From Anaerolineae bacterium (GTDB lineage: Bacteria; Chloroflexota; Anaerolineae; Anaerolineales; E44-bin32), in the NCBI GenBank assembly GCA_030605795.1, contig JAUWHR010000029.1, positions 1 to 48,369 on the forward strand: a stretch of 48,369 bases of DNA. Reading direction: 5' to 3'. The notes under the pieces were generated by a model that saw only the letters and a list, made by a program, of their open reading frames with translations, had not been told where the DNA came from and did no database searches. Positions 1 through 48,369 of this stretch are shown here, piece after piece; position 1 is the stretch's first letter, and every line of letters starts with the position of its first letter. The translations under genes and the position numbers were made by a program.

Positions 1-446
1 GTTTCAATTGCAGAATGTTATTCAACAAAAAACGAGATTCCTCGGCGTTTCACGCCTCGGAATGACAGGACGGGACGAGGGAGCGTACCCCGGTCATGTC
101 ATTCCAGGGTAACATCATAGAGATTTACACACTACGGGTACGATGTCGGCGCGGAGACGAAGGAAGTTTGGAGGGCCGCAGAGAAGGGGCGTACGGCTGT
201 ACGCCCCTACGTGCAAGCGGTGAATCTCGTTGTTTCAATTGCAGAATGTTATTCAACAAAAAAAAGAGATTCCTCGGCGTTTCACGCCTCGGAATGACAG
301 GACGGGACGAGGGAGCGTACCCCGGTCATGTCATTCCAAGGGAGCCGCGGATTGGCGACCGAGGAATCTCTGAGATTCATCGAATTCTAGAGTAACATCA
401 TAGAGATTCACACACTACGGGTACGATGTCGGCGCGGAGATGAAGG
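1..446. repeat. Tandemly duplicated intergenic repeat block
   Basis: No gene is supported in the first 574 bases. Bases 1-106 are repeated almost exactly at 232-338 (one extra A in the poly-A run and one substitution), and bases 109-163 are repeated at 392-446 with two substitutions. The second copy carries about 50 additional bases between the two halves. The first half contains an imperfect inverted repeat around 'attcctcggcg / gcctcggaat', a form common in Chloroflexota intergenic repeats. Any open frame through this block is an accident of the duplication. Confidence 0.8.
186..207. repeat. Short perfect hairpin between the duplicated blocks
   Basis: Nine-base arms (186-194 and 199-207) pair perfectly around a 4-base loop. 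There is no T tract on either side, so it is not a convincing terminator. It shares a 'ctgtac' centre with the larger hairpin at 7585-7629, which suggests a dispersed repeat family. Confidence 0.6.
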
Positions 447-453
447 TCCTGAG

Positions 454-497
454 CCCTTCGACCTTGCTCAGGCTTCGTCCTGAGCGTAGTCGAAGGG
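454..497. repeat. Dispersed hairpin repeat ('cccttcga...tcgaaggg' type)
   Basis: Arms 454-472 and 479-497 pair over 19 bases with two mismatches around a 6-base loop. A partial copy of the left arm occurs at 39737-39755. This is a MITE-like or REP-like intergenic repeat with no coding content. Confidence 0.7.
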
Positions 498-574
498 GCA
501 GGCTCCGTTGAAGGGCTCCTCAGAATGACATTAACCCATCATAATCATGTTGATATAGTACTAGTTCAACAAGA

Positions 575-1183
575 TCAATAACCACTTTTTATCAGCGCGC
601 CGCACTCAGGACAGGACTGTATTCCGGCTTCGACAATGAAGCCACACTCACTACAAGCCAGGGGCTGCGAGTGTCCCAAAGGAGCCCCACAGGCCACACA
701 GTGGGGTTCGCCAACCGGGTTTGCCGTGATGCAGTATTCACAGGTAAGCCGGCGCAACCGTTCGGAGATTTCGTAGGAAGCACCCAAAGAATCGGCGGCT
801 CTCTCCAAGGTCTGCCAGACCCTTTCGGTAAGCTGTAGCGAAGCAATATCCTGTGCCAAGTCGTCCAAGCGGCTTAGCAGACTTAGGGGGTTACGTAGCG
901 CAGAGAGTGCAGTAACTCCCAGGCTGGCGGCTACTCCCATCCACTGCTGTTGCCCGATGTGTACCAGAACGCCATCCTCTACTCGAGAAAGGTGGACTGC
1001 GATCGCGGTGCGCCCACCAGAAGCAGGTGCAATTGGGCTAGCGATTTGTATGACCCGGTGGTTTCCTCGACCTATTTGCTTGGCTCGAAGATTGCCTTGG
1101 TCGAACTCAGCGATGAGAGCACGGGTAAAGTCTTCAGGGGTGACCGGACCGTGAAAGGTCCGTTGGTTGATTTGTGGTTCCAT
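575..1183 (-). CDS. Zinc-ribbon protein of unknown function
   Basis: Predicted 202-residue soluble protein. The N-terminal two thirds has no motif I recognise. The C-terminal 55 residues carry paired CxxC motifs (CEYC, CVAC, CSEC, CPEC), consistent with two tandem zinc ribbons. I chose the ATG at 1183 (protein beginning MEPQINQ) because a longer frame from 1264 would run over the divergent promoter and start of the SH3b gene. No strong ribosome site precedes either start. It is divergent from the SH3b gene. Zinc-ribbon proteins of this kind are frequent in Chloroflexota, but the role is unknown. Confidence 0.7.
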   Translation of the reverse strand: MEPQINQRTFHGPVTPEDFTRALIAEFDQGNLRAKQIGRGNHRVIQIASPIAPASGGRTAIAVHLSRVEDGVLVHIGQQQWMGVAASLGVTALSALRNPLSLLSRLDDLAQDIASLQLTERVWQTLERAADSLGASYEISERLRRLTCEYCITANPVGEPHCVACGAPLGHSQPLACSECGFIVEAGIQSCPECGALIKSGY

Positions 1184-1237
1184 AGCGTATGCTGTTCGTT
1201 CTCTATTTGATCGTGAGAGCTCCCAACTGCCGTGTAG

Positions 1238-1243
1238 TATAAT
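1238..1243 (+). promoter_or_regulatory. Candidate -10 box for the SH3b gene
   Basis: A perfect TATAAT lies 31 bases before the ATG at 1274. Transcription would begin near 1250, which fits the 1274 start better than the upstream ATG at 1253. No good -35 hexamer stands at the right distance, so this is a weak call. Confidence 0.35.
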
Positions 1244-1273
1244 GCGTCCGCAATGGGGAGGCAATATAGGAGA

Positions 1274-1882
1274 ATGGGTACGAGAAGTCTGGCATGGTCA
1301 TTTGCCCTGTGTTGTGCAGTGATCTTGTTGAGTTTGACAACGCTCGCGGCGACGCCTTCGAACGTGCTGCAAGCGATAGTTGTGTCCACGGTTACCGGAA
1401 CTCCAGAAGGACCGGTGATCGTCGTGCCAGATCAGGTAAATGTCCGTCTGGGACCTGGCACAAACTATGAAAAAGTCGGGGTGTTAATCGCCGGGCAGGA
1501 AGTTCCGGCGCTTGGTCGCACCCCAGGGGGTTTGTGGATCCAGATTGTATATCCTGGTGTTCCAGGGAATATTGCCTGGGTTTACGCTCCCTTCGTGGTA
1601 TTGGATACCGCTCAACAGTTGTTACCTATTATCGAACCACCGCCGACCCCTACCCCGCGGATGACCCCTACAATTGATCCTACCTTGGCAGCTCAGTTTA
1701 ACCTTGGCGAAGCGCCACCAACACGCTTGCCTACTTTTACTCCCGCCGAACCCGTGATTCAGCCGACCTTCGAACCAGAGCAAGTCGAGGGTGTGCGCGG
1801 CATCCCTCCTATCTTGGCGATCCTTGGTTTGCTGGTCGTGGGCTTATTTGGAACGGTGGTATCGTTCTTACGGGGAGGTTAG
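1274..1882 (+). CDS. SH3b-domain protein, membrane-anchored at both ends
   Basis: About 202 residues. An N-terminal hydrophobic stretch (signal peptide or anchor) is followed by an SH3b-like domain (VNVRLGPGTNY, ending in IAWVYAPF), a proline/threonine-rich linker with TPTP motifs, and a C-terminal transmembrane helix ending in FLRGG. SH3b domains bind cell-wall or surface ligands, so an envelope role is likely. A Thr-Pro linker is typical of Chloroflexota exported proteins. ATG 1253 is an alternative start. I prefer 1274, which has GGAGG at 1257-1261 and AGGAG just before it. Confidence 0.75.
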   Translation: MGTRSLAWSFALCCAVILLSLTTLAATPSNVLQAIVVSTVTGTPEGPVIVVPDQVNVRLGPGTNYEKVGVLIAGQEVPALGRTPGGLWIQIVYPGVPGNIAWVYAPFVVLDTAQQLLPIIEPPPTPTPRMTPTIDPTLAAQFNLGEAPPTRLPTFTPAEPVIQPTFEPEQVEGVRGIPPILAILGLLVVGLFGTVVSFLRGG

Positions 1883-2016
1883 TCACAAACCAGAAAGCGC
1901 ATATAAAACAAGCGGGTCGGGCGCAGTTTGATTTTGTGATTTTGCTTGATATACCGTTCCCTTTCTCGCGCTCGGGCTTTTTTAGTATTGTCATTAATAG
2001 GATTAATTATGAGTCC

Positions 2017-2044
2017 TTGACACGTTCCTACTGGGGAGTATAAT
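2017..2044 (+). promoter_or_regulatory. Consensus sigma-70-type promoter
   Basis: TTGACA at 2017-2022 and TATAAT at 2039-2044 are separated by 16 bases. Both hexamers match consensus. Transcription would start near 2051 and read through a GC-rich hairpin into the gene at 2150 and then mrp. Confidence 0.75.
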
Positions 2045-2059
2045 TTTTCTAAATAGTGG

Positions 2060-2090
2060 GGGGCCTGACGGCGTAGAGGCGACAGGCCCC
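2060..2090 (+). promoter_or_regulatory. Leader hairpin upstream of the 2150-mrp unit
   Basis: Arms GGGGCCTG (2060-2067) and CAGGCCCC (2083-2090) pair perfectly around a 15-base loop, starting about ten bases after the predicted transcription start. No T tract follows, so it is not a classical terminator. It may stabilise the transcript or regulate it. Confidence 0.4.
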
Positions 2091-2149
2091 TTGTCGCGGA
2101 TGACTGATAAGTCGGGTCATCAATAGCGTTCGAGTAAGCGGGAATTTAC

Positions 2150-2521
2150 TTGTATCACAGCGATACTGAGATTCTATTCCCCATGCGCGTTGCGCCTAGT
2201 TTGAGGGATCTGCGGGGTGATGCCTGGAGGGATCTTGTCAATCAAGTTTGTCGGGCGCCTGATGCTTCGCTCGAACAATTAGCTTTTACTCTGCTGATCG
2301 TCCGGCTGAGTGGATGTCTAACATGTCACACCCATTCATACCGGGCGCTACGCGGCTGCAGTCTGTGCGCTATGCATACAATCCGGCGTTTCCGTGGCGA
2401 GGATTCTGATCTGCTGGTTCTTTATCAAAATGCGCGGGATGAAGTGAATGAATTCTTGGAAGATGGGCGAATGCTATCCGAATTCTTCGGTGGATTGCCG
2501 GCTGGAGGAATAGATGAGTAA
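2150..2521 (+). CDS. Small cysteine-rich protein of unknown function, upstream of mrp
   Basis: Predicted 123 residues from a TTG at 2150; an in-frame ATG at 2183 would give 112. Neither start has a clear ribosome site. The middle of the protein has four cysteines in a CxxC...CxxC arrangement (CLTC and CSLC, about 10 residues apart), which could bind zinc or an Fe-S cluster. The rest is predicted helical, with no signal peptide or membrane segment. It overlaps mrp by 8 bases and shares its promoter, so the pair is probably co-transcribed. A role alongside Fe-S carrier Mrp is a guess from context. Confidence 0.65.
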   Translation: MYHSDTEILFPMRVAPSLRDLRGDAWRDLVNQVCRAPDASLEQLAFTLLIVRLSGCLTCHTHSYRALRGCSLCAMHTIRRFRGEDSDLLVLYQNARDEVNEFLEDGRMLSEFFGGLPAGGIDE

Positions 2522-3602
2522 TAGAGAAGAGCCCCTCACGCCTGAAACTGTGATGGCTGCTCTCAGCAAAGTGCAAGACCCAGAGCTTGATAAGGATTTG
2601 GTCAGCCTGGGTATGATCAAAGATCTGTCGGTCGATGATGGAAGAGTTGCTTTCACCATTGAGTTAACAACTCCCGCTTGTCCATTGAAGACTAAGATCG
2701 AAGCCGACGCGCGTCATGCGGTGGAGACTTTAGCGGGTGTTTCACAGGTTGAAATCAATATGTCCTCAAGCGTGCCATCCGATGGACGGGTAAGAAGTCT
2801 CAGCCAAAAACTGATTCGCAACGCGGTGGCAGTTGCTTCCGGTAAGGGCGGCGTCGGGAAGACAACGGTAGCGGTAAACGTGGCTGTGGTACTTGCAAAA
2901 TCAGGTGCCAGGGTCGGGTTGATGGATGCTGATATCTATGGCCCAAATGTTCCGACTATGATGGGTGTCGAGAGTATGCCTGCGCCGAAGGGAGATAAAC
3001 TGGTGCCGGCCGAGGCTTATGGCGTACGGATTATGTCGATTGGCTTCTTGGTTCAACCTGGTCAGCCGCTGATCTGGCGAGGTCCGATGCTTCACAGCGC
3101 CATTGGTCAGTTCATCACCGATGTGGATTGGGGGGAGCTAGATTACTTAATTGTCGATCTCCCTCCTGGTACAGGTGATGTTCAACTCAGCCTAACCCAA
3201 TTGATGCCGCTTACTGGTGGCTTGATTGTGACCCTACCACAGAAGGTATCGATCGAGGATGCGCGGCGTGGATTAGAGATGTTCCGGAAGCTGGAAGTTC
3301 CCATCCTGGGTGTCGTTGAGAATATGAGTTATCTTGAATTACCCGATGGAGATCTGATGGATATTTTCGGGCGGGGAGGGGGTGAACAACTTGCCCGTGA
3401 GGCTGGTGTGCCTTTCATCGGTGCCATTCCCATAGACCCCCATGTGCGAGAAGGTGGGGATGCCGGTATTCCGATCGTTGTGTCGCACCCCGATGGCACA
3501 GTGGCAAAGGCATTGACTTCAATAGCTCAGGACCTGGCGGCTAAGATCAGCCTCCACGCCATGGGGCAGTCAGGTAACATCCCAATCGAGATTGTTGATT
3601 GA
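2514..3602 (+). CDS. mrp: Mrp/NBP35-family P-loop ATPase (Fe-S cluster carrier)
   Basis: 362 residues. Residues about 1-90 form a MIP18/DUF59 domain (PETVMAALSKVQDPEL...). The remainder is a ParA-like ATPase with the deviant Walker A GKGGVGKTT, followed by DADIYGPN, DLPPGTGD and the C-terminal GGGEQLARE...GDAGIPIV block typical of Mrp/ApbC. The family binds and transfers [4Fe-4S] clusters in the cytoplasm, which suits a genome rich in Fe-S enzymes. The ATG at 2514 follows GGAGGA at 2504-2509. The CxxC that usually follows ENMSY in Mrp is absent here (ENMSYLELPDGD), so cluster binding in the usual way is doubtful. Confidence 0.93.
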   Translation: MSNREEPLTPETVMAALSKVQDPELDKDLVSLGMIKDLSVDDGRVAFTIELTTPACPLKTKIEADARHAVETLAGVSQVEINMSSSVPSDGRVRSLSQKLIRNAVAVASGKGGVGKTTVAVNVAVVLAKSGARVGLMDADIYGPNVPTMMGVESMPAPKGDKLVPAEAYGVRIMSIGFLVQPGQPLIWRGPMLHSAIGQFITDVDWGELDYLIVDLPPGTGDVQLSLTQLMPLTGGLIVTLPQKVSIEDARRGLEMFRKLEVPILGVVENMSYLELPDGDLMDIFGRGGGEQLAREAGVPFIGAIPIDPHVREGGDAGIPIVVSHPDGTVAKALTSIAQDLAAKISLHAMGQSGNIPIEIVD

Positions 3603-3719
3603 ATTTCGAAATGAACCAGAAAAAAATTGTTTCGGTTCTTTTGCACATTATGATCGAGTTCACTAAGATTGGAATGAACGAAAATTTTCATCCAGCAGAG
3701 GTCGCAAACGAAACTAGCG

Positions 3720-4637
3720 ATGACGAATAAGATAGCTGAATCCCGAGTGGTTGCTATTCGTTTTGAGCCTATCGGCAAACTTTATCATTTCGATGCCTCC
3801 CAAGTGCATGATTTGCAAGTTGGGGATTATGTAATCGTTGCAACCAGCAGGGGTCGCGAGCTGGGACAGGTTATCAGTTTCATCTCTGACCCTGCTCCAC
3901 AAACCAAAGGGAAATTAAAGTCAATCGAACGACGAGCTAGACCTCAGGAACTGGTCATGCGCAGGATGCGGCAAGGGCGGGAGCTTGAAGTGTTGATTGC
4001 ATGCCGAGAAAAGGCAACTGAGTTGGGGTTACTAGGCATTAAGATAGTTAAGGCTGAATTTTCCTATGACGGCTCCCGCTTAACATTTCTCTATAGTGTT
4101 GAGGGCGATGAAAAAGTTGATCTGAAGGAACTGCGCAAGCAGATGCGAAGTGCGAACCGTCAGTCGCGGGTTGAAATGCGTCAGGTCGGACCGCGAGATG
4201 TTGCTAAAGTAATCGGCGGGATGGGCGCATGTGGAATGGAAGAGCGCTGTTGTTCCAAGTTCCTCATGGAATTCAGTCCGATTTCAATCAGGATGGCCAA
4301 AGCTCAAGGGATCTCTCTCAATCCGCAGGAAATTACCGGATTGTGTGGGCGGCTTCGGTGTTGTCTGCTTTATGAATACGAACAATACCTTGCAGCACGA
4401 AAACATCTCCCCAAGCGCAACAAGCGAGTAGTCACACCGAGCGGAGTAGGTAAGGTGGTGGGTGTGTTGCCCCTTAAGCAGGCTGTGATCGTGCTCATGG
4501 AGGACGACCGTAAAATTGAGTTCCCCCATGATGAGATCCAACCGTATGAGGAATTTAAAGCGTTGGAGGAGAAGGCAAAAGAGTCATGTAACCAGGACGA
4601 AAATGGAGGATGCAACCGCGGCAAAGAGCGAGGATGA
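3720..4637 (+). CDS. ricT: RicT/YaaT-like PSP1-domain protein
   Basis: 305 residues and the usual length for the family. The PSP1 domain occupies roughly residues 60-150. The C-terminal half has the conserved cysteine signature GACGMEERCCSKF followed by GLCGRLRCCL and the GVGKVVGVLP segment. In Bacillus, RicT (YaaT) forms an Fe-S-containing complex with YmcA and YlbF that affects RNase Y. In Chloroflexota the partner set is not established. The start is an ATG with only a weak ribosome site. No co-transcribed partner is evident: mrp ends 117 bases upstream and a broken deacetylase remnant follows. Confidence 0.9.
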   Translation: MTNKIAESRVVAIRFEPIGKLYHFDASQVHDLQVGDYVIVATSRGRELGQVISFISDPAPQTKGKLKSIERRARPQELVMRRMRQGRELEVLIACREKATELGLLGIKIVKAEFSYDGSRLTFLYSVEGDEKVDLKELRKQMRSANRQSRVEMRQVGPRDVAKVIGGMGACGMEERCCSKFLMEFSPISIRMAKAQGISLNPQEITGLCGRLRCCLLYEYEQYLAARKHLPKRNKRVVTPSGVGKVVGVLPLKQAVIVLMEDDRKIEFPHDEIQPYEEFKALEEKAKESCNQDENGGCNRGKERG

Positions 4638-4640
4638 GTT

Positions 4641-4785
4641 GTGACCAATGAAAGTCTCCCTGATGATTTAACCGGTCCGGGTCCTGGTGGTGCTGGCGCA
4701 CTCCGACGATCCGGATTTTTTTACCTGCAACCGTAAGCGCTATTTCTTTATCAACCGATTTTCACTAATCTATCTTTGGAGATAG
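4641..4785 (+). pseudogene. Remnant of a PIG-L/LmbE-type deacetylase N-terminus
   Basis: A GTG at 4641, three bases after ricT, opens MTNESLPDDLTGPGP. Switching frame near 4675 gives RVLVVLAHSDDPDFF, which strongly resembles the VLVVLAHPDDxEFF signature at the start of PIG-L/LmbE zinc deacetylases. Homology is lost after about 4725 and the second frame stops at 4783-4785. The HPDD metal motif has become HSDD. I read this as a frameshifted, truncated gene end, possibly left by a deletion; the assignment rests on one short motif. Confidence 0.5.
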
Positions 4786-4794
4786 GCTTATTCT

Positions 4795-5979
4795 ATGAAT
4801 ATATCCCAATTCATAACCGAATCGGAAGCACTCGCCGAAGAGATTGTCGCCCAGCGTCGTGATTTTCATCGTCATCCCGAACTTGGGTTCCAGGAACATC
4901 GTACGGCTGGAGTTGTGGCAGATGCTATGAACGGTCTTGGCCTGAAGGTTCGGACCGGGGTGGCGGAAACGGGTGTGATCGCCCTGCTCGAAGGGAAGCG
5001 ACCTAACCCTACCATCTTACTGCGCTTCGATATGGATGCATTGCCCATTCAGGAGGAGACGGGTGCCTCGTATACCTCAACAGTTGATGGGGTGATGCAT
5101 GCCTGTGGACATGACGGCCATACAGCGATTGGAATGACGGTAGCGAAGCTGCTGCATAGTCACCGCCAGGATCTTCCAGGCACGATCAAGTTTGTATTTC
5201 AACCGGCAGAGGAGGGGCTGAACGGTGCGGAGCGTATGGTAGAAGAGGGTGTTTTGCTGGATCCGGTGCCAGACTATACATTGTCGATGCATTTGTGGAA
5301 TGACAAGCCAGTGGGTTGGATCGGGATCACACCTGGCCCGGCCATGGCCGGCAGTGAAAGGCTCGAAATTGAAATAACCGGACGTGGTGGACATGCCGCA
5401 TCTCCTCACCAGGCGGTTGACCCGGTCCTGGCTGCGGCTCAGGTAATTTGTGCGTTGCAATCGGTCGTCTCACGTAATCTAGACCCATGTCAAGCAGCAG
5501 TGGTGAGCGTGACGCAAGTCCGGGCAGGGGATGCGTTCAATGTTATCCCCTCGAAGGCTCTTCTGAAGGGGACAATCCGTACTTTTGGCGGTGAGGTGCG
5601 GGATCTGGTTCTCCAACGAGTTAAAGAGATTGCCGGTGGCGTTGCACAGGCGATGGGCTGCGAAGCGCAGGTGAAAGTTGAACGTCTGACCCCGCCGGTG
5701 GTCAACAACCGAGCGTTGGCAACAAAATTGCAGTCGCTGGTCAAGAGGGTATACCCTGAAACGACAGTAGATACAGAAGAGGTGGCGATGGGCTCCGAGG
5801 ACATGGCTTTTATGATGGAAGATATACCTGGTTGCTACATGTTCGTCGGGTCAAGCAATCCAGCAAAGGGACTGGATGCGTCTCATCATAACCCTCATTT
5901 CGACTTCGATGAAGTCGTCCTGCCGCGGGCAGCCGCACTGATGGCGGTGTCTGCCTGGATGCTGCTGGAGGGAGATTGA
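4795..5979 (+). CDS. M20-family amidohydrolase
   Basis: 394 residues, full length for M20D amidohydrolases (hippurate hydrolase, N-acyl-amino-acid or diaminopimelate deacylases). Visible motifs are RRDFHRHPELGFQEH, metal-site ACGHDGH, FQPAEEGLNGAERM with the catalytic glutamate, and the dimerisation-domain GRGGHAASPHQAVDP. It likely hydrolyses an N-acyl or amide bond of an amino acid in the cytoplasm; the substrate cannot be read from sequence. It is the first gene of an overlapping trio with the genes at 5976 and 6652, which suggests a shared catabolic or salvage task. Confidence 0.9.
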   Translation: MNISQFITESEALAEEIVAQRRDFHRHPELGFQEHRTAGVVADAMNGLGLKVRTGVAETGVIALLEGKRPNPTILLRFDMDALPIQEETGASYTSTVDGVMHACGHDGHTAIGMTVAKLLHSHRQDLPGTIKFVFQPAEEGLNGAERMVEEGVLLDPVPDYTLSMHLWNDKPVGWIGITPGPAMAGSERLEIEITGRGGHAASPHQAVDPVLAAAQVICALQSVVSRNLDPCQAAVVSVTQVRAGDAFNVIPSKALLKGTIRTFGGEVRDLVLQRVKEIAGGVAQAMGCEAQVKVERLTPPVVNNRALATKLQSLVKRVYPETTVDTEEVAMGSEDMAFMMEDIPGCYMFVGSSNPAKGLDASHHNPHFDFDEVVLPRAAALMAVSAWMLLEGD

Positions 5980-6662
5980 ACCAACCGAGCCAGGTGTTCC
6001 GGCGCCCGCTAACTGGAGGTTGGATTGTGATTTCCGGCTCGTTGCCGACTTTCGGTAGTGAGTCGCCACAATTAGCAGAACGGTTGCTTGAAAGGGTTGA
6101 TCTCTCCGCCACGCCGATGTGCTTATTGATGGGGAAAATTGTCTCGAAGGACTTACGCCTCTTCCTAGACGATGTGGAAACGCTGCTGGATGCTCCAGTA
6201 GCATTGGTCTTGGTTCAGAACTTTGCAGAGCTTGAGTATGAGGAGGTGTGCGCGACCATGGGTCTAATCCTGCTAACGGGGGGACAAGCGCAAGATTGGA
6301 TACAAGCTTTAGAGTTGTCAGAGTCTTATCTCAGACTCGAGCGAATGTTGGAGGAATGCGGATTGGTATTAGCAACCGGACCTGCAGCGTCAGCCTTAGG
6401 GTCGTGGGTTATCACCGATATCGAGGAGAAGCCCATTCCTGGTTTGGGATGGTTGCATGGGGCAGTTGTGCTTCCCGAGGTTCAGGATCCTATGGCCGTC
6501 CCAGGTGTAAAAAGGTTGATCTCTCAACATGAGCTCTCCTATGCGCTCGGCATACCACCGGGCGCCATTTTGGCTCTAGGGCCGAATGGAGAGGTGGAGG
6601 TGTGGGGAGAGACACCGCCTGTGATCGCTCTAGGTCGGGGGTGGGTAGCTGATGAACGGTGA
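5976..6662 (+). CDS. Unknown protein, translationally coupled to the amidohydrolase
   Basis: 228 residues from a TTG at 5976, well supported by GGAGG at 5967-5971 and a 4-base overlap with the upstream stop. There is no signal peptide or membrane helix. The pattern looks alpha/beta (GGWIVISGSLPTF, VALVLVQNFAEL, GLILLTGG, ALGPNGEVEVWG). The LTGG and terminal AILALGPNGEVEVWGETPP blocks vaguely recall cyanophycinase/S51-type proteins, but I cannot see the catalytic serine motif and do not assign it. Overlap with both neighbours suggests one function for the three. Confidence 0.75.
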   Translation: MNQPSQVFRRPLTGGWIVISGSLPTFGSESPQLAERLLERVDLSATPMCLLMGKIVSKDLRLFLDDVETLLDAPVALVLVQNFAELEYEEVCATMGLILLTGGQAQDWIQALELSESYLRLERMLEECGLVLATGPAASALGSWVITDIEEKPIPGLGWLHGAVVLPEVQDPMAVPGVKRLISQHELSYALGIPPGAILALGPNGEVEVWGETPPVIALGRGWVADER

Positions 6663-7542
6663 TAATAAACATCCCCAGCCGTTGGACTTTATTGGTCCTC
6701 CGAAAAGGGTGGTAAGTCTTGTACCCTCGATGACCGAAAGCATATTCGACCTCGGAGCTGGAGAGTATCTGGTCGGGATCACAGATCTCTGCCTGGTTCC
6801 TGAGGATGCGGCGCATCGTTTGGTTCGTCTTGGGGGACCAAAATCCCCTCAAATTACGGAGGTGATCGACCTGGCGCCTGATCTTGTGATCGCTAATCAG
6901 GAAGAAAACCGCCAGGAAGATGTGGAGGCGATAGAGGAAGCTGGCCTCAGAGTTTGGGTGACTTTCCCTCGGACAGTAGAGGAGGCGATCAAGATCCTTT
7001 GGATGTTGGTGCGTCTTTTCCATGTTGAAGGGTTAAGCTCGTCACGGATTAGAACCCTAGAGGTGACCGTTGAGTGGACCACGCATGCAGCACGTGGTCG
7101 TCCACCAGTAAGGGTCTTTTGCCCAATAGGGGGTGGGGAATCAGTGTACGGTCATTGGTGGATAACTTTCAATCGAGAGACTTATGCTCATAATTTACTC
7201 TCTTGCTGCGGTGGATTGAACATCTTCGCCGATCGAACTCGCTGCTACCCACTTGAGGCGGATTTAGGCCAGGCACCTGCTGAGGACCCGGGCACGCGTG
7301 ACACTCGTTATCCTAGGGTAACTCCAGATGAAGTGATCGCCCTGGCTCCGGAAGTGATCTTGCTACCGGCTGTGGGGTCGACGGGGGATGTTCAGTACGT
7401 TCAGATTACAGAACTGCTGGTCAATACGCCGGCTGTGCTCGATGGACGTGTGCACCAGATCGATAACCGCCTGATTTCCTGGCACGGTACCCGCCTCGCT
7501 AAATCGTTGGCGGAGATTCCCACATACCTACAATTGAAATAG
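6652..7542 (+). CDS. BtuF-like helical-backbone metal/cobalamin-binding protein without signal peptide
   Basis: 296 residues resembling the class III periplasmic binding fold: PKRVVSLVPSMTESIFDLGAGEYLVGITDLC, GGPKSPQITEVIDLAPDLVIANQEEN and the later TPDEVIALAPEVILLP. This family binds vitamin B12, haem or iron chelates for ABC import. Here the N-terminus starts directly with MNGDNKHPQPLDF, with no signal peptide or lipobox, and no permease or ATPase is adjacent. It may act in the cytoplasm as a corrinoid carrier or scavenging factor, though that is inference. It overlaps the upstream gene by 11 bases. Confidence 0.8.
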   Translation: MNGDNKHPQPLDFIGPPKRVVSLVPSMTESIFDLGAGEYLVGITDLCLVPEDAAHRLVRLGGPKSPQITEVIDLAPDLVIANQEENRQEDVEAIEEAGLRVWVTFPRTVEEAIKILWMLVRLFHVEGLSSSRIRTLEVTVEWTTHAARGRPPVRVFCPIGGGESVYGHWWITFNRETYAHNLLSCCGGLNIFADRTRCYPLEADLGQAPAEDPGTRDTRYPRVTPDEVIALAPEVILLPAVGSTGDVQYVQITELLVNTPAVLDGRVHQIDNRLISWHGTRLAKSLAEIPTYLQLK

Positions 7543-7584
7543 TAATGAGTGCACTGAAAAAAATACCCTCGAGGAGTGGGGAGG

Positions 7585-7629
7585 GGTACATGTGGGGGTG
7601 CGGGCTGTACCCGCACCCCCACATGTACC
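7585..7629. repeat. Perfect 20-bp inverted repeat between convergent genes
   Basis: Arms 7585-7604 and 7610-7629 match perfectly around the 5-base loop CTGTA. It lies in the 295-base gap between the convergent genes ending at 7542 and 7838. There is no U tract on either side, so a REP-like or bidirectional transcription-blocking role is likelier than a classical terminator. The rest of the gap shows nothing I can name. Confidence 0.75.
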
Positions 7630-7837
7630 GGTCCTCTTCTCACGGTTTACCTTTTTTCGGTGAAGTCTTGAATATGATCTAAATCGAGAGGAGCAGCAGG
7701 CTCTGGAGAGGTCGGCATCGCATATTCAAAAGATGATTGGAGCACTGAATCTGTAACATCTACTGCGCATAGCCATCTGTGTCGATAGGTTTTTGCGGTG
7801 GGGGAACCGTAGGTCTGAACAGTATATTGCTAATCCG

Positions 7838-8977
7838 TTAAGGTGTAGGAGTTGCGCCGGGAGCGGCGCCCGACCAGGTGAAGTCACGTTTGACGCTGAT
7901 CGCGCCTGCGGATCGATAGTTTGGATCGCCAGCATACGTGGTGCCAGCTTGACGGACCACTTGCACCCACCAGCGCATAATATGCGGAATGGTCTCGGTG
8001 GGTCGGAATGAGGTGGGGATGATGTACTTGGTATCGGTGGAATACGCCATCAACCGTACCATGCCAGAGCCTTCGGTGATGTCCACAACCGTGACCTGGT
8101 AGAATTCGTTCTCGCGCAATTCTCCCACTGAAGCCCATTGCAGGGTGACTGTATCGTTGGCGAGGGAGAAGGCAGCACCATCCTGTGGTAGTAGCAGGTT
8201 GGGAGCTGAGTGGGGTGGCGGTAAGGTGGCCGTGGGAGAGGGACCAGGTGTAGGCAGACGTTCGCAGAGAGGAATAATAAGAACTTGACCGAGGTAAACA
8301 GTATCGCTGTTCATCCCATTGTAGTCCATGATCGCCTGCATGCTAACGTTGTAGTTCAGGGCAATACCGCTTAAAGTGTCATCGGATTCGACAGTGTATA
8401 TGATTGTCTCGCATGCTGCTAAGGTGGCTTCTGCCGGTGGGAGGGTAGCAGTTGGCTCTGGTGAGGGTGTAGGTGTTGGTTGGGAGATGTAAATTTTCTG
8501 ACCGAGGCTTAATACTTCACAGACCAGACCCGGATTGAGATTCCTGATCGATTGGACTGACACATCGTGATACAAGGCGATGCCGAGACAGGTGTCACCA
8601 GCGACAATCGAATATTCAAGTGTGGGGAGAGGAGTCAGTGAGGGAACGATTGTCTCGGTTGCAGTCGGAGCTGACGTAGGCGTCTCAGTTGGAGTAATCG
8701 TCGGTGTCCTCGAGGGGATTGCGCTTTCACGATTACCTATGATAAATGTGGCGCCATAGGTCAAGCCTGCGGATATTAGGGCGAAAACTGCCAGCAATAA
8801 TACAGCCAGCGGGATAGAGAGGGTGATCTGGGGTGTACCTCTTTGGGGATGATGGTTGGCATTTACCTGGAGGACAGTCCCACATACCACGCACCGGGTG
8901 GCATTTTCGCCCATGCTCGTGCCGCATGTCGGGCATATATTTCGTTCGGTTGAGAGTTCTTGAGGTTGATCTGTCAT
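7838..8977 (-). CDS. Zinc-ribbon, single-pass membrane protein with two LysM domains
   Basis: 379 residues. In order: an N-terminal zinc ribbon (CPTCGTSM...CVVC, about residues 15-33), a transmembrane helix (about 52-80), a Thr/Pro linker with TPTITPTETPT, LysM 1 (YSIVAGDTCLGIALYHDVS), a second linker, LysM 2 (YTVESDDTLSGIALNYNVS), and a C-terminal Ig-like module ending in TPTP. LysM binds peptidoglycan or chitin-like glycans, so the protein probably holds a cytoplasmic zinc ribbon and an outer wall-binding part. The start has no clear ribosome site, but a promoter lies just upstream at 9013-9041. Confidence 0.85.
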   Translation of the reverse strand: MTDQPQELSTERNICPTCGTSMGENATRCVVCGTVLQVNANHHPQRGTPQITLSIPLAVLLLAVFALISAGLTYGATFIIGNRESAIPSRTPTITPTETPTSAPTATETIVPSLTPLPTLEYSIVAGDTCLGIALYHDVSVQSIRNLNPGLVCEVLSLGQKIYISQPTPTPSPEPTATLPPAEATLAACETIIYTVESDDTLSGIALNYNVSMQAIMDYNGMNSDTVYLGQVLIIPLCERLPTPGPSPTATLPPPHSAPNLLLPQDGAAFSLANDTVTLQWASVGELRENEFYQVTVVDITEGSGMVRLMAYSTDTKYIIPTSFRPTETIPHIMRWWVQVVRQAGTTYAGDPNYRSAGAISVKRDFTWSGAAPGATPTP

Positions 8978-9012
8978 TTTATTGACAACTATTCGAGTCC
9001 CAAAGCCGTCGA

Positions 9013-9041
9013 ATTATACCAGCAGCTTGGTCATATCCCAA
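9013..9041 (-). promoter_or_regulatory. Promoter for the LysM gene
   Basis: On the minus strand TTGGGA (9036-9041) and TATAAT (9013-9018) are 17 bases apart, with an extended -10 TGG before TATAAT. It is correctly placed about 35 bases before the ATG at 8977. Confidence 0.55.
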
Positions 9042-9116
9042 GGATCGTCCTGGCCGATAGAAATTGGTCGATTGAGAGGCTATCGTGAGTCTATCAGATC
9101 TAAACATGAGACATCT

Positions 9117-9680
9117 TTAGGATTCCCCATCCAGGCCTAGTTCCGATGCCACACCGCGCATGGCGTAAATGATGCGCTCGATATGGTCCCACAATTCCAC
9201 GCCTAGTTCATGGGCACCACGAACGATCTCATCTCTATCGACATTTGCCGCGAAGCGAGGGTTTTTCCATTTTTTGCGTACAGAGCGCACCTCTAGATCC
9301 TGCAGGGAACGGGAGGGGCGTACCAATGCAACTGCAGTAATGAGACCAGTTACCTCGTCGCAAGCGAACAATGCGCGTTCCATGAGGGTTCGTCGCGGAA
9401 TGCCAGTGTGATCGGCGTGAGAGAGAATACAGCGGATGATAGGCTCAGGGACGCCGCGCGAGCGTAAAATGGGAGCACCATCTTGAGGATGCTGTTCGAG
9501 TGAGGGGTGGACCTCCCAATCAAAATCGTGCAACAGTCCGGCAAGGCCCCATTCATCAGGGTTTTCTTTATAAAATTGCGCATAGTTACGCATGACAGCC
9601 TCTACAGCGAGCATATGACGCCTAAGGTTTAGATTTTGAACATATTCGTGGACTATGGCAAGCGCTTGTTCACGATCCAT
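9117..9680 (-). CDS. HD-superfamily phosphohydrolase-like protein
   Basis: 187 residues. The HD signature is intact: RRHMLAVEAVM (first His), LAGLLHDFDWE (His-Asp pair), EPIIRCILSHADH and FACDEVTGLI (later His/Asp). HD proteins are metal-dependent phosphohydrolases, often on nucleotides; this small HDIG-type form is common in Firmicutes and Chloroflexota, without a defined substrate. The start ATG lies inside the end of the YdcF-like gene (11-base overlap), so the two are co-translated. Confidence 0.85.
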   Translation of the reverse strand: MDREQALAIVHEYVQNLNLRRHMLAVEAVMRNYAQFYKENPDEWGLAGLLHDFDWEVHPSLEQHPQDGAPILRSRGVPEPIIRCILSHADHTGIPRRTLMERALFACDEVTGLITAVALVRPSRSLQDLEVRSVRKKWKNPRFAANVDRDEIVRGAHELGVELWDHIERIIYAMRGVASELGLDGES

Positions 9681-10338
9681 TAGTTCGTCCCTCGTTTAGG
9701 CTATTACTTTCTTGGGAATTAAGGTCGATCTTCGATGGTTGGCTGATATAGGCGTCCCATATTGCCCTCAAGGTGGCCGGGATCTCCCTTAGCTCCCAGA
9801 AGAACTGGAACCGATAAGGATGTAAGTCAGCCGCCACCCCTTCTGCCGATACTCCGCTGGCATCACAGATAACCAACGCCCGGGGGAGATGAAATCGTTG
9901 GGAGATCAACAGTGCTTGTTCAACGCCAAAAATCTGACGGGCTCGCAGGCAGGTATGGAGCGTGCGGTTTCCGCCTGAGTCGACAAGGATGTCCTCTGCG
10001 GGAACGCCTATTTTCAAAGCCAGAGAGCGCATGGCAGATGGTTCATCATAGTCGGATCCCCGTACAGTGCCGCTCATTAAGATCCGGCTGACCTTACCTT
10101 GGTGATAGAGGGCAGCCGCGGTCACCACTCGATCAGCAAGCACTGTAGTGGGGTGACCGTCACGACGAAGGCCTGCGCCAAAGACGATCGCGGTAGGCAT
10201 TACTGGCGCGGACTTCGGTGTGTGAATGTGGTTAGCATAGCGTAGGCTCAGAATCCCGCGGGGTAAGGCCAGCACGATCATGGCCAACGAACCGAGAAAA
10301 AACCATTGAAAGAGAGTAAAAAGATTGCCGAGGAACAT
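9670..10338 (-). CDS. YdcF/SanA-like DUF218 protein
   Basis: 222 residues. An N-terminal hydrophobic segment (FLGNLFTLFQWFFLGSLAMIVL) probably anchors it in the membrane. The DUF218 core then follows: VFGAGLRRDGHPTTVLADRV, GKVSRILMSGTVRG, ALKIGVPAEDILVDSGGNRTLHTC and LISQRFHLPRAL. Members such as SanA and YdcF are linked to envelope integrity or bind SAM, but the reaction is not established. It forms a two-gene unit with the HD protein and is divergent from the membrane protein at 10492. Confidence 0.85.
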   Translation of the reverse strand: MFLGNLFTLFQWFFLGSLAMIVLALPRGILSLRYANHIHTPKSAPVMPTAIVFGAGLRRDGHPTTVLADRVVTAAALYHQGKVSRILMSGTVRGSDYDEPSAMRSLALKIGVPAEDILVDSGGNRTLHTCLRARQIFGVEQALLISQRFHLPRALVICDASGVSAEGVAADLHPYRFQFFWELREIPATLRAIWDAYISQPSKIDLNSQESNSLNEGRTNGS

Positions 10339-10491
10339 ATCCGGATTGTACCAGACAAGTGTATAATCCCCATCCGCTGGAGGTGTCTGAGCGAGCGTTT
10401 GGTATCTTCACCTGTCTGATTGTGGATAGTATATTGGGAGGGAAGCAGGTCGTTAGAAAAGTAGTGAGCAATAGATCAAAGGTGAGGTGAC

Positions 10492-11598
10492 ATGTCGCAT
10501 TCAACAGGATGCTTGAGGAGCCTGATGAAGATGCTAGCTGCTTTTTTGGCTCTGATCGTTGTGCTTGCTCTGCCTATCAGTCTCCTGATCTATAATGTAG
10601 CAAGGGTCGTTTTTTCACCCGAGATCATGAGCGATTTGCTAACGACTCACCTGGTTAAATCGGGTGTCTTTCGCGGGTTTATCACTGATTTTCTGCTCTC
10701 TCCCGAGTCCCAACAAGAACAAGGTCCAGGTGAGTTAGATTTTTCCCGGGTCATAGAGAACCTATCACCAGAAGAGCGGGGTGCCATAGTCGATATTCTG
10801 ATCCCACCCGAATGGATCAAGGAACAGATATCAGCTTCATTCAATGCAGTATACTCCTGGATTGATGACGATCGTCCTTTGCCTTTGATCCATTTAGACA
10901 TGGGACCGATAAAGGAGAGGCTTCTCGGAGGTGGTGTTACTGAGGTTGTTGATACGATTGTAGATTCGTGGCCCAGTTGTTCGGCTGCGCAAATGGAACA
11001 TTTTAGAGAAGTGATTGAATTTGGGGGAGAGTTTCCAGAGTTCTTGTGTGAACCTCCGGAGCCTTTCCGGAGCAAGGTAATTGATCTAATTTCTTCACAA
11101 TTGATCCAAGTGGTGAGGGAAGTACCTCAAGAGCTGTCTCTAAGCGGGGATCAGCCATATCCTCGGGACATGACCGATATCGCTGCGATGAAAGAGTGGA
11201 TCCGCCTTGCCCGAGCTCTATCCCGCTCAAGTTGGTTGTTGCCAATCGCCTTACTTGGTCTAATCATGGCGCTGGCTGTCCGATCCTGGGGTGAATTAGG
11301 CCGTTGGTGGGGTATCCCGCTTCTAATCGGCGGAGTGCTTACTTTGTTGTTAGCTGTGTTGGTGACCGCAGTGGGTGAAGTATTGCTTACTTCGCAGCTT
11401 TCCGATCTTAAACGCCAGGCGGAAGCTGTCTATGGACTCCTTATGGTCATCATCGGTAGTCTGAAGGATGTTATTATCGGATCTCTACTGTTTCATGCTG
11501 CCCTGGTGAGCAGCATCGGCCTGGTCCTCTTGGTTGGAGGGTGGTTGATCAATCGTCGGACTTCCTCGTTGCCCCCCGGTCAACCTGGCGCTATGTAA
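10492..11598 (+). CDS. Integral membrane protein of unknown function
   Basis: 368 residues. One N-terminal transmembrane helix (about 13-38) is followed by a roughly 200-residue hydrophilic, presumably extracytoplasmic region rich in acidic residues, then three hydrophobic helices in the C-terminal third (about 245-265, 275-300 and 320-352). I do not recognise the family; the LIDxxxxxPPEWI-like helical segments resemble Chloroflexota proteins annotated only as hypothetical. The ATG at 10492 is preceded by AGGTGA. The frame stays open for 38 more codons after the TAA stop at 11596 (see the next entry). Confidence 0.75.
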   Translation: MSHSTGCLRSLMKMLAAFLALIVVLALPISLLIYNVARVVFSPEIMSDLLTTHLVKSGVFRGFITDFLLSPESQQEQGPGELDFSRVIENLSPEERGAIVDILIPPEWIKEQISASFNAVYSWIDDDRPLPLIHLDMGPIKERLLGGGVTEVVDTIVDSWPSCSAAQMEHFREVIEFGGEFPEFLCEPPEPFRSKVIDLISSQLIQVVREVPQELSLSGDQPYPRDMTDIAAMKEWIRLARALSRSSWLLPIALLGLIMALAVRSWGELGRWWGIPLLIGGVLTLLLAVLVTAVGEVLLTSQLSDLKRQAEAVYGLLMVIIGSLKDVIIGSLLFHAALVSSIGLVLLVGGWLINRRTSSLPPGQPGAM

Positions 11599-11715
11599 CC
11601 ATCGATGGGGTCTGTAGAAACATCAGGATCTGTTTCTCCACCAATACCTGCATCACCACCTCCACCGGTGTCCCCCATGCCTGAAGACGAAACGGTGATA
11701 GAGAATGAAGGTTAA
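11599..11715 (+). other. In-frame proline-rich extension beyond the stop codon
   Basis: Immediately after the TAA of the membrane protein the same frame continues for 38 sense codons, reading PSMGSVETSGSVSPPIPASPPPPVSP then an acidic end, before a TAA at 11713-11715. The Pro/Ser-rich composition looks like a genuine flexible C-terminal tail. This suggests a recent nonsense mutation, a sequencing error, or readthrough. Confidence 0.5.
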
Positions 11716-11853
11716 CCAAATTCTGTGATCATTGGTTAATCGGGGTACAACGAACGGGGCGCATGGAGGGGCCAGATCATTATGCCTTCTTTTCTCATTG
11801 GCGTCTGCTTTTTTTAGTAGATTCTTTAAAGAAACTCTAAAACTCAGGATTCA

Positions 11854-13230
11854 TTAAACATCAGATACGAGCATGGACATGTAATCCCTAAGGTTCAGGT
11901 GGGATTCAAACTGCCATGTAGCCTCAATCACCTCATCTATCCTCTGATCGCTTACTATCCCCTGCGCGTTAGCGCGGAATTTGGCCATAATCTCATCGTC
12001 GCTTAGTGGATCTTCAGGTGTGCCCTTGGCGACATCAGTCTCTGCAGTGTGCTGGTTGCCATCCACCGTAGTGATCGTGACCCTTGCCCGCTTGACGTCA
12101 GGAAAGAGTTTGTCAATCTCGGGATCAGCGACAACCTTGATCTTTGGCAGCAGCTCCCAGATGTGTGGGTCCTTGAGTTTTTCCTCACTGAATGATTCGG
12201 GCAACACATTCCCATCGACGACGGCGGCAGCGATCACATAGGGTAAGCTATGATCAGCCGTCTCTTTGGTATCGGGATTGTATTTACTGGGATCGGAAAG
12301 GATATCTGCTCCGCGTGTAGTGGTTTCGACTAAAATTTCGGCAACCTCACTATGTACAATCCCATGTTCGCGACAGACACGCAGCGCTGCGCTGATTGGC
12401 TGATGGGTGAGAGCTTCAGTTGGGAATGCTTTATAGCTGCAGCGAGTGATCAGGAAGTCGCGTCCCAGACCAGCAAGCAGTTCATCCACGTGCCAGGTCA
12501 CGTTGGAAAGCACTTCGATTAAACCCTCCTTGCCTTCGATCACTTCCACCGGTCCGCTGTGTCCCTCACGCGCCATCAGGGCTGCGTATACGCCTGCTTG
12601 TGCGGCGAGTGGATCGGCGGTGTTCTTCATGTTGGTCAGGTGGCCGGCGACAACACTGCCCAGTGTGAAATGGCTGCTACCGCATATTCCCACCGCAGCC
12701 ACAAGTTGGTCGAGATTGAGACCGTACATGCGTCCAGCGACAAGTGGACTAACGAATTGGGTTAGGGATGCGTGATGCCAGCCGACTTCGCGGATGCCTG
12801 GCTCGGCGGCGTGACACCAGCGCATCTCAAGTTCATAGGCTATCACAATCGCCACCAGTGCCTCACGCCCATTCGTTCCATTAGCTTCACCCGCAGCGAG
12901 AGCTGTGCCGATGATATCGGATGGGTGGCTGGGATCTTGTTCCCAGTAGATATCGTTGTAGTCCAACGCTCGTATAAGCAGGCAATTCATCAGAGCTGCG
13001 TGAGGGGCATTGGTGCGCAAGCCACTGCCGATTACAGTCGCTTCAGGTGTGCCACCCAACTTCTTGATAAAGGTATGCATCGCTTGCATATCCTCGGTGC
13101 GTGTGGCGATAAGTGCGCAGCCCATGCTGTCCAGCAGGAAGCGTTTGGCTTCATGGACAGCTTCCTTGGGGATGTCTTCGAATTGGAGCCCGTGCGCGAA
13201 TTCGGCCATTTGCCGACTGATGGGCTTCAT
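11854..13230 (-). CDS. MmgE/PrpD-family dehydratase
   Basis: 458 residues, normal for MmgE/PrpD proteins (2-methylcitrate dehydratase, cis-aconitate decarboxylase fold). Recognisable stretches are AKRFLLDSMGCALIATR, RALDYNDIYW and PSDIIGTALAAGEANGTNG, then the SSHFTLGSVVAGHLTNMKNTADPLAAQAG region and the C-terminal VDGNQHTAETDVAKGTPEDPLSDDE block. PrpD dehydrates 2-methylcitrate and some members also act on citrate or isocitrate. Its place as the last gene after isocitrate dehydrogenase and an aconitase-type hydratase supports a tricarboxylate substrate. GGAGAG precedes the ATG. Confidence 0.88.
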   Translation of the reverse strand: MKPISRQMAEFAHGLQFEDIPKEAVHEAKRFLLDSMGCALIATRTEDMQAMHTFIKKLGGTPEATVIGSGLRTNAPHAALMNCLLIRALDYNDIYWEQDPSHPSDIIGTALAAGEANGTNGREALVAIVIAYELEMRWCHAAEPGIREVGWHHASLTQFVSPLVAGRMYGLNLDQLVAAVGICGSSHFTLGSVVAGHLTNMKNTADPLAAQAGVYAALMAREGHSGPVEVIEGKEGLIEVLSNVTWHVDELLAGLGRDFLITRCSYKAFPTEALTHQPISAALRVCREHGIVHSEVAEILVETTTRGADILSDPSKYNPDTKETADHSLPYVIAAAVVDGNVLPESFSEEKLKDPHIWELLPKIKVVADPEIDKLFPDVKRARVTITTVDGNQHTAETDVAKGTPEDPLSDDEIMAKFRANAQGIVSDQRIDEVIEATWQFESHLNLRDYMSMLVSDV

Positions 13231-13391
13231 ATCTTATCTCTCCAGTCCAAAAATTTTTAGTAGTTGACTAGCTGTCAGTTATCAGCTTTCAGTTTCTTCT
13301 TTTTATTAGATCTTGCTTATGTAAGTGCCTCATAGCTTTTACTTATTAGTTAAAAGATGATGGCTGATCACCTTTTCTTGAAAGATACCTC

Positions 13392-14510
13392 TTATAATCG
13401 GGATACAACAGCGTGGGCTACATCTATCGTCGAGCTATCTCCACCTGTATCGTAAGTGCGGACCGTACCCTCGGCGATCACCGCGGCAATCGCGGCTTCA
13501 AGCGTTTGAGCCAGCTTAGTTTCCCCCAACCAATCGAGCATGAGCTTGGTGGCGAGCAACATCGCCGTCGGGTTGACCTTATATTGCCCGGCATATTTCG
13601 GTGCAGAGCCATGCGTAGGCTCGAAAACGGCGAAGTGGTCACCAATGTTGCCACTGGAGGCGAAACCTAAGCCACCCACGAGTTGGGCTGACAAGTCTGA
13701 GACAATATCACCGAACATATTGCTGGTGACGATTACGCCGTAGTCGTTCGGGTTCTTGAGCAGCCACATCATCTGGGCGTCAATGTTGGTCTCCCAGAGC
13801 TCGATTTCGGGGTATTCTGCGGCCACCGCCCGCGCCTCTCGAGTCATCAATCCACTAGTTTCGCGTAAAACGTTTGGTTTCTCAACCAGGGTTACTGTCG
13901 GATAGTCATACTTACGGGCGTATTCAAAGGCTTGTCGGATGATGCGCTGAGCGCCGGTCTTGGTGATGACCCGTAGGCTGATGGCAATTTCATCACCGGG
14001 CACATCGTCGAAGCGCGCCATTCGGGGATTGAACTGAGTGAGCGAGGCGCGTAAGTCATCGGGGAGGGGGTGAAACTCGACTCCACTATAAAGACCCTCT
14101 GTGTTCTCACGGAAGATTACCAGATCAATGTCATCTCGGTAATTGAGGGGGTTGCCGGGGTAGGCTTTACAAGGACGCAAATTGGTATAGAGGTCGAACA
14201 ATTGACGTAAGCCAACTATTGGGCTGTGGTAGGTGAGCCCTTTATTCTTCAATTCCGGTGCTAATTCGTGTGCTGCCTCGTCTTTAGGTTTAGAAGTGAT
14301 CGCTCCAAAAAGCCCACAGGTGCATGTTTTCAGAATATCGATCGTACGTTGGGGTAAGGGATCACCCGCCTGGCACCAAAATTCCCAGCCGATTTCGGCC
14401 GGGATATATTCTGCATCGAGGTTCAACGCGTCTAGCACAATGTGCGCCGCTTCCATGACGTCGACCCCGATACCATCACCCGGCATCCAAGCTATTCGGT
14501 ATTTCGCCAT
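13392..14510 (-). CDS. Isocitrate/isopropylmalate dehydrogenase family enzyme, probable isocitrate dehydrogenase
   Basis: 372 residues. The beta-decarboxylating dehydrogenase signatures are present: IAWMPGDGIGVDVME, TNLRPCKAYPG (substrate arginine), FRENTEGLYSGVEF, VTLVEKPNVLR, the metal-binding NMFGDIVSDLSAQLVGGLG and the nucleotide site FEPTHGSAPKYAG. The family covers isocitrate, isopropylmalate, homoisocitrate and tartrate dehydrogenases. In this cluster, beside citryl-CoA lyase and an aconitase-type hydratase, isocitrate is the most likely substrate, working in the reductive (carboxylating) direction. GAGGAG precedes the ATG. Sequence alone does not exclude homoisocitrate or isopropylmalate. 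Confidence 0.85.
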   Translation of the reverse strand: MAKYRIAWMPGDGIGVDVMEAAHIVLDALNLDAEYIPAEIGWEFWCQAGDPLPQRTIDILKTCTCGLFGAITSKPKDEAAHELAPELKNKGLTYHSPIVGLRQLFDLYTNLRPCKAYPGNPLNYRDDIDLVIFRENTEGLYSGVEFHPLPDDLRASLTQFNPRMARFDDVPGDEIAISLRVITKTGAQRIIRQAFEYARKYDYPTVTLVEKPNVLRETSGLMTREARAVAAEYPEIELWETNIDAQMMWLLKNPNDYGVIVTSNMFGDIVSDLSAQLVGGLGFASSGNIGDHFAVFEPTHGSAPKYAGQYKVNPTAMLLATKLMLDWLGETKLAQTLEAAIAAVIAEGTVRTYDTGGDSSTIDVAHAVVSRL

Positions 14511-14548
14511 TGATGTGTTCTCCTCATAAGGTCGATGCTTATTATCGA

Positions 14549-15085
14549 TTAACTACTTGGAATGTGAGTTGCCTCCGTGTGCGATTCACGCAAGATGTTG
14601 CGTGTGTAAGGAATTAGACCACCGGCCTCGAAAATCTTCATTATTGCTGCAGGAAGTGGTTGGAAGGTGAATGTACCGGCATTGCAGTGGATCTCACCGG
14701 CTTCGAGATCGATTTCAATCGTCTCGCCATTGCCAATGGCGTCCACCGCATTCGGACAGATCAAAGCCGGGAGGGCAGCATTTAGGCAATTGCGGTAGTA
14801 GATCCGGGCGAAGGATTTGGCCACAATAGCTCCCAAACCGCCGTGCTTTAAACAAATCACAGCTTGTTCCCGCGAGGAGCCACAACCCCAATTCGTCCCG
14901 GCAACGATGATGTCGTTTGGTTGAACACCTGCGGAAAAGCGTGCGTCCAGGTCTTCTAGTGCGTACCTGGGCATATCAGCCGGATCACTGACGGTGTAGG
15001 TATATTTACCGGGAAAGATCACGTCGGTGTTTACATTGTCGCCGTATTTCCAGACACGGCCGCTGATTGTATTTTTACTTTCCAT
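14549..15085 (-). CDS. Aconitase/isopropylmalate-isomerase family, small (swivel) subunit
   Basis: 178 residues, matching LeuD-type small subunits. It shows the swivel-domain features GRVWKYGDNVNTDVIFPGKY, the substrate loop GTNWGCGSSREQA and SFARIYYRNCLN. I start it at the ATG at 15085, whose ATG overlaps the stop of the large subunit by one base (TGATG); a longer frame would lie inside the large-subunit gene. With the neighbour it should form a heterodimeric hydratase that isomerises citrate/isocitrate, or a homologue such as isopropylmalate or homocitrate. Confidence 0.9.
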   Translation of the reverse strand: MESKNTISGRVWKYGDNVNTDVIFPGKYTYTVSDPADMPRYALEDLDARFSAGVQPNDIIVAGTNWGCGSSREQAVICLKHGGLGAIVAKSFARIYYRNCLNAALPALICPNAVDAIGNGETIEIDLEAGEIHCNAGTFTFQPLPAAIMKIFEAGGLIPYTRNILRESHTEATHIPSS

Positions 15086-16341
15086 CACACCAGGTCCTTT
15101 GGGTGTGTAATCACGCCAGTAACAGCTGAGGCAGCGACGACCAACGGGTTGGCCAAGTAAATCTCGCTTTCTTTTGTGCCCATGCGACCACGGAAGTTGC
15201 GGTTGGCGCTGCTGATCGTAACCTCGCCGACCGCCGGTACGCCCATATGGTTGCCCATGCATGGGCCACAACCAGGACTTTCAATCACCGCTCCCGCATT
15301 AAGCAAGGTCTCGATGTACCCTTTCCGTAGGGCCTCCTTGTACACCTGCGACGAAGCTGGGATGACGATCATTCGTGTACCGTCAGCTACCTGTTTACCT
15401 GATATAACGTGGGCTGCAGCAGCCAGGTCATCCAAGCGACCATTGGTGCAGGTTCCTATAAACGCTTGATCGATGTGGGTACCGGTGATCTCCGAAAGTG
15501 GCCTCACATTGTCCACAGTATGGGGACAGGCGATCATCGGTTCGATAGTCGAGGCGTCGTATTCCACAACTAGTGTGTAATCGGCATTTGAGTCTGGGTA
15601 GACCGGTTTAAAAACACGCTTAGCTCGCTTGTCGAGGTAAGCAAAGACTTTCTGATCTGGAGGGATGTAGCTGTTCTTAGCGCCCACCTCTGCCGTCATA
15701 TTAGTGAGTACGGCTCGTTGGGACAAATCAAGAGCCTCGATTGCTTCACCATGCCATTCGACAGACATATAGAGAGCGCCATCAGCGCCTAGGTCGCCAA
15801 TAACGTGCAGAGCCAAGTCCTTGGCCGTGACCCACGTGGCTAGTGCCCCATGGACGACGATCTTAATGCTCTCCGGTACCCGTAGCCAGAGGTCGCCCAG
15901 AGCCCAAATGGAAGCCATCTCGCTGCGCCCGATCCCGGCGCCGAACGCGCCCATCACACCTGCGTGGAGCGTGTGTGAATCGGAGCCCAGCACTACCTCA
16001 CCTGGCAAAGCTAAGCCCTCTTCGACTAGCACTTGGTGGCAGACGCCTCGGCCAACATCAAAAAAGTATGGGATTCCTTGCTTGCGCACAAAATCTCGGA
16101 TGATTCGGTGGTTCTCGGCGTGTTTGGTCGTGGGAGCCGGTGCGGCGTGGTCGAGGAAGATAGCGTGCATCTCCGTGTCAAATACCTTCACCCCACCCAT
16201 TTTTCTAAAGATGCCGATAATGGGTGCTGTATTATCGTGGGAGAGCGCCACGTCAGGGGTGATCTGTACAATCTCTCCTGGAATCACTCGTTTCAGTCCG
16301 GCTTTCTTAGCTAATATCTTCTCGGCGAATGTCTGACCCAT
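15085..16341 (-). CDS. Aconitase/isopropylmalate-isomerase family, large (Fe-S) subunit
   Basis: 418 residues, LeuC/homoaconitase-like. The three [4Fe-4S] cysteines are visible in [13 protein letters not shown] and [14 protein letters not shown], and the substrate-binding stretches [22 protein letters not shown] and [13 protein letters not shown]-like segments are present. The enzyme interconverts a hydroxy-tricarboxylate through dehydration. The location between citryl-CoA lyase and isocitrate dehydrogenase points to a citrate-isocitrate role. Together with the 178-residue partner this is the split archaeal/bacterial type, not the single-chain AcnA or AcnB. Confidence 0.9.
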
Positions 16342-16447
16342 TTCGTCCTACTCGTTCCTTTTTCAGTAATCAGTAATCAGTCATCGGTCATTAGTATATA
16401 TTGGTCACTGATTAGCGAGTACTGATTACTGGGTGACTACTCAGCCT

Positions 16448-16544
16448 ACCCTCCCGCAGGTTATGACTGAGAGCATTTATTGGTTTGAATATCCGGTCGA
16501 GACGCGATTCTATGTCAAAAAAACATCTAAACCTGCGGGAGGGT
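16448..16544. repeat. Long-looped inverted repeat and AT-rich simple repeats
   Basis: A 15-bp perfect inverted repeat (16448-16462 and 16530-16544) is extended by a second paired segment (around 16438-16443 and 16544-16549) across a small bulge. The loop is about 67 bases. Just upstream, 16363-16430 is made of variants of 'cagtaatcagt'. The whole 259-base gap looks non-coding and repeat-derived. Confidence 0.65.
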
Positions 16545-16600
16545 GAGTAGTTACATTACTGGTTACTAATCCCTGATCGTTCGATTGTCATCCCTCTCAT

Positions 16601-17137
16601 CTAACCATACCTCGTCAAATCAAAATCGATGAAATCTGCGTGGTGGAAGATAATCGATTCGGGACGGCGCCTGAACTTGTCGCCTTCCCAGGAGTGGGTG
16701 GCGACGATGTGCATCACGGCTTCGGGGATATCGTGCTTGAAGCATAAGCCGACACCAGTAAAAGGGTGGCGAAGATATTGATACATGCTAGCCCATTGGT
16801 ATTCGCCATCTACCTCCCGGATCTCGATTAACTTCCCTACATCAGCGAGCAGGGCACCCGCAACCAGCGTATCGTGGTCGATCTCATAACGATCGCCATA
16901 CTCGTCTGCGAGCACGTTCTCTACAGCGAGACAGAGCCGGCAAACGACACTCACATGCTTTGGAAAAGAGATGTCTACATCCTTAACTAGCAGGGTGTAC
17001 GGCATTTCACGCAGGTCCTCGATCGACCAGCCGCCGATTTCCATGGCTTCTGACCAAACTGCAAGGACATGCTTTCTGAGATCATCATCATATATGAGAT
17101 TGAATTCGGGGATCAGATCCGTTAGATCGCTGATCAT
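16601..17137 (-). CDS. HD-domain-like protein with altered HD motif
   Basis: 178 residues from the ATG at 17137, which has AGGAG at the right distance. A longer frame from a TTG at 17215 would translate the REP palindrome at 17180-17202, so I reject it. The fold looks HD-like: first His in KHVSVVCRLCLAVENVL, then DTLVAGALLADVGKLIEI, then HPFTGVGLCFKHDIPEAVMHIVATHSWEGD and IIFHHADFIDFD. The His of the HD pair is replaced by Ala (LLADVGK, about residue 98), which should affect metal binding. It sits inside the citrate/isocitrate gene cluster; function unknown. Confidence 0.75.
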   Translation of the reverse strand: MISDLTDLIPEFNLIYDDDLRKHVLAVWSEAMEIGGWSIEDLREMPYTLLVKDVDISFPKHVSVVCRLCLAVENVLADEYGDRYEIDHDTLVAGALLADVGKLIEIREVDGEYQWASMYQYLRHPFTGVGLCFKHDIPEAVMHIVATHSWEGDKFRRRPESIIFHHADFIDFDLTRYG

Positions 17138-17179
17138 TTCGTCATCTCCTAACATGCCAGCGCTTTCTGCGAGGCCTCC

Positions 17180-17202
17180 TACAAGACCTCGGAGGTCTTG
17201 TA
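17180..17202. repeat. REP palindrome next to the transposase gene (copy 1)
   Basis: Eleven-base arms (17180-17190, 17192-17202) pair perfectly around a single base. The core AGACCTC/GAGGTCT is the same as in copies 2 and 3. It lies between the HD-like gene and the 3' end of the REP-associated transposase. Confidence 0.85.
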
Positions 17203-17222
17203 AAGACTTATTCAAATATTAA

Positions 17223-17789
17223 CTACTCGATTATCTTTCGCTCACCAGTTGAGTATGTTTCGACAAATTCCCGGTATGTCTCCACTGATGGAAATTGAGA
17301 CAACACAACCTCTGGGGTGGGAATCGTCCCCCTTCGCAATCCGGTGTACTCATGATAACTTGAAAATTCCCAATCCTCTGGTTGCTCCACCAAGCCGGCC
17401 ATCACAGGGTTCAAGTGGATATATCGGGATAGATGTATTAAATAATCATCGTGATCCACGTATTTTGCCTGAAAAGGGCCTTGAAACAGAACACCGACGC
17501 GATCATATTGTTTGTTAATCGCTTTGGTGTAGGAAACAGCGAGTTGCATCATTGCTTTTGATACACCCGCCGAGGTTTCCGAGGTCTTCCTGATTTTAAC
17601 AAGCAGATGGTAATGTGTCGGCATAAGGCAATATGCTACTATATCAAGCACAGGAATTAGGTATACTCTCAGCCGTTGCAAGAAGAAGAGGTAGTTCTCA
17701 TGCTCGTAGAATACACGCTCCCGATTATTACCCTGGTTATAAAGGTGATAGCATTCACCGGGGTATAAATAGACTTTACGCCGTGGCAT
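17223..17789 (-). CDS. REP-associated tyrosine transposase (RAYT, Y1/HUH type)
   Basis: 188 residues. It has the Y1 transposase layout of IS200-like/RAYT proteins: GECYHLYNQGNNRERVF, then the HUH motif MPTHYHLLVK, then the SYTKAINKQYDRVGVLFQGPFQAKYV segment and SRYIHLNPVMAGLV. RAYTs nick and move REP palindromes rather than themselves, and REP copies lie right beside this gene at both ends. In the middle a short stretch (KTSETSAG) is encoded by bases resembling the REP core. It interrupts the citrate-cleavage cluster between citryl-CoA lyase and the HD gene, on the same strand. Confidence 0.92.
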   Translation of the reverse strand: MPRRKVYLYPGECYHLYNQGNNRERVFYEHENYLFFLQRLRVYLIPVLDIVAYCLMPTHYHLLVKIRKTSETSAGVSKAMMQLAVSYTKAINKQYDRVGVLFQGPFQAKYVDHDDYLIHLSRYIHLNPVMAGLVEQPEDWEFSSYHEYTGLRRGTIPTPEVVLSQFPSVETYREFVETYSTGERKIIE

Positions 17790-17811
17790 AGTTATTCCTT
17801 ACAGTTCGTCT

Positions 17812-17844
17812 AGACCTCCGAGGTCTTTAAGACCTCGGAGGTCT
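17812..17844. repeat. REP palindrome (copy 2)
   Basis: A 33-base double palindrome: each half (AGACCTCCGAGGTCT and its mate) is itself self-complementary, and the two halves pair with each other. It lies 22 bases before the transposase start, between it and the citryl-CoA lyase gene. It is identical to copy 3 at 19562-19594. Confidence 0.9.
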
Positions 17845-17860
17845 TGTAGATCTATTCATT

Positions 17861-18634
17861 CTATAACGACCTTGGTCCTGGACCGTCATACTCGTGATCA
17901 GTCGGGTGGATGCGGCGCATGGGGCTTTCCCGCATTCTTTCCTCATGAATGTGCGCCACTAGCCCGGGCACGCGAGCCATGATGAAAAAGGCATTGGCCA
18001 ATTCCCGCGGCATATCCAGGTCGACGAGTAAGGCGGCAATGGCGCCATCGACGTTGATCGGAAGGTTCTTACCCGTTGAGGAGAGTGCATTCTGTAGAGC
18101 GCGAATCATGGCCACCCCATTACCCGCCACCTCCAATTCTTCGGCAAGAGAGAATAGTCTATCCGTGCGTGGGTCTGTGGAGTGGATGCGGTGACCTAAC
18201 CCAGCGATCCGTCTTTTCTCAGTTTGGTATTCGGCGATCAGATCACCCGCCACTGTTGCAAGGGATTTACTGCCCTCGGCCGCACGCTGCAGCCCCTCCT
18301 GCAAAATGCCCATGCAATCGAAGATCGCACCGCCATGGTGTCGGTTGATGGATAGCACACCAACGGCTATTGCCGCGTTGAGTTGTGCGCCAGTTGATAC
18401 GGCTGTACGCGCAGCAAGGACAGAAGGGGGTGTCACACCATGATCGATAGAAGAGACCAACATTGCATCCAGCAAGCGGCCTACATGGGGAGATGGCAAT
18501 TCACTTTTTAGGGCCAGGAAGATGGCCTGGGCGAAAGTCACCCGGCCCATCAGTTCGTCTATCCTATAGCCGCGCAGCCTGACCTGGTTAGGTTTGATCT
18601 GGGTAATTGCGGTTTTCCATTTCTTTTCGCTCAT
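17861..18634 (-). CDS. Citryl-CoA lyase (citrate-synthase-fold)
   Basis: 257 residues, matching the short citrate-synthase-like domain of citryl-CoA lyases and of the C-terminus of ATP-citrate lyase, and much shorter than true citrate synthase (about 380-430). Catalytic residues can be placed: His65 in SSIDHGVTPP, His148 in GLGHRIHSTDPR, and Asp196 in LPINVDGAIAALL. Expected reaction: citryl-CoA to oxaloacetate plus acetyl-CoA. It overlaps the ligase alpha subunit by 4 bases, so the synthetase and lyase are translationally coupled, as expected of two-step citrate cleavage. Confidence 0.9.
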   Translation of the reverse strand: MSEKKWKTAITQIKPNQVRLRGYRIDELMGRVTFAQAIFLALKSELPSPHVGRLLDAMLVSSIDHGVTPPSVLAARTAVSTGAQLNAAIAVGVLSINRHHGGAIFDCMGILQEGLQRAAEGSKSLATVAGDLIAEYQTEKRRIAGLGHRIHSTDPRTDRLFSLAEELEVAGNGVAMIRALQNALSSTGKNLPINVDGAIAALLVDLDMPRELANAFFIMARVPGLVAHIHEERMRESPMRRIHPTDHEYDGPGPRSL

Positions 18635-19542
18635 AATGATATCCCGTGCTTTTTTAGGATGGCTAGCGTTGCCTGGGGTAATTCACCAAAGGTCTCGACC
18701 ACAGTCACGCCAACTTCTCGCAGGCGCTCAACTTTTCCCTTATAAGTGCCCCGATTACCTTCAATGATAGCTCCGGCATGGCTGAAACGCGTTCCGCTCT
18801 TTGCCGCCTTGCCGCCGATGAAGGCTACTATCGGTTTGGTCACTTCGTCAGCCTCCACCAGATCAGCCACCTGCTCTTCCTGGCTGCCGCCGATTTCACC
18901 GAACATTACGATAGCTTTAGTTTCTGAATCAGACTGGAATAGCTTGACCACCTCAGGGTGTGGAAGTCCCACTACAACATCCCCACCGACGTGGACGAGG
19001 GTCGTAGCACCTATTCCCTCCTGGGCTAAATAATAGGCCATTGAGGAGGTGATCCCACCAGAGCGAGAGGTGATACCCACAGGTCCGGGGAAGAACCACG
19101 AGCGGGCGGAGGCTGCTCTACCACCGATCATGCCTAGCACAGCTTTACCTGGTGAGAGCACGCCAAGAGTATTTGGGCCGACAAATCTAGCGCCGGTCCG
19201 TTTGGCGGCGTCAGCAATCTCTAGTACATCAAAAATTGGTACCCGGTCGGGGACGATCACCAGCAATTTAACCCCCGCATCAATCGCCTCCAACGCAGCG
19301 CTTTTAACAATCGGCGCCGGGATAAACAACACGCTAACATCGAGGGCTCCCACCATCTCCCAGGCTTCCTGAACGGTGTCGAATACGGGCACGCCATTCA
19401 CCTGTTGCCCGCCTTTTCCAGGCGTCACGCCGGCTACGACCTGCGTCCCGTATTCCTGCATTAAACGCGCGCGTGTCTGGCCTTCCCGACCAGTTATCCC
19501 CTGCACAAGCACACGTTTAGTTCTATCAATCAATATGGACAT
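18631..19542 (-). CDS. Succinyl-CoA-synthetase-alpha-like subunit of a probable citryl-CoA synthetase
   Basis: 303 residues, full SucD length. A CoA-binding Rossmann domain starts with KRVLVQGITGREGQTRARLM, and the ligase domain has GPVGITSRSGGITSSMAYYL, GEIGGSQEEQVADLV and the phosphohistidine loop RFSHAGAII (His255). SucD proteins form acyl-CoA via a phosphohistidine. Coupling to a citryl-CoA lyase rather than to other TCA ligase genes suggests citrate as substrate, as with CcsB of Hydrogenobacter. Succinate or malate cannot be excluded from sequence. A REP palindrome lies between it and the beta subunit. Confidence 0.85.
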   Translation of the reverse strand: MSILIDRTKRVLVQGITGREGQTRARLMQEYGTQVVAGVTPGKGGQQVNGVPVFDTVQEAWEMVGALDVSVLFIPAPIVKSAALEAIDAGVKLLVIVPDRVPIFDVLEIADAAKRTGARFVGPNTLGVLSPGKAVLGMIGGRAASARSWFFPGPVGITSRSGGITSSMAYYLAQEGIGATTLVHVGGDVVVGLPHPEVVKLFQSDSETKAIVMFGEIGGSQEEQVADLVEADEVTKPIVAFIGGKAAKSGTRFSHAGAIIEGNRGTYKGKVERLREVGVTVVETFGELPQATLAILKKHGISL

Positions 19543-19561
19543 ACGCGCTCCATGTTTTCCT

Positions 19562-19594
19562 AGACCTCCGAGGTCTTTAAGACCTCGGAGGTCT
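19562..19594. repeat. REP palindrome (copy 3)
   Basis: Identical over 33 bases to copy 2. It occupies the 54-base gap between the two ligase subunit genes, only two bases after the beta subunit's stop at 19597. Confidence 0.9.
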
Positions 19595-19596
19595 GT

Positions 19597-21129
19597 TTAA
19601 ACTCTATCCAAGCCCGGGATTGGCAGGATGATGTGACCGCCTTGGTTTCCCTCAAAGTAGCATTCAATCTCACATGCCAGGCATTCAATACACCCCCCTC
19701 TCTTGGCCTGCTCATGGGTTATATTCAACATAGGTACCTCACCCTCCAGACTGAGTATGCCCGGGACACAGGTATCGATGCATATCTTTGTCTCGCAATC
19801 GAGACAGGCAGCGTGATCAAGTATCACCGTGCCGTTGGTCACTGTCTCGAAGGTATAGGGATCCTGCGGCTCTGGATGGACCTTACCTGCCGGTTTCATG
19901 GTGGGGCGGCGGTAGTTCTGGATAAGTGTATCGAGACGCTCGGCGCAGAACTCGGGAGAGTCGTCCTTCCCGTAACTTTCTATCGGAGCCGGGATTTCCC
20001 CTTGAGCTCTCTCCATGATAGCCATCGCCCGTTCCTCGGCGTTACCTCCCAGGCGGATAACTGCAGGTACGGTTAGTGGATGTTCCATGAAAGCTTTCAC
20101 CAACCCTCGAGCGCTATGGAATTGCTCTTGTGAGGCCACACCTGATCCTGAGGCGAAGTATCCATCAATACCGCTCTGGGCTAGGATGATTCGCGCGGCA
20201 CGGTAGACCTTCGACGCCGGCGGATTACCGCTGGTATCTACGAAATTAGCGAGCTTGTAGCCGCGGTTTAATACCGCATCCATACTCATCATCGAGCCCC
20301 CACCTCCGGCGCCATGGAAGCCGATCATTCCTTCGCCAGGCGAGAAACCACGCTCCAATTGGATGAAGTAAAACGTACCGCGATAGTCGTTCTTCTCGAC
20401 CTGCCAAGCTATTATTTCTAATTCTGTAGGTGGGCGATCAAACTCACGCGCAATCTCGATACCTAATTCAGGGTGGCGGTAGACGGCATAATCATCTATG
20501 GTGATCCGGCAGTCAGCGGCGAATAATTTTCCCTCAGGCGTAAGTACGATCGGGTTGATCTCCGCTGCTCGAGCATCATATCGTCGAGCAACTCCGTAGA
20601 GCCGGGTAAGCAGGTTCCCAAGACTGAGTTGTAATTTGCCATGCAACCCAACCTGGCGGATGAGATCTCTGGCCTGGTGATCCTGTAAGCCGCGTTGAAT
20701 GTCGATTACCAGCCGGACAACCGCATCCGGGTATTTCTCGGCAATCTCCTCAATTCCGCTCCCCCCGATACGACTGAAAATTATCACCGGGGCTTGAGAC
20801 TGGTCGTCGATGATCACGCCAGCGTAGAACTCACGCTTGATATCCAGTTTACCCTCCACCATCACTGTATCAACCAAATAACCCTTAATCTGCATTCCGA
20901 GAATTGCGGACGCCGCAGCTGCAGCTGCAGCTGGAGTATCTACAAAGCGAATCGCGCCCAGCTCAGCTCGCCCAGTGACCCATGCTTGGGCCTTGACTAC
21001 CACAGCTCCGCCGATTTCTTCCGCTAGAGCTTTTGCCTCTTCTGGAGATCGAGCCGGACCACCATTCGGGACAGGAATTTTCGCTTCCTTTAGTAAACTT
21101 TTCCCCTGATATTCATGCAAACGAGCCAT
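19597..21129 (-). CDS. ATP-grasp acyl-CoA synthetase beta subunit fused to a ferredoxin domain (probable citryl-CoA synthetase)
   Basis: 510 residues. Residues 1 to about 400 are SucC-like ATP-grasp: MARLHEYQGKSLLKEAKIPV, the GGAVVVKAQAWVTGRAELGAIRF substrate-binding segment, REFYAGVIIDD, EINPIVL and the GFHGAGGGGSMMSMDAVL loop. Residues about 441-500 add eight cysteines in two motifs: C442/C445/C450/C454 and C480/C483/C486/C490 (CxxCxxxxCxxxC and CxxCxxCxxxC), matching a two-[4Fe-4S] ferredoxin. Ordinary SucC ends near residue 390. The fused domain suggests electron transfer, or structural contact with the ferredoxin-based complexes encoded divergently. GAGAGGG precedes the ATG. Confidence 0.85.
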   Translation of the reverse strand: MARLHEYQGKSLLKEAKIPVPNGGPARSPEEAKALAEEIGGAVVVKAQAWVTGRAELGAIRFVDTPAAAAAAASAILGMQIKGYLVDTVMVEGKLDIKREFYAGVIIDDQSQAPVIIFSRIGGSGIEEIAEKYPDAVVRLVIDIQRGLQDHQARDLIRQVGLHGKLQLSLGNLLTRLYGVARRYDARAAEINPIVLTPEGKLFAADCRITIDDYAVYRHPELGIEIAREFDRPPTELEIIAWQVEKNDYRGTFYFIQLERGFSPGEGMIGFHGAGGGGSMMSMDAVLNRGYKLANFVDTSGNPPASKVYRAARIILAQSGIDGYFASGSGVASQEQFHSARGLVKAFMEHPLTVPAVIRLGGNAEERAMAIMERAQGEIPAPIESYGKDDSPEFCAERLDTLIQNYRRPTMKPAGKVHPEPQDPYTFETVTNGTVILDHAACLDCETKICIDTCVPGILSLEGEVPMLNITHEQAKRGGCIECLACEIECYFEGNQGGHIILPIPGLDRV

Positions 21130-21365
21130 TGAAACCCTCTCTTCGGGTCATAACATACACCCCCTTTTCCTGCTGGCGGTTGCATTTTACAGCAGACTCA
21201 TAAGGACACCAGGGTGCAGGCACCTTGGAGGGTGAGCGCCTGTTCACTTTCGATCCGCAGCGTCATCGCTACGGCTGTTAGGGGGTGCATTTCGTCTGAT
21301 CAGATAGTCAATTGCCGGCCTGAGATCCTAAATGAATGGCATGGGCGATTATACCTGCCTCACAG

Positions 21366-21442
21366 GGGCAAAGCAATCTCCTGCCTTTAACATGTAATCA
21401 ACGGTGGAGATTGCTTCGTCACTTCGTTCCTCGCAATGACAG
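21366..21442. repeat. Inverted repeat in the divergent intergenic region
   Basis: The 594-base gap between the two divergent metabolic units (21130-21723) has no gene I can support. Arms 21371-21381 and 21406-21416 (AAGCAATCTCC / GGAGATTGCTT) pair perfectly, followed by CGTCACTTCGTTCCTCGCAATGACA, a dispersed Chloroflexota repeat related to the one at 1-106. No strong promoter was found for either unit, although both must be transcribed from here. Confidence 0.6.
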
Positions 21443-21723
21443 ACTGAGTAGTTACGAAATAATACTGTTTTTATCCTGAATACTCGAATTTCTGACTATA
21501 AGCCTAGATTTCGCTGACAGGTGGTACTTGTTTGTGCACGAGATTGCTCCTACTCTGCACTCATGATGGACAGTTATTCATTTCAGGCTGATTTGAGGTT
21601 TTGATTGCTGGTATTAATATTTGTATGGGATGCGAATTCGGCTGTCTCAAAGTTGCCAGGAGCTCAAGTGTTTGCTAAAGTGTGGGCTACCTGGAGGACT
21701 TTCAGTCGAAGAGGTTGAATGAG

Positions 21724-22266
21724 ATGAGATCTGAAATGCGGTTTGCTGGATTTGGTGGGCAAGGGATTATCTCAGCCGCGATGATTTCCGGTCGGGCAGC
21801 AGCCCTCTACGATGGAAAAAACGCCGTCCTTACTCAATCTTACGGTCCGGAAGCGAGAGGCGGCGCCTGTAATGCTAATGTCATCATCTCAGAGGATAAA
21901 ATTGCTTATCCCGAGGTTGTCTCTCCTGATCTTCTGGTAATTATGTCCCAGGAGGCATTCACCACATTTGGAAAGAACATCGCTGAGGGGGGGACGATGA
22001 TCATTGACCAAGACCTAGTAGAATCCACTGAAGTCCCTGCCAATATCAGCCTAGTTGAGGTCCCGGCCACAAGGATCGCAGAAGGTTTAGGGAATAAGAT
22101 TGTTGCCAATGTGGTCATGTTGGGAGTGATCTCCGCTTTGAGTGACATCGTGGGGAAAGATGCCATGCTCGAGTCGGTTCGGGTCTCGGTGCCAACCCGG
22201 TTCATCGAAATGAACGAACGTGCCTTCAAAGCCGGTTATGAATACGGAATGGGTGTAAATCAATGA
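21724..22266 (+). CDS. korC: 2-oxoacid:ferredoxin oxidoreductase gamma subunit
   Basis: 180 residues from the ATG at 21724, which has GAGG nine bases before it; a GTG at 21682 would add 14 unsupported residues. Motifs of the gamma subunit are clear: RFAGFGGQGIISAAMISG, LTQSYGPEARGGACNANVIIS, and the VSPDLLVIMSQEAF region. It shuttles electrons in 2-oxoglutarate:ferredoxin oxidoreductases. The alpha, beta and delta subunits are 9 kb downstream at the end of the same unit, so korC is split from korDAB by the hdr-mvh-frd genes. Its stop overlaps the start of hdrA (ATGA). Confidence 0.92.
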   Translation: MRSEMRFAGFGGQGIISAAMISGRAAALYDGKNAVLTQSYGPEARGGACNANVIISEDKIAYPEVVSPDLLVIMSQEAFTTFGKNIAEGGTMIIDQDLVESTEVPANISLVEVPATRIAEGLGNKIVANVVMLGVISALSDIVGKDAMLESVRVSVPTRFIEMNERAFKAGYEYGMGVNQ

Positions 22267-24215
22267 GTCGCATCGGTGTCTTCGTCTGTCATTGCGGGAT
22301 GAATATCGAGCGGACCGTTGACACCCAAGCTGTGGCCGCGACGCTAAGTGAGCACTCCGGAGTCGTGTTTACCACCGACTATAATTTTTTATGCGCCGAT
22401 CCCGGGCAAAGGTTGATCAGGGATGCGATTGCAGAGCACAAGCTAGACGGCATAATTGTCGCTGCTTGCTCGCCGGCGATGCATGAACCGACCTTCCGCC
22501 GTGTGGCTGCAGAGGCGGGTTTAAACCCATATCTATGCGAGATCGCCAACATACGTGAACATTGTAGTTGGGTACATCAAGATCGGGATAAAGCAACACA
22601 AAAAGCGATCCGGATAGTCAAGACCTTGGTGGAGAAGGTTCGGGGGAATCAACCCCTGGAACCGTTGCGCATCGACCACGATGACAAGTGCCTGGTGATC
22701 GGCGGTGGAATTGCCGGGATCCAGGCCGCTCTGGATGTCGCCGAGAGCGGTTTTGAAGTGATCCTGGTTGAGAAGGAGCCATCGATCGGTGGTCATATGG
22801 CCCAGCTTTCTGAGACCTTCCCCACCCTCGATTGTTCCCAGTGCATCCTCACCCCGAAGATGGTCGAGGTCTCGCGCCACCCAAACGTTCGCTTGCTTAC
22901 CTACAGCGAAGTGGTGGAGGTTACCGGGTATGTGGGTAACTACGAGGTCAAGATCCGCAAGAACCCGACTTATGTAGATCCAGACAAGTGCAATTTGTGT
23001 GGGGAGTGTGTGAAGGTCTGCCCAAAGAGCGTGGGGAGTGAGTTTGAGCGCGGCCTCGTCGAGCGCAAGGCTATCTACATACCCTTCGAGCAGGCGATCC
23101 CCTCATCCTACACCCTGGACGAGGAGGCCTGTTTGGGACTGCATCCACTACGGTGCAGTGAGTGCGCTAAAGTTTGTGAGCCGAAGGCGATTGATTACGA
23201 CATGCGTCCCGAGTATATCGAAGAGAGTGTAGGAGCGATCATCGTTGCCACCGGATATAGTCTTTACCCAATCTCCTCGCTAACTGAATACGGGGGAGGG
23301 CAAATTCCTGATGTGATCGACGGCCTGCAGTTCGAGCGGCTTCTTTCCGCCTCAGGTCCGACCAGTGGGGAGGTGCGGCGTCCTTCAGATGGGAAGATTC
23401 CCAAGAAAGTAGTCTTTATACAATGCGCCGGCTCGCGCGATCCGGAGCGGCATAACGCCTACTGCTCGAAGATCTGCTGCATGTATACCACCAAACATGC
23501 CCTACTATACCGCCATGCTGTACCGGATGGAGAGGCGGTTGTTTTCTATATTGATATCCGCGCTGGCGGGAAGGGATACGAAGAGTTCACCCAGCATGCG
23601 ATAGAGGAGGAGAGGATCCTGTACCTGCGGGGTAAGGTCTCCAAGGTTTATCGCCAGGATGATCGAGTTGTTGTGTGGGGTGTAGATACTCTCTCTAATC
23701 GGCGGGTTGAGATTGAGGCTGACCTGGTTGTCCTGGCAATCTCTATGAATCCACATCCATCGAACCTTGCCCTCTCCAAGATCCTCAAAATCAGCTGTGA
23801 TGCGGATGGCTTCCTCAAGGAGGCGCACCCGAAGTTAAGGCCGGTGGAGAGCTTAACCGCCGGGATATTCCTCGCCGGCGCGGCCCAAGGTCCTAAGGAC
23901 ATACCGGAGGCGGTTTCCCAGAGCAGCGGAGCGGCGGTCAAAGCAGTTACCCTGCTCACCAAGGATAAACTGATCCACTCCCCTGAGGTTGTGGAGATCG
24001 ACGAGGCGATCTGCGGCGGATGCGGGATTTGCGTCGACATGTGTCCGTACAACGCCTTGGCGGTGAACGGAGCAGGTGTAGCGGAGGTGAACGAGGTTCT
24101 ATGTGAAGGATGCGGATCATGCGTCTCTGCTTGCCCGACCGGAGCAGCGCAATTGAAGAATATGACTACCCAGCAGTTCGTCGAGATGATTGAGGTAGCG
24201 CTTCAAGATGGCTAA
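22263..24215 (+). CDS. hdrA: Heterodisulfide reductase subunit A (flavin, bifurcating)
   Basis: 650 residues. The N-terminus GVFVCHCGMNIERTVD is typical of HdrA. The FAD-binding GGGIAGIQAAL is at residues 147-157. Fe-S motifs: C191/C194, C243/C246/C249/C253, C290/C298/C301/C305, and two C-terminal ferredoxin motifs at C584/C587/C590/C594 and C614/C617/C620/C624. The N-terminal and two C-terminal Fe-S motifs plus the flavin match HdrA of complexes in which one flavin splits electron pairs between ferredoxin and a high-potential acceptor. It overlaps korC (4 bases) and mvhD (8 bases). Confidence 0.95.
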   Translation: MSRIGVFVCHCGMNIERTVDTQAVAATLSEHSGVVFTTDYNFLCADPGQRLIRDAIAEHKLDGIIVAACSPAMHEPTFRRVAAEAGLNPYLCEIANIREHCSWVHQDRDKATQKAIRIVKTLVEKVRGNQPLEPLRIDHDDKCLVIGGGIAGIQAALDVAESGFEVILVEKEPSIGGHMAQLSETFPTLDCSQCILTPKMVEVSRHPNVRLLTYSEVVEVTGYVGNYEVKIRKNPTYVDPDKCNLCGECVKVCPKSVGSEFERGLVERKAIYIPFEQAIPSSYTLDEEACLGLHPLRCSECAKVCEPKAIDYDMRPEYIEESVGAIIVATGYSLYPISSLTEYGGGQIPDVIDGLQFERLLSASGPTSGEVRRPSDGKIPKKVVFIQCAGSRDPERHNAYCSKICCMYTTKHALLYRHAVPDGEAVVFYIDIRAGGKGYEEFTQHAIEEERILYLRGKVSKVYRQDDRVVVWGVDTLSNRRVEIEADLVVLAISMNPHPSNLALSKILKISCDADGFLKEAHPKLRPVESLTAGIFLAGAAQGPKDIPEAVSQSSGAAVKAVTLLTKDKLIHSPEVVEIDEAICGGCGICVDMCPYNALAVNGAGVAEVNEVLCEGCGSCVSACPTGAAQLKNMTTQQFVEMIEVALQDG

Positions 24216-24645
24216 GCTGAACGATAACGGTTTTGAGCCCAAGATTGTCGCCTTCCTTTGCCGTTGGTGCTCATACGCCGGCGCCGATTTGGCCGGTGTG
24301 AGTCGGATGACCTATCCGGCCAACATCATCCCTATGCGGGTCAACTGCTCGGGGAGGGTCGACGCGGGGATGGTGATGGCGGCGTTTGAAAAGGGAGCCG
24401 ATGGTGTGCTTATCGGAGGCTGCCACCCCGGTGATTGTCACTATGTGAATGGAAACTACAAGACCCGTCGCCGGGTCATCCTGCTGAAACGAGCGCTGGC
24501 GGAAGTGGGGGTCAAACCTCAACGTTTGCATCTGGAATGGATCAGCGCCAGTGAGGGGGTGAAGTTTCAGCGCACGGTGACTGAATTCACGGGACTAATC
24601 AAGGAACTCGGGCCGAGCCCGATGAGTGGAGATGGAGAAGATTAG
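24208..24645 (+). CDS. mvhD: F420-non-reducing hydrogenase iron-sulfur subunit D
   Basis: 145 residues, the usual size of MvhD. It has the five conserved cysteines C18, C21, C47, C72 and C77 (FLCRWC, VNCSGRVD, GGCHPGDCHY), which carry a [2Fe-2S] cluster and link the hydrogenase to HdrA. It overlaps hdrA by 8 bases and mvhG by up to 20, consistent with stoichiometric assembly. FeS-MvhD modules also occur beside other donors, so hydrogenase linkage is read from the neighbouring mvhGA rather than from this gene alone. Confidence 0.95.
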   Translation: MAKLNDNGFEPKIVAFLCRWCSYAGADLAGVSRMTYPANIIPMRVNCSGRVDAGMVMAAFEKGADGVLIGGCHPGDCHYVNGNYKTRRRVILLKRALAEVGVKPQRLHLEWISASEGVKFQRTVTEFTGLIKELGPSPMSGDGED

Positions 24646-25582
24646 GATCGGAATATATTGGGCCGCATCCTGCGGCGGATGCGATGTCTCGCTCCTCGAG
24701 ATCGATGAACAGATCCTCGACGTGGCGGCTAAAGCCGATTTCGTCCTATGGCCTTGCGCCACCGACACCAAATATGCTGATCTGCGCGCTTATAAGGACG
24801 GGTCGATTGATATCGTCTTGTTTAATGGGGCGATCCGCACCGAGGAGAATCGCGAAATTGCTAAACTCCTGAGAGATAAGGCCAAGCACCTCGTCGCCTA
24901 TGGGTCGTGCGCGCAAATGGGTGGGGTGATCGGGCTGGCCAACCTGTCAAGCCGAAAGGAGATCTTCACCACTCTCTTTGGAGCAAAAACCCATTGGCCA
25001 AAAGAGGAGTCCATTCAGGACGGCTATCCGCTTCACCTCCCCGCTTTCCTCGATCGCTTGCTACCCCTAGGGGATGTGGTCGAGGTCGACTATGTCATCC
25101 CCGGCTGTCCTCCGCCTCGGGAAATGGTGAGCCAGTTCTTCGATGCGCTCCTGGGGGGGAAACTACCCGAGAAAGGAGCGGTCTTTGCCGCGGAGAAGAA
25201 TCTGTGCGACGAGTGCCCGCGAGAGCGGAGGGAGGAGCGGATTACGCGGATTGTCCGACCGCATGAGATTGAATCTGATCCGGAAATCTGCCTTCTTGAT
25301 CAGGGGATTATCTGCATGGGTCCAGCAACGCGAGGTGGCTGTGGCGCCGCCTGCCCAATGGCGAATATGCCTTGTACCGGTTGCGCTGGACCTACGGCGA
25401 ATATAACCGATCAGGGGGCGACGATGCTGAACACCATCGCTTCTCTCATCGGGACTGGCCTGGAAGGAGAGGAGGAACTAGAAGCGGAGGAGGCTATCCT
25501 AGCCGAAATCGATGATGTCATTGGTACATTTTACCGCTTCAGCCTCGCGGCATCGATCTTTAAAGGAGCTCAGCGTGAGTAA
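24626..25582 (+). CDS. mvhG: [NiFe] hydrogenase small subunit of the Mvh group
   Basis: 318 residues from GTG 24626; an ATG at 24632 is equally possible and neither has a clear ribosome site. It has the proximal-cluster SCGGCDVSLLE motif near residue 16, YGSCAQMGG, PGCPPPREM, and the C-terminal cysteine set CDECPRERREE and GGCGAACP...PCTGCAGP for medial and distal [4Fe-4S] clusters. No twin-arginine leader, so the enzyme is cytoplasmic. It passes electrons from the large subunit to MvhD and overlaps mvhA by 8 bases. Confidence 0.93.
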   Translation: MEMEKIRIGIYWAASCGGCDVSLLEIDEQILDVAAKADFVLWPCATDTKYADLRAYKDGSIDIVLFNGAIRTEENREIAKLLRDKAKHLVAYGSCAQMGGVIGLANLSSRKEIFTTLFGAKTHWPKEESIQDGYPLHLPAFLDRLLPLGDVVEVDYVIPGCPPPREMVSQFFDALLGGKLPEKGAVFAAEKNLCDECPRERREERITRIVRPHEIESDPEICLLDQGIICMGPATRGGCGAACPMANMPCTGCAGPTANITDQGATMLNTIASLIGTGLEGEEELEAEEAILAEIDDVIGTFYRFSLAASIFKGAQRE

Positions 25583-27041
25583 AGAATTTAAACGCATCTC
25601 CATCGATCCGATCACCCGGCTAGAGGGGCATGGAAGGATTGAGCTCTTTCTGGACGAGGAAGGGGAGCTGGCCGACGCCTTCTTTCAAATCCCGGAACTG
25701 CGCGGCTTCGAGCGTTTCTGCCAGGGACGGAAGGCAGAGGACATGCCGCAGATAACGGAGCGGATCTGCGGAGTCTGTCCGGAAGCGCACCATCTCGCCT
25801 CGACCAAGGCTCTTGATGACTGCTTTTCCGCTACCCCGCCGCCACGGGCGCGTAAGCTACGTGAACTTTTATATAACGCCTACATTTTTTCCGATCACCT
25901 GCTTCACTTCTACTACCTGGGTGGACCGGACTACCTGGTCGGACCGTACGCCCCTCCACAGGAGCGAAATATTCTCGGAGTGATTGGCAAGGTTGGGCCA
26001 GAACTAGGTAAGGAAGTAATCAAGCACCGTTCCTATGGTCAGCGGATCATCGAAGCGGTCGGAGGGCGCTCGATTCACCCGGTGACCGGGCTCCCCGGTG
26101 GGCAGTCGAAAGCGATAAACGAAGAGGAACGTTCAGAGATCGAGCAGATGGCTCGCTCCTGCGTGGAATTCGGTCGGGTGACACTTTCAATATTCAAGGA
26201 GATATTCCTCGGAGATAAGACGTACCAGCAGTTCAGCCAGGAGAAGGCGCAGAGACTTCCCACCTACTACATGGGTCTTGTGGACGAGGATGGAGCGGTC
26301 AACTTCTACGATGGGAAGGTGCGGGTCGTGGCGCCGGATGGCGAGGAGTTCGCTCTTGCCGAGGGAAAAGAAGTTCTCGATTTGATCGACGAGCGGACGG
26401 AGCCGTGGACCTATGTGAAGATCCCCTATCTCAAAGAAGTCGGCTGGCAGGGGTTCCGGGCCGGTAAGGATAGTGGGATCTACCGTGTCGGCCCGCTCGC
26501 CCGATTGAATGTCTGTAAGCGGATGGGGACACCCCTCGCCCAAGCGGAGTATGAAGCCTATCTGGACTATTTCGGTGGGGGAGTGGTGCATGCCACTTTT
26601 GCTTATCACTGGGCGCGTATTATTGAAATGCTAGCAGCGGCTGAACAGACAACTCGGCTCGTGGCTGATCCGGAGCTTATGGAAGGTGCGCTGCGGTCGG
26701 AGCTCAGCGACCCAGGAGAAGGAGTGGGAATCATCGAGGCTGCACGGGGGACGCTCATCCATCATTACCTACTTGATGAGAAAGGGCTAGTCCGATCGGC
26801 CAACCTGATCGTTGCTACAACACACAATATTGCTGGCATCTCGCTATCGATAAAGGAGATGGCGCGCGCCGTCGTTCACAACGGCGAGGTCGATCAGGGG
26901 ATCCTGAACCTGATCGAGATGAGTTTCCGCAACTATGATCCGTGTTTGGCTTGCGCCACCCACGCTTTTCCAGGACAGATGCCTTTGCTCGTTGTAGTCC
27001 GTGACTCGGCCGGTCGTGAGATTAAGAGAATTGAACGATGA
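25575..27041 (+). CDS. mvhA: [NiFe] hydrogenase large subunit of the Mvh group
   Basis: 488 residues from GTG 25575, chosen because AAAGGAG lies 6 bases before it and the overlap with mvhG is then 8 bases. Both nickel-binding motifs are intact: RICGVCPEAHH (C65, C68) and DPCLACATH (C457, C460, H463). A 25-residue tail follows His463, as in hydrogenases whose C-terminus is cut during maturation; no maturation protease is in this window. It oxidises H2 and feeds MvhG. Its stop codon overlaps the next start as ATGA. Confidence 0.95.
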   Translation: MSKEFKRISIDPITRLEGHGRIELFLDEEGELADAFFQIPELRGFERFCQGRKAEDMPQITERICGVCPEAHHLASTKALDDCFSATPPPRARKLRELLYNAYIFSDHLLHFYYLGGPDYLVGPYAPPQERNILGVIGKVGPELGKEVIKHRSYGQRIIEAVGGRSIHPVTGLPGGQSKAINEEERSEIEQMARSCVEFGRVTLSIFKEIFLGDKTYQQFSQEKAQRLPTYYMGLVDEDGAVNFYDGKVRVVAPDGEEFALAEGKEVLDLIDERTEPWTYVKIPYLKEVGWQGFRAGKDSGIYRVGPLARLNVCKRMGTPLAQAEYEAYLDYFGGGVVHATFAYHWARIIEMLAAAEQTTRLVADPELMEGALRSELSDPGEGVGIIEAARGTLIHHYLLDEKGLVRSANLIVATTHNIAGISLSIKEMARAVVHNGEVDQGILNLIEMSFRNYDPCLACATHAFPGQMPLLVVVRDSAGREIKRIER

Positions 27042-27202
27042 ATAGGCTGATCATCGGTCGGGTGAACCTGATCGCTATATGGATGTACGATCAAATCGGA
27101 AAGAAACTAGTGGGAGCCTCTAAACTCGTAGGTGGAGGCGGTGGCATGGGAATAGTCAGCGAGCTCCTATGCGAGATTAGGGAGGGGATCACTGTTGGCT
27201 AG
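27038..27202 (+). CDS. Predicted 54-residue small protein in the hdr-mvh unit
   Basis: Too short for standard gene calls. The frame starts with ATG in an ATGA overlap with the mvhA stop and ends 8 bases inside hdrC. It therefore fills the only gap in an otherwise gapless unit. The protein begins MNRLIIGRVNLIAIW, has a five-glycine run at about residues 32-36, and ends LCEIREGITVG; there is one cysteine. It has no recognisable family; the opening LIIGR is weakly like hydrogenase maturation proteases but the rest is not. The neighbouring TTG start of hdrC uses the GGAGGGG that is inside this frame. Confidence 0.5.
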   Translation: MNRLIIGRVNLIAIWMYDQIGKKLVGASKLVGGGGGMGIVSELLCEIREGITVG

Positions 27203-27593
27203 AAATGGACTCGAGATTATCGAGGGCTTGTTGGAGAAGGTGGAGGAGCTCTCTGGGCAAAACGTCTTTGCCTGTTATCAGTGCGGGATGTGCTCGGCAG
27301 GCTGCCCCTTAACCGACGAGATGGACTTACTCCCCAACCAGGTGATCCGTGGGCTGCAACTGCGAGATTGGCGAACGATGGAGAGCAACGCCATGTGGAT
27401 CTGCGCGAGTTGCTTCAGCTGCCAGGTACGATGCCCTAAGGGAGTCGACCTCGCTAGGCTGATGGAAGCAATGCGCCAGATCTACTTGCGCCAGCAATTG
27501 GATCATGTGTCGATTGACGACATGACGCCAGAGCAGATCAGTAAGCTTCCCCAGATTGCCCTGGTAGCGAGTTTCCGTAAGAAGACTGGCTAA
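27195..27593 (+). CDS. hdrC: Heterodisulfide reductase subunit C
   Basis: 132 residues from TTG 27195, with a strong GGAGGGG seven bases upstream. Two ferredoxin motifs are intact: CYQCGMCSAGCPL and CASCFSCQVRCPKGVD, each a [4Fe-4S] site. HdrC carries electrons from HdrA to HdrB. It lacks membrane helices, so this is the soluble HdrABC form rather than the HdrDE type. It is followed after 5 bases by hdrB. Confidence 0.93.
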   Translation: MARNGLEIIEGLLEKVEELSGQNVFACYQCGMCSAGCPLTDEMDLLPNQVIRGLQLRDWRTMESNAMWICASCFSCQVRCPKGVDLARLMEAMRQIYLRQQLDHVSIDDMTPEQISKLPQIALVASFRKKTG

Positions 27594-27598
27594 AAGAT

Positions 27599-28477
27599 AT
27601 GGACGGACTCACCTATTTCCCCGGATGTAGTTTGAAGGAAGAAGCCAAGGAATTCGAGATCTCGGCTATGGCTGTGATGAAGGCTTTGGGACTGCCTCTC
27701 ATCGAATTTGAGCGCTGGAACTGCTGCGGGACGGTCTTTTCCCTCACCGAGGACGACCTGATGCATCAACTAGCTACAATCCGAAACCTGATTCGGGTTC
27801 AAGAGAATGGCTCTGAAGAAATTGTAACCCTATGCTCGATGTGTTACAACACATTGAAGAGATCGAGCTTGTTCGTGAATCGTGATAAAGAGAGGTTGGA
27901 AAAGATCAACGCCTTTATGGACAGGGAGCAGGCGTACGAAGGTAAGGTCGAGGTGCGCCATCTTCTGGAAGTCCTTCGCGACAGAATTGGATGGGATAAG
28001 GTGGAGGAAGCGATGACCCATTCCCTGGAGGGGCTTTCAGTCGCCCCCTACTATGGATGCATGCTCCTCCGACCCAGGGAAGTGGGGATCGACGATCCGG
28101 ATAATCCAACTATTATGCAGGATCTTATTGAAGCTCTGTGGGCAACCCCGGTGGAGTTCCCGTTCCAAACGGAGTGTTGTGGGTCTTACCAGGTTGTGGA
28201 TCGTCGTGAGTTAATTGTGGAGCGAACCCACCGAATCCTGAGCTCGGCCCGCCGGTCTGGAGCCGATGTGGTGATCACTAGTTGTCCACTATGCCAATAT
28301 AACCTTCAAAAAACCCAATCCGAGTTGAAGGAGACCATCCCTACTTTTGAAGAGATGCCGGTTATATATTTCACTCAGCTAATGGCTGTTGCGCTGGAGG
28401 TAGATAGCGGCGAACTCCCTAGCCCACTGCTTGCGGGACTCGCAATTGAAGAAGGAGTGGGAAATGGGGAAAGGTAA
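27599..28477 (+). CDS. hdrB: Heterodisulfide reductase subunit B (two CCG domains)
   Basis: 292 residues. Both cysteine-rich CCG domains are complete. Domain 1 has YFPGCSLKEE, WNCCGTVFSL and LCSMCYNTL; domain 2 has PYYGCMLLRP, ECCGSYQVV and TSCPLCQYNL. In methanogens the two noncubane [4Fe-4S] clusters of HdrB reduce CoM-S-S-CoB. A bacterium without these coenzymes must use another acceptor, and the next genes encode a fumarate reductase. HdrB-type domains also occur in thiol:fumarate reductase TfrB and in SdhE-type complexes, supporting such a link. Confidence 0.93.
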   Translation: MDGLTYFPGCSLKEEAKEFEISAMAVMKALGLPLIEFERWNCCGTVFSLTEDDLMHQLATIRNLIRVQENGSEEIVTLCSMCYNTLKRSSLFVNRDKERLEKINAFMDREQAYEGKVEVRHLLEVLRDRIGWDKVEEAMTHSLEGLSVAPYYGCMLLRPREVGIDDPDNPTIMQDLIEALWATPVEFPFQTECCGSYQVVDRRELIVERTHRILSSARRSGADVVITSCPLCQYNLQKTQSELKETIPTFEEMPVIYFTQLMAVALEVDSGELPSPLLAGLAIEEGVGNGER

Positions 28478-29171
28478 CATGAACGAACAAGAAAATGCGA
28501 TGATAAGAATACATGTGATGGGTAAAACCTACCAGGTTCCTGCCGGTCTTACCATAATGGATGCGATGGAATATTCTGGTTACCGGTTTATCCGTGGGGC
28601 AGGGTGCCGCTCTGGGTTCTGTGGCGCCTGCTCTACGATCTATCGTAGAGAAGAGGATTACAGACTCCAATTTGCCCTTGCTTGCCAGGAAATGGCAGAA
28701 GACGGCATGTACCTGGTGCAGCTTCCCTTCACCCCGGCGCCAAGGTCAAAATACAACCTTGAGGAAATAGACCCCTCCGAAAACGTGTTGCTGCAGTACT
28801 ATCCAGAGATTGCCCGATGCGTCTCGTGCAACACATGCACTAAGGCTTGCCCGCAGGATATCGAGGTCATGGATTATGTGCAGGCTGCGCTTCGGGGGGA
28901 TATTGCCCGAACAGCCGCTCTTTCCTTCGATTGCATCCAATGTGGCCTGTGTACCATGCGCTGTCCAGCGGACATTAAACACTACCATATGGCGCAGATG
29001 GCCAGGCGGATCTACGGAAGATATCTCTCTCCAGTTCCAAATCACCTTGAAGAGCGGTTGTGCGAGATTGAGGAAGGGGTCTACGACAATGAACTGGGCA
29101 AGCTTATGGCTATGAATAAAGAGGAACTGGGAATAGCTTATGCCGCTAGAATAAGGGAAGAAGCAAAGTAA
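28464..29171 (+). CDS. frdB: Fumarate reductase/succinate dehydrogenase-type iron-sulfur subunit
   Basis: 235 residues from ATG 28464, which has GGAG six bases before it and overlaps hdrB by 14; ATG 28479 is an alternative. The N-terminal plant-type [2Fe-2S] domain shows GAGCRSGFCGACS...LAC. The C-terminal part has CVSCNTCTKACPQ and CIQCGLCTMRCPAD. The last motif has all four cysteines, so a [4Fe-4S] cluster is expected where SdhB/FrdB usually has [3Fe-4S]. No membrane anchor subunit follows, which fits a soluble complex. TfrB of methanogens has a similar module fused to an HdrB-like part; here HdrB is separate and adjacent. Confidence 0.88.
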   Translation: MGKGNMNEQENAMIRIHVMGKTYQVPAGLTIMDAMEYSGYRFIRGAGCRSGFCGACSTIYRREEDYRLQFALACQEMAEDGMYLVQLPFTPAPRSKYNLEEIDPSENVLLQYYPEIARCVSCNTCTKACPQDIEVMDYVQAALRGDIARTAALSFDCIQCGLCTMRCPADIKHYHMAQMARRIYGRYLSPVPNHLEERLCEIEEGVYDNELGKLMAMNKEELGIAYAARIREEAK

Positions 29172-29176
29172 GGGAA

Positions 29177-30847
29177 GTGAGCAAAGTGAGCAGACAAGAA
29201 TTAATTAGAGGGTATCCGCCATACATGCGCAAATCGATTGAGCGAGTTAAGGCGACTCGAGCGAAGCGGCTTGAGGCTGGTCCGCCGTCGCCGATGACTG
29301 CTGAGGAGCGTGAGGACATCCTTGAAAAATTTCATCCGGATTACAAGCCGGAGAAAAAGCGAAAACTTGCTGTAGGAATCTCAGCTGGCGAAATCGTTCC
29401 ACATGAGGTTGCCGATATATTTGAGGCTCACCCTCTGTTCGACCCAGCGGATGTGGATCTATCCCACATAGACTACGACGTGTCGGTTCTGGTGATCGGC
29501 GGCGGAGGGGCGGGCACAGCCGCGGCCATATTTGCTCATCAAGAGGGAGTCTCGGCTGAAGATATCCTGGTTGTGACCAAGCTTCGCCACGGGGATAGCA
29601 ATTCTATCATGGCCCAAGGAGGGATCCAGGCGGCAGATCGTCCTGAGGATTCTCCGGCCATTCACTACCTCGATGTAATCGGAGGAGGCCATTACGCCAA
29701 CAAACCGGAATTGGTAAGGGCTCTAGTTTTAGATGCACCGATGATCATCGGCTGGCACGAGGATATCGGGGTGATGTACGACAAGCAGGATGGGAAATAC
29801 CTTGAAGCTCATGGGGGAGGGACTTCCCGTATGCGGATGCACTCGGCCAAAGACTACACCGGCAAAGCGATCTTCAACGCCGTCCGTGACGAATTTAGGA
29901 ACCTGGGAATTCCTGTGTTGGAATTCTTCCCGGCTATAGAGCTCCTATTGGACGAGAAGGGAAATGCTGCTGGAGCCATAATTTACAACATAGAAACCAA
30001 TGAATACAAAATTATCCGCGCTAAGGCAACTGTCCTTTCTACGGGAGGTTTTGGCCGGATGCACATCCAAAACTTCCCTACGACCAATCACTACGGAGCG
30101 ACCGCTGACGGGTTGGTTATTGCCTACCGAGCTGGGGCGAATATCATCGATATGGACTCGGTTCAGTACCACCCCACTGGGGTGGTCTACCCCACAGCCA
30201 TACTAGGACAACTTGCCACCGAGAAGCTCCGTAGCCAAGGAGCGGTGCCAGTTAATAAAGACGGGGAGGCTTTTGTCTTCCCCTTGGAGCCGCGCGATGT
30301 TGAGGCGGCAGCTGTCATCCGCGAATGCTGGGAAAAGAACAACGGAGTGGAGACACCTAGTGGGGTGCGTGGTGTTTGGCTGGACACCCCGATGATCGAA
30401 GAGATACAAGGAAAAGGAACCATCAAACAACGGCTATCAGCGATGTGGACAATGTGGCATCGTCACGATATTGACATTACCAAGGATCCTGTGTTAGTTT
30501 ACCCAACCCTTCATTATCAGAATGGGGGAGTTGAGATAGACGAGCACGGGGCAACTAGAGTCCCGGGGCTGTTTGCCGCTGGAGAGTGCGACGGAGGGGT
30601 TCACGGGAAGAACCGATTGATGGGAAACTCGCAATTGGATATTTATGTGTTTGGACGGAGAGTGGGAATGTCCGCTGCTCGTTGGTCTAAAAGGTCAAAA
30701 CCGAAGAAACTTTCCCTTCAACACATCGTCGACTACGATAAGCAGTTGAAGAAAGCGGGGATAGAGACCGACCGAGTATCCCCGATCCTCCTCCCTGATT
30801 ACCGTGCTGAGACTGTCATTTCCAGCTCATTGGGGCGTTTTATCTAG
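29177..30847 (+). CDS. frdA: Fumarate reductase/succinate dehydrogenase-type flavoprotein
   Basis: 556 residues from GTG 29177; GTG 29186 has the better-spaced AAGGGA. Residues 1-100 are a charged extension; the FAD-binding VLVIGGGGAGTAAA begins at about 104. Active-site pieces are present: SVQYHPTG, LATEKLRSQGAVPV, TLHYQNGGVEI and GKNRLMGNSQLD (Arg about 480). The usual covalent-FAD histidine is replaced in DSNSIMAQGG, so FAD is probably non-covalent. The C-terminus is short compared with SdhA (about 76 residues after NRL instead of over 200). These traits favour a soluble fumarate reductase of the TfrA type over quinone-linked SdhA. Confidence 0.87.
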   Translation: MSKVSRQELIRGYPPYMRKSIERVKATRAKRLEAGPPSPMTAEEREDILEKFHPDYKPEKKRKLAVGISAGEIVPHEVADIFEAHPLFDPADVDLSHIDYDVSVLVIGGGGAGTAAAIFAHQEGVSAEDILVVTKLRHGDSNSIMAQGGIQAADRPEDSPAIHYLDVIGGGHYANKPELVRALVLDAPMIIGWHEDIGVMYDKQDGKYLEAHGGGTSRMRMHSAKDYTGKAIFNAVRDEFRNLGIPVLEFFPAIELLLDEKGNAAGAIIYNIETNEYKIIRAKATVLSTGGFGRMHIQNFPTTNHYGATADGLVIAYRAGANIIDMDSVQYHPTGVVYPTAILGQLATEKLRSQGAVPVNKDGEAFVFPLEPRDVEAAAVIRECWEKNNGVETPSGVRGVWLDTPMIEEIQGKGTIKQRLSAMWTMWHRHDIDITKDPVLVYPTLHYQNGGVEIDEHGATRVPGLFAAGECDGGVHGKNRLMGNSQLDIYVFGRRVGMSAARWSKRSKPKKLSLQHIVDYDKQLKKAGIETDRVSPILLPDYRAETVISSSLGRFI

Positions 30848-30857
30848 AGGAGCAATA

Positions 30858-31118
30858 TTGGTTACAGGTCAGATCGCTAAACGTTGGAAAACGTCACTTG
30901 GTTGGATTACCATTGTAGACAGTCTCTGCAAAGGTTGCGGATTTTGCATCGAGTTCTGCCCGCTTAATGCCCTCGAGGAATCGCAAGAATTCAACCAACA
31001 TGGGTACCACTTTCCTGAGATGGTAAACCCGGAGGCGTGCGTCAACTGTGAATATTGCCAGTTAGTCTGTCCGGATTTCGCCATCTGGAGCGAGATTGAG
31101 GAGGAGCACCCTGATTGA
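30858..31118 (+). CDS. korD: 2-oxoacid:ferredoxin oxidoreductase delta (ferredoxin-like) subunit
   Basis: About 86 residues. I start it at TTG 30858, five bases after GAGGAG, rather than farther upstream inside frdA. Two ferredoxin motifs are present: CKGCGFCIEFCPLN and CVNCEYCQLVCPD, both [4Fe-4S]. KorD accepts electrons from the alpha-beta-gamma core. Its end overlaps the korA start region. Confidence 0.88.
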   Translation: MVTGQIAKRWKTSLGWITIVDSLCKGCGFCIEFCPLNALEESQEFNQHGYHFPEMVNPEACVNCEYCQLVCPDFAIWSEIEEEHPD

Positions 31119-32259
31119 TCCAGCGATACTTGCCGGGGAGCACTTTCTAAACGGCGACGTGGCATGTGCTGAAGGGGCAATCGCCGCCGGTTGTCGCTTC
31201 TTTGCCGGCTACCCAATCACCCCCCAATCGGAGATCGCCGAGCGCATGGCTTACCGCCTGCCCAGGATTGGAGCCCACTTTCTTCAGATGGAGGATGAAC
31301 TTGCTTCCATGGCTGCCGTCCTTGGCGCCGTCTGGGGGGGAGTTAAAGCGATGACGGCGACCTCTGGACCCGGTTTCTCCCTCATGATGGAAAACATCGG
31401 TCTGGGGATAATGACCGAAACCCCGTGTGTGGTGGTGAATATCCAACGGGGTGGGCCAAGTACTGGGCTGCCTACCGCCACCTCACAGGGCGATATGATG
31501 CAGGCCAGATGGGGAACGCACGGGAACCATGAGATCATAGCTTACGCGCCCTCTTCCCCACAAGAGATGTTCGACCTTACAGTCAAAGCGTTTAACACTG
31601 CCGAGCGCTACCGTCTGCCAGTGCTCATCATGGCCGATGAGATCGTCGGCCACATGATGGAACGGGTATTGATCGATCCGGATAAGATCGAGGTCTTCGC
31701 CCGCCGCAAACCAACTGTCCCCTACGAGGAATATGTCCCTTACAAACCAGGAAAAGACTTGGTACCTGAGATGGCGTCCGCCGGTGAGGGCTATCGGGTG
31801 CATGTCACTGGCCTGACCCACAACGAACTTGGCTATCCTGATATGACTGTTGAGGCTCAAGACCGCCTGATCAATAGGTTGACCCAGAAAATCAGGAAAA
31901 ACATCGATAAGATTGTCGAGTTCGAAGAAGAGGGAGTCGATGAGGCGGAGGTCATTCTGGTCACATACGGGATCAATGCTCGCACTTCATGGAGAGCTAT
32001 GGAACTTGCTCGAGAAAAGGGAATCAAGGTAGGTATGCTCCGGCTTATCACCGTATGGCCATTTCCCTCCAAACCGATTATCAAACTGGCGACGAAAGTG
32101 AAAGGATTTGTCGTTCCTGAGATCAACCTTGGTCAGATGGTGCTTGAGGTGGAGAGAGTAGTTGCTGGAAAGACGGTTGTCAGGCTCGTACCCCACGCAG
32201 GGGGAGGAATTCATCGACCGGAAGATGTCCTGGCGGTTATTGAAGAGGTGGTTGGATGA
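31111..32259 (+). CDS. korA: 2-oxoglutarate:ferredoxin oxidoreductase alpha subunit
   Basis: About 382 residues. The start is uncertain: no ATG exists, and a GAGGAGGAG run at 31098-31106 would serve a CTG at 31111 (or ATT at 31114); TTG 31096 would place that run inside the coding region. The protein shows GDVACAEGAIAAGCRFFAGYPITPQSEIAE, FLQMEDELASMAAVLGA and TSGPGFSLMMENIGLG, hallmark KorA sequence. In the reductive direction the enzyme fixes CO2 onto succinyl-CoA using reduced ferredoxin. Pyruvate or 2-oxoisovalerate cannot be excluded. Confidence 0.9.
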   Translation: MIDPAILAGEHFLNGDVACAEGAIAAGCRFFAGYPITPQSEIAERMAYRLPRIGAHFLQMEDELASMAAVLGAVWGGVKAMTATSGPGFSLMMENIGLGIMTETPCVVVNIQRGGPSTGLPTATSQGDMMQARWGTHGNHEIIAYAPSSPQEMFDLTVKAFNTAERYRLPVLIMADEIVGHMMERVLIDPDKIEVFARRKPTVPYEEYVPYKPGKDLVPEMASAGEGYRVHVTGLTHNELGYPDMTVEAQDRLINRLTQKIRKNIDKIVEFEEEGVDEAEVILVTYGINARTSWRAMELAREKGIKVGMLRLITVWPFPSKPIIKLATKVKGFVVPEINLGQMVLEVERVVAGKTVVRLVPHAGGGIHRPEDVLAVIEEVVG

Positions 32260-33134
32260 GAAAGATTAAGACAAAGCCGACGCCGGAGATTGTTGAAGAT
32301 GTACATCATCCTTTGGAGCGCTACTTTCGCAAGGAAAGACTTCCCCACATCTGGTGTCCAGGCTGCGGGTTAGGAACCGCGATGTCTTGCCTCGCTTACG
32401 CCCTAGAGGAACTCTCGCTGGGCGTGGATGACGTTTCTATCGTCTCCGGCATTGGCTGCACGGGTAGGCTTGCTGGCTATATGCGTTCGGACTCATACCA
32501 CACCACTCATGGACGGGCGATCCCATTCGCTACCGGGCTTCGCATTGCTATGGAGATGCATAAACCTGACCACAAGGTTATTGTGTTCAGTGGAGATGGG
32601 GACCTGTTCGCCATTGGTGGCAACCATTTCATCCACGCCGCTCGTCGCAATGTTGACCTGGCCGTTATTTGTGTCAACAACTTTAACTACGGTATGACCG
32701 GAGGCCAGGTTGGGCCCACAACCCCCTTAGGGGCGTTTGGGACGACGGCGCCATACGGATCTTTTGAGAACCCTTTCAATCTTGTTTACCTAGCAGCCTC
32801 CTCTGGAGCTCCGTATGTGGCTCGTTGGACAACCCTCCACACACGACGACTTAAACAAGCGATGATGGAAGCGATCATGAAGCCCGGGTTTACTTTTGTG
32901 GAGATAATCAGTCCTTGCCCGGTTAACTACGGCAGGCGGAACAAGATGCCAACCGGTTTAGTTGAGATGCGCTACTACCAGAGTAAAAGCGTGATCCGTA
33001 ATTTCGCCGACCCGAAGGATGCTGAGATCAAACCCGAGGGAGAGATCATCGTCGGTACCTTCATCGATGAAGACAAGCCGGATTACTTTGATATCTACCG
33101 CCATTTCGTCGAACAGATGAATCAGGAAAAATGA
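32256..33134 (+). CDS. korB: 2-oxoglutarate:ferredoxin oxidoreductase beta subunit (TPP-binding)
   Basis: 292 residues, the normal length. Features: HIWCPGCGLGTAMSCLAYAL at 31-50, the TPP-binding motif GDGDLFAIGGNHFIHAARRN...CVNN at 113-142, and the YGMTGGQVGPTTP segment that completes the active site. ATGA overlap with korA couples their translation. It ends the 11.4-kb unit that began with korC. A 119-base gap with no clear terminator separates it from the convergent pyruvate kinase gene. Confidence 0.93.
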   Translation: MRKIKTKPTPEIVEDVHHPLERYFRKERLPHIWCPGCGLGTAMSCLAYALEELSLGVDDVSIVSGIGCTGRLAGYMRSDSYHTTHGRAIPFATGLRIAMEMHKPDHKVIVFSGDGDLFAIGGNHFIHAARRNVDLAVICVNNFNYGMTGGQVGPTTPLGAFGTTAPYGSFENPFNLVYLAASSGAPYVARWTTLHTRRLKQAMMEAIMKPGFTFVEIISPCPVNYGRRNKMPTGLVEMRYYQSKSVIRNFADPKDAEIKPEGEIIVGTFIDEDKPDYFDIYRHFVEQMNQEK

Positions 33135-33253
33135 TCATTTTTACTAGACTGGAATAGGTAGCACAACCACCTCCGGCGGATGGACGAACTTCCATCTGTT
33201 GAATCCCCCATATACCGCTAAATTTCTCGAACCCGGTCTTTTTTATAGTGCAA

Positions 33254-34684
33254 TTAGTTAATAGTATGCAGAAGAGTGAAGTTCGGCGGTCCCATAGCGC
33301 CAATGGGCAGGCTGGCAACCATCACAACCTGTTCGCCCGGGCGTACAATCTCCGAAGCCAAGCAGGCCTCTCGTACGCGCTCGATCATTTCCTCCACCGA
33401 GTGGGCCATCGGTATGAGGTTGGGTATCACACCCCATAGAAGCGCCATCAAGTGATAGGTGGTTTGCTCTGGGGTGAAAGCCAGGATTGGCACCTGTGGT
33501 CTTACCTTTGACATCAGATGTGCGGTGCGTCCAGAGCGGGTGAATACAGCAATCGCCGCTACGTTCCGGTCGTGGGCCAGCGAGCGAGCAGCGCGAGTGG
33601 TGGCTACGGCGTCATCCGCAGTGGTGATGGTCTCATCAACTAAATGTTGACCCCACTCAGGCGCGTGCTTTTCTGCATCGAGGATGATGCGGGTCATGGT
33701 CTGAACGGTTTTGGTCGGGTATTTTCCGATCGCCGTCTCCCCGGAGAGCATCAAAGCATCGCTGCCGTCAAACACGGCGTTGGCCACATCCGATGCCTCC
33801 GCCCGGGTCGGGTGTGGGTAGTTGATCATCGTCTCCAGCATCTGGGTGGCGGTGATTACGGTCTTCATTTCCATATTTGCCCGTTGGATGATATGTTTTT
33901 GAAGTGAGGGGACGCGTTCAGGGGAAACCTCCACCCCCAGATCGCCCCTGGCGACCATCACACCATCGCAGACGTCAAGAATTGCATCCAATTGCTCTAC
34001 AGCTTCAGGGCGTTCTAGTTTGGCGATAATAGGTAGACTTTGACAATCGGAGTTGAAAGCGACAATGGCATTGCGCAAGTCGACCAGGTCGTCAGCTTGA
34101 CGCACATAGGACATCGCTACGGCATCGATACCTTGTTCCAAGCCGAATGCCAGATCGATACGGTCTTTCGGGGTTAAGGCGGGTGAGGAGAGATTTACCC
34201 CTGGTAAATTAATTCCCTTATTACTTCCCAATGGCCCTCCGATAATTATCTCCGTCTCCACGTTAGTCTCGGTAACTCCAGTGACCTTGAGTTCTATTGT
34301 GCCGTCGTCAATGAGGATCCTATCGCCGGTTTTGATGTCGTCCAGCAGAGCAGGATAATTCACGGAAATCCGCTCCGTGGTACCAGGTGTAGATTCGGTG
34401 GTGAGCATGAGGCGCTCTCCAGCCTGAAGTAGGATTGGTTCGGTATGGGATAGAGGGCCTGTGCGGAGTTTAGTCCCCTGCAGGTCTTGTAGGATAGCAA
34501 TCGCCCGACCTGATTCCTCAGCCACTTGTCGAACACGTTGGATTATTATGGCGTGTTGTTTATGGTCTCCGTGGGAGAAATTGAGCCGGGCAACATCCAT
34601 CCCTCCCGCCACTAGTTCCCGTAAACGTTGGATAGAACTACTGGCAGGACCAATCGTGGCGATGATCTTCGCTCGTCGTGTCAT
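33254..34684 (-). CDS. pyk: Pyruvate kinase
   Basis: 476 residues from the ATG at 34684 (GGAG five bases before it). Motifs: AKIIATIGPASSS, VARLNFSHGDHK, GDRILIDDGTIEL, MVARGDLGVEVSPERVP, the signature KTVITATQMLETM, TRAEASDVANAVFDGSDALMLSGETAIGKYP. It converts phosphoenolpyruvate and ADP to pyruvate and ATP. It has no extra C-terminal PEP-utiliser domain. It faces the kor genes convergently. Upstream lies a promoter and an attenuator-like pair of hairpins (34819-34926). Confidence 0.96.
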   Translation of the reverse strand: MTRRAKIIATIGPASSSIQRLRELVAGGMDVARLNFSHGDHKQHAIIIQRVRQVAEESGRAIAILQDLQGTKLRTGPLSHTEPILLQAGERLMLTTESTPGTTERISVNYPALLDDIKTGDRILIDDGTIELKVTGVTETNVETEIIIGGPLGSNKGINLPGVNLSSPALTPKDRIDLAFGLEQGIDAVAMSYVRQADDLVDLRNAIVAFNSDCQSLPIIAKLERPEAVEQLDAILDVCDGVMVARGDLGVEVSPERVPSLQKHIIQRANMEMKTVITATQMLETMINYPHPTRAEASDVANAVFDGSDALMLSGETAIGKYPTKTVQTMTRIILDAEKHAPEWGQHLVDETITTADDAVATTRAARSLAHDRNVAAIAVFTRSGRTAHLMSKVRPQVPILAFTPEQTTYHLMALLWGVIPNLIPMAHSVEEMIERVREACLASEIVRPGEQVVMVASLPIGAMGPPNFTLLHTIN

Positions 34685-34818
34685 GTTGCTCCATCTTTCG
34701 TTCGATACACCAATATCGGTTAACGCCCACTCCGTTTGAAAACCGGCGAGATAGTCCAAATAATCTCTCCAGCTAAACGCAGCCAAAGATTAAATTCCAT
34801 TATAACTGCTTAGATTCT

Positions 34819-34926
34819 AAAAACCAGCAGAGCCCTCGGTTTGGTAGAGGGCTCTGGGGAGGAGGAGAGCAAATAGCCAGATGGCAATTTGCACTTCCAT
34901 CCTAGCACAGTAGGAATCGAAGTCAG
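34819..34926 (-). promoter_or_regulatory. Promoter and attenuator-like leader of pyruvate kinase
   Basis: On the minus strand a -35-like CTGACT (34921-34926) and extended -10 TGC-TAGGAT (34899-34904) lie 16 bases apart. Just after the expected start is an imperfect 10-bp inverted repeat (34869-34892). Then come a perfect 9-bp stem (34829-34837 with 34847-34855) and a run of five T (34819-34823), resembling an intrinsic terminator 135 bases before the pyk ATG. The surrounding gap 34685-35223 otherwise holds no gene I can support. Confidence 0.5.
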
Positions 34927-35223
34927 CTTGCAGTTGGCTTACAGTAGTCGTGGAATCTTTGAAGTGGTGGGAATGGAAAGAATAGGTTTTTTTTTATGCA
35001 AAATGATCGGTCAAAGCAGGGTCATTGCGCATAGCCATTATTGTTATCCAATATTTGTATCACCTAAGCTTTTGGAGGAGAACCAGAAAATCAATTCCCT
35101 TGGAAAATGGATATAGCTTCTGGTGTTAAGGGGTGGCGGAGCATGATTTCAGATGTTACTATTGGAGCAGTCATCGGTTTTCATGGAAGTAACGTGTGAA
35201 TCTCAATTGATAGGAGGCGCATA

Positions 35224-35499
35224 ATGAGTGAGGATGATCTGCTGCGATTGCGCCGTGAAATACGTGAAAAGTTTTCGGATGACAAGATAGAGTTGCTTAA
35301 AGGGTTGAGGGACGAGCTGGCGAGCAGGCGATGGGAACTTATTCTTGATATAGATCAGATACAAGAATTGCTTACACTCGCTATCTCGAAGACCGAGGAC
35401 AAGTATGTAAAAGATGTCATTTCGCAAGCGAGGGACAAGCTCGATCAAGTCGAACAGTTGATAGCCCGTATCCCCGACGACTTCATTCCGGCTTTTTAA
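35224..35499 (+). CDS. Small helical protein of unknown function
   Basis: 91 residues, strongly charged (SEDDLLRLRREIREKFSDDK...), probably all alpha-helix with coiled-coil character, one predicted continuous helix in the middle. There is no cysteine, signal or membrane segment. AGGAGG at 35213-35218 lies at a good distance from the ATG, which is the best evidence that it is real. The following 35500-35778 has nothing I recognise. Confidence 0.65.
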   Translation: MSEDDLLRLRREIREKFSDDKIELLKGLRDELASRRWELILDIDQIQELLTLAISKTEDKYVKDVISQARDKLDQVEQLIARIPDDFIPAF

Positions 35500-35778
35500 T
35501 CTATAGAATGTTCTTATTATGGTGTCTAAAATACGCGAGATGCGAATTCCCGCGTTTTTGTTAGGGAGCGGCTCATCTTCAACCTCGGTATGGAATTCAA
35601 GTCTTGGACAAACTTGCTGGAATCTGGTGTCTGTCGAAGACCGTTCGTCCCGCGAGCGTAACGGGAGCAGTGAACTGCAAAACCCGTGTTAGTCGACCCG
35701 AAGAGAAAGGGAGCGAAGCAACCTCAGAGTCGCACCCACCCCCTCGCCCTATCAGGTCTATGAGGCTTCATCTGTAAA

Positions 35779-36048
35779 CTATCTGAAGTCTTCTGAGTGG
35801 ACAATTAAGTCAAGCTGGTAAACATCATCTGAGGGAAGATCTGGCGTTGCTTTAGCGATGACTTGACGTATCGACTCAGCATCTTTTGCATCCCATTCAC
35901 AGTACAATTTACCTTCTTCGCGTGCATACACACTCCTAATCCAATAAGCATCAGCTGTGAGATTCGCCTTTATGGCCTGAGCGATAGGTGTTGCGGACTC
36001 CAAGGTCATCTCCGTACCTACTGGATGAATAACTAGAAACTTAGCCAT
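35779..36048 (-). CDS. DUF4242-like small protein
   Basis: 89 residues. The middle (WIRSVYAREEGKLYCEWDAKDAESIRQVI) matches the pattern of DUF4242 proteins, some of which bind nickel (SCO4226 type): a ferredoxin-like alpha/beta fold with the Y-C-E-W/Y-D-A core. AGGAGG about 10 bases before the ATG supports the start. The neighbours give no hint of function. A metal role is only inferred from the family. Confidence 0.7.
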   Translation of the reverse strand: MAKFLVIHPVGTEMTLESATPIAQAIKANLTADAYWIRSVYAREEGKLYCEWDAKDAESIRQVIAKATPDLPSDDVYQLDLIVHSEDFR

Positions 36049-36804
36049 TATTTAATGCCTCCTTTTTCTAAAGTCTGTAACGATGCTTGAATGGTATCAG
36101 CCAACTCCTACGCTACCGGAAAGCGAAGAAGCTCGCTTCTGTTTAGCATAGGCATCACCTCCTTGACATTGAGCCAGTCAAGAGCCTCTCTGATCATTTT
36201 CACTACAAAGAGAATAAGCGGCGGGCGAAATTGTTTAACTACTTATTTGAAGCAATAGAGTTACTCACTGACAGAACTCCCCTTCAGCGATGCAGCGTTG
36301 CGCCACCTAACTAGTGATTCTCAGGAAATAATGCTGCAATGTGTCCCCAAACGATTTGCATTGCGGAATTTACCCAACCACCACACCATCTGGGCAAACT
36401 AATAAATGTATGTCCCTATTACAATAAAAACCCGACCTCTTGCGAAGTCGGGTTCTTTCTTCGATGAGGGTGCCTGGCTCCCGCCGCGCCGAGGCTAAAC
36501 TAAGTAATAAGAGATTACAACAAATGATGTCAAATTTCAAGTTAAACCATGAAATCACCCACCGCCGGGCAAATGGGGTGGGGGTATACATGGTGGTATC
36601 AACAGCTATACAAAATCGACAGGAGGAAAATCCATGGGGAGGAATTATCCATATGTGAGTTTTATACCCCACATATTCATAGTTGTCCTCCTAGCAGGTG
36701 ACTCTTCATTGTCATGATTGCTGTAGCTAGTAAAATAGCATTCTGGATCTGCTTTACAGGGTACCTGTCTCGACCCACTCCGCGTTTAGGGCTCCATCGA
36801 GTTG
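36049..36804. other. Non-coding stretch with no gene seen
   Basis: 756 bases between the DUF4242-like gene and the methyltransferase. Apart from the terminator-like hairpin at 36424-36454, I see no supported frame, promoter or repeat. Short open frames here lack ribosome sites and have unnatural composition. Confidence 0.6.
36424..36454 (-). terminator. Intrinsic terminator
   Basis: Arms AACCCGAC (36429-36436) and GTCGGGTT (36447-36454) pair perfectly around a 10-base loop. On the minus strand the stem is followed by a T-rich run (TTTTATT), so it probably ends transcripts from the methyltransferase unit, about 350 bases upstream. The plus strand also has a T-rich flank (CTTTCTT), so it could act in both directions. 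Confidence 0.65.
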
Positions 36805-37365
36805 CTAAACGCCTCTGTAAAAGAAATCCTCTGTTGCCGCGAGCCCAGTGTCGTCGAAATCAATACCCTCCATTTCTAGTAATATCCGTTTCATTTCTAG
36901 TCCGCCTTGATAACCACCAAGTGATCTATCTGAGCGAATGGCTCGGTGACATGGAATTAAGATGGGGAACGGATTGGTTGCTAAAGCATTGCCAACTGCG
37001 CGAGCCCCATTCGGGCTACCTAAGTGCTTAGCAATGCGCTGATAGGAACTAACAGCACCACGAGGGATCCCATATTCAGCGAGTAAAACCTTCCGCTGAA
37101 ATGCAGAACAAAGGTCTATACGAATCATTTCAAGAGCAAACTTAGTGTCTTCACCACTAAGAAATGCGTCAATATCATCGACAATGACATTAATCTCAGA
37201 ACACGAAGAGGCAGCAGAATCAGGAAATAACATGGATACCTGGTGTTTGGCCGAGACACCCGGTTTGGAGAGCAAGACGCGGAAGATTTTCGGTTGGTCG
37301 ACAAAAACTGACCAAAGCATAGCCACTGGACCGAAAGGGGTTGAGCGAGTGCAGAAGGATGACAT
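36805..37365 (-). CDS. ogt: Methylated-DNA-[protein]-cysteine S-methyltransferase
   Basis: 186 residues. The DNA-binding and active-site part is at the C-terminus: AFQRKVLLAEYGIPRGAVSSYQRIAKHLGSPNGARAVGNALATNP, then active-site ILIPCHRAIRSD with Cys in PCHR, then GGYQGGLEMKRILLEMEG. It removes alkyl groups from O6-guanine in a suicide reaction. The start, ATG 37365, lies 26 bases after the AbgB-like gene, so the two probably share a transcript. Confidence 0.92.
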   Translation of the reverse strand: MSSFCTRSTPFGPVAMLWSVFVDQPKIFRVLLSKPGVSAKHQVSMLFPDSAASSCSEINVIVDDIDAFLSGEDTKFALEMIRIDLCSAFQRKVLLAEYGIPRGAVSSYQRIAKHLGSPNGARAVGNALATNPFPILIPCHRAIRSDRSLGGYQGGLEMKRILLEMEGIDFDDTGLAATEDFFYRGV

Positions 37366-37391
37366 ATATGTTTTCTATGTTTCGTTTTTGT

Positions 37392-38867
37392 TTACTCCTC
37401 GGGAGTTTGATCGCCGTCTGGTTCGTAGCGCGGTGGCTTTGCATCCTCGGGTATCATGGGAACATATGGCTTGCCCCCGGTTTTTTGCTCGAACTCCTGG
37501 CGGATTTTGACAAGATGGCTTGGGTCCGAGTAAAGCTCAACCGCGGTTACTGCCATAATCTTAGCGGCATGCATCATGCCTCTGTGCCCAATGGACATCC
37601 CACCGGTAGCGACATTCCCCCAACTGTGCCCAGGGCAGCCGGTAGAGAAACAAGTGGTTTCCAGCATACTCACCGGTACGATCTGGCTGAGATCACCAAC
37701 ATCCGTTGAGCCAGTTGCGATGATGCGCTCGTCGAGCGCGATGAAATTTCTCCCCACCAGAGGTTGGTCGCGGTATTCATCAAGTGCAGCAACGATCTCG
37801 GGCGACGGTTTATAGTATTCGATCATGTCATCAATATAGTCAGAGTTCGTGCCCGGGAAAGCATTATTGATCGTCTGGGCAAAGTCAATTTCTTCCTGTG
37901 TGAATTTAATCGGACCGATCAACTGCATGGCTTGATACTGCAGATCGGCCAGGTAATGGTTGCTGAGCAAAGCCGAGCATCCCTCTTCAAAACGTATCTC
38001 AACGGTTGTTTCAGTCATCAGAGCTGCACCTTCAGCCACCTTGTGGACGCGTTCAACCACCTCAGCTAAATAGTCGGGCTTAGCGGCCCGGATGAAATAA
38101 TACACTTCAGCCTGTTCAGGGACGATATTGGGCGCTTTACCTCCCTCGGTGATGATGTAATGCATGCGTACGTCATCTTTGACGTGCTCACGCAGATAAT
38201 TGACCCCGACGTTCATCAGTTCAACCGCATCCAAGGCTGAACGTCCTTTATGTGGGGCACCGCCCGCATGGGCAGACTGGCCAAAAAACCGGAAATATAT
38301 TGCATTCACCCCTACTGCCCCCCCTTTAGCGGGCATGTTGATACTGCTAGGATGGAAGTTCAAGGCCGCGTCCAGATCGTTAAACGCGCCTGCCCGAGCC
38401 ATAAAAACCTTCCCGCTGCCTTTCTCTTCTGCCGGGCAGCCGTAGTAGCGGACGGTTCCTGATTTCCCGTTGGACTTGAGCCATTTTTGGACTGCAACAG
38501 CCGATGCTACGGCACCAGTGCCTAACAAATTATGCCCACATCCATGTCCTGGCCCACCATCATCAATGGCTTCCTTGGTGGGTTGATTCTTTTGGGATAA
38601 CCCCGGCAGAGCATCATACTCACCTATGAAACCGAGGATGGGTTTTCCCTCCCCCCATTCCGCTATAAAAGCAGTATTGAGGTCCCCAACATTCCAGGTG
38701 ACTGAAAAGCCTTCTTTTTGTAGAAAATCAGCCTGTAGGCGAGAAGACTTGAATTCCTTCCACGCCAACTCAGGGGTTCGCCAAATTTGATCGGCCATTT
38801 CGATAAATTGGGATTGGTTTTGATCCAGCCAGTTGATAACTACCTGAGCAAATTCACTTATATCCAT
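37392..38867 (-). CDS. M20-family amidohydrolase (AbgB/aminobenzoyl-glutamate hydrolase-like)
   Basis: 491 residues, longer than typical M20D enzymes and close to AbgB. Metal-site and catalytic pieces: QIWRTPELAWKEFKSS, GFIGEYDALPGLSQ, GGPGHGCGHNLLGTGAV, YGCPAEEKGSGKVFM, GQSAHAGGAPHKGRSALDAVEL. A C-terminal extension rich in Pro and charged residues (PRYEPDGDQTPEE) follows. The likely role is hydrolysis of an amide such as p-aminobenzoyl-glutamate or another N-acyl compound, but AbgA and the AbgT transporter are absent. AGGAGAGG precedes the ATG. Confidence 0.9.
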   Translation of the reverse strand: MDISEFAQVVINWLDQNQSQFIEMADQIWRTPELAWKEFKSSRLQADFLQKEGFSVTWNVGDLNTAFIAEWGEGKPILGFIGEYDALPGLSQKNQPTKEAIDDGGPGHGCGHNLLGTGAVASAVAVQKWLKSNGKSGTVRYYGCPAEEKGSGKVFMARAGAFNDLDAALNFHPSSINMPAKGGAVGVNAIYFRFFGQSAHAGGAPHKGRSALDAVELMNVGVNYLREHVKDDVRMHYIITEGGKAPNIVPEQAEVYYFIRAAKPDYLAEVVERVHKVAEGAALMTETTVEIRFEEGCSALLSNHYLADLQYQAMQLIGPIKFTQEEIDFAQTINNAFPGTNSDYIDDMIEYYKPSPEIVAALDEYRDQPLVGRNFIALDERIIATGSTDVGDLSQIVPVSMLETTCFSTGCPGHSWGNVATGGMSIGHRGMMHAAKIMAVTAVELYSDPSHLVKIRQEFEQKTGGKPYVPMIPEDAKPPRYEPDGDQTPEE

Positions 38868-38965
38868 TACTATGCCTCTCCTAGTCTTTTCTTAATTATG
38901 GCGATTATTTTACAAGACTTCAGCAACTGTTTGTACAAAGCCGGCCAAATGCATTCCTTGCGTAC

Positions 38966-39268
38966 CTATGCATGAACAGGGTGAATTTTTTTCAACTCAC
39001 TCGCCTCGGATACTCTTGCTTGGTACAAATCCCAACGGAGCTGGAGATTCATCCAAAACCCTTCTGAATTACCAAAGTACTTCGCCAGGCGTAGTGCAGT
39101 ACTAGGGGTTATCCCCCTTTTCCCATTCACAATCTCATTCACCCGTTGATAGGGAACATGGATGCCTTCAGCAAGATCCCTCTGGGTCAACTTCATGGGC
39201 CTGAGGAATTCCTCCAAAAGCATCTCTCCAGGGTGAGTCGGCGGACGATGACTTGGAACTCGAACCAT
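38966..39268 (-). CDS. higA: HigA-type antitoxin (XRE family)
   Basis: 100 residues. Typical HigA opening THPGEMLLEEFLRPMKLTQRDLAEGIHVPYQRVNEIVNGKRGITPSTALRLAKYFGNSEGFWMNLQ contains the helix-turn-helix and the family-specific tail. It should neutralise HigB and repress the shared promoter. GGAGAG precedes the ATG, 19 bases after the higB stop. Confidence 0.93.
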   Translation of the reverse strand: MVRVPSHRPPTHPGEMLLEEFLRPMKLTQRDLAEGIHVPYQRVNEIVNGKRGITPSTALRLAKYFGNSEGFWMNLQLRWDLYQARVSEASELKKIHPVHA

Positions 39269-39287
39269 TTATCTCTCCATCAATTCA

Positions 39288-39584
39288 TTATTTGTGATAG
39301 TCGACGATTTCAACTTTTTCTGGACCCGCATCGGTCCACTTGAAACAGATCCGATACCGCTCGTTGATCCGAATACTATGCTGACCCTTTCGATCACCTC
39401 TTAATGCTTCAAGTCGGTTTCCCGGTGGAATTCGAAGATCTTCCAAGTTAGTTGCTGCGTCCAGTTGATCCAGTTTTCTATAAGCCACAATCCAAATGGA
39501 TTTGGGACAACATCGCCTTGCTGCGGCAGTGTTCTTGCCATCAAAGACATCTTCTGTTCCTTGATCAGCAAACGTTCTTACCAC
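39288..39584 (-). CDS. higB: HigB-type toxin (RelE superfamily)
   Basis: 98 residues. Motifs: TFADQGTEDVFDG, LRIPPGNRLEALRGDRKGQHSIRINERYRICFKWTD, ending VEIVDYHK, as in RelE/HigB ribosome-dependent mRNA interferases. The toxin gene comes first, as is usual for HigBA. The start is a GTG, which coincides with the expected transcription start, so the mRNA may be leaderless. Confidence 0.92.
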   Translation of the reverse strand: MVRTFADQGTEDVFDGKNTAAARRCCPKSIWIVAYRKLDQLDAATNLEDLRIPPGNRLEALRGDRKGQHSIRINERYRICFKWTDAGPEKVEIVDYHK

Positions 39585-39590
39585 TATAAC

Positions 39591-39619
39591 ATAATAACAC
39601 GGATATCGTGCTATTTCAA
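39591..39619 (-). promoter_or_regulatory. higBA promoter with operator-like palindrome in the spacer
   Basis: On the minus strand TTGAAA (39614-39619) and TATTAT (39591-39596) are 17 bases apart. The spacer contains CACGATATCCGTG (39598-39610), whose CACG/CGTG arms form an interrupted palindrome well placed for HigA binding and autorepression. The expected transcription start falls at the GTG of higB. Confidence 0.6.
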
Positions 39620-39736
39620 GTCATATAAAAATAATCTATAAATGCCGCGAACCCTGTACAGTTTTTAAGATAAGCTACAAAGCCTAAGGTGATGTGTGCC
39701 TTTGGTGGCGCTCACGTTTTCCGCAGCACCCCGTAG

Positions 39737-39755
39737 CCCTTCGGCCTTGCTCAGG
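39737..39755. repeat. Partial copy of the hairpin repeat at 454-497
   Basis: CCCTTCGGCCTTGCTCAGG closely matches the left arm of the repeat at 454-472, followed by ACCTTCGGCGAAGCGGAG. It lies in the gap between higB and the gene at 39806. Confidence 0.55.
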
Positions 39756-39805
39756 ACCTTCGGCGAAGCGGAGAGGGTTATAGTAGATGTTTGGGTCGGT
39801 TATGC

Positions 39806-40339
39806 TCACATTCTTTTCTCAAGCAACCTCCCAAGCTCACCGAAGAACTCATTCCGAATCCCCTCTATATGTAATGCTTCCTGGTAATCAATGATGATCC
39901 GATCTTTTGTCTTGTGTCTATCGGGTTCGACCTGTACTACAAATGAGTTTGCCTGCCTCTGCCAAAACCACTCCGCACATCCGAATTGGATGTATTCAGG
40001 GGTGATTGATGAAAGTGTGCTCATACCCTTGAACAGTTCTCTCCCAAGAACATTGTTTTGTATGCACAGAGCCATATAGGCTATTCTGTATTCAACACAT
40101 GCAACGGCGCCCGGAATCGGTAATGGTTCGGTATTCTTGGAGTCCGTTTGGATATCATGCACGAAGTGCCCGTAACAGCTTTGCAGCGTGAAGCAGTAGG
40201 TGAGCTTTGCAAAACTGCTAATCAACTCAACTATCGGTTCATCGATAGTGTCGGTATTCAGACTGCTTAAAGCCTTTTGCCTTTGTTGATAGTAATTTGG
40301 ATTATGAACAAAGGCCTTTACCGCGGTGAAAGTTTCCAA
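39806..40339 (-). CDS. Protein of unknown function
   Basis: 177 residues, no signal peptide or membrane segment. It reads METFTAVKAFVHNPN... with a hydrophobic, tyrosine- and cysteine-containing middle (FAKLTYCFTLQSCYGHFVHDI, VACVEYRIAYMALCIQN) and a polar C-terminal part (PDRHKTKDRIIIDYQEALHIEGIRNEFFGELG). I know no family for it. The 22-base tandem repeat begins 31 bases before its start. Its AT-richer sequence and the position beside a toxin-antitoxin pair suggest an accessory gene. Confidence 0.6.
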   Translation of the reverse strand: METFTAVKAFVHNPNYYQQRQKALSSLNTDTIDEPIVELISSFAKLTYCFTLQSCYGHFVHDIQTDSKNTEPLPIPGAVACVEYRIAYMALCIQNNVLGRELFKGMSTLSSITPEYIQFGCAEWFWQRQANSFVVQVEPDRHKTKDRIIIDYQEALHIEGIRNEFFGELGRLLEKRM

Positions 40340-40370
40340 GATGCCATTGCCTGTTCAGATTGTTTTATCT

Positions 40371-40436
40371 GACCGTTCGTCCAGCTTGACTGGACCGTTC
40401 GTCCAGCTTGACTGGACCGTTCGTCAAGCTTGACTT
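40371..40436. repeat. Three tandem copies of a 22-base unit
   Basis: Units at 40371-40392 and 40393-40414 are identical; 40415-40436 has two changes. Each junction contains GTCCAG-CTTGA-CTGGAC, a short hairpin. There are no spacers, so it is not a CRISPR array. The 389-base gap 40340-40728 otherwise holds overlapping frames without ribosome sites that I do not support. Confidence 0.85.
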
Positions 40437-40728
40437 GATCCTGGTGCCGAAGGTTCCAGGGCTCCATCGATCAGGTGTGTGGTTGAGCCCTGCGTGGGGC
40501 ACAACCATGCATCTGTGGGGTCTACAACGATCTGACCTAATCTTCTGAATTCGCTCTTCGATCTCACGAATGAACGGGCGTGGCATTGGGGCCGCAGCAT
40601 CCTGCAAATCTGGATATGTTCTGCGATCGTGTTGCTTAAGTATCTTCCGGAATTAAGTCGATTCTTCAGATTTCGATTGGTCTTGGGCGATCGTTGTTTT
40701 TCAAGGCAGGATATCGATTTTGTGAGAA

Positions 40729-41211
40729 CTAGACTATTGTCATGATCTCTTTCGCCCAAGCCTGCGCTCGCTCGAGTTCACCTTCAACCAGAGGACCTTT
40801 TATGCCTTGGACGAGGAAGCCCTCAGGCGGTAGGACCTGATCTCCTCCTTTCTTCTTGAGCGCATCCCCGATGGGCTTGGCTGCGTAGCCAAAAATTCGC
40901 ACGGAGAACGCCAGGATGGCAGTTTCTTCAATCTCCTCGATGGTCAGACGGGTATCGAAGGCGGCTACCTTGATGCCTTGTAAGCCATTTTTGGGGATGC
41001 TCTTCAGAAAGCTGCTCGTGGCCCGCGTCGGTCGAAACTGCTGGGTGGGAGAGCCGACGACGAGCATCTCCAATCCCTTGACTGCTACCGGCTGAACATC
41101 ACTAACCCGACGTACCACAACTTTCTCCTCCGGTCCGAGCACCTCCCCAATCGCCCTTGCGATGATCTCTGTATTCCCAAACTCCGAGTCGTACACGATA
41201 AGTGCTTTCAT
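40729..41211 (-). CDS. Flavodoxin-domain protein
   Basis: 160 residues from ATG 41211 (TTG 41214 also possible; GGAGG lies upstream). FMN-binding loops are visible: LIVYDSEFGNTEIIARAIG at the N-terminus and MLVVGSPTQQFRPTRAT. It probably carries electrons, or binds FMN as a standalone flavodoxin-like domain. Its neighbours give no clear partner. Confidence 0.87.
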   Translation of the reverse strand: MKALIVYDSEFGNTEIIARAIGEVLGPEEKVVVRRVSDVQPVAVKGLEMLVVGSPTQQFRPTRATSSFLKSIPKNGLQGIKVAAFDTRLTIEEIEETAILAFSVRIFGYAAKPIGDALKKKGGDQVLPPEGFLVQGIKGPLVEGELERAQAWAKEIMTIV

Positions 41212-41482
41212 CAACGAATGCCTCCAGTGCTCATGTCATATCCATTGACTATTACATCATCGGTCTATAAACAAATCAATATGGAATGTCCACAGTGCCA
41301 GGTCTAAAAAATTCCAAGTTGCACCTTGGAATCATCTGTCACCACAGGGTTAGTTGTGATTTCCTATTTTTTAAGAGAAAATCCTCCCCACATCTTGACA
41401 TATCATTGCCCAACGTAGGTTGATAGGAGTTTTCCTTTACACAAGATTGATGGGAACGGAGTGTTGACGTATATTCCTAGTT

Positions 41483-43168
41483 ATGGATACACAAGAAGAA
41501 GTTCGTACGAACAACCATAACCCTCAAAAAATCAGAATGGCGATGTTGGCTCCATTTCTGACTGCGATCGTAGCCTGGTGGTTGTACTCGCAGATAATCG
41601 AACCGCAGCCCTTCTACGTGTCCGCCGATCCTGAGATTCCCTATTTGATGAGCTCCTTGTCGGTATTCAAAGGGGAACCGTACACTTTCATCGACCACCC
41701 TGGAACGCCAATTGAGATCATCGGTTCCGCAATCCTCGGGATGACCTATCCGTTTGTAGGATATATCGCTGATTCATTTCCATTGGCACACGTCCTCCAT
41801 CCTGAATACTTTCTCTTCATCGTCCGCACATTGCTCGTGCTCATGAGCATGGGAACGATGGCCCTTCTTGTGCGGTATACAGTCCCAGGCAATCACTGGA
41901 CGGACGGATTCGCCGCGGTCGCTGTCGCTGTCTTGTTCTTTACGATCCATCCCCGGGGGTTTGAATCCATCGTACATTGGTCGCACAACTCTTTCAGCTT
42001 TCCTGTGGGGACCTTATTAGGTCTTGGGATTTTCTACCTCGTGGTCAACAAGAAGGGAGGGACTTCGGCGCAGATAGTCCTACTCGGATTTTCATTAGGG
42101 GTACTTACAGCTGTCCAACTCTACTTCCTCACCTGGGTTGTTGCCGCCATTGTGGCCATGGGGACGTACAATGTCTTGTCGGGTCAAGGATGGAAGAGGG
42201 CGGTGATTTCGAGCGTTCAGATAGGCGTGTCTGCGCTGGGAGGATTCGTCGTCGCGACGCTTCCAATCAGCAACCGATATCCGGAATTTGTCTCCTGGAT
42301 CATCAGAGTGGGCACCCACCAAGGTCGGCATGGGAGCGGCCCGCCAGGATTCATCTCACTGGAGACCGCGGCAGCTAACTTCATTGTCTTATGGAGGGAG
42401 CTGCGCTTGCTGTTCATTTCGATTGGCCTTTTGATTGGGGTGGTCGTGGTGATAGCGATCCTGCAGCGCCGATCGATCAAAACCAACGCCGGCTTATGGG
42501 CCGTCGCCCTAGGTCTCATTGTTCAGGTTGGTCTGATGAGCGCACTGGTGATAAAGCATCCCGGCGTCATCTATATGCAGGCAGTCGCAGCGGCTCTCCC
42601 TCTGGTGCTTGCGGTAGTCTTCTCATTGATGCATTTCTCACAACCGCAGATGAAATCCATGCCGCGCCTCATTAAATTTGGTCTAAGCATCGTAATATTT
42701 ACCATTTTCGCATTTGCCTTGATTCGATCCTTCATCGTCCACGATGCTGAAACCAAGCATGTGCAATCCGCGGTAGAAGAAATCGATATTTTCTTAGACG
42801 ACTTCACTCTGGATCAAGCACTCGATCGATCATCCCTCACGACACTGTGGATATATGGCATGCCATCGAAGTGCCTGGCTCTCTGGTATGGAAATCAGTA
42901 TGCCGGCTATACATTGGCTGACGAAATCAGCTTGATTTGCTCCCGAGATTTAATTTACGATCTTTGGGAGAATCGAGTCATTCTAGCAGATGGCTCCTCT
43001 GTTCCATTAGATCAATCCAACTGGGATATTCTGGTTGCGTACGAGGCTGCCTTAAAGGACTTCCCTTACCTTGCTGAAGTCGGGGAAGTCGTGTATTCAG
43101 AAACTCATCTGGGTACCTTCGGAAGAATCGTGTATGTGCTTCCCGATCTATATTCGTCAAGCGACTAG
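41483..43168 (+). CDS. Polytopic membrane protein, GT-C glycosyltransferase-like
   Basis: 561 residues with about ten to eleven hydrophobic segments in the first 420 residues and a soluble C-terminal part. The loop after the first helix, FYVSADPEIPYLMSSLSVF...FIDHPGTPIEI, has an acidic Asp-Pro-Glu motif placed as in GT-C/ArnT-PMT family glycosyltransferases that use lipid-linked sugars, and a DHPGTP motif. I propose such a role, but without a clear family match it remains tentative. The start has no obvious ribosome site. A terminator hairpin follows 27 bases after the stop. Confidence 0.7.
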   Translation: MDTQEEVRTNNHNPQKIRMAMLAPFLTAIVAWWLYSQIIEPQPFYVSADPEIPYLMSSLSVFKGEPYTFIDHPGTPIEIIGSAILGMTYPFVGYIADSFPLAHVLHPEYFLFIVRTLLVLMSMGTMALLVRYTVPGNHWTDGFAAVAVAVLFFTIHPRGFESIVHWSHNSFSFPVGTLLGLGIFYLVVNKKGGTSAQIVLLGFSLGVLTAVQLYFLTWVVAAIVAMGTYNVLSGQGWKRAVISSVQIGVSALGGFVVATLPISNRYPEFVSWIIRVGTHQGRHGSGPPGFISLETAAANFIVLWRELRLLFISIGLLIGVVVVIAILQRRSIKTNAGLWAVALGLIVQVGLMSALVIKHPGVIYMQAVAAALPLVLAVVFSLMHFSQPQMKSMPRLIKFGLSIVIFTIFAFALIRSFIVHDAETKHVQSAVEEIDIFLDDFTLDQALDRSSLTTLWIYGMPSKCLALWYGNQYAGYTLADEISLICSRDLIYDLWENRVILADGSSVPLDQSNWDILVAYEAALKDFPYLAEVGEVVYSETHLGTFGRIVYVLPDLYSSSD

Positions 43169-43194
43169 AACGCCGCAGAACAACTTGATATCAA

Positions 43195-43224
43195 AAAAAC
43201 CCCGCAAGCAGCGCGGGGGTTTTT
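43195..43224. terminator. Strong bidirectional terminator
   Basis: AAAAACCCCGC (43195-43205) pairs with GCGGGGGTTTTT (43213-43224), with one bulged G and a seven-base loop. It has T or A runs on both sides. On the plus strand it ends the membrane-protein gene; on the minus strand it lies directly after the structured element at 43228-43360. Confidence 0.8.
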
Positions 43225-43227
43225 GTG

Positions 43228-43360
43228 GCGAGTGCTCCGTGCAGGGATCGAACCCCGTTCGGGCCGGCGCCCTGGTGGGCACCCACCCGCCGGGGCGAAC
43301 ACCGGTAAGACCATCCGGTGCGAACGGCGGCTGAGGACCTTCAGGTTACGAGACCGAATC
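43228..43360 (-). ncRNA. GC-rich structured element with tRNA-like motifs, identity unresolved
   Basis: On the minus strand the 3' end (43242-43257) contains GGTTCGATCCC, a tRNA T-arm-like sequence, and 43335-43356 contains CTCGTAACCTGAAGG, like an anticodon arm. They are separated by 77 bases forming two hairpins: nested stems within 43257-43300 and CACCGG/CCGGTG at 43300-43320. A terminator follows at once. I cannot form a matching acceptor stem or D-arm, so this is not a normal tRNA. Options are a decayed tRNA, a tRNA with an insertion, or another structured RNA. The remaining gap to 43600 is featureless. Confidence 0.4.
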
Positions 43361-43600
43361 CCGAAATGGGGGACATGGACCGTTGGGCTGATCGTTTTAG
43401 GGTAGCCCTTCGATTTGCGGTTCAATTGAACCTATCAAGATACTTACAACCTTATCACGAGCATTCAATATCGATGTTGAATTCGAGCAAACAATTAATA
43501 AGTTGCACTTGCGAGTTGAATCTACGAAGTTCTTCATTTTTCTTCCTATGAACACTGAAAAAGCTTCCAGTTATTGGGGCGTGTTACGACCTACAGATCC

Positions 43601-45868
43601 TTAGTCTAGACCGCCGGTTAAGTCATCGACCCAGCTACTTAGATCCCACACCTTCAATACGTCCAAATGCGAGAGAACGAGGGCTCGTTGACCATCTGAG
43701 GTAATAACGATCACCTTCGCGTCCGCCCATTCCTCGGCCCGCAGAAACAACTCTTCTCCGGTTTCAAGATCCCATAACCTAACTGTGTTATCCCACGAAC
43801 CGGAGAGCAGCTTGCTTCCATCCGGGATTAAGGCTAGCGATGTTATCCGATCTTTGTGACCTTTCAGGGTGAGCATTTCGCTACCAGTGGTCAGATCCAC
43901 GATATGGATCGTACCTACCTCAGTAACATAATCAAACGTGGCATACGCCATCTTCGTACCATCGTTTGAGATCATGCCACCGCTGGTCACCTCCACCGAA
44001 CCAGTCGGGACTTGTCCCTGGACCTGGGAAAGCAACTCACCTGTTTCAAGATCGTAGAACGACGCGCTGGCGCCAGAAGCAACCACTAATCTATTCCCAT
44101 CTGGGAGCATAGTGAAATCGGAAACACTGGGAAGACCAGTAAAGGACTTCGCCACCCTGCCCGTCCCCATATTTAATACACTCACCACCCCGGCACTAGA
44201 CCCAATAATGAAGTGCTCTCCATCCGGTGTTATCTCCACGGAGGTGATACCCCCACCCATTCTTTCGATCGTCATGATCTCTTTACCGGATCGCAGATCC
44301 CATATCCTGATCAGCCAGTCTGCCACAGCCACCACAATTCCCCCATCCGGTGACCTTGCGATCACATTGATCGGTGGTCCGATGCTATCGCCGAAGTCTA
44401 ATCTGTTCAATTCCGTTCCACTCTCGATATCCCATTCCCGGACCGTGCCATCTTCCGAACCGGTGAGCAGGCTTTTTCCGCCAGGCATCAAGGTCATGCA
44501 GGTGACGGGTCCCGTGTGCGCGCTGTCCAACGTGGAGAGCACTTTCCCGCTCTCGAGATCCCAGATCTCAAGCCTGTTCCGATTCGCGACAACAGCGCGT
44601 CTTCCGTCGCTTGTGGCTGCCAGGGCGCTTGGGGCTGCATACTCATCCTTTCGCAGCATTTCCCCAGTTTCAAGATCCCAGACCACGAAGCTATAATCGG
44701 ACATGGTGCCGATCACCGTTTCCTCATTGATGGGGATCGCCCAGGTTGGATCTATCTTAACATTTACGGTCTCTTCCCCTCCCTCGACAACTTGAACATC
44801 ATCTGTTGCTAGAGTAGCGAGCTTCTCGCCGCGGGATAAATCCCACACCTGAAACTCCAAGACTCCGAGATCGAGGTCGATCGTCTGCAGAATGGCGCGG
44901 GTCCCTTCCGGCGACAGTCCAATGCCACCGAAATAGGGAGAAACCTGTGCCTCGATTATGTAGAGCTCCATGCCTGTCGTCAGATCCCACGCCCTAACGG
45001 TGCCATCAAGGGCAGCCGAGAGAACACGCTGACTTTCGCCCATCACCTTGATCTCGAAGACCAGGTCGGTATGGCCGATCAGGGTTTGCAGTAGCTCTCC
45101 GCTCTCTAAATCCCAAAGCTCTAGCTCCCCGTTTTCCCCCTCGCTTCGCCATGGAGCCAGGATGATCTGATTGCTATCAGGTGTGATGCTGAGCGCGCTG
45201 ATCCGGTCCCCCTGAGGGTGCAGAGTGAGTAGCTCCTGGTCATCTCCTACCCTCCAAATCTTCACATCCCCTATGCTTGGAGAGTAGGTGACGAATCGTT
45301 CTCCATCTGGAACAAAGGCAACTTGCATATCTTCGACGTAGTCAGGCGCCGCAAAGGAAGAGAGCTCCGCGCCAGTGGCCAGATCGAGAATCTTGAACTC
45401 GTATCCCACCTCCAACCGTCTCCGGACTACGACGCGACTGGCGTCAGGTGCTAGGGTAACGAATTCGAAATCACACGTGTACCACTGAACAGCACACATT
45501 GTAAGTAAGGCGTTCCCATTCTCAAGATCCCACACCTTCAAGGTCCCATCGGAGGAGATCGTGACGGCGCGCTTGTCATCCGGAGTTAGGGTAATGAAGC
45601 CAATATCTTCGGTATGACCTACAAGGCTGAATGCAGCGATCTCAGGGAACTCCATCGCTTCCGCCAGGTGAGGCTCTGGTCCGGGCGTAGGTCTGGCCCA
45701 CTCCGTTGGCTCAGGAGTGGGCGCGGAAGTCGGAGCCGTGATCAGCGGTGGAGTTGATGAGAGGATAGTATTCTCGTAGCCGGGCTGGGGTGAGGGAACA
45801 ACTCGCCCTCCACACCCTGCCAACGCTAGGGTGAGAAGCGTCAAGGGAAGCACACGTATTTTATCCAT
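43601..45868 (-). CDS. WD40-repeat lipoprotein
   Basis: 755 residues. A signal peptide ends in the lipobox LALAGC (Cys about 19), so it is a membrane-anchored lipoprotein. A Pro/Thr linker (SPQPGYEN...TPEPTEW) leads to about 14 to 15 WD-type repeats ending in forms such as LKVWDLENG, LELWDLESG, VREWDIESG, IRIWDLRSG, VRLWDLETG. That is enough for two seven-bladed propellers. Propellers of this kind are protein-interaction platforms; no enzymatic motif is seen. It is separated by 317 bases from the next gene. Confidence 0.9.
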   Translation of the reverse strand: MDKIRVLPLTLLTLALAGCGGRVVPSPQPGYENTILSSTPPLITAPTSAPTPEPTEWARPTPGPEPHLAEAMEFPEIAAFSLVGHTEDIGFITLTPDDKRAVTISSDGTLKVWDLENGNALLTMCAVQWYTCDFEFVTLAPDASRVVVRRRLEVGYEFKILDLATGAELSSFAAPDYVEDMQVAFVPDGERFVTYSPSIGDVKIWRVGDDQELLTLHPQGDRISALSITPDSNQIILAPWRSEGENGELELWDLESGELLQTLIGHTDLVFEIKVMGESQRVLSAALDGTVRAWDLTTGMELYIIEAQVSPYFGGIGLSPEGTRAILQTIDLDLGVLEFQVWDLSRGEKLATLATDDVQVVEGGEETVNVKIDPTWAIPINEETVIGTMSDYSFVVWDLETGEMLRKDEYAAPSALAATSDGRRAVVANRNRLEIWDLESGKVLSTLDSAHTGPVTCMTLMPGGKSLLTGSEDGTVREWDIESGTELNRLDFGDSIGPPINVIARSPDGGIVVAVADWLIRIWDLRSGKEIMTIERMGGGITSVEITPDGEHFIIGSSAGVVSVLNMGTGRVAKSFTGLPSVSDFTMLPDGNRLVVASGASASFYDLETGELLSQVQGQVPTGSVEVTSGGMISNDGTKMAYATFDYVTEVGTIHIVDLTTGSEMLTLKGHKDRITSLALIPDGSKLLSGSWDNTVRLWDLETGEELFLRAEEWADAKVIVITSDGQRALVLSHLDVLKVWDLSSWVDDLTGGLD

Positions 45869-46185
45869 CGTTCAATTCCTTGGGGTAAAGGCAAGAGGCT
45901 TGTTGCTATAGATGATCCGCCGTGCGGCTTCGCCTTACGACCCGAGTGTAACTGTCGGGGCAGCTTCTCATCATGGGATGTGGGAGCCCCATCCTCATCT
46001 CCTACATCTGAATGTTATAACAACATGGTATGTTGTGGAATCCCACAGAGGTACCTGTCAAGTATGCGCGATATGACTAGGTAACCTCGCATCCGATGTG
46101 GAATTGGTCGAGTGACTTAGGGGAGCAATTAAGTAAGGAGTAGGCTCGGACCCGGAGCTTACCATGGGGGCTGATCATCAGTTTC
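45869..46185. other. Intergenic gap with nothing recognised
   Basis: 317 bases between two lipoprotein genes on the same strand. No frame, promoter or repeat that I can support was found. Confidence 0.5.
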
Positions 46186-47760
46186 TTATTCAGATTCAAG
46201 CGACGATGGTTGGATGAGGATCAAGGACAGTTGTGCGTTCTTATCAATGATTCGTGATTCTCCTAGGGCAAGATCGAAATAGATCATCTGGGAGGATCCG
46301 TCAATGTAGAATAGGCCGGTAGAATCCGGCCGCCAAGCGATGTCTTGAATATCGTCCTCCGAGAGCGTCTGCACGAAATCCCCCTCTGTGCTGTAGAGTC
46401 GCAGACCGGGGCGGCTAATACCGGACCATTGGACGCAAACACCGAAAGCCAACCACACGCCGTCGGGTGAGGGCTCAGGCAAACAGCTTTCCTGATCGAA
46501 ACACTGGGTCACCTCGCCAGAGGATTCGAAAACCAGCACCCCAGCATGGGATTCAGCGAGGTATCTTCCGAGTTGAGGGGACCAAACGATGAATTCTGAG
46601 AATGGGAATTGCGCGAATGACTCGCTGATCATCAATTGCTCGCCCTGGGTGGCGTCGGTCACATAGATTCCCCCTGCCGTCTGATCCTCGGCCCAGACTG
46701 TGAAGGCGACAGTCCCCGACTCGCCATCGGCATCGGATCGGCTGAAGGGTCCGTCGTAAAGAACCTGCACTTGCCGCGATTCAAGGTCGACGCTCTGCAG
46801 GCCGACTGGATGACCATTCACATCAAACAATGCTAGAAAAAAGTTTGTCGGCGAATTCCATGCCAACAGCTTGAATCGCCGGGGGTTGGAGAAAGCAATC
46901 AACTCACGCGTCTCACCGCTCTCCACAGCAGCAGCGCGAAGCGCCACACTTTCATAGCCGACTGGATACGCCGTTATGTGACCGGGGGGTAGGTCTTCTC
47001 CAGCGTTGGCCTCTGCGTACACAATCCATTGTGAATCCGGAGACCAGCCGAAGACCACCACATGTTCCGGCTCGTTGCTCAACCTACGCACGGCATCGGT
47101 AAGGATATCGTAGACATACAGGTCGGTTGAAGGACCGTCCAGGGCGGCCGCAAAAGCCATGTATCGCCCCTCAGGGGACCATCTGGGCCTGCACAATCGG
47201 TTTAGGACCATCTGGTAGAGGTCGTCGTCTCTCCACCTTCCATCCTCTCCCGTACCGGTACCATGGAAACGAGCAGCAAGATCACTGGAGAGCAGTGGGA
47301 TGTTTCGCACGGATTGGTCCATAGGGGGTTGGATGATGCTGATTGCGATATCTGCGGGAGGGTCGCTATTGCTCGCCGTCCGGACAGCCAGCCAACCTTT
47401 ACTGGACACACCTGTTTCCAGCCGAACGTCGTCCTCAGGGTCCCACAGGGGAGGGCTGTTCCAAAGGAGGTGCTTGTTTCCGTACAGGTCATAAAGCGTA
47501 AGGTCTCCGCCGCCATAACCCATCAGCCAGGGTCCCTTATCGTCGAACGGTATCGGGGTCGGAGCTTGTGTCGGGGTCTGTGTCACTGTGGGGGTGTGGG
47601 TCGGTGTTAGCGTGGGCGTGCTTGTTTGTGTCGCGGTGAGGGTAAATGTCGGTGTTGGGGTAAGTGTCGGACCAAGCAATTGCCCTGGCCCACAAGCCGA
47701 TAATATGACACTAATAATTATCGAGCTAATAAAAAATAAAATGAGGAACACATGTCGCAT
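46186..47760 (-). CDS. Beta-propeller (PD40/TolB-like) lipoprotein
   Basis: 524 residues from ATG 47760, which has GGAGG seven bases before it. The signal peptide is followed by a lipobox ILSAC, then a Thr/Pro-rich linker with many TPT repeats (about 50 residues), then WD40-like/PD40 blades such as PRWSPEGRYMAFAAALDGPSTDLYVYD and FGWSPDSQWIVYAEA. It is anchored outside the membrane and probably binds proteins or polymers. An IS3-family element begins only about 47 bases upstream of the start, possibly disturbing its promoter. Confidence 0.88.
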   Translation of the reverse strand: MRHVFLILFFISSIIISVILSACGPGQLLGPTLTPTPTFTLTATQTSTPTLTPTHTPTVTQTPTQAPTPIPFDDKGPWLMGYGGGDLTLYDLYGNKHLLWNSPPLWDPEDDVRLETGVSSKGWLAVRTASNSDPPADIAISIIQPPMDQSVRNIPLLSSDLAARFHGTGTGEDGRWRDDDLYQMVLNRLCRPRWSPEGRYMAFAAALDGPSTDLYVYDILTDAVRRLSNEPEHVVVFGWSPDSQWIVYAEANAGEDLPPGHITAYPVGYESVALRAAAVESGETRELIAFSNPRRFKLLAWNSPTNFFLALFDVNGHPVGLQSVDLESRQVQVLYDGPFSRSDADGESGTVAFTVWAEDQTAGGIYVTDATQGEQLMISESFAQFPFSEFIVWSPQLGRYLAESHAGVLVFESSGEVTQCFDQESCLPEPSPDGVWLAFGVCVQWSGISRPGLRLYSTEGDFVQTLSEDDIQDIAWRPDSTGLFYIDGSSQMIYFDLALGESRIIDKNAQLSLILIQPSSLESE

Positions 47761-47904
47761 GGCTGCTTCCTCCATAAATGAATGAGGAACCTACTGGTTG
47801 TGGTTATGACCCCAAAAAGTTAGACACCACAGTATTGTGGAGTTGACCTTCTCGGAACTTGATGTACGCTACGGCCAAAGCTGTGCCGAAAGGAGGCATC
47901 AGTT

Positions 47905-48183
47905 ATGGCTAGAAAGCAATATTCGCCTAAGCTCAAGTTCCAGATTGTACTTGAAGCGTTATCAGGAGAGAAGACACCGGGACAGATCGCCAAACAATAC
48001 GGAGTCCACCCAAACTCTGTCGCGCTTTGGAAGAAAGCCTTCTTGGAGCAGGGCCCGGATCTTTTTGCACAAGATAGCACAGTGAAAGAATACGAGCGGC
48101 GCATCGCTGAGTTAGAGCAACTTTTGGGCAAGAAGGAAGTGGAGATTGCGCTCTTAAAAAACTTCTTAGGCCAGAACGGATGA
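47905..48183 (+). CDS. IS3-family transposase OrfA
   Basis: 92 residues. Helix-turn-helix TPGQIAKQYGVHPNSVALWKKAF recognises the ends of the element; the C-terminal leucine-zipper-like EYERRIAELEQLLGKKEVEIALLKNFL mediates dimerisation. AGGAGG is placed eight bases before the ATG. The stop codon overlaps the orfB start as ATGA. Confidence 0.92.
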   Translation: MARKQYSPKLKFQIVLEALSGEKTPGQIAKQYGVHPNSVALWKKAFLEQGPDLFAQDSTVKEYERRIAELEQLLGKKEVEIALLKNFLGQNG

Positions 48184-48369
48184 AAAATGAGCAGAAGGTG
48201 ACACTGGCGAGTGAGGCCTATAAGAGCCATAGCCTTCCCACCGTTCTGGCAGCCTTGCAGCTGCCGCGGTCGACGTGGTATTACCACAAGAGCAACGGCA
48301 TGAGCTACACAGAGAAATACAATCATCTGCGAGAGCCACTCGAGATGATTGCGCGGGAGCATCCCGGGT
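48180..48369 (+). CDS. IS3-family transposase OrfB, N-terminal part
   Basis: Partial: 63 codons before the window ends. It starts MKNEQKVTLASEAYKSHS and includes LPRSTWYYHK, typical of the OrfB N-terminal helical region before the DDE catalytic domain, which is beyond the window. Starts by ATGA overlap with orfA; a programmed frameshift could also make an OrfAB fusion. Confidence 0.85.
   Translation, partial: MKNEQKVTLASEAYKSHSLPTVLAALQLPRSTWYYHKSNGMSYTEKYNHLREPLEMIAREHPG

Follow-up and report, generated by a model that had tools for sequence, protein, structure and literature searches.

The window, a 48,369-nucleotide stretch of contig JAUWHR010000029.1 from an Anaerolineae bacterium (assembly GCA_030605795.1), holds at 19597-21129 a single minus-strand ORF of 510 aa that is read without interruption, while the plus strand over the same positions contains many stops. 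The initial annotation had placed there a SucC-type ligase carrying a ferredoxin; the architecture and the coordinates are retained, and the gene lies on the minus strand. We call the product SucC-Fd. The features considered here are the following:

19597-21129, minus: SucC-Fd, predicted citryl-CoA synthetase (CCS) large (beta-type) subunit with a dicluster ferredoxin (ORF, Pfam, alignment, structure prediction)
20497-21123, minus: ATP-grasp part, residues 3-211 (Pfam and invariant columns)
19915-20442, minus: CoA-ligase/citrate-binding part, residues 230-405, with the CCS-like signatures PPTELEI...NDYRG and GNPPASKVYR (PF16114 match and alignments with CcsA, 6hxq_B)
19615-19860, minus: ferredoxin domain, residues 424-505 (profile search, AlphaFold2, alignment, Foldseek)
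19768-19806, minus: cluster motif I, C442-X2-C445-X4-C450-X3-C454 (sequence and alignment)
19660-19692, minus: cluster motif II, C480-X2-C483-X2-C486-X3-C490 (sequence and alignment)
18631-19542, minus: SucD-like small (alpha-type) subunit (phosphohistidine motif SHAG)
17861-18634, minus: citryl-CoA lyase, CCL (NCBIfam PRK06224 family, 260.6 bits against a cut-off of 212)
16601-17215, minus: conserved operon member of 204 aa, no Pfam family, HD-hydrolase-like by eye
15085-16341, minus: aconitase/IPMI-family large subunit, AcnL (family match)
14549-15100, minus: aconitase/IPMI-family small subunit, AcnS (sequence reading; found beside AcnL again in other loci)
13392-14510, minus: isocitrate/homoisocitrate-dehydrogenase-family protein, IDH (family match)
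21682-22266, plus: KOR gamma subunit, divergent neighbour, start probably slightly downstream (family match)
30864-33134, plus: KOR delta, alpha and beta subunits, delta being a separate ferredoxin at 30864-31118 (family match)

Residues 1 to about 405 of SucC-Fd make up a whole SucC-type ATP-grasp/CoA-ligase chain. Pfam placed ATP-grasp_2 on residues 3-195 (E 9e-53) and PF16114, the ATP-citrate-lyase citrate-binding model, on residues 267-389 (5.2e-8, above its cut-off). In an alignment of 79 homologues the ATP-grasp residues K46, R54, E100, E190, N192, P193 and D206 were unchanged. The variable linker that follows, residues 406-423, shows a mean identity of the commonest residue of 27%; the same measure is 68% for the ferredoxin domain, while the ATP-grasp part reaches 69% and the CoA-ligase part 79%. 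The AlphaFold2 model of the full protein has a mean pLDDT of 93.

The C-terminal domain exists as the initial annotation had proposed but is longer, about 82 residues instead of about 70. The eight cysteines that it had located at C442-C454 and C480-C490 match the ORF. All eight are invariant in the 79 aligned homologues, which bear about a dozen phylum-level labels (names from record titles), and C395, in the ligase part, is a ninth invariant cysteine. Non-cysteine residues of the domain are conserved too, including a C-terminal LP motif. A codon comparison of the ferredoxin with that of L003, a homologue of 91% identity, shows differences at 19 synonymous and 5 nonsynonymous sites and indicates that the domain is under purifying selection. 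Modelled alone, the domain adopts a confident fold in AlphaFold2 (mean pLDDT 95.3), and the two CX2C...CX3C motifs lie within this predicted ferredoxin fold, as is typical of 2[4Fe-4S] ferredoxins. Both clusters would probably be present, the fourth cysteine of each motif presumably ligating the other cluster in the canonical arrangement.

Pfam Fer4_9, a dicluster model, matched the C-terminus weakly (residues 441-490, E 0.008, below cut-off). With the domain alone as Foldseek query, the credible matches (probability 0.85 and above) were mostly bacterial-type dicluster ferredoxin domains, including those of hydrogenase, oxalate oxidoreductase, FixX and HgcB, at E-values of 0.1 and above that are weak because the domain is so short. 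A profile search of PDB sequences gave KGOR delta (8ys5_D, E 7e-4) as the nearest, then archaeal zinc-type ferredoxins. The profile and fold likeness to KGOR delta, FixX (7koe_D) and HgcB is weak, and these proteins serve oxidoreductases or methyltransferases, whereas the SucC-Fd domain belongs to an ATP-dependent ligase. We rejected the domain as a replacement for KOR delta (KorD/OorD), as it scored 23.1 bits against a curated OorD cut-off of 93 and a separate KOR delta gene is present in the window.

The distribution of the fusion was then examined in other genomes. Close relatives in a family-level sample (E below 1e-170) were all full length unless cut by a contig end. The best 80 matches in the GTDB collection reach query residue 504 or beyond, with the eight-cysteine pattern in all; five of the six patterns of that scan lie outside the ferredoxin, so that there was no simple selection for it, yet the score ranking still favours full-length matches. 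Profile searches of the class and of two further phyla, which are less biased, gave matches at E 1e-80 or better in 36 of 396, 16 of 199 and 4 of 40 genomes, respectively. These strong matches are all full length, except at contig ends or assembly breaks and in separate-gene forms. One class match (G362) is an ordinary SucC beside KOR genes, and two apparent truncations (L145 and L146) retain the ferredoxin, which there lies in a different frame or after a run of N. The initial annotation, which had called for a domain and fold search, would have given up the ferredoxin for a frameshift artefact or for its absence from close relatives together with a lack of bound clusters; the searches returned the fusion in relatives along with the dicluster matches, and all close relatives have the domain. 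The source is a draft MAG, but dozens of independent assemblies, including a single-contig genome, contain the fusion at full length, and the eight cysteines are invariant, so that an assembly or frameshift artefact has a negligible chance of being the explanation. Fused homologues likewise rule out a fusion restricted to this genome. Plasmid records searched with SucC-Fd gave ordinary ligases only, under 60% identity, and searched with two separate ferredoxins gave no matches.

Downstream of SucC-Fd the genes keep a conserved order: SucD-like, CCL, HD-like protein, aconitase large subunit, aconitase small subunit and IDH. Among the 48 loci with at least 3.5 kb of downstream sequence, SucD was found in 43, CCL in 36, the HD-like protein in 33, AcnL in 27, AcnS in 21 and IDH in 15; in the window, as in some relatives, the last gene of the operon is of the PrpD family. 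The SHAG motif of the SucD-like subunit is present in 70/70 homologues scanned. Three loci (L029, L035, L047) have no adjoining SucD, yet CCL occurs elsewhere in the genome. In the genomes G483 (L146) and G499 (L148), SucD and CCL form one polypeptide, which is 60-65% identical to CCL of the window across about 250 residues, and L036 and L039 have unusually long SucD ORFs. The SucD-CCL fusion is the layout of AclA, which argues that the three proteins share one substrate.

Some further observations concern this operon. The fusion of L146 and L148 beside SucC-Fd has the ATP-citrate-lyase layout and is possibly of separate origin from classical ATP-citrate lyase (ACL). The HD-like protein is a possible pathway regulator. 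In the window it is separated from CCL by an IS200/Y1-type transposase-family gene (REP-associated type, 17223-17789, minus), whose sole other homologue among the compared loci, in L084, is far from the operon.

We consider it very probable that SucC-Fd is a citryl-CoA synthetase subunit, because of its SucD-like, CCL, aconitase and IDH neighbours, its CCS signatures and the SucD-CCL fusions of some lineages. CCL, aconitase and IDH genes occur beside it across many phylum labels. The locus encodes a SucC-like subunit in which the ATP-grasp residues are conserved, a SucD-like subunit with the phosphohistidine motif, and a partner CCL, and the segment PPTExEI...DxRG and the GNPPA motif are common to SucC-Fd and Hydrogenobacter CcsA (6hxq_B) and absent from SucC in our alignments. 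Citrate had been named as the probable substrate in the initial annotation, in agreement with the CCL, aconitase and IDH neighbours and with the PF16114 match. An identity as succinyl-CoA synthetase was rejected, the scores being 256.6 bits against the SCS beta cut-off of 370 and 242.3 against 375.6, and SucC forming a separate clade; contig C24 of the window genome carries an ordinary SucC with a SucD-like gene beside it.

In Hydrogenobacter thermophilus (CcsAB and CCL, PDB 6hxq) the SucC-like, SucD-like and CCL proteins are separate, as in the window. CcsA matches the fold of SucC-Fd (E 2.4e-30, 29% identity) and its corresponding segment reads PPTEREI...DDHRG, but it has 429 aa and no ferredoxin domain was matched in it; in the tree it forms a very long, uncertain branch at the midpoint root. 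The operon is expected to carry out the same net reaction as ATP-citrate lyase (AclA/AclB of Chlorobium, 6hxj; human ACLY), whose citrate-binding model SucC-Fd matches and whose AclA layout recurs in some relatives; in the window, unlike in AclA, the SucD-like protein and CCL are separate ORFs, and no ferredoxin domain was matched in solved ACLs. SucCD has the fold and the catalytic residues of SucC-Fd, T. aquaticus SCS beta being the best PDB match, while SucC is without ferredoxin and CCS signatures. Type II ATP-citrate lyase (tubeworm symbionts; low-similarity Nitrospina ACL) has been described as a divergent, poorly characterised ACL (PMC3522073, PMC3578206), and the excerpts of these two papers mention no ferredoxin domain. 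The same holds for the excerpted open-access literature on CCS/CCL, ACL and type II ACL in general, and in openly licensed papers we found no description of a citryl-CoA synthetase with a ferredoxin domain. In predicted reaction and in layout the system is a CCS, with the ferredoxin as an additional subunit.

Acid-CoA ligases are generally reversible, and the operon ends with a PrpD-family gene in the window and some relatives, which would suit another hydroxy-acid such as 2-methylcitrate, or a mainly oxidative, ATP-forming direction. Both seem rather improbable, since the operon includes aconitase- and IDH-type genes and its CCL scores above the curated cut-off of the citryl-CoA-lyase family.

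A search of the window genome (assembly 81% complete) found no citrate-synthase-fold gene besides CCL. CCL co-occurs with SucC-Fd in 16 of the 17 further genomes reached through the loci (the exception is G721, locus L072), and most of these 17 have a full citrate synthase too. In family relatives, the CCL-length match to the citrate synthase model adjoins SucC-Fd, and full-length citrate synthases occur in many genomes that lack SucC-Fd. The Thermoflexus sp. genome of locus L062 (G723) has, besides the CCL linked to SucC-Fd, a second CCL-like match in a 610-aa open frame, perhaps of the classical AclA type.

Divergently from SucC-Fd, the plus strand from 21682 to 33134 carries KOR, HdrA, MvhD/G/A, HdrC, HdrB, a 2Fe-2S + 4Fe-4S iron-sulfur protein and a TfrA/SdhA-like flavoprotein in one cluster, possibly a hydrogen-linked electron-bifurcating fumarate reductase/KOR module. 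Such neighbours, together with KOR genes in several relatives and the profile proximity to KGOR delta, are what one would expect if the ferredoxin served to dock the ligase on KOR, Hdr-Mvh or some other enzyme that uses ferredoxin, so that substrates could be channelled or electrons exchanged. Docking of this kind, suggested in the initial annotation, is weakened by the window KOR having its own delta ferredoxin, by most related loci being without KOR, and by the neighbours of the sister ligases, which have the same ferredoxin beside CitE-type, HMG-CoA-lyase-type or methylmalonyl-CoA-mutase genes and not beside ferredoxin enzymes. We regard it as improbable.

These sister ligases are distant unfused SucC relatives within the class. 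In all nine (L102, L103, L137-L143) a separate ferredoxin ORF of about 90-120 codons lies between the sucC-like and sucD-like genes; that of L102 begins right behind an AGGAGG-like site. Their other neighbours differ: fumarase-type hydratase genes and a CitE-type lyase in L102; CitE-type lyases in L137; a CitE-type lyase and PrpD in L138; aconitase-family genes, PrpF and a hydroxymethylglutaryl-CoA-lyase-family protein in L142 (and L141 by layout); methylmalonyl-CoA mutase with a small gene, read as the corresponding epimerase, in L140 (and L139 and L143 by layout); and HMG-CoA reductase in L103. Because the ferredoxin stays with SucC and SucD while the pathway varies, we favour a function within the ligase itself rather than docking to KOR. 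In the tree, the ferredoxin-associated SucC proteins group together (97/84), apart from ordinary SucC (100/99), and the fused forms are one clade (100/99). The ferredoxin looks like an ancestral third ligase subunit within a clade of acid-CoA ligases, and the simplest history would be a separate ferredoxin subunit first, followed by one fusion in the citrate branch. A phylum-wide search with one separate ferredoxin gave just two matches at 1e-8, both fused, and lacks the sensitivity needed for a count of separate copies. Sequence data show the composition and conservation of the ferredoxin, its synteny and its ancestry.

In the unfused relatives C442, C450, C454, C486 and C490 are kept, and cluster II varies: C480 is lost in L102 and L138, and C483 is replaced by Asp in L103 and L142. 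The resulting CXXDXXC is the motif form of Pyrococcus ferredoxin, and cluster II of these proteins may be a 3Fe or Asp-ligated cluster. The altered cluster could tune a sensor, or mean that the fold alone matters; a uniform redox function is not assured in view of this variation.

The known ligase reaction has no redox step, and a ferredoxin is unexpected there, as the initial annotation had pointed out. This, with the invariant ligands, speaks for redox or oxygen gating of the ligase, to which we give close to, at best, an even chance. Many genomes have citrate synthase alongside SucC-Fd, which without control would produce an ATP-wasting futile cycle; the argument is not applicable to the window genome, where citrate synthase was not detected (MAG 81% complete). 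The redox sensing suggested earlier is compatible with all findings, although it is not demonstrated. A structural role accounts for the same conservation: the ferredoxin fold and clusters would keep SucC attached to SucD, or to the lyase, without transporting electrons, as in some glycosylases and amidotransferases, whose [4Fe-4S] clusters are structural. The ferredoxin is always found with SucC and SucD, its gene standing between theirs where it is unfused, its non-cysteine residues are conserved, and an electron relay would tolerate badly the varying cluster II ligands. But CcsA and ordinary SucC function without a ferredoxin, and none of the eight ligands varies within the fused clade; we find the structural role unlikely, less so than docking.

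Our main reading, to which we assign a probability of roughly 0.5, is that SucC-Fd is a CCS large subunit with a built-in 2[4Fe-4S] ferredoxin, an ancestral subunit acting as a redox or oxygen gate. SucC-Fd and the SucD-like subunit would convert citrate, CoA and ATP to citryl-CoA via the phosphohistidine, and the adjoining CCL would cleave citryl-CoA to acetyl-CoA and oxaloacetate, so that the operon would stand in for an ATP-citrate lyase in a TCA half-cycle that includes KOR. The ferredoxin would be an ancestral ligase subunit fused in this clade, not an accessory for KOR docking, and would turn the ATP-spending ligase on only when the low-potential electron pool is reduced. More broadly, and a little more tentatively, there may be a class of acid-CoA ligases made of SucC-like, ferredoxin and SucD-like subunits, in which the ferredoxin is an obligatory third component, controlling a supposedly redox-neutral reaction or coupling electrons to it. 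Such ligases would act on citrate and probably other hydroxy-acids, the CoA esters being split afterwards by unrelated lyases.

The cleavage of citrate is among the key steps of the reductive TCA cycle. SucC-Fd next to CCL offers a sequence marker for this cleavage in uncultured Anaerolineae, Aminicenantes, KSB1, Zixibacteria, Marinimicrobia and others, where searches with Chlorobium or Hydrogenobacter references may miss it. The separate-gene relatives make the role of the ferredoxin testable. If the main reading is true, a ferredoxin subunit in an ATP-committing enzyme would tie the flow of carbon directly to the cell's reducing power; alternatively, iron-sulfur clusters would turn out to serve an unexpected structural purpose in this ligase family.
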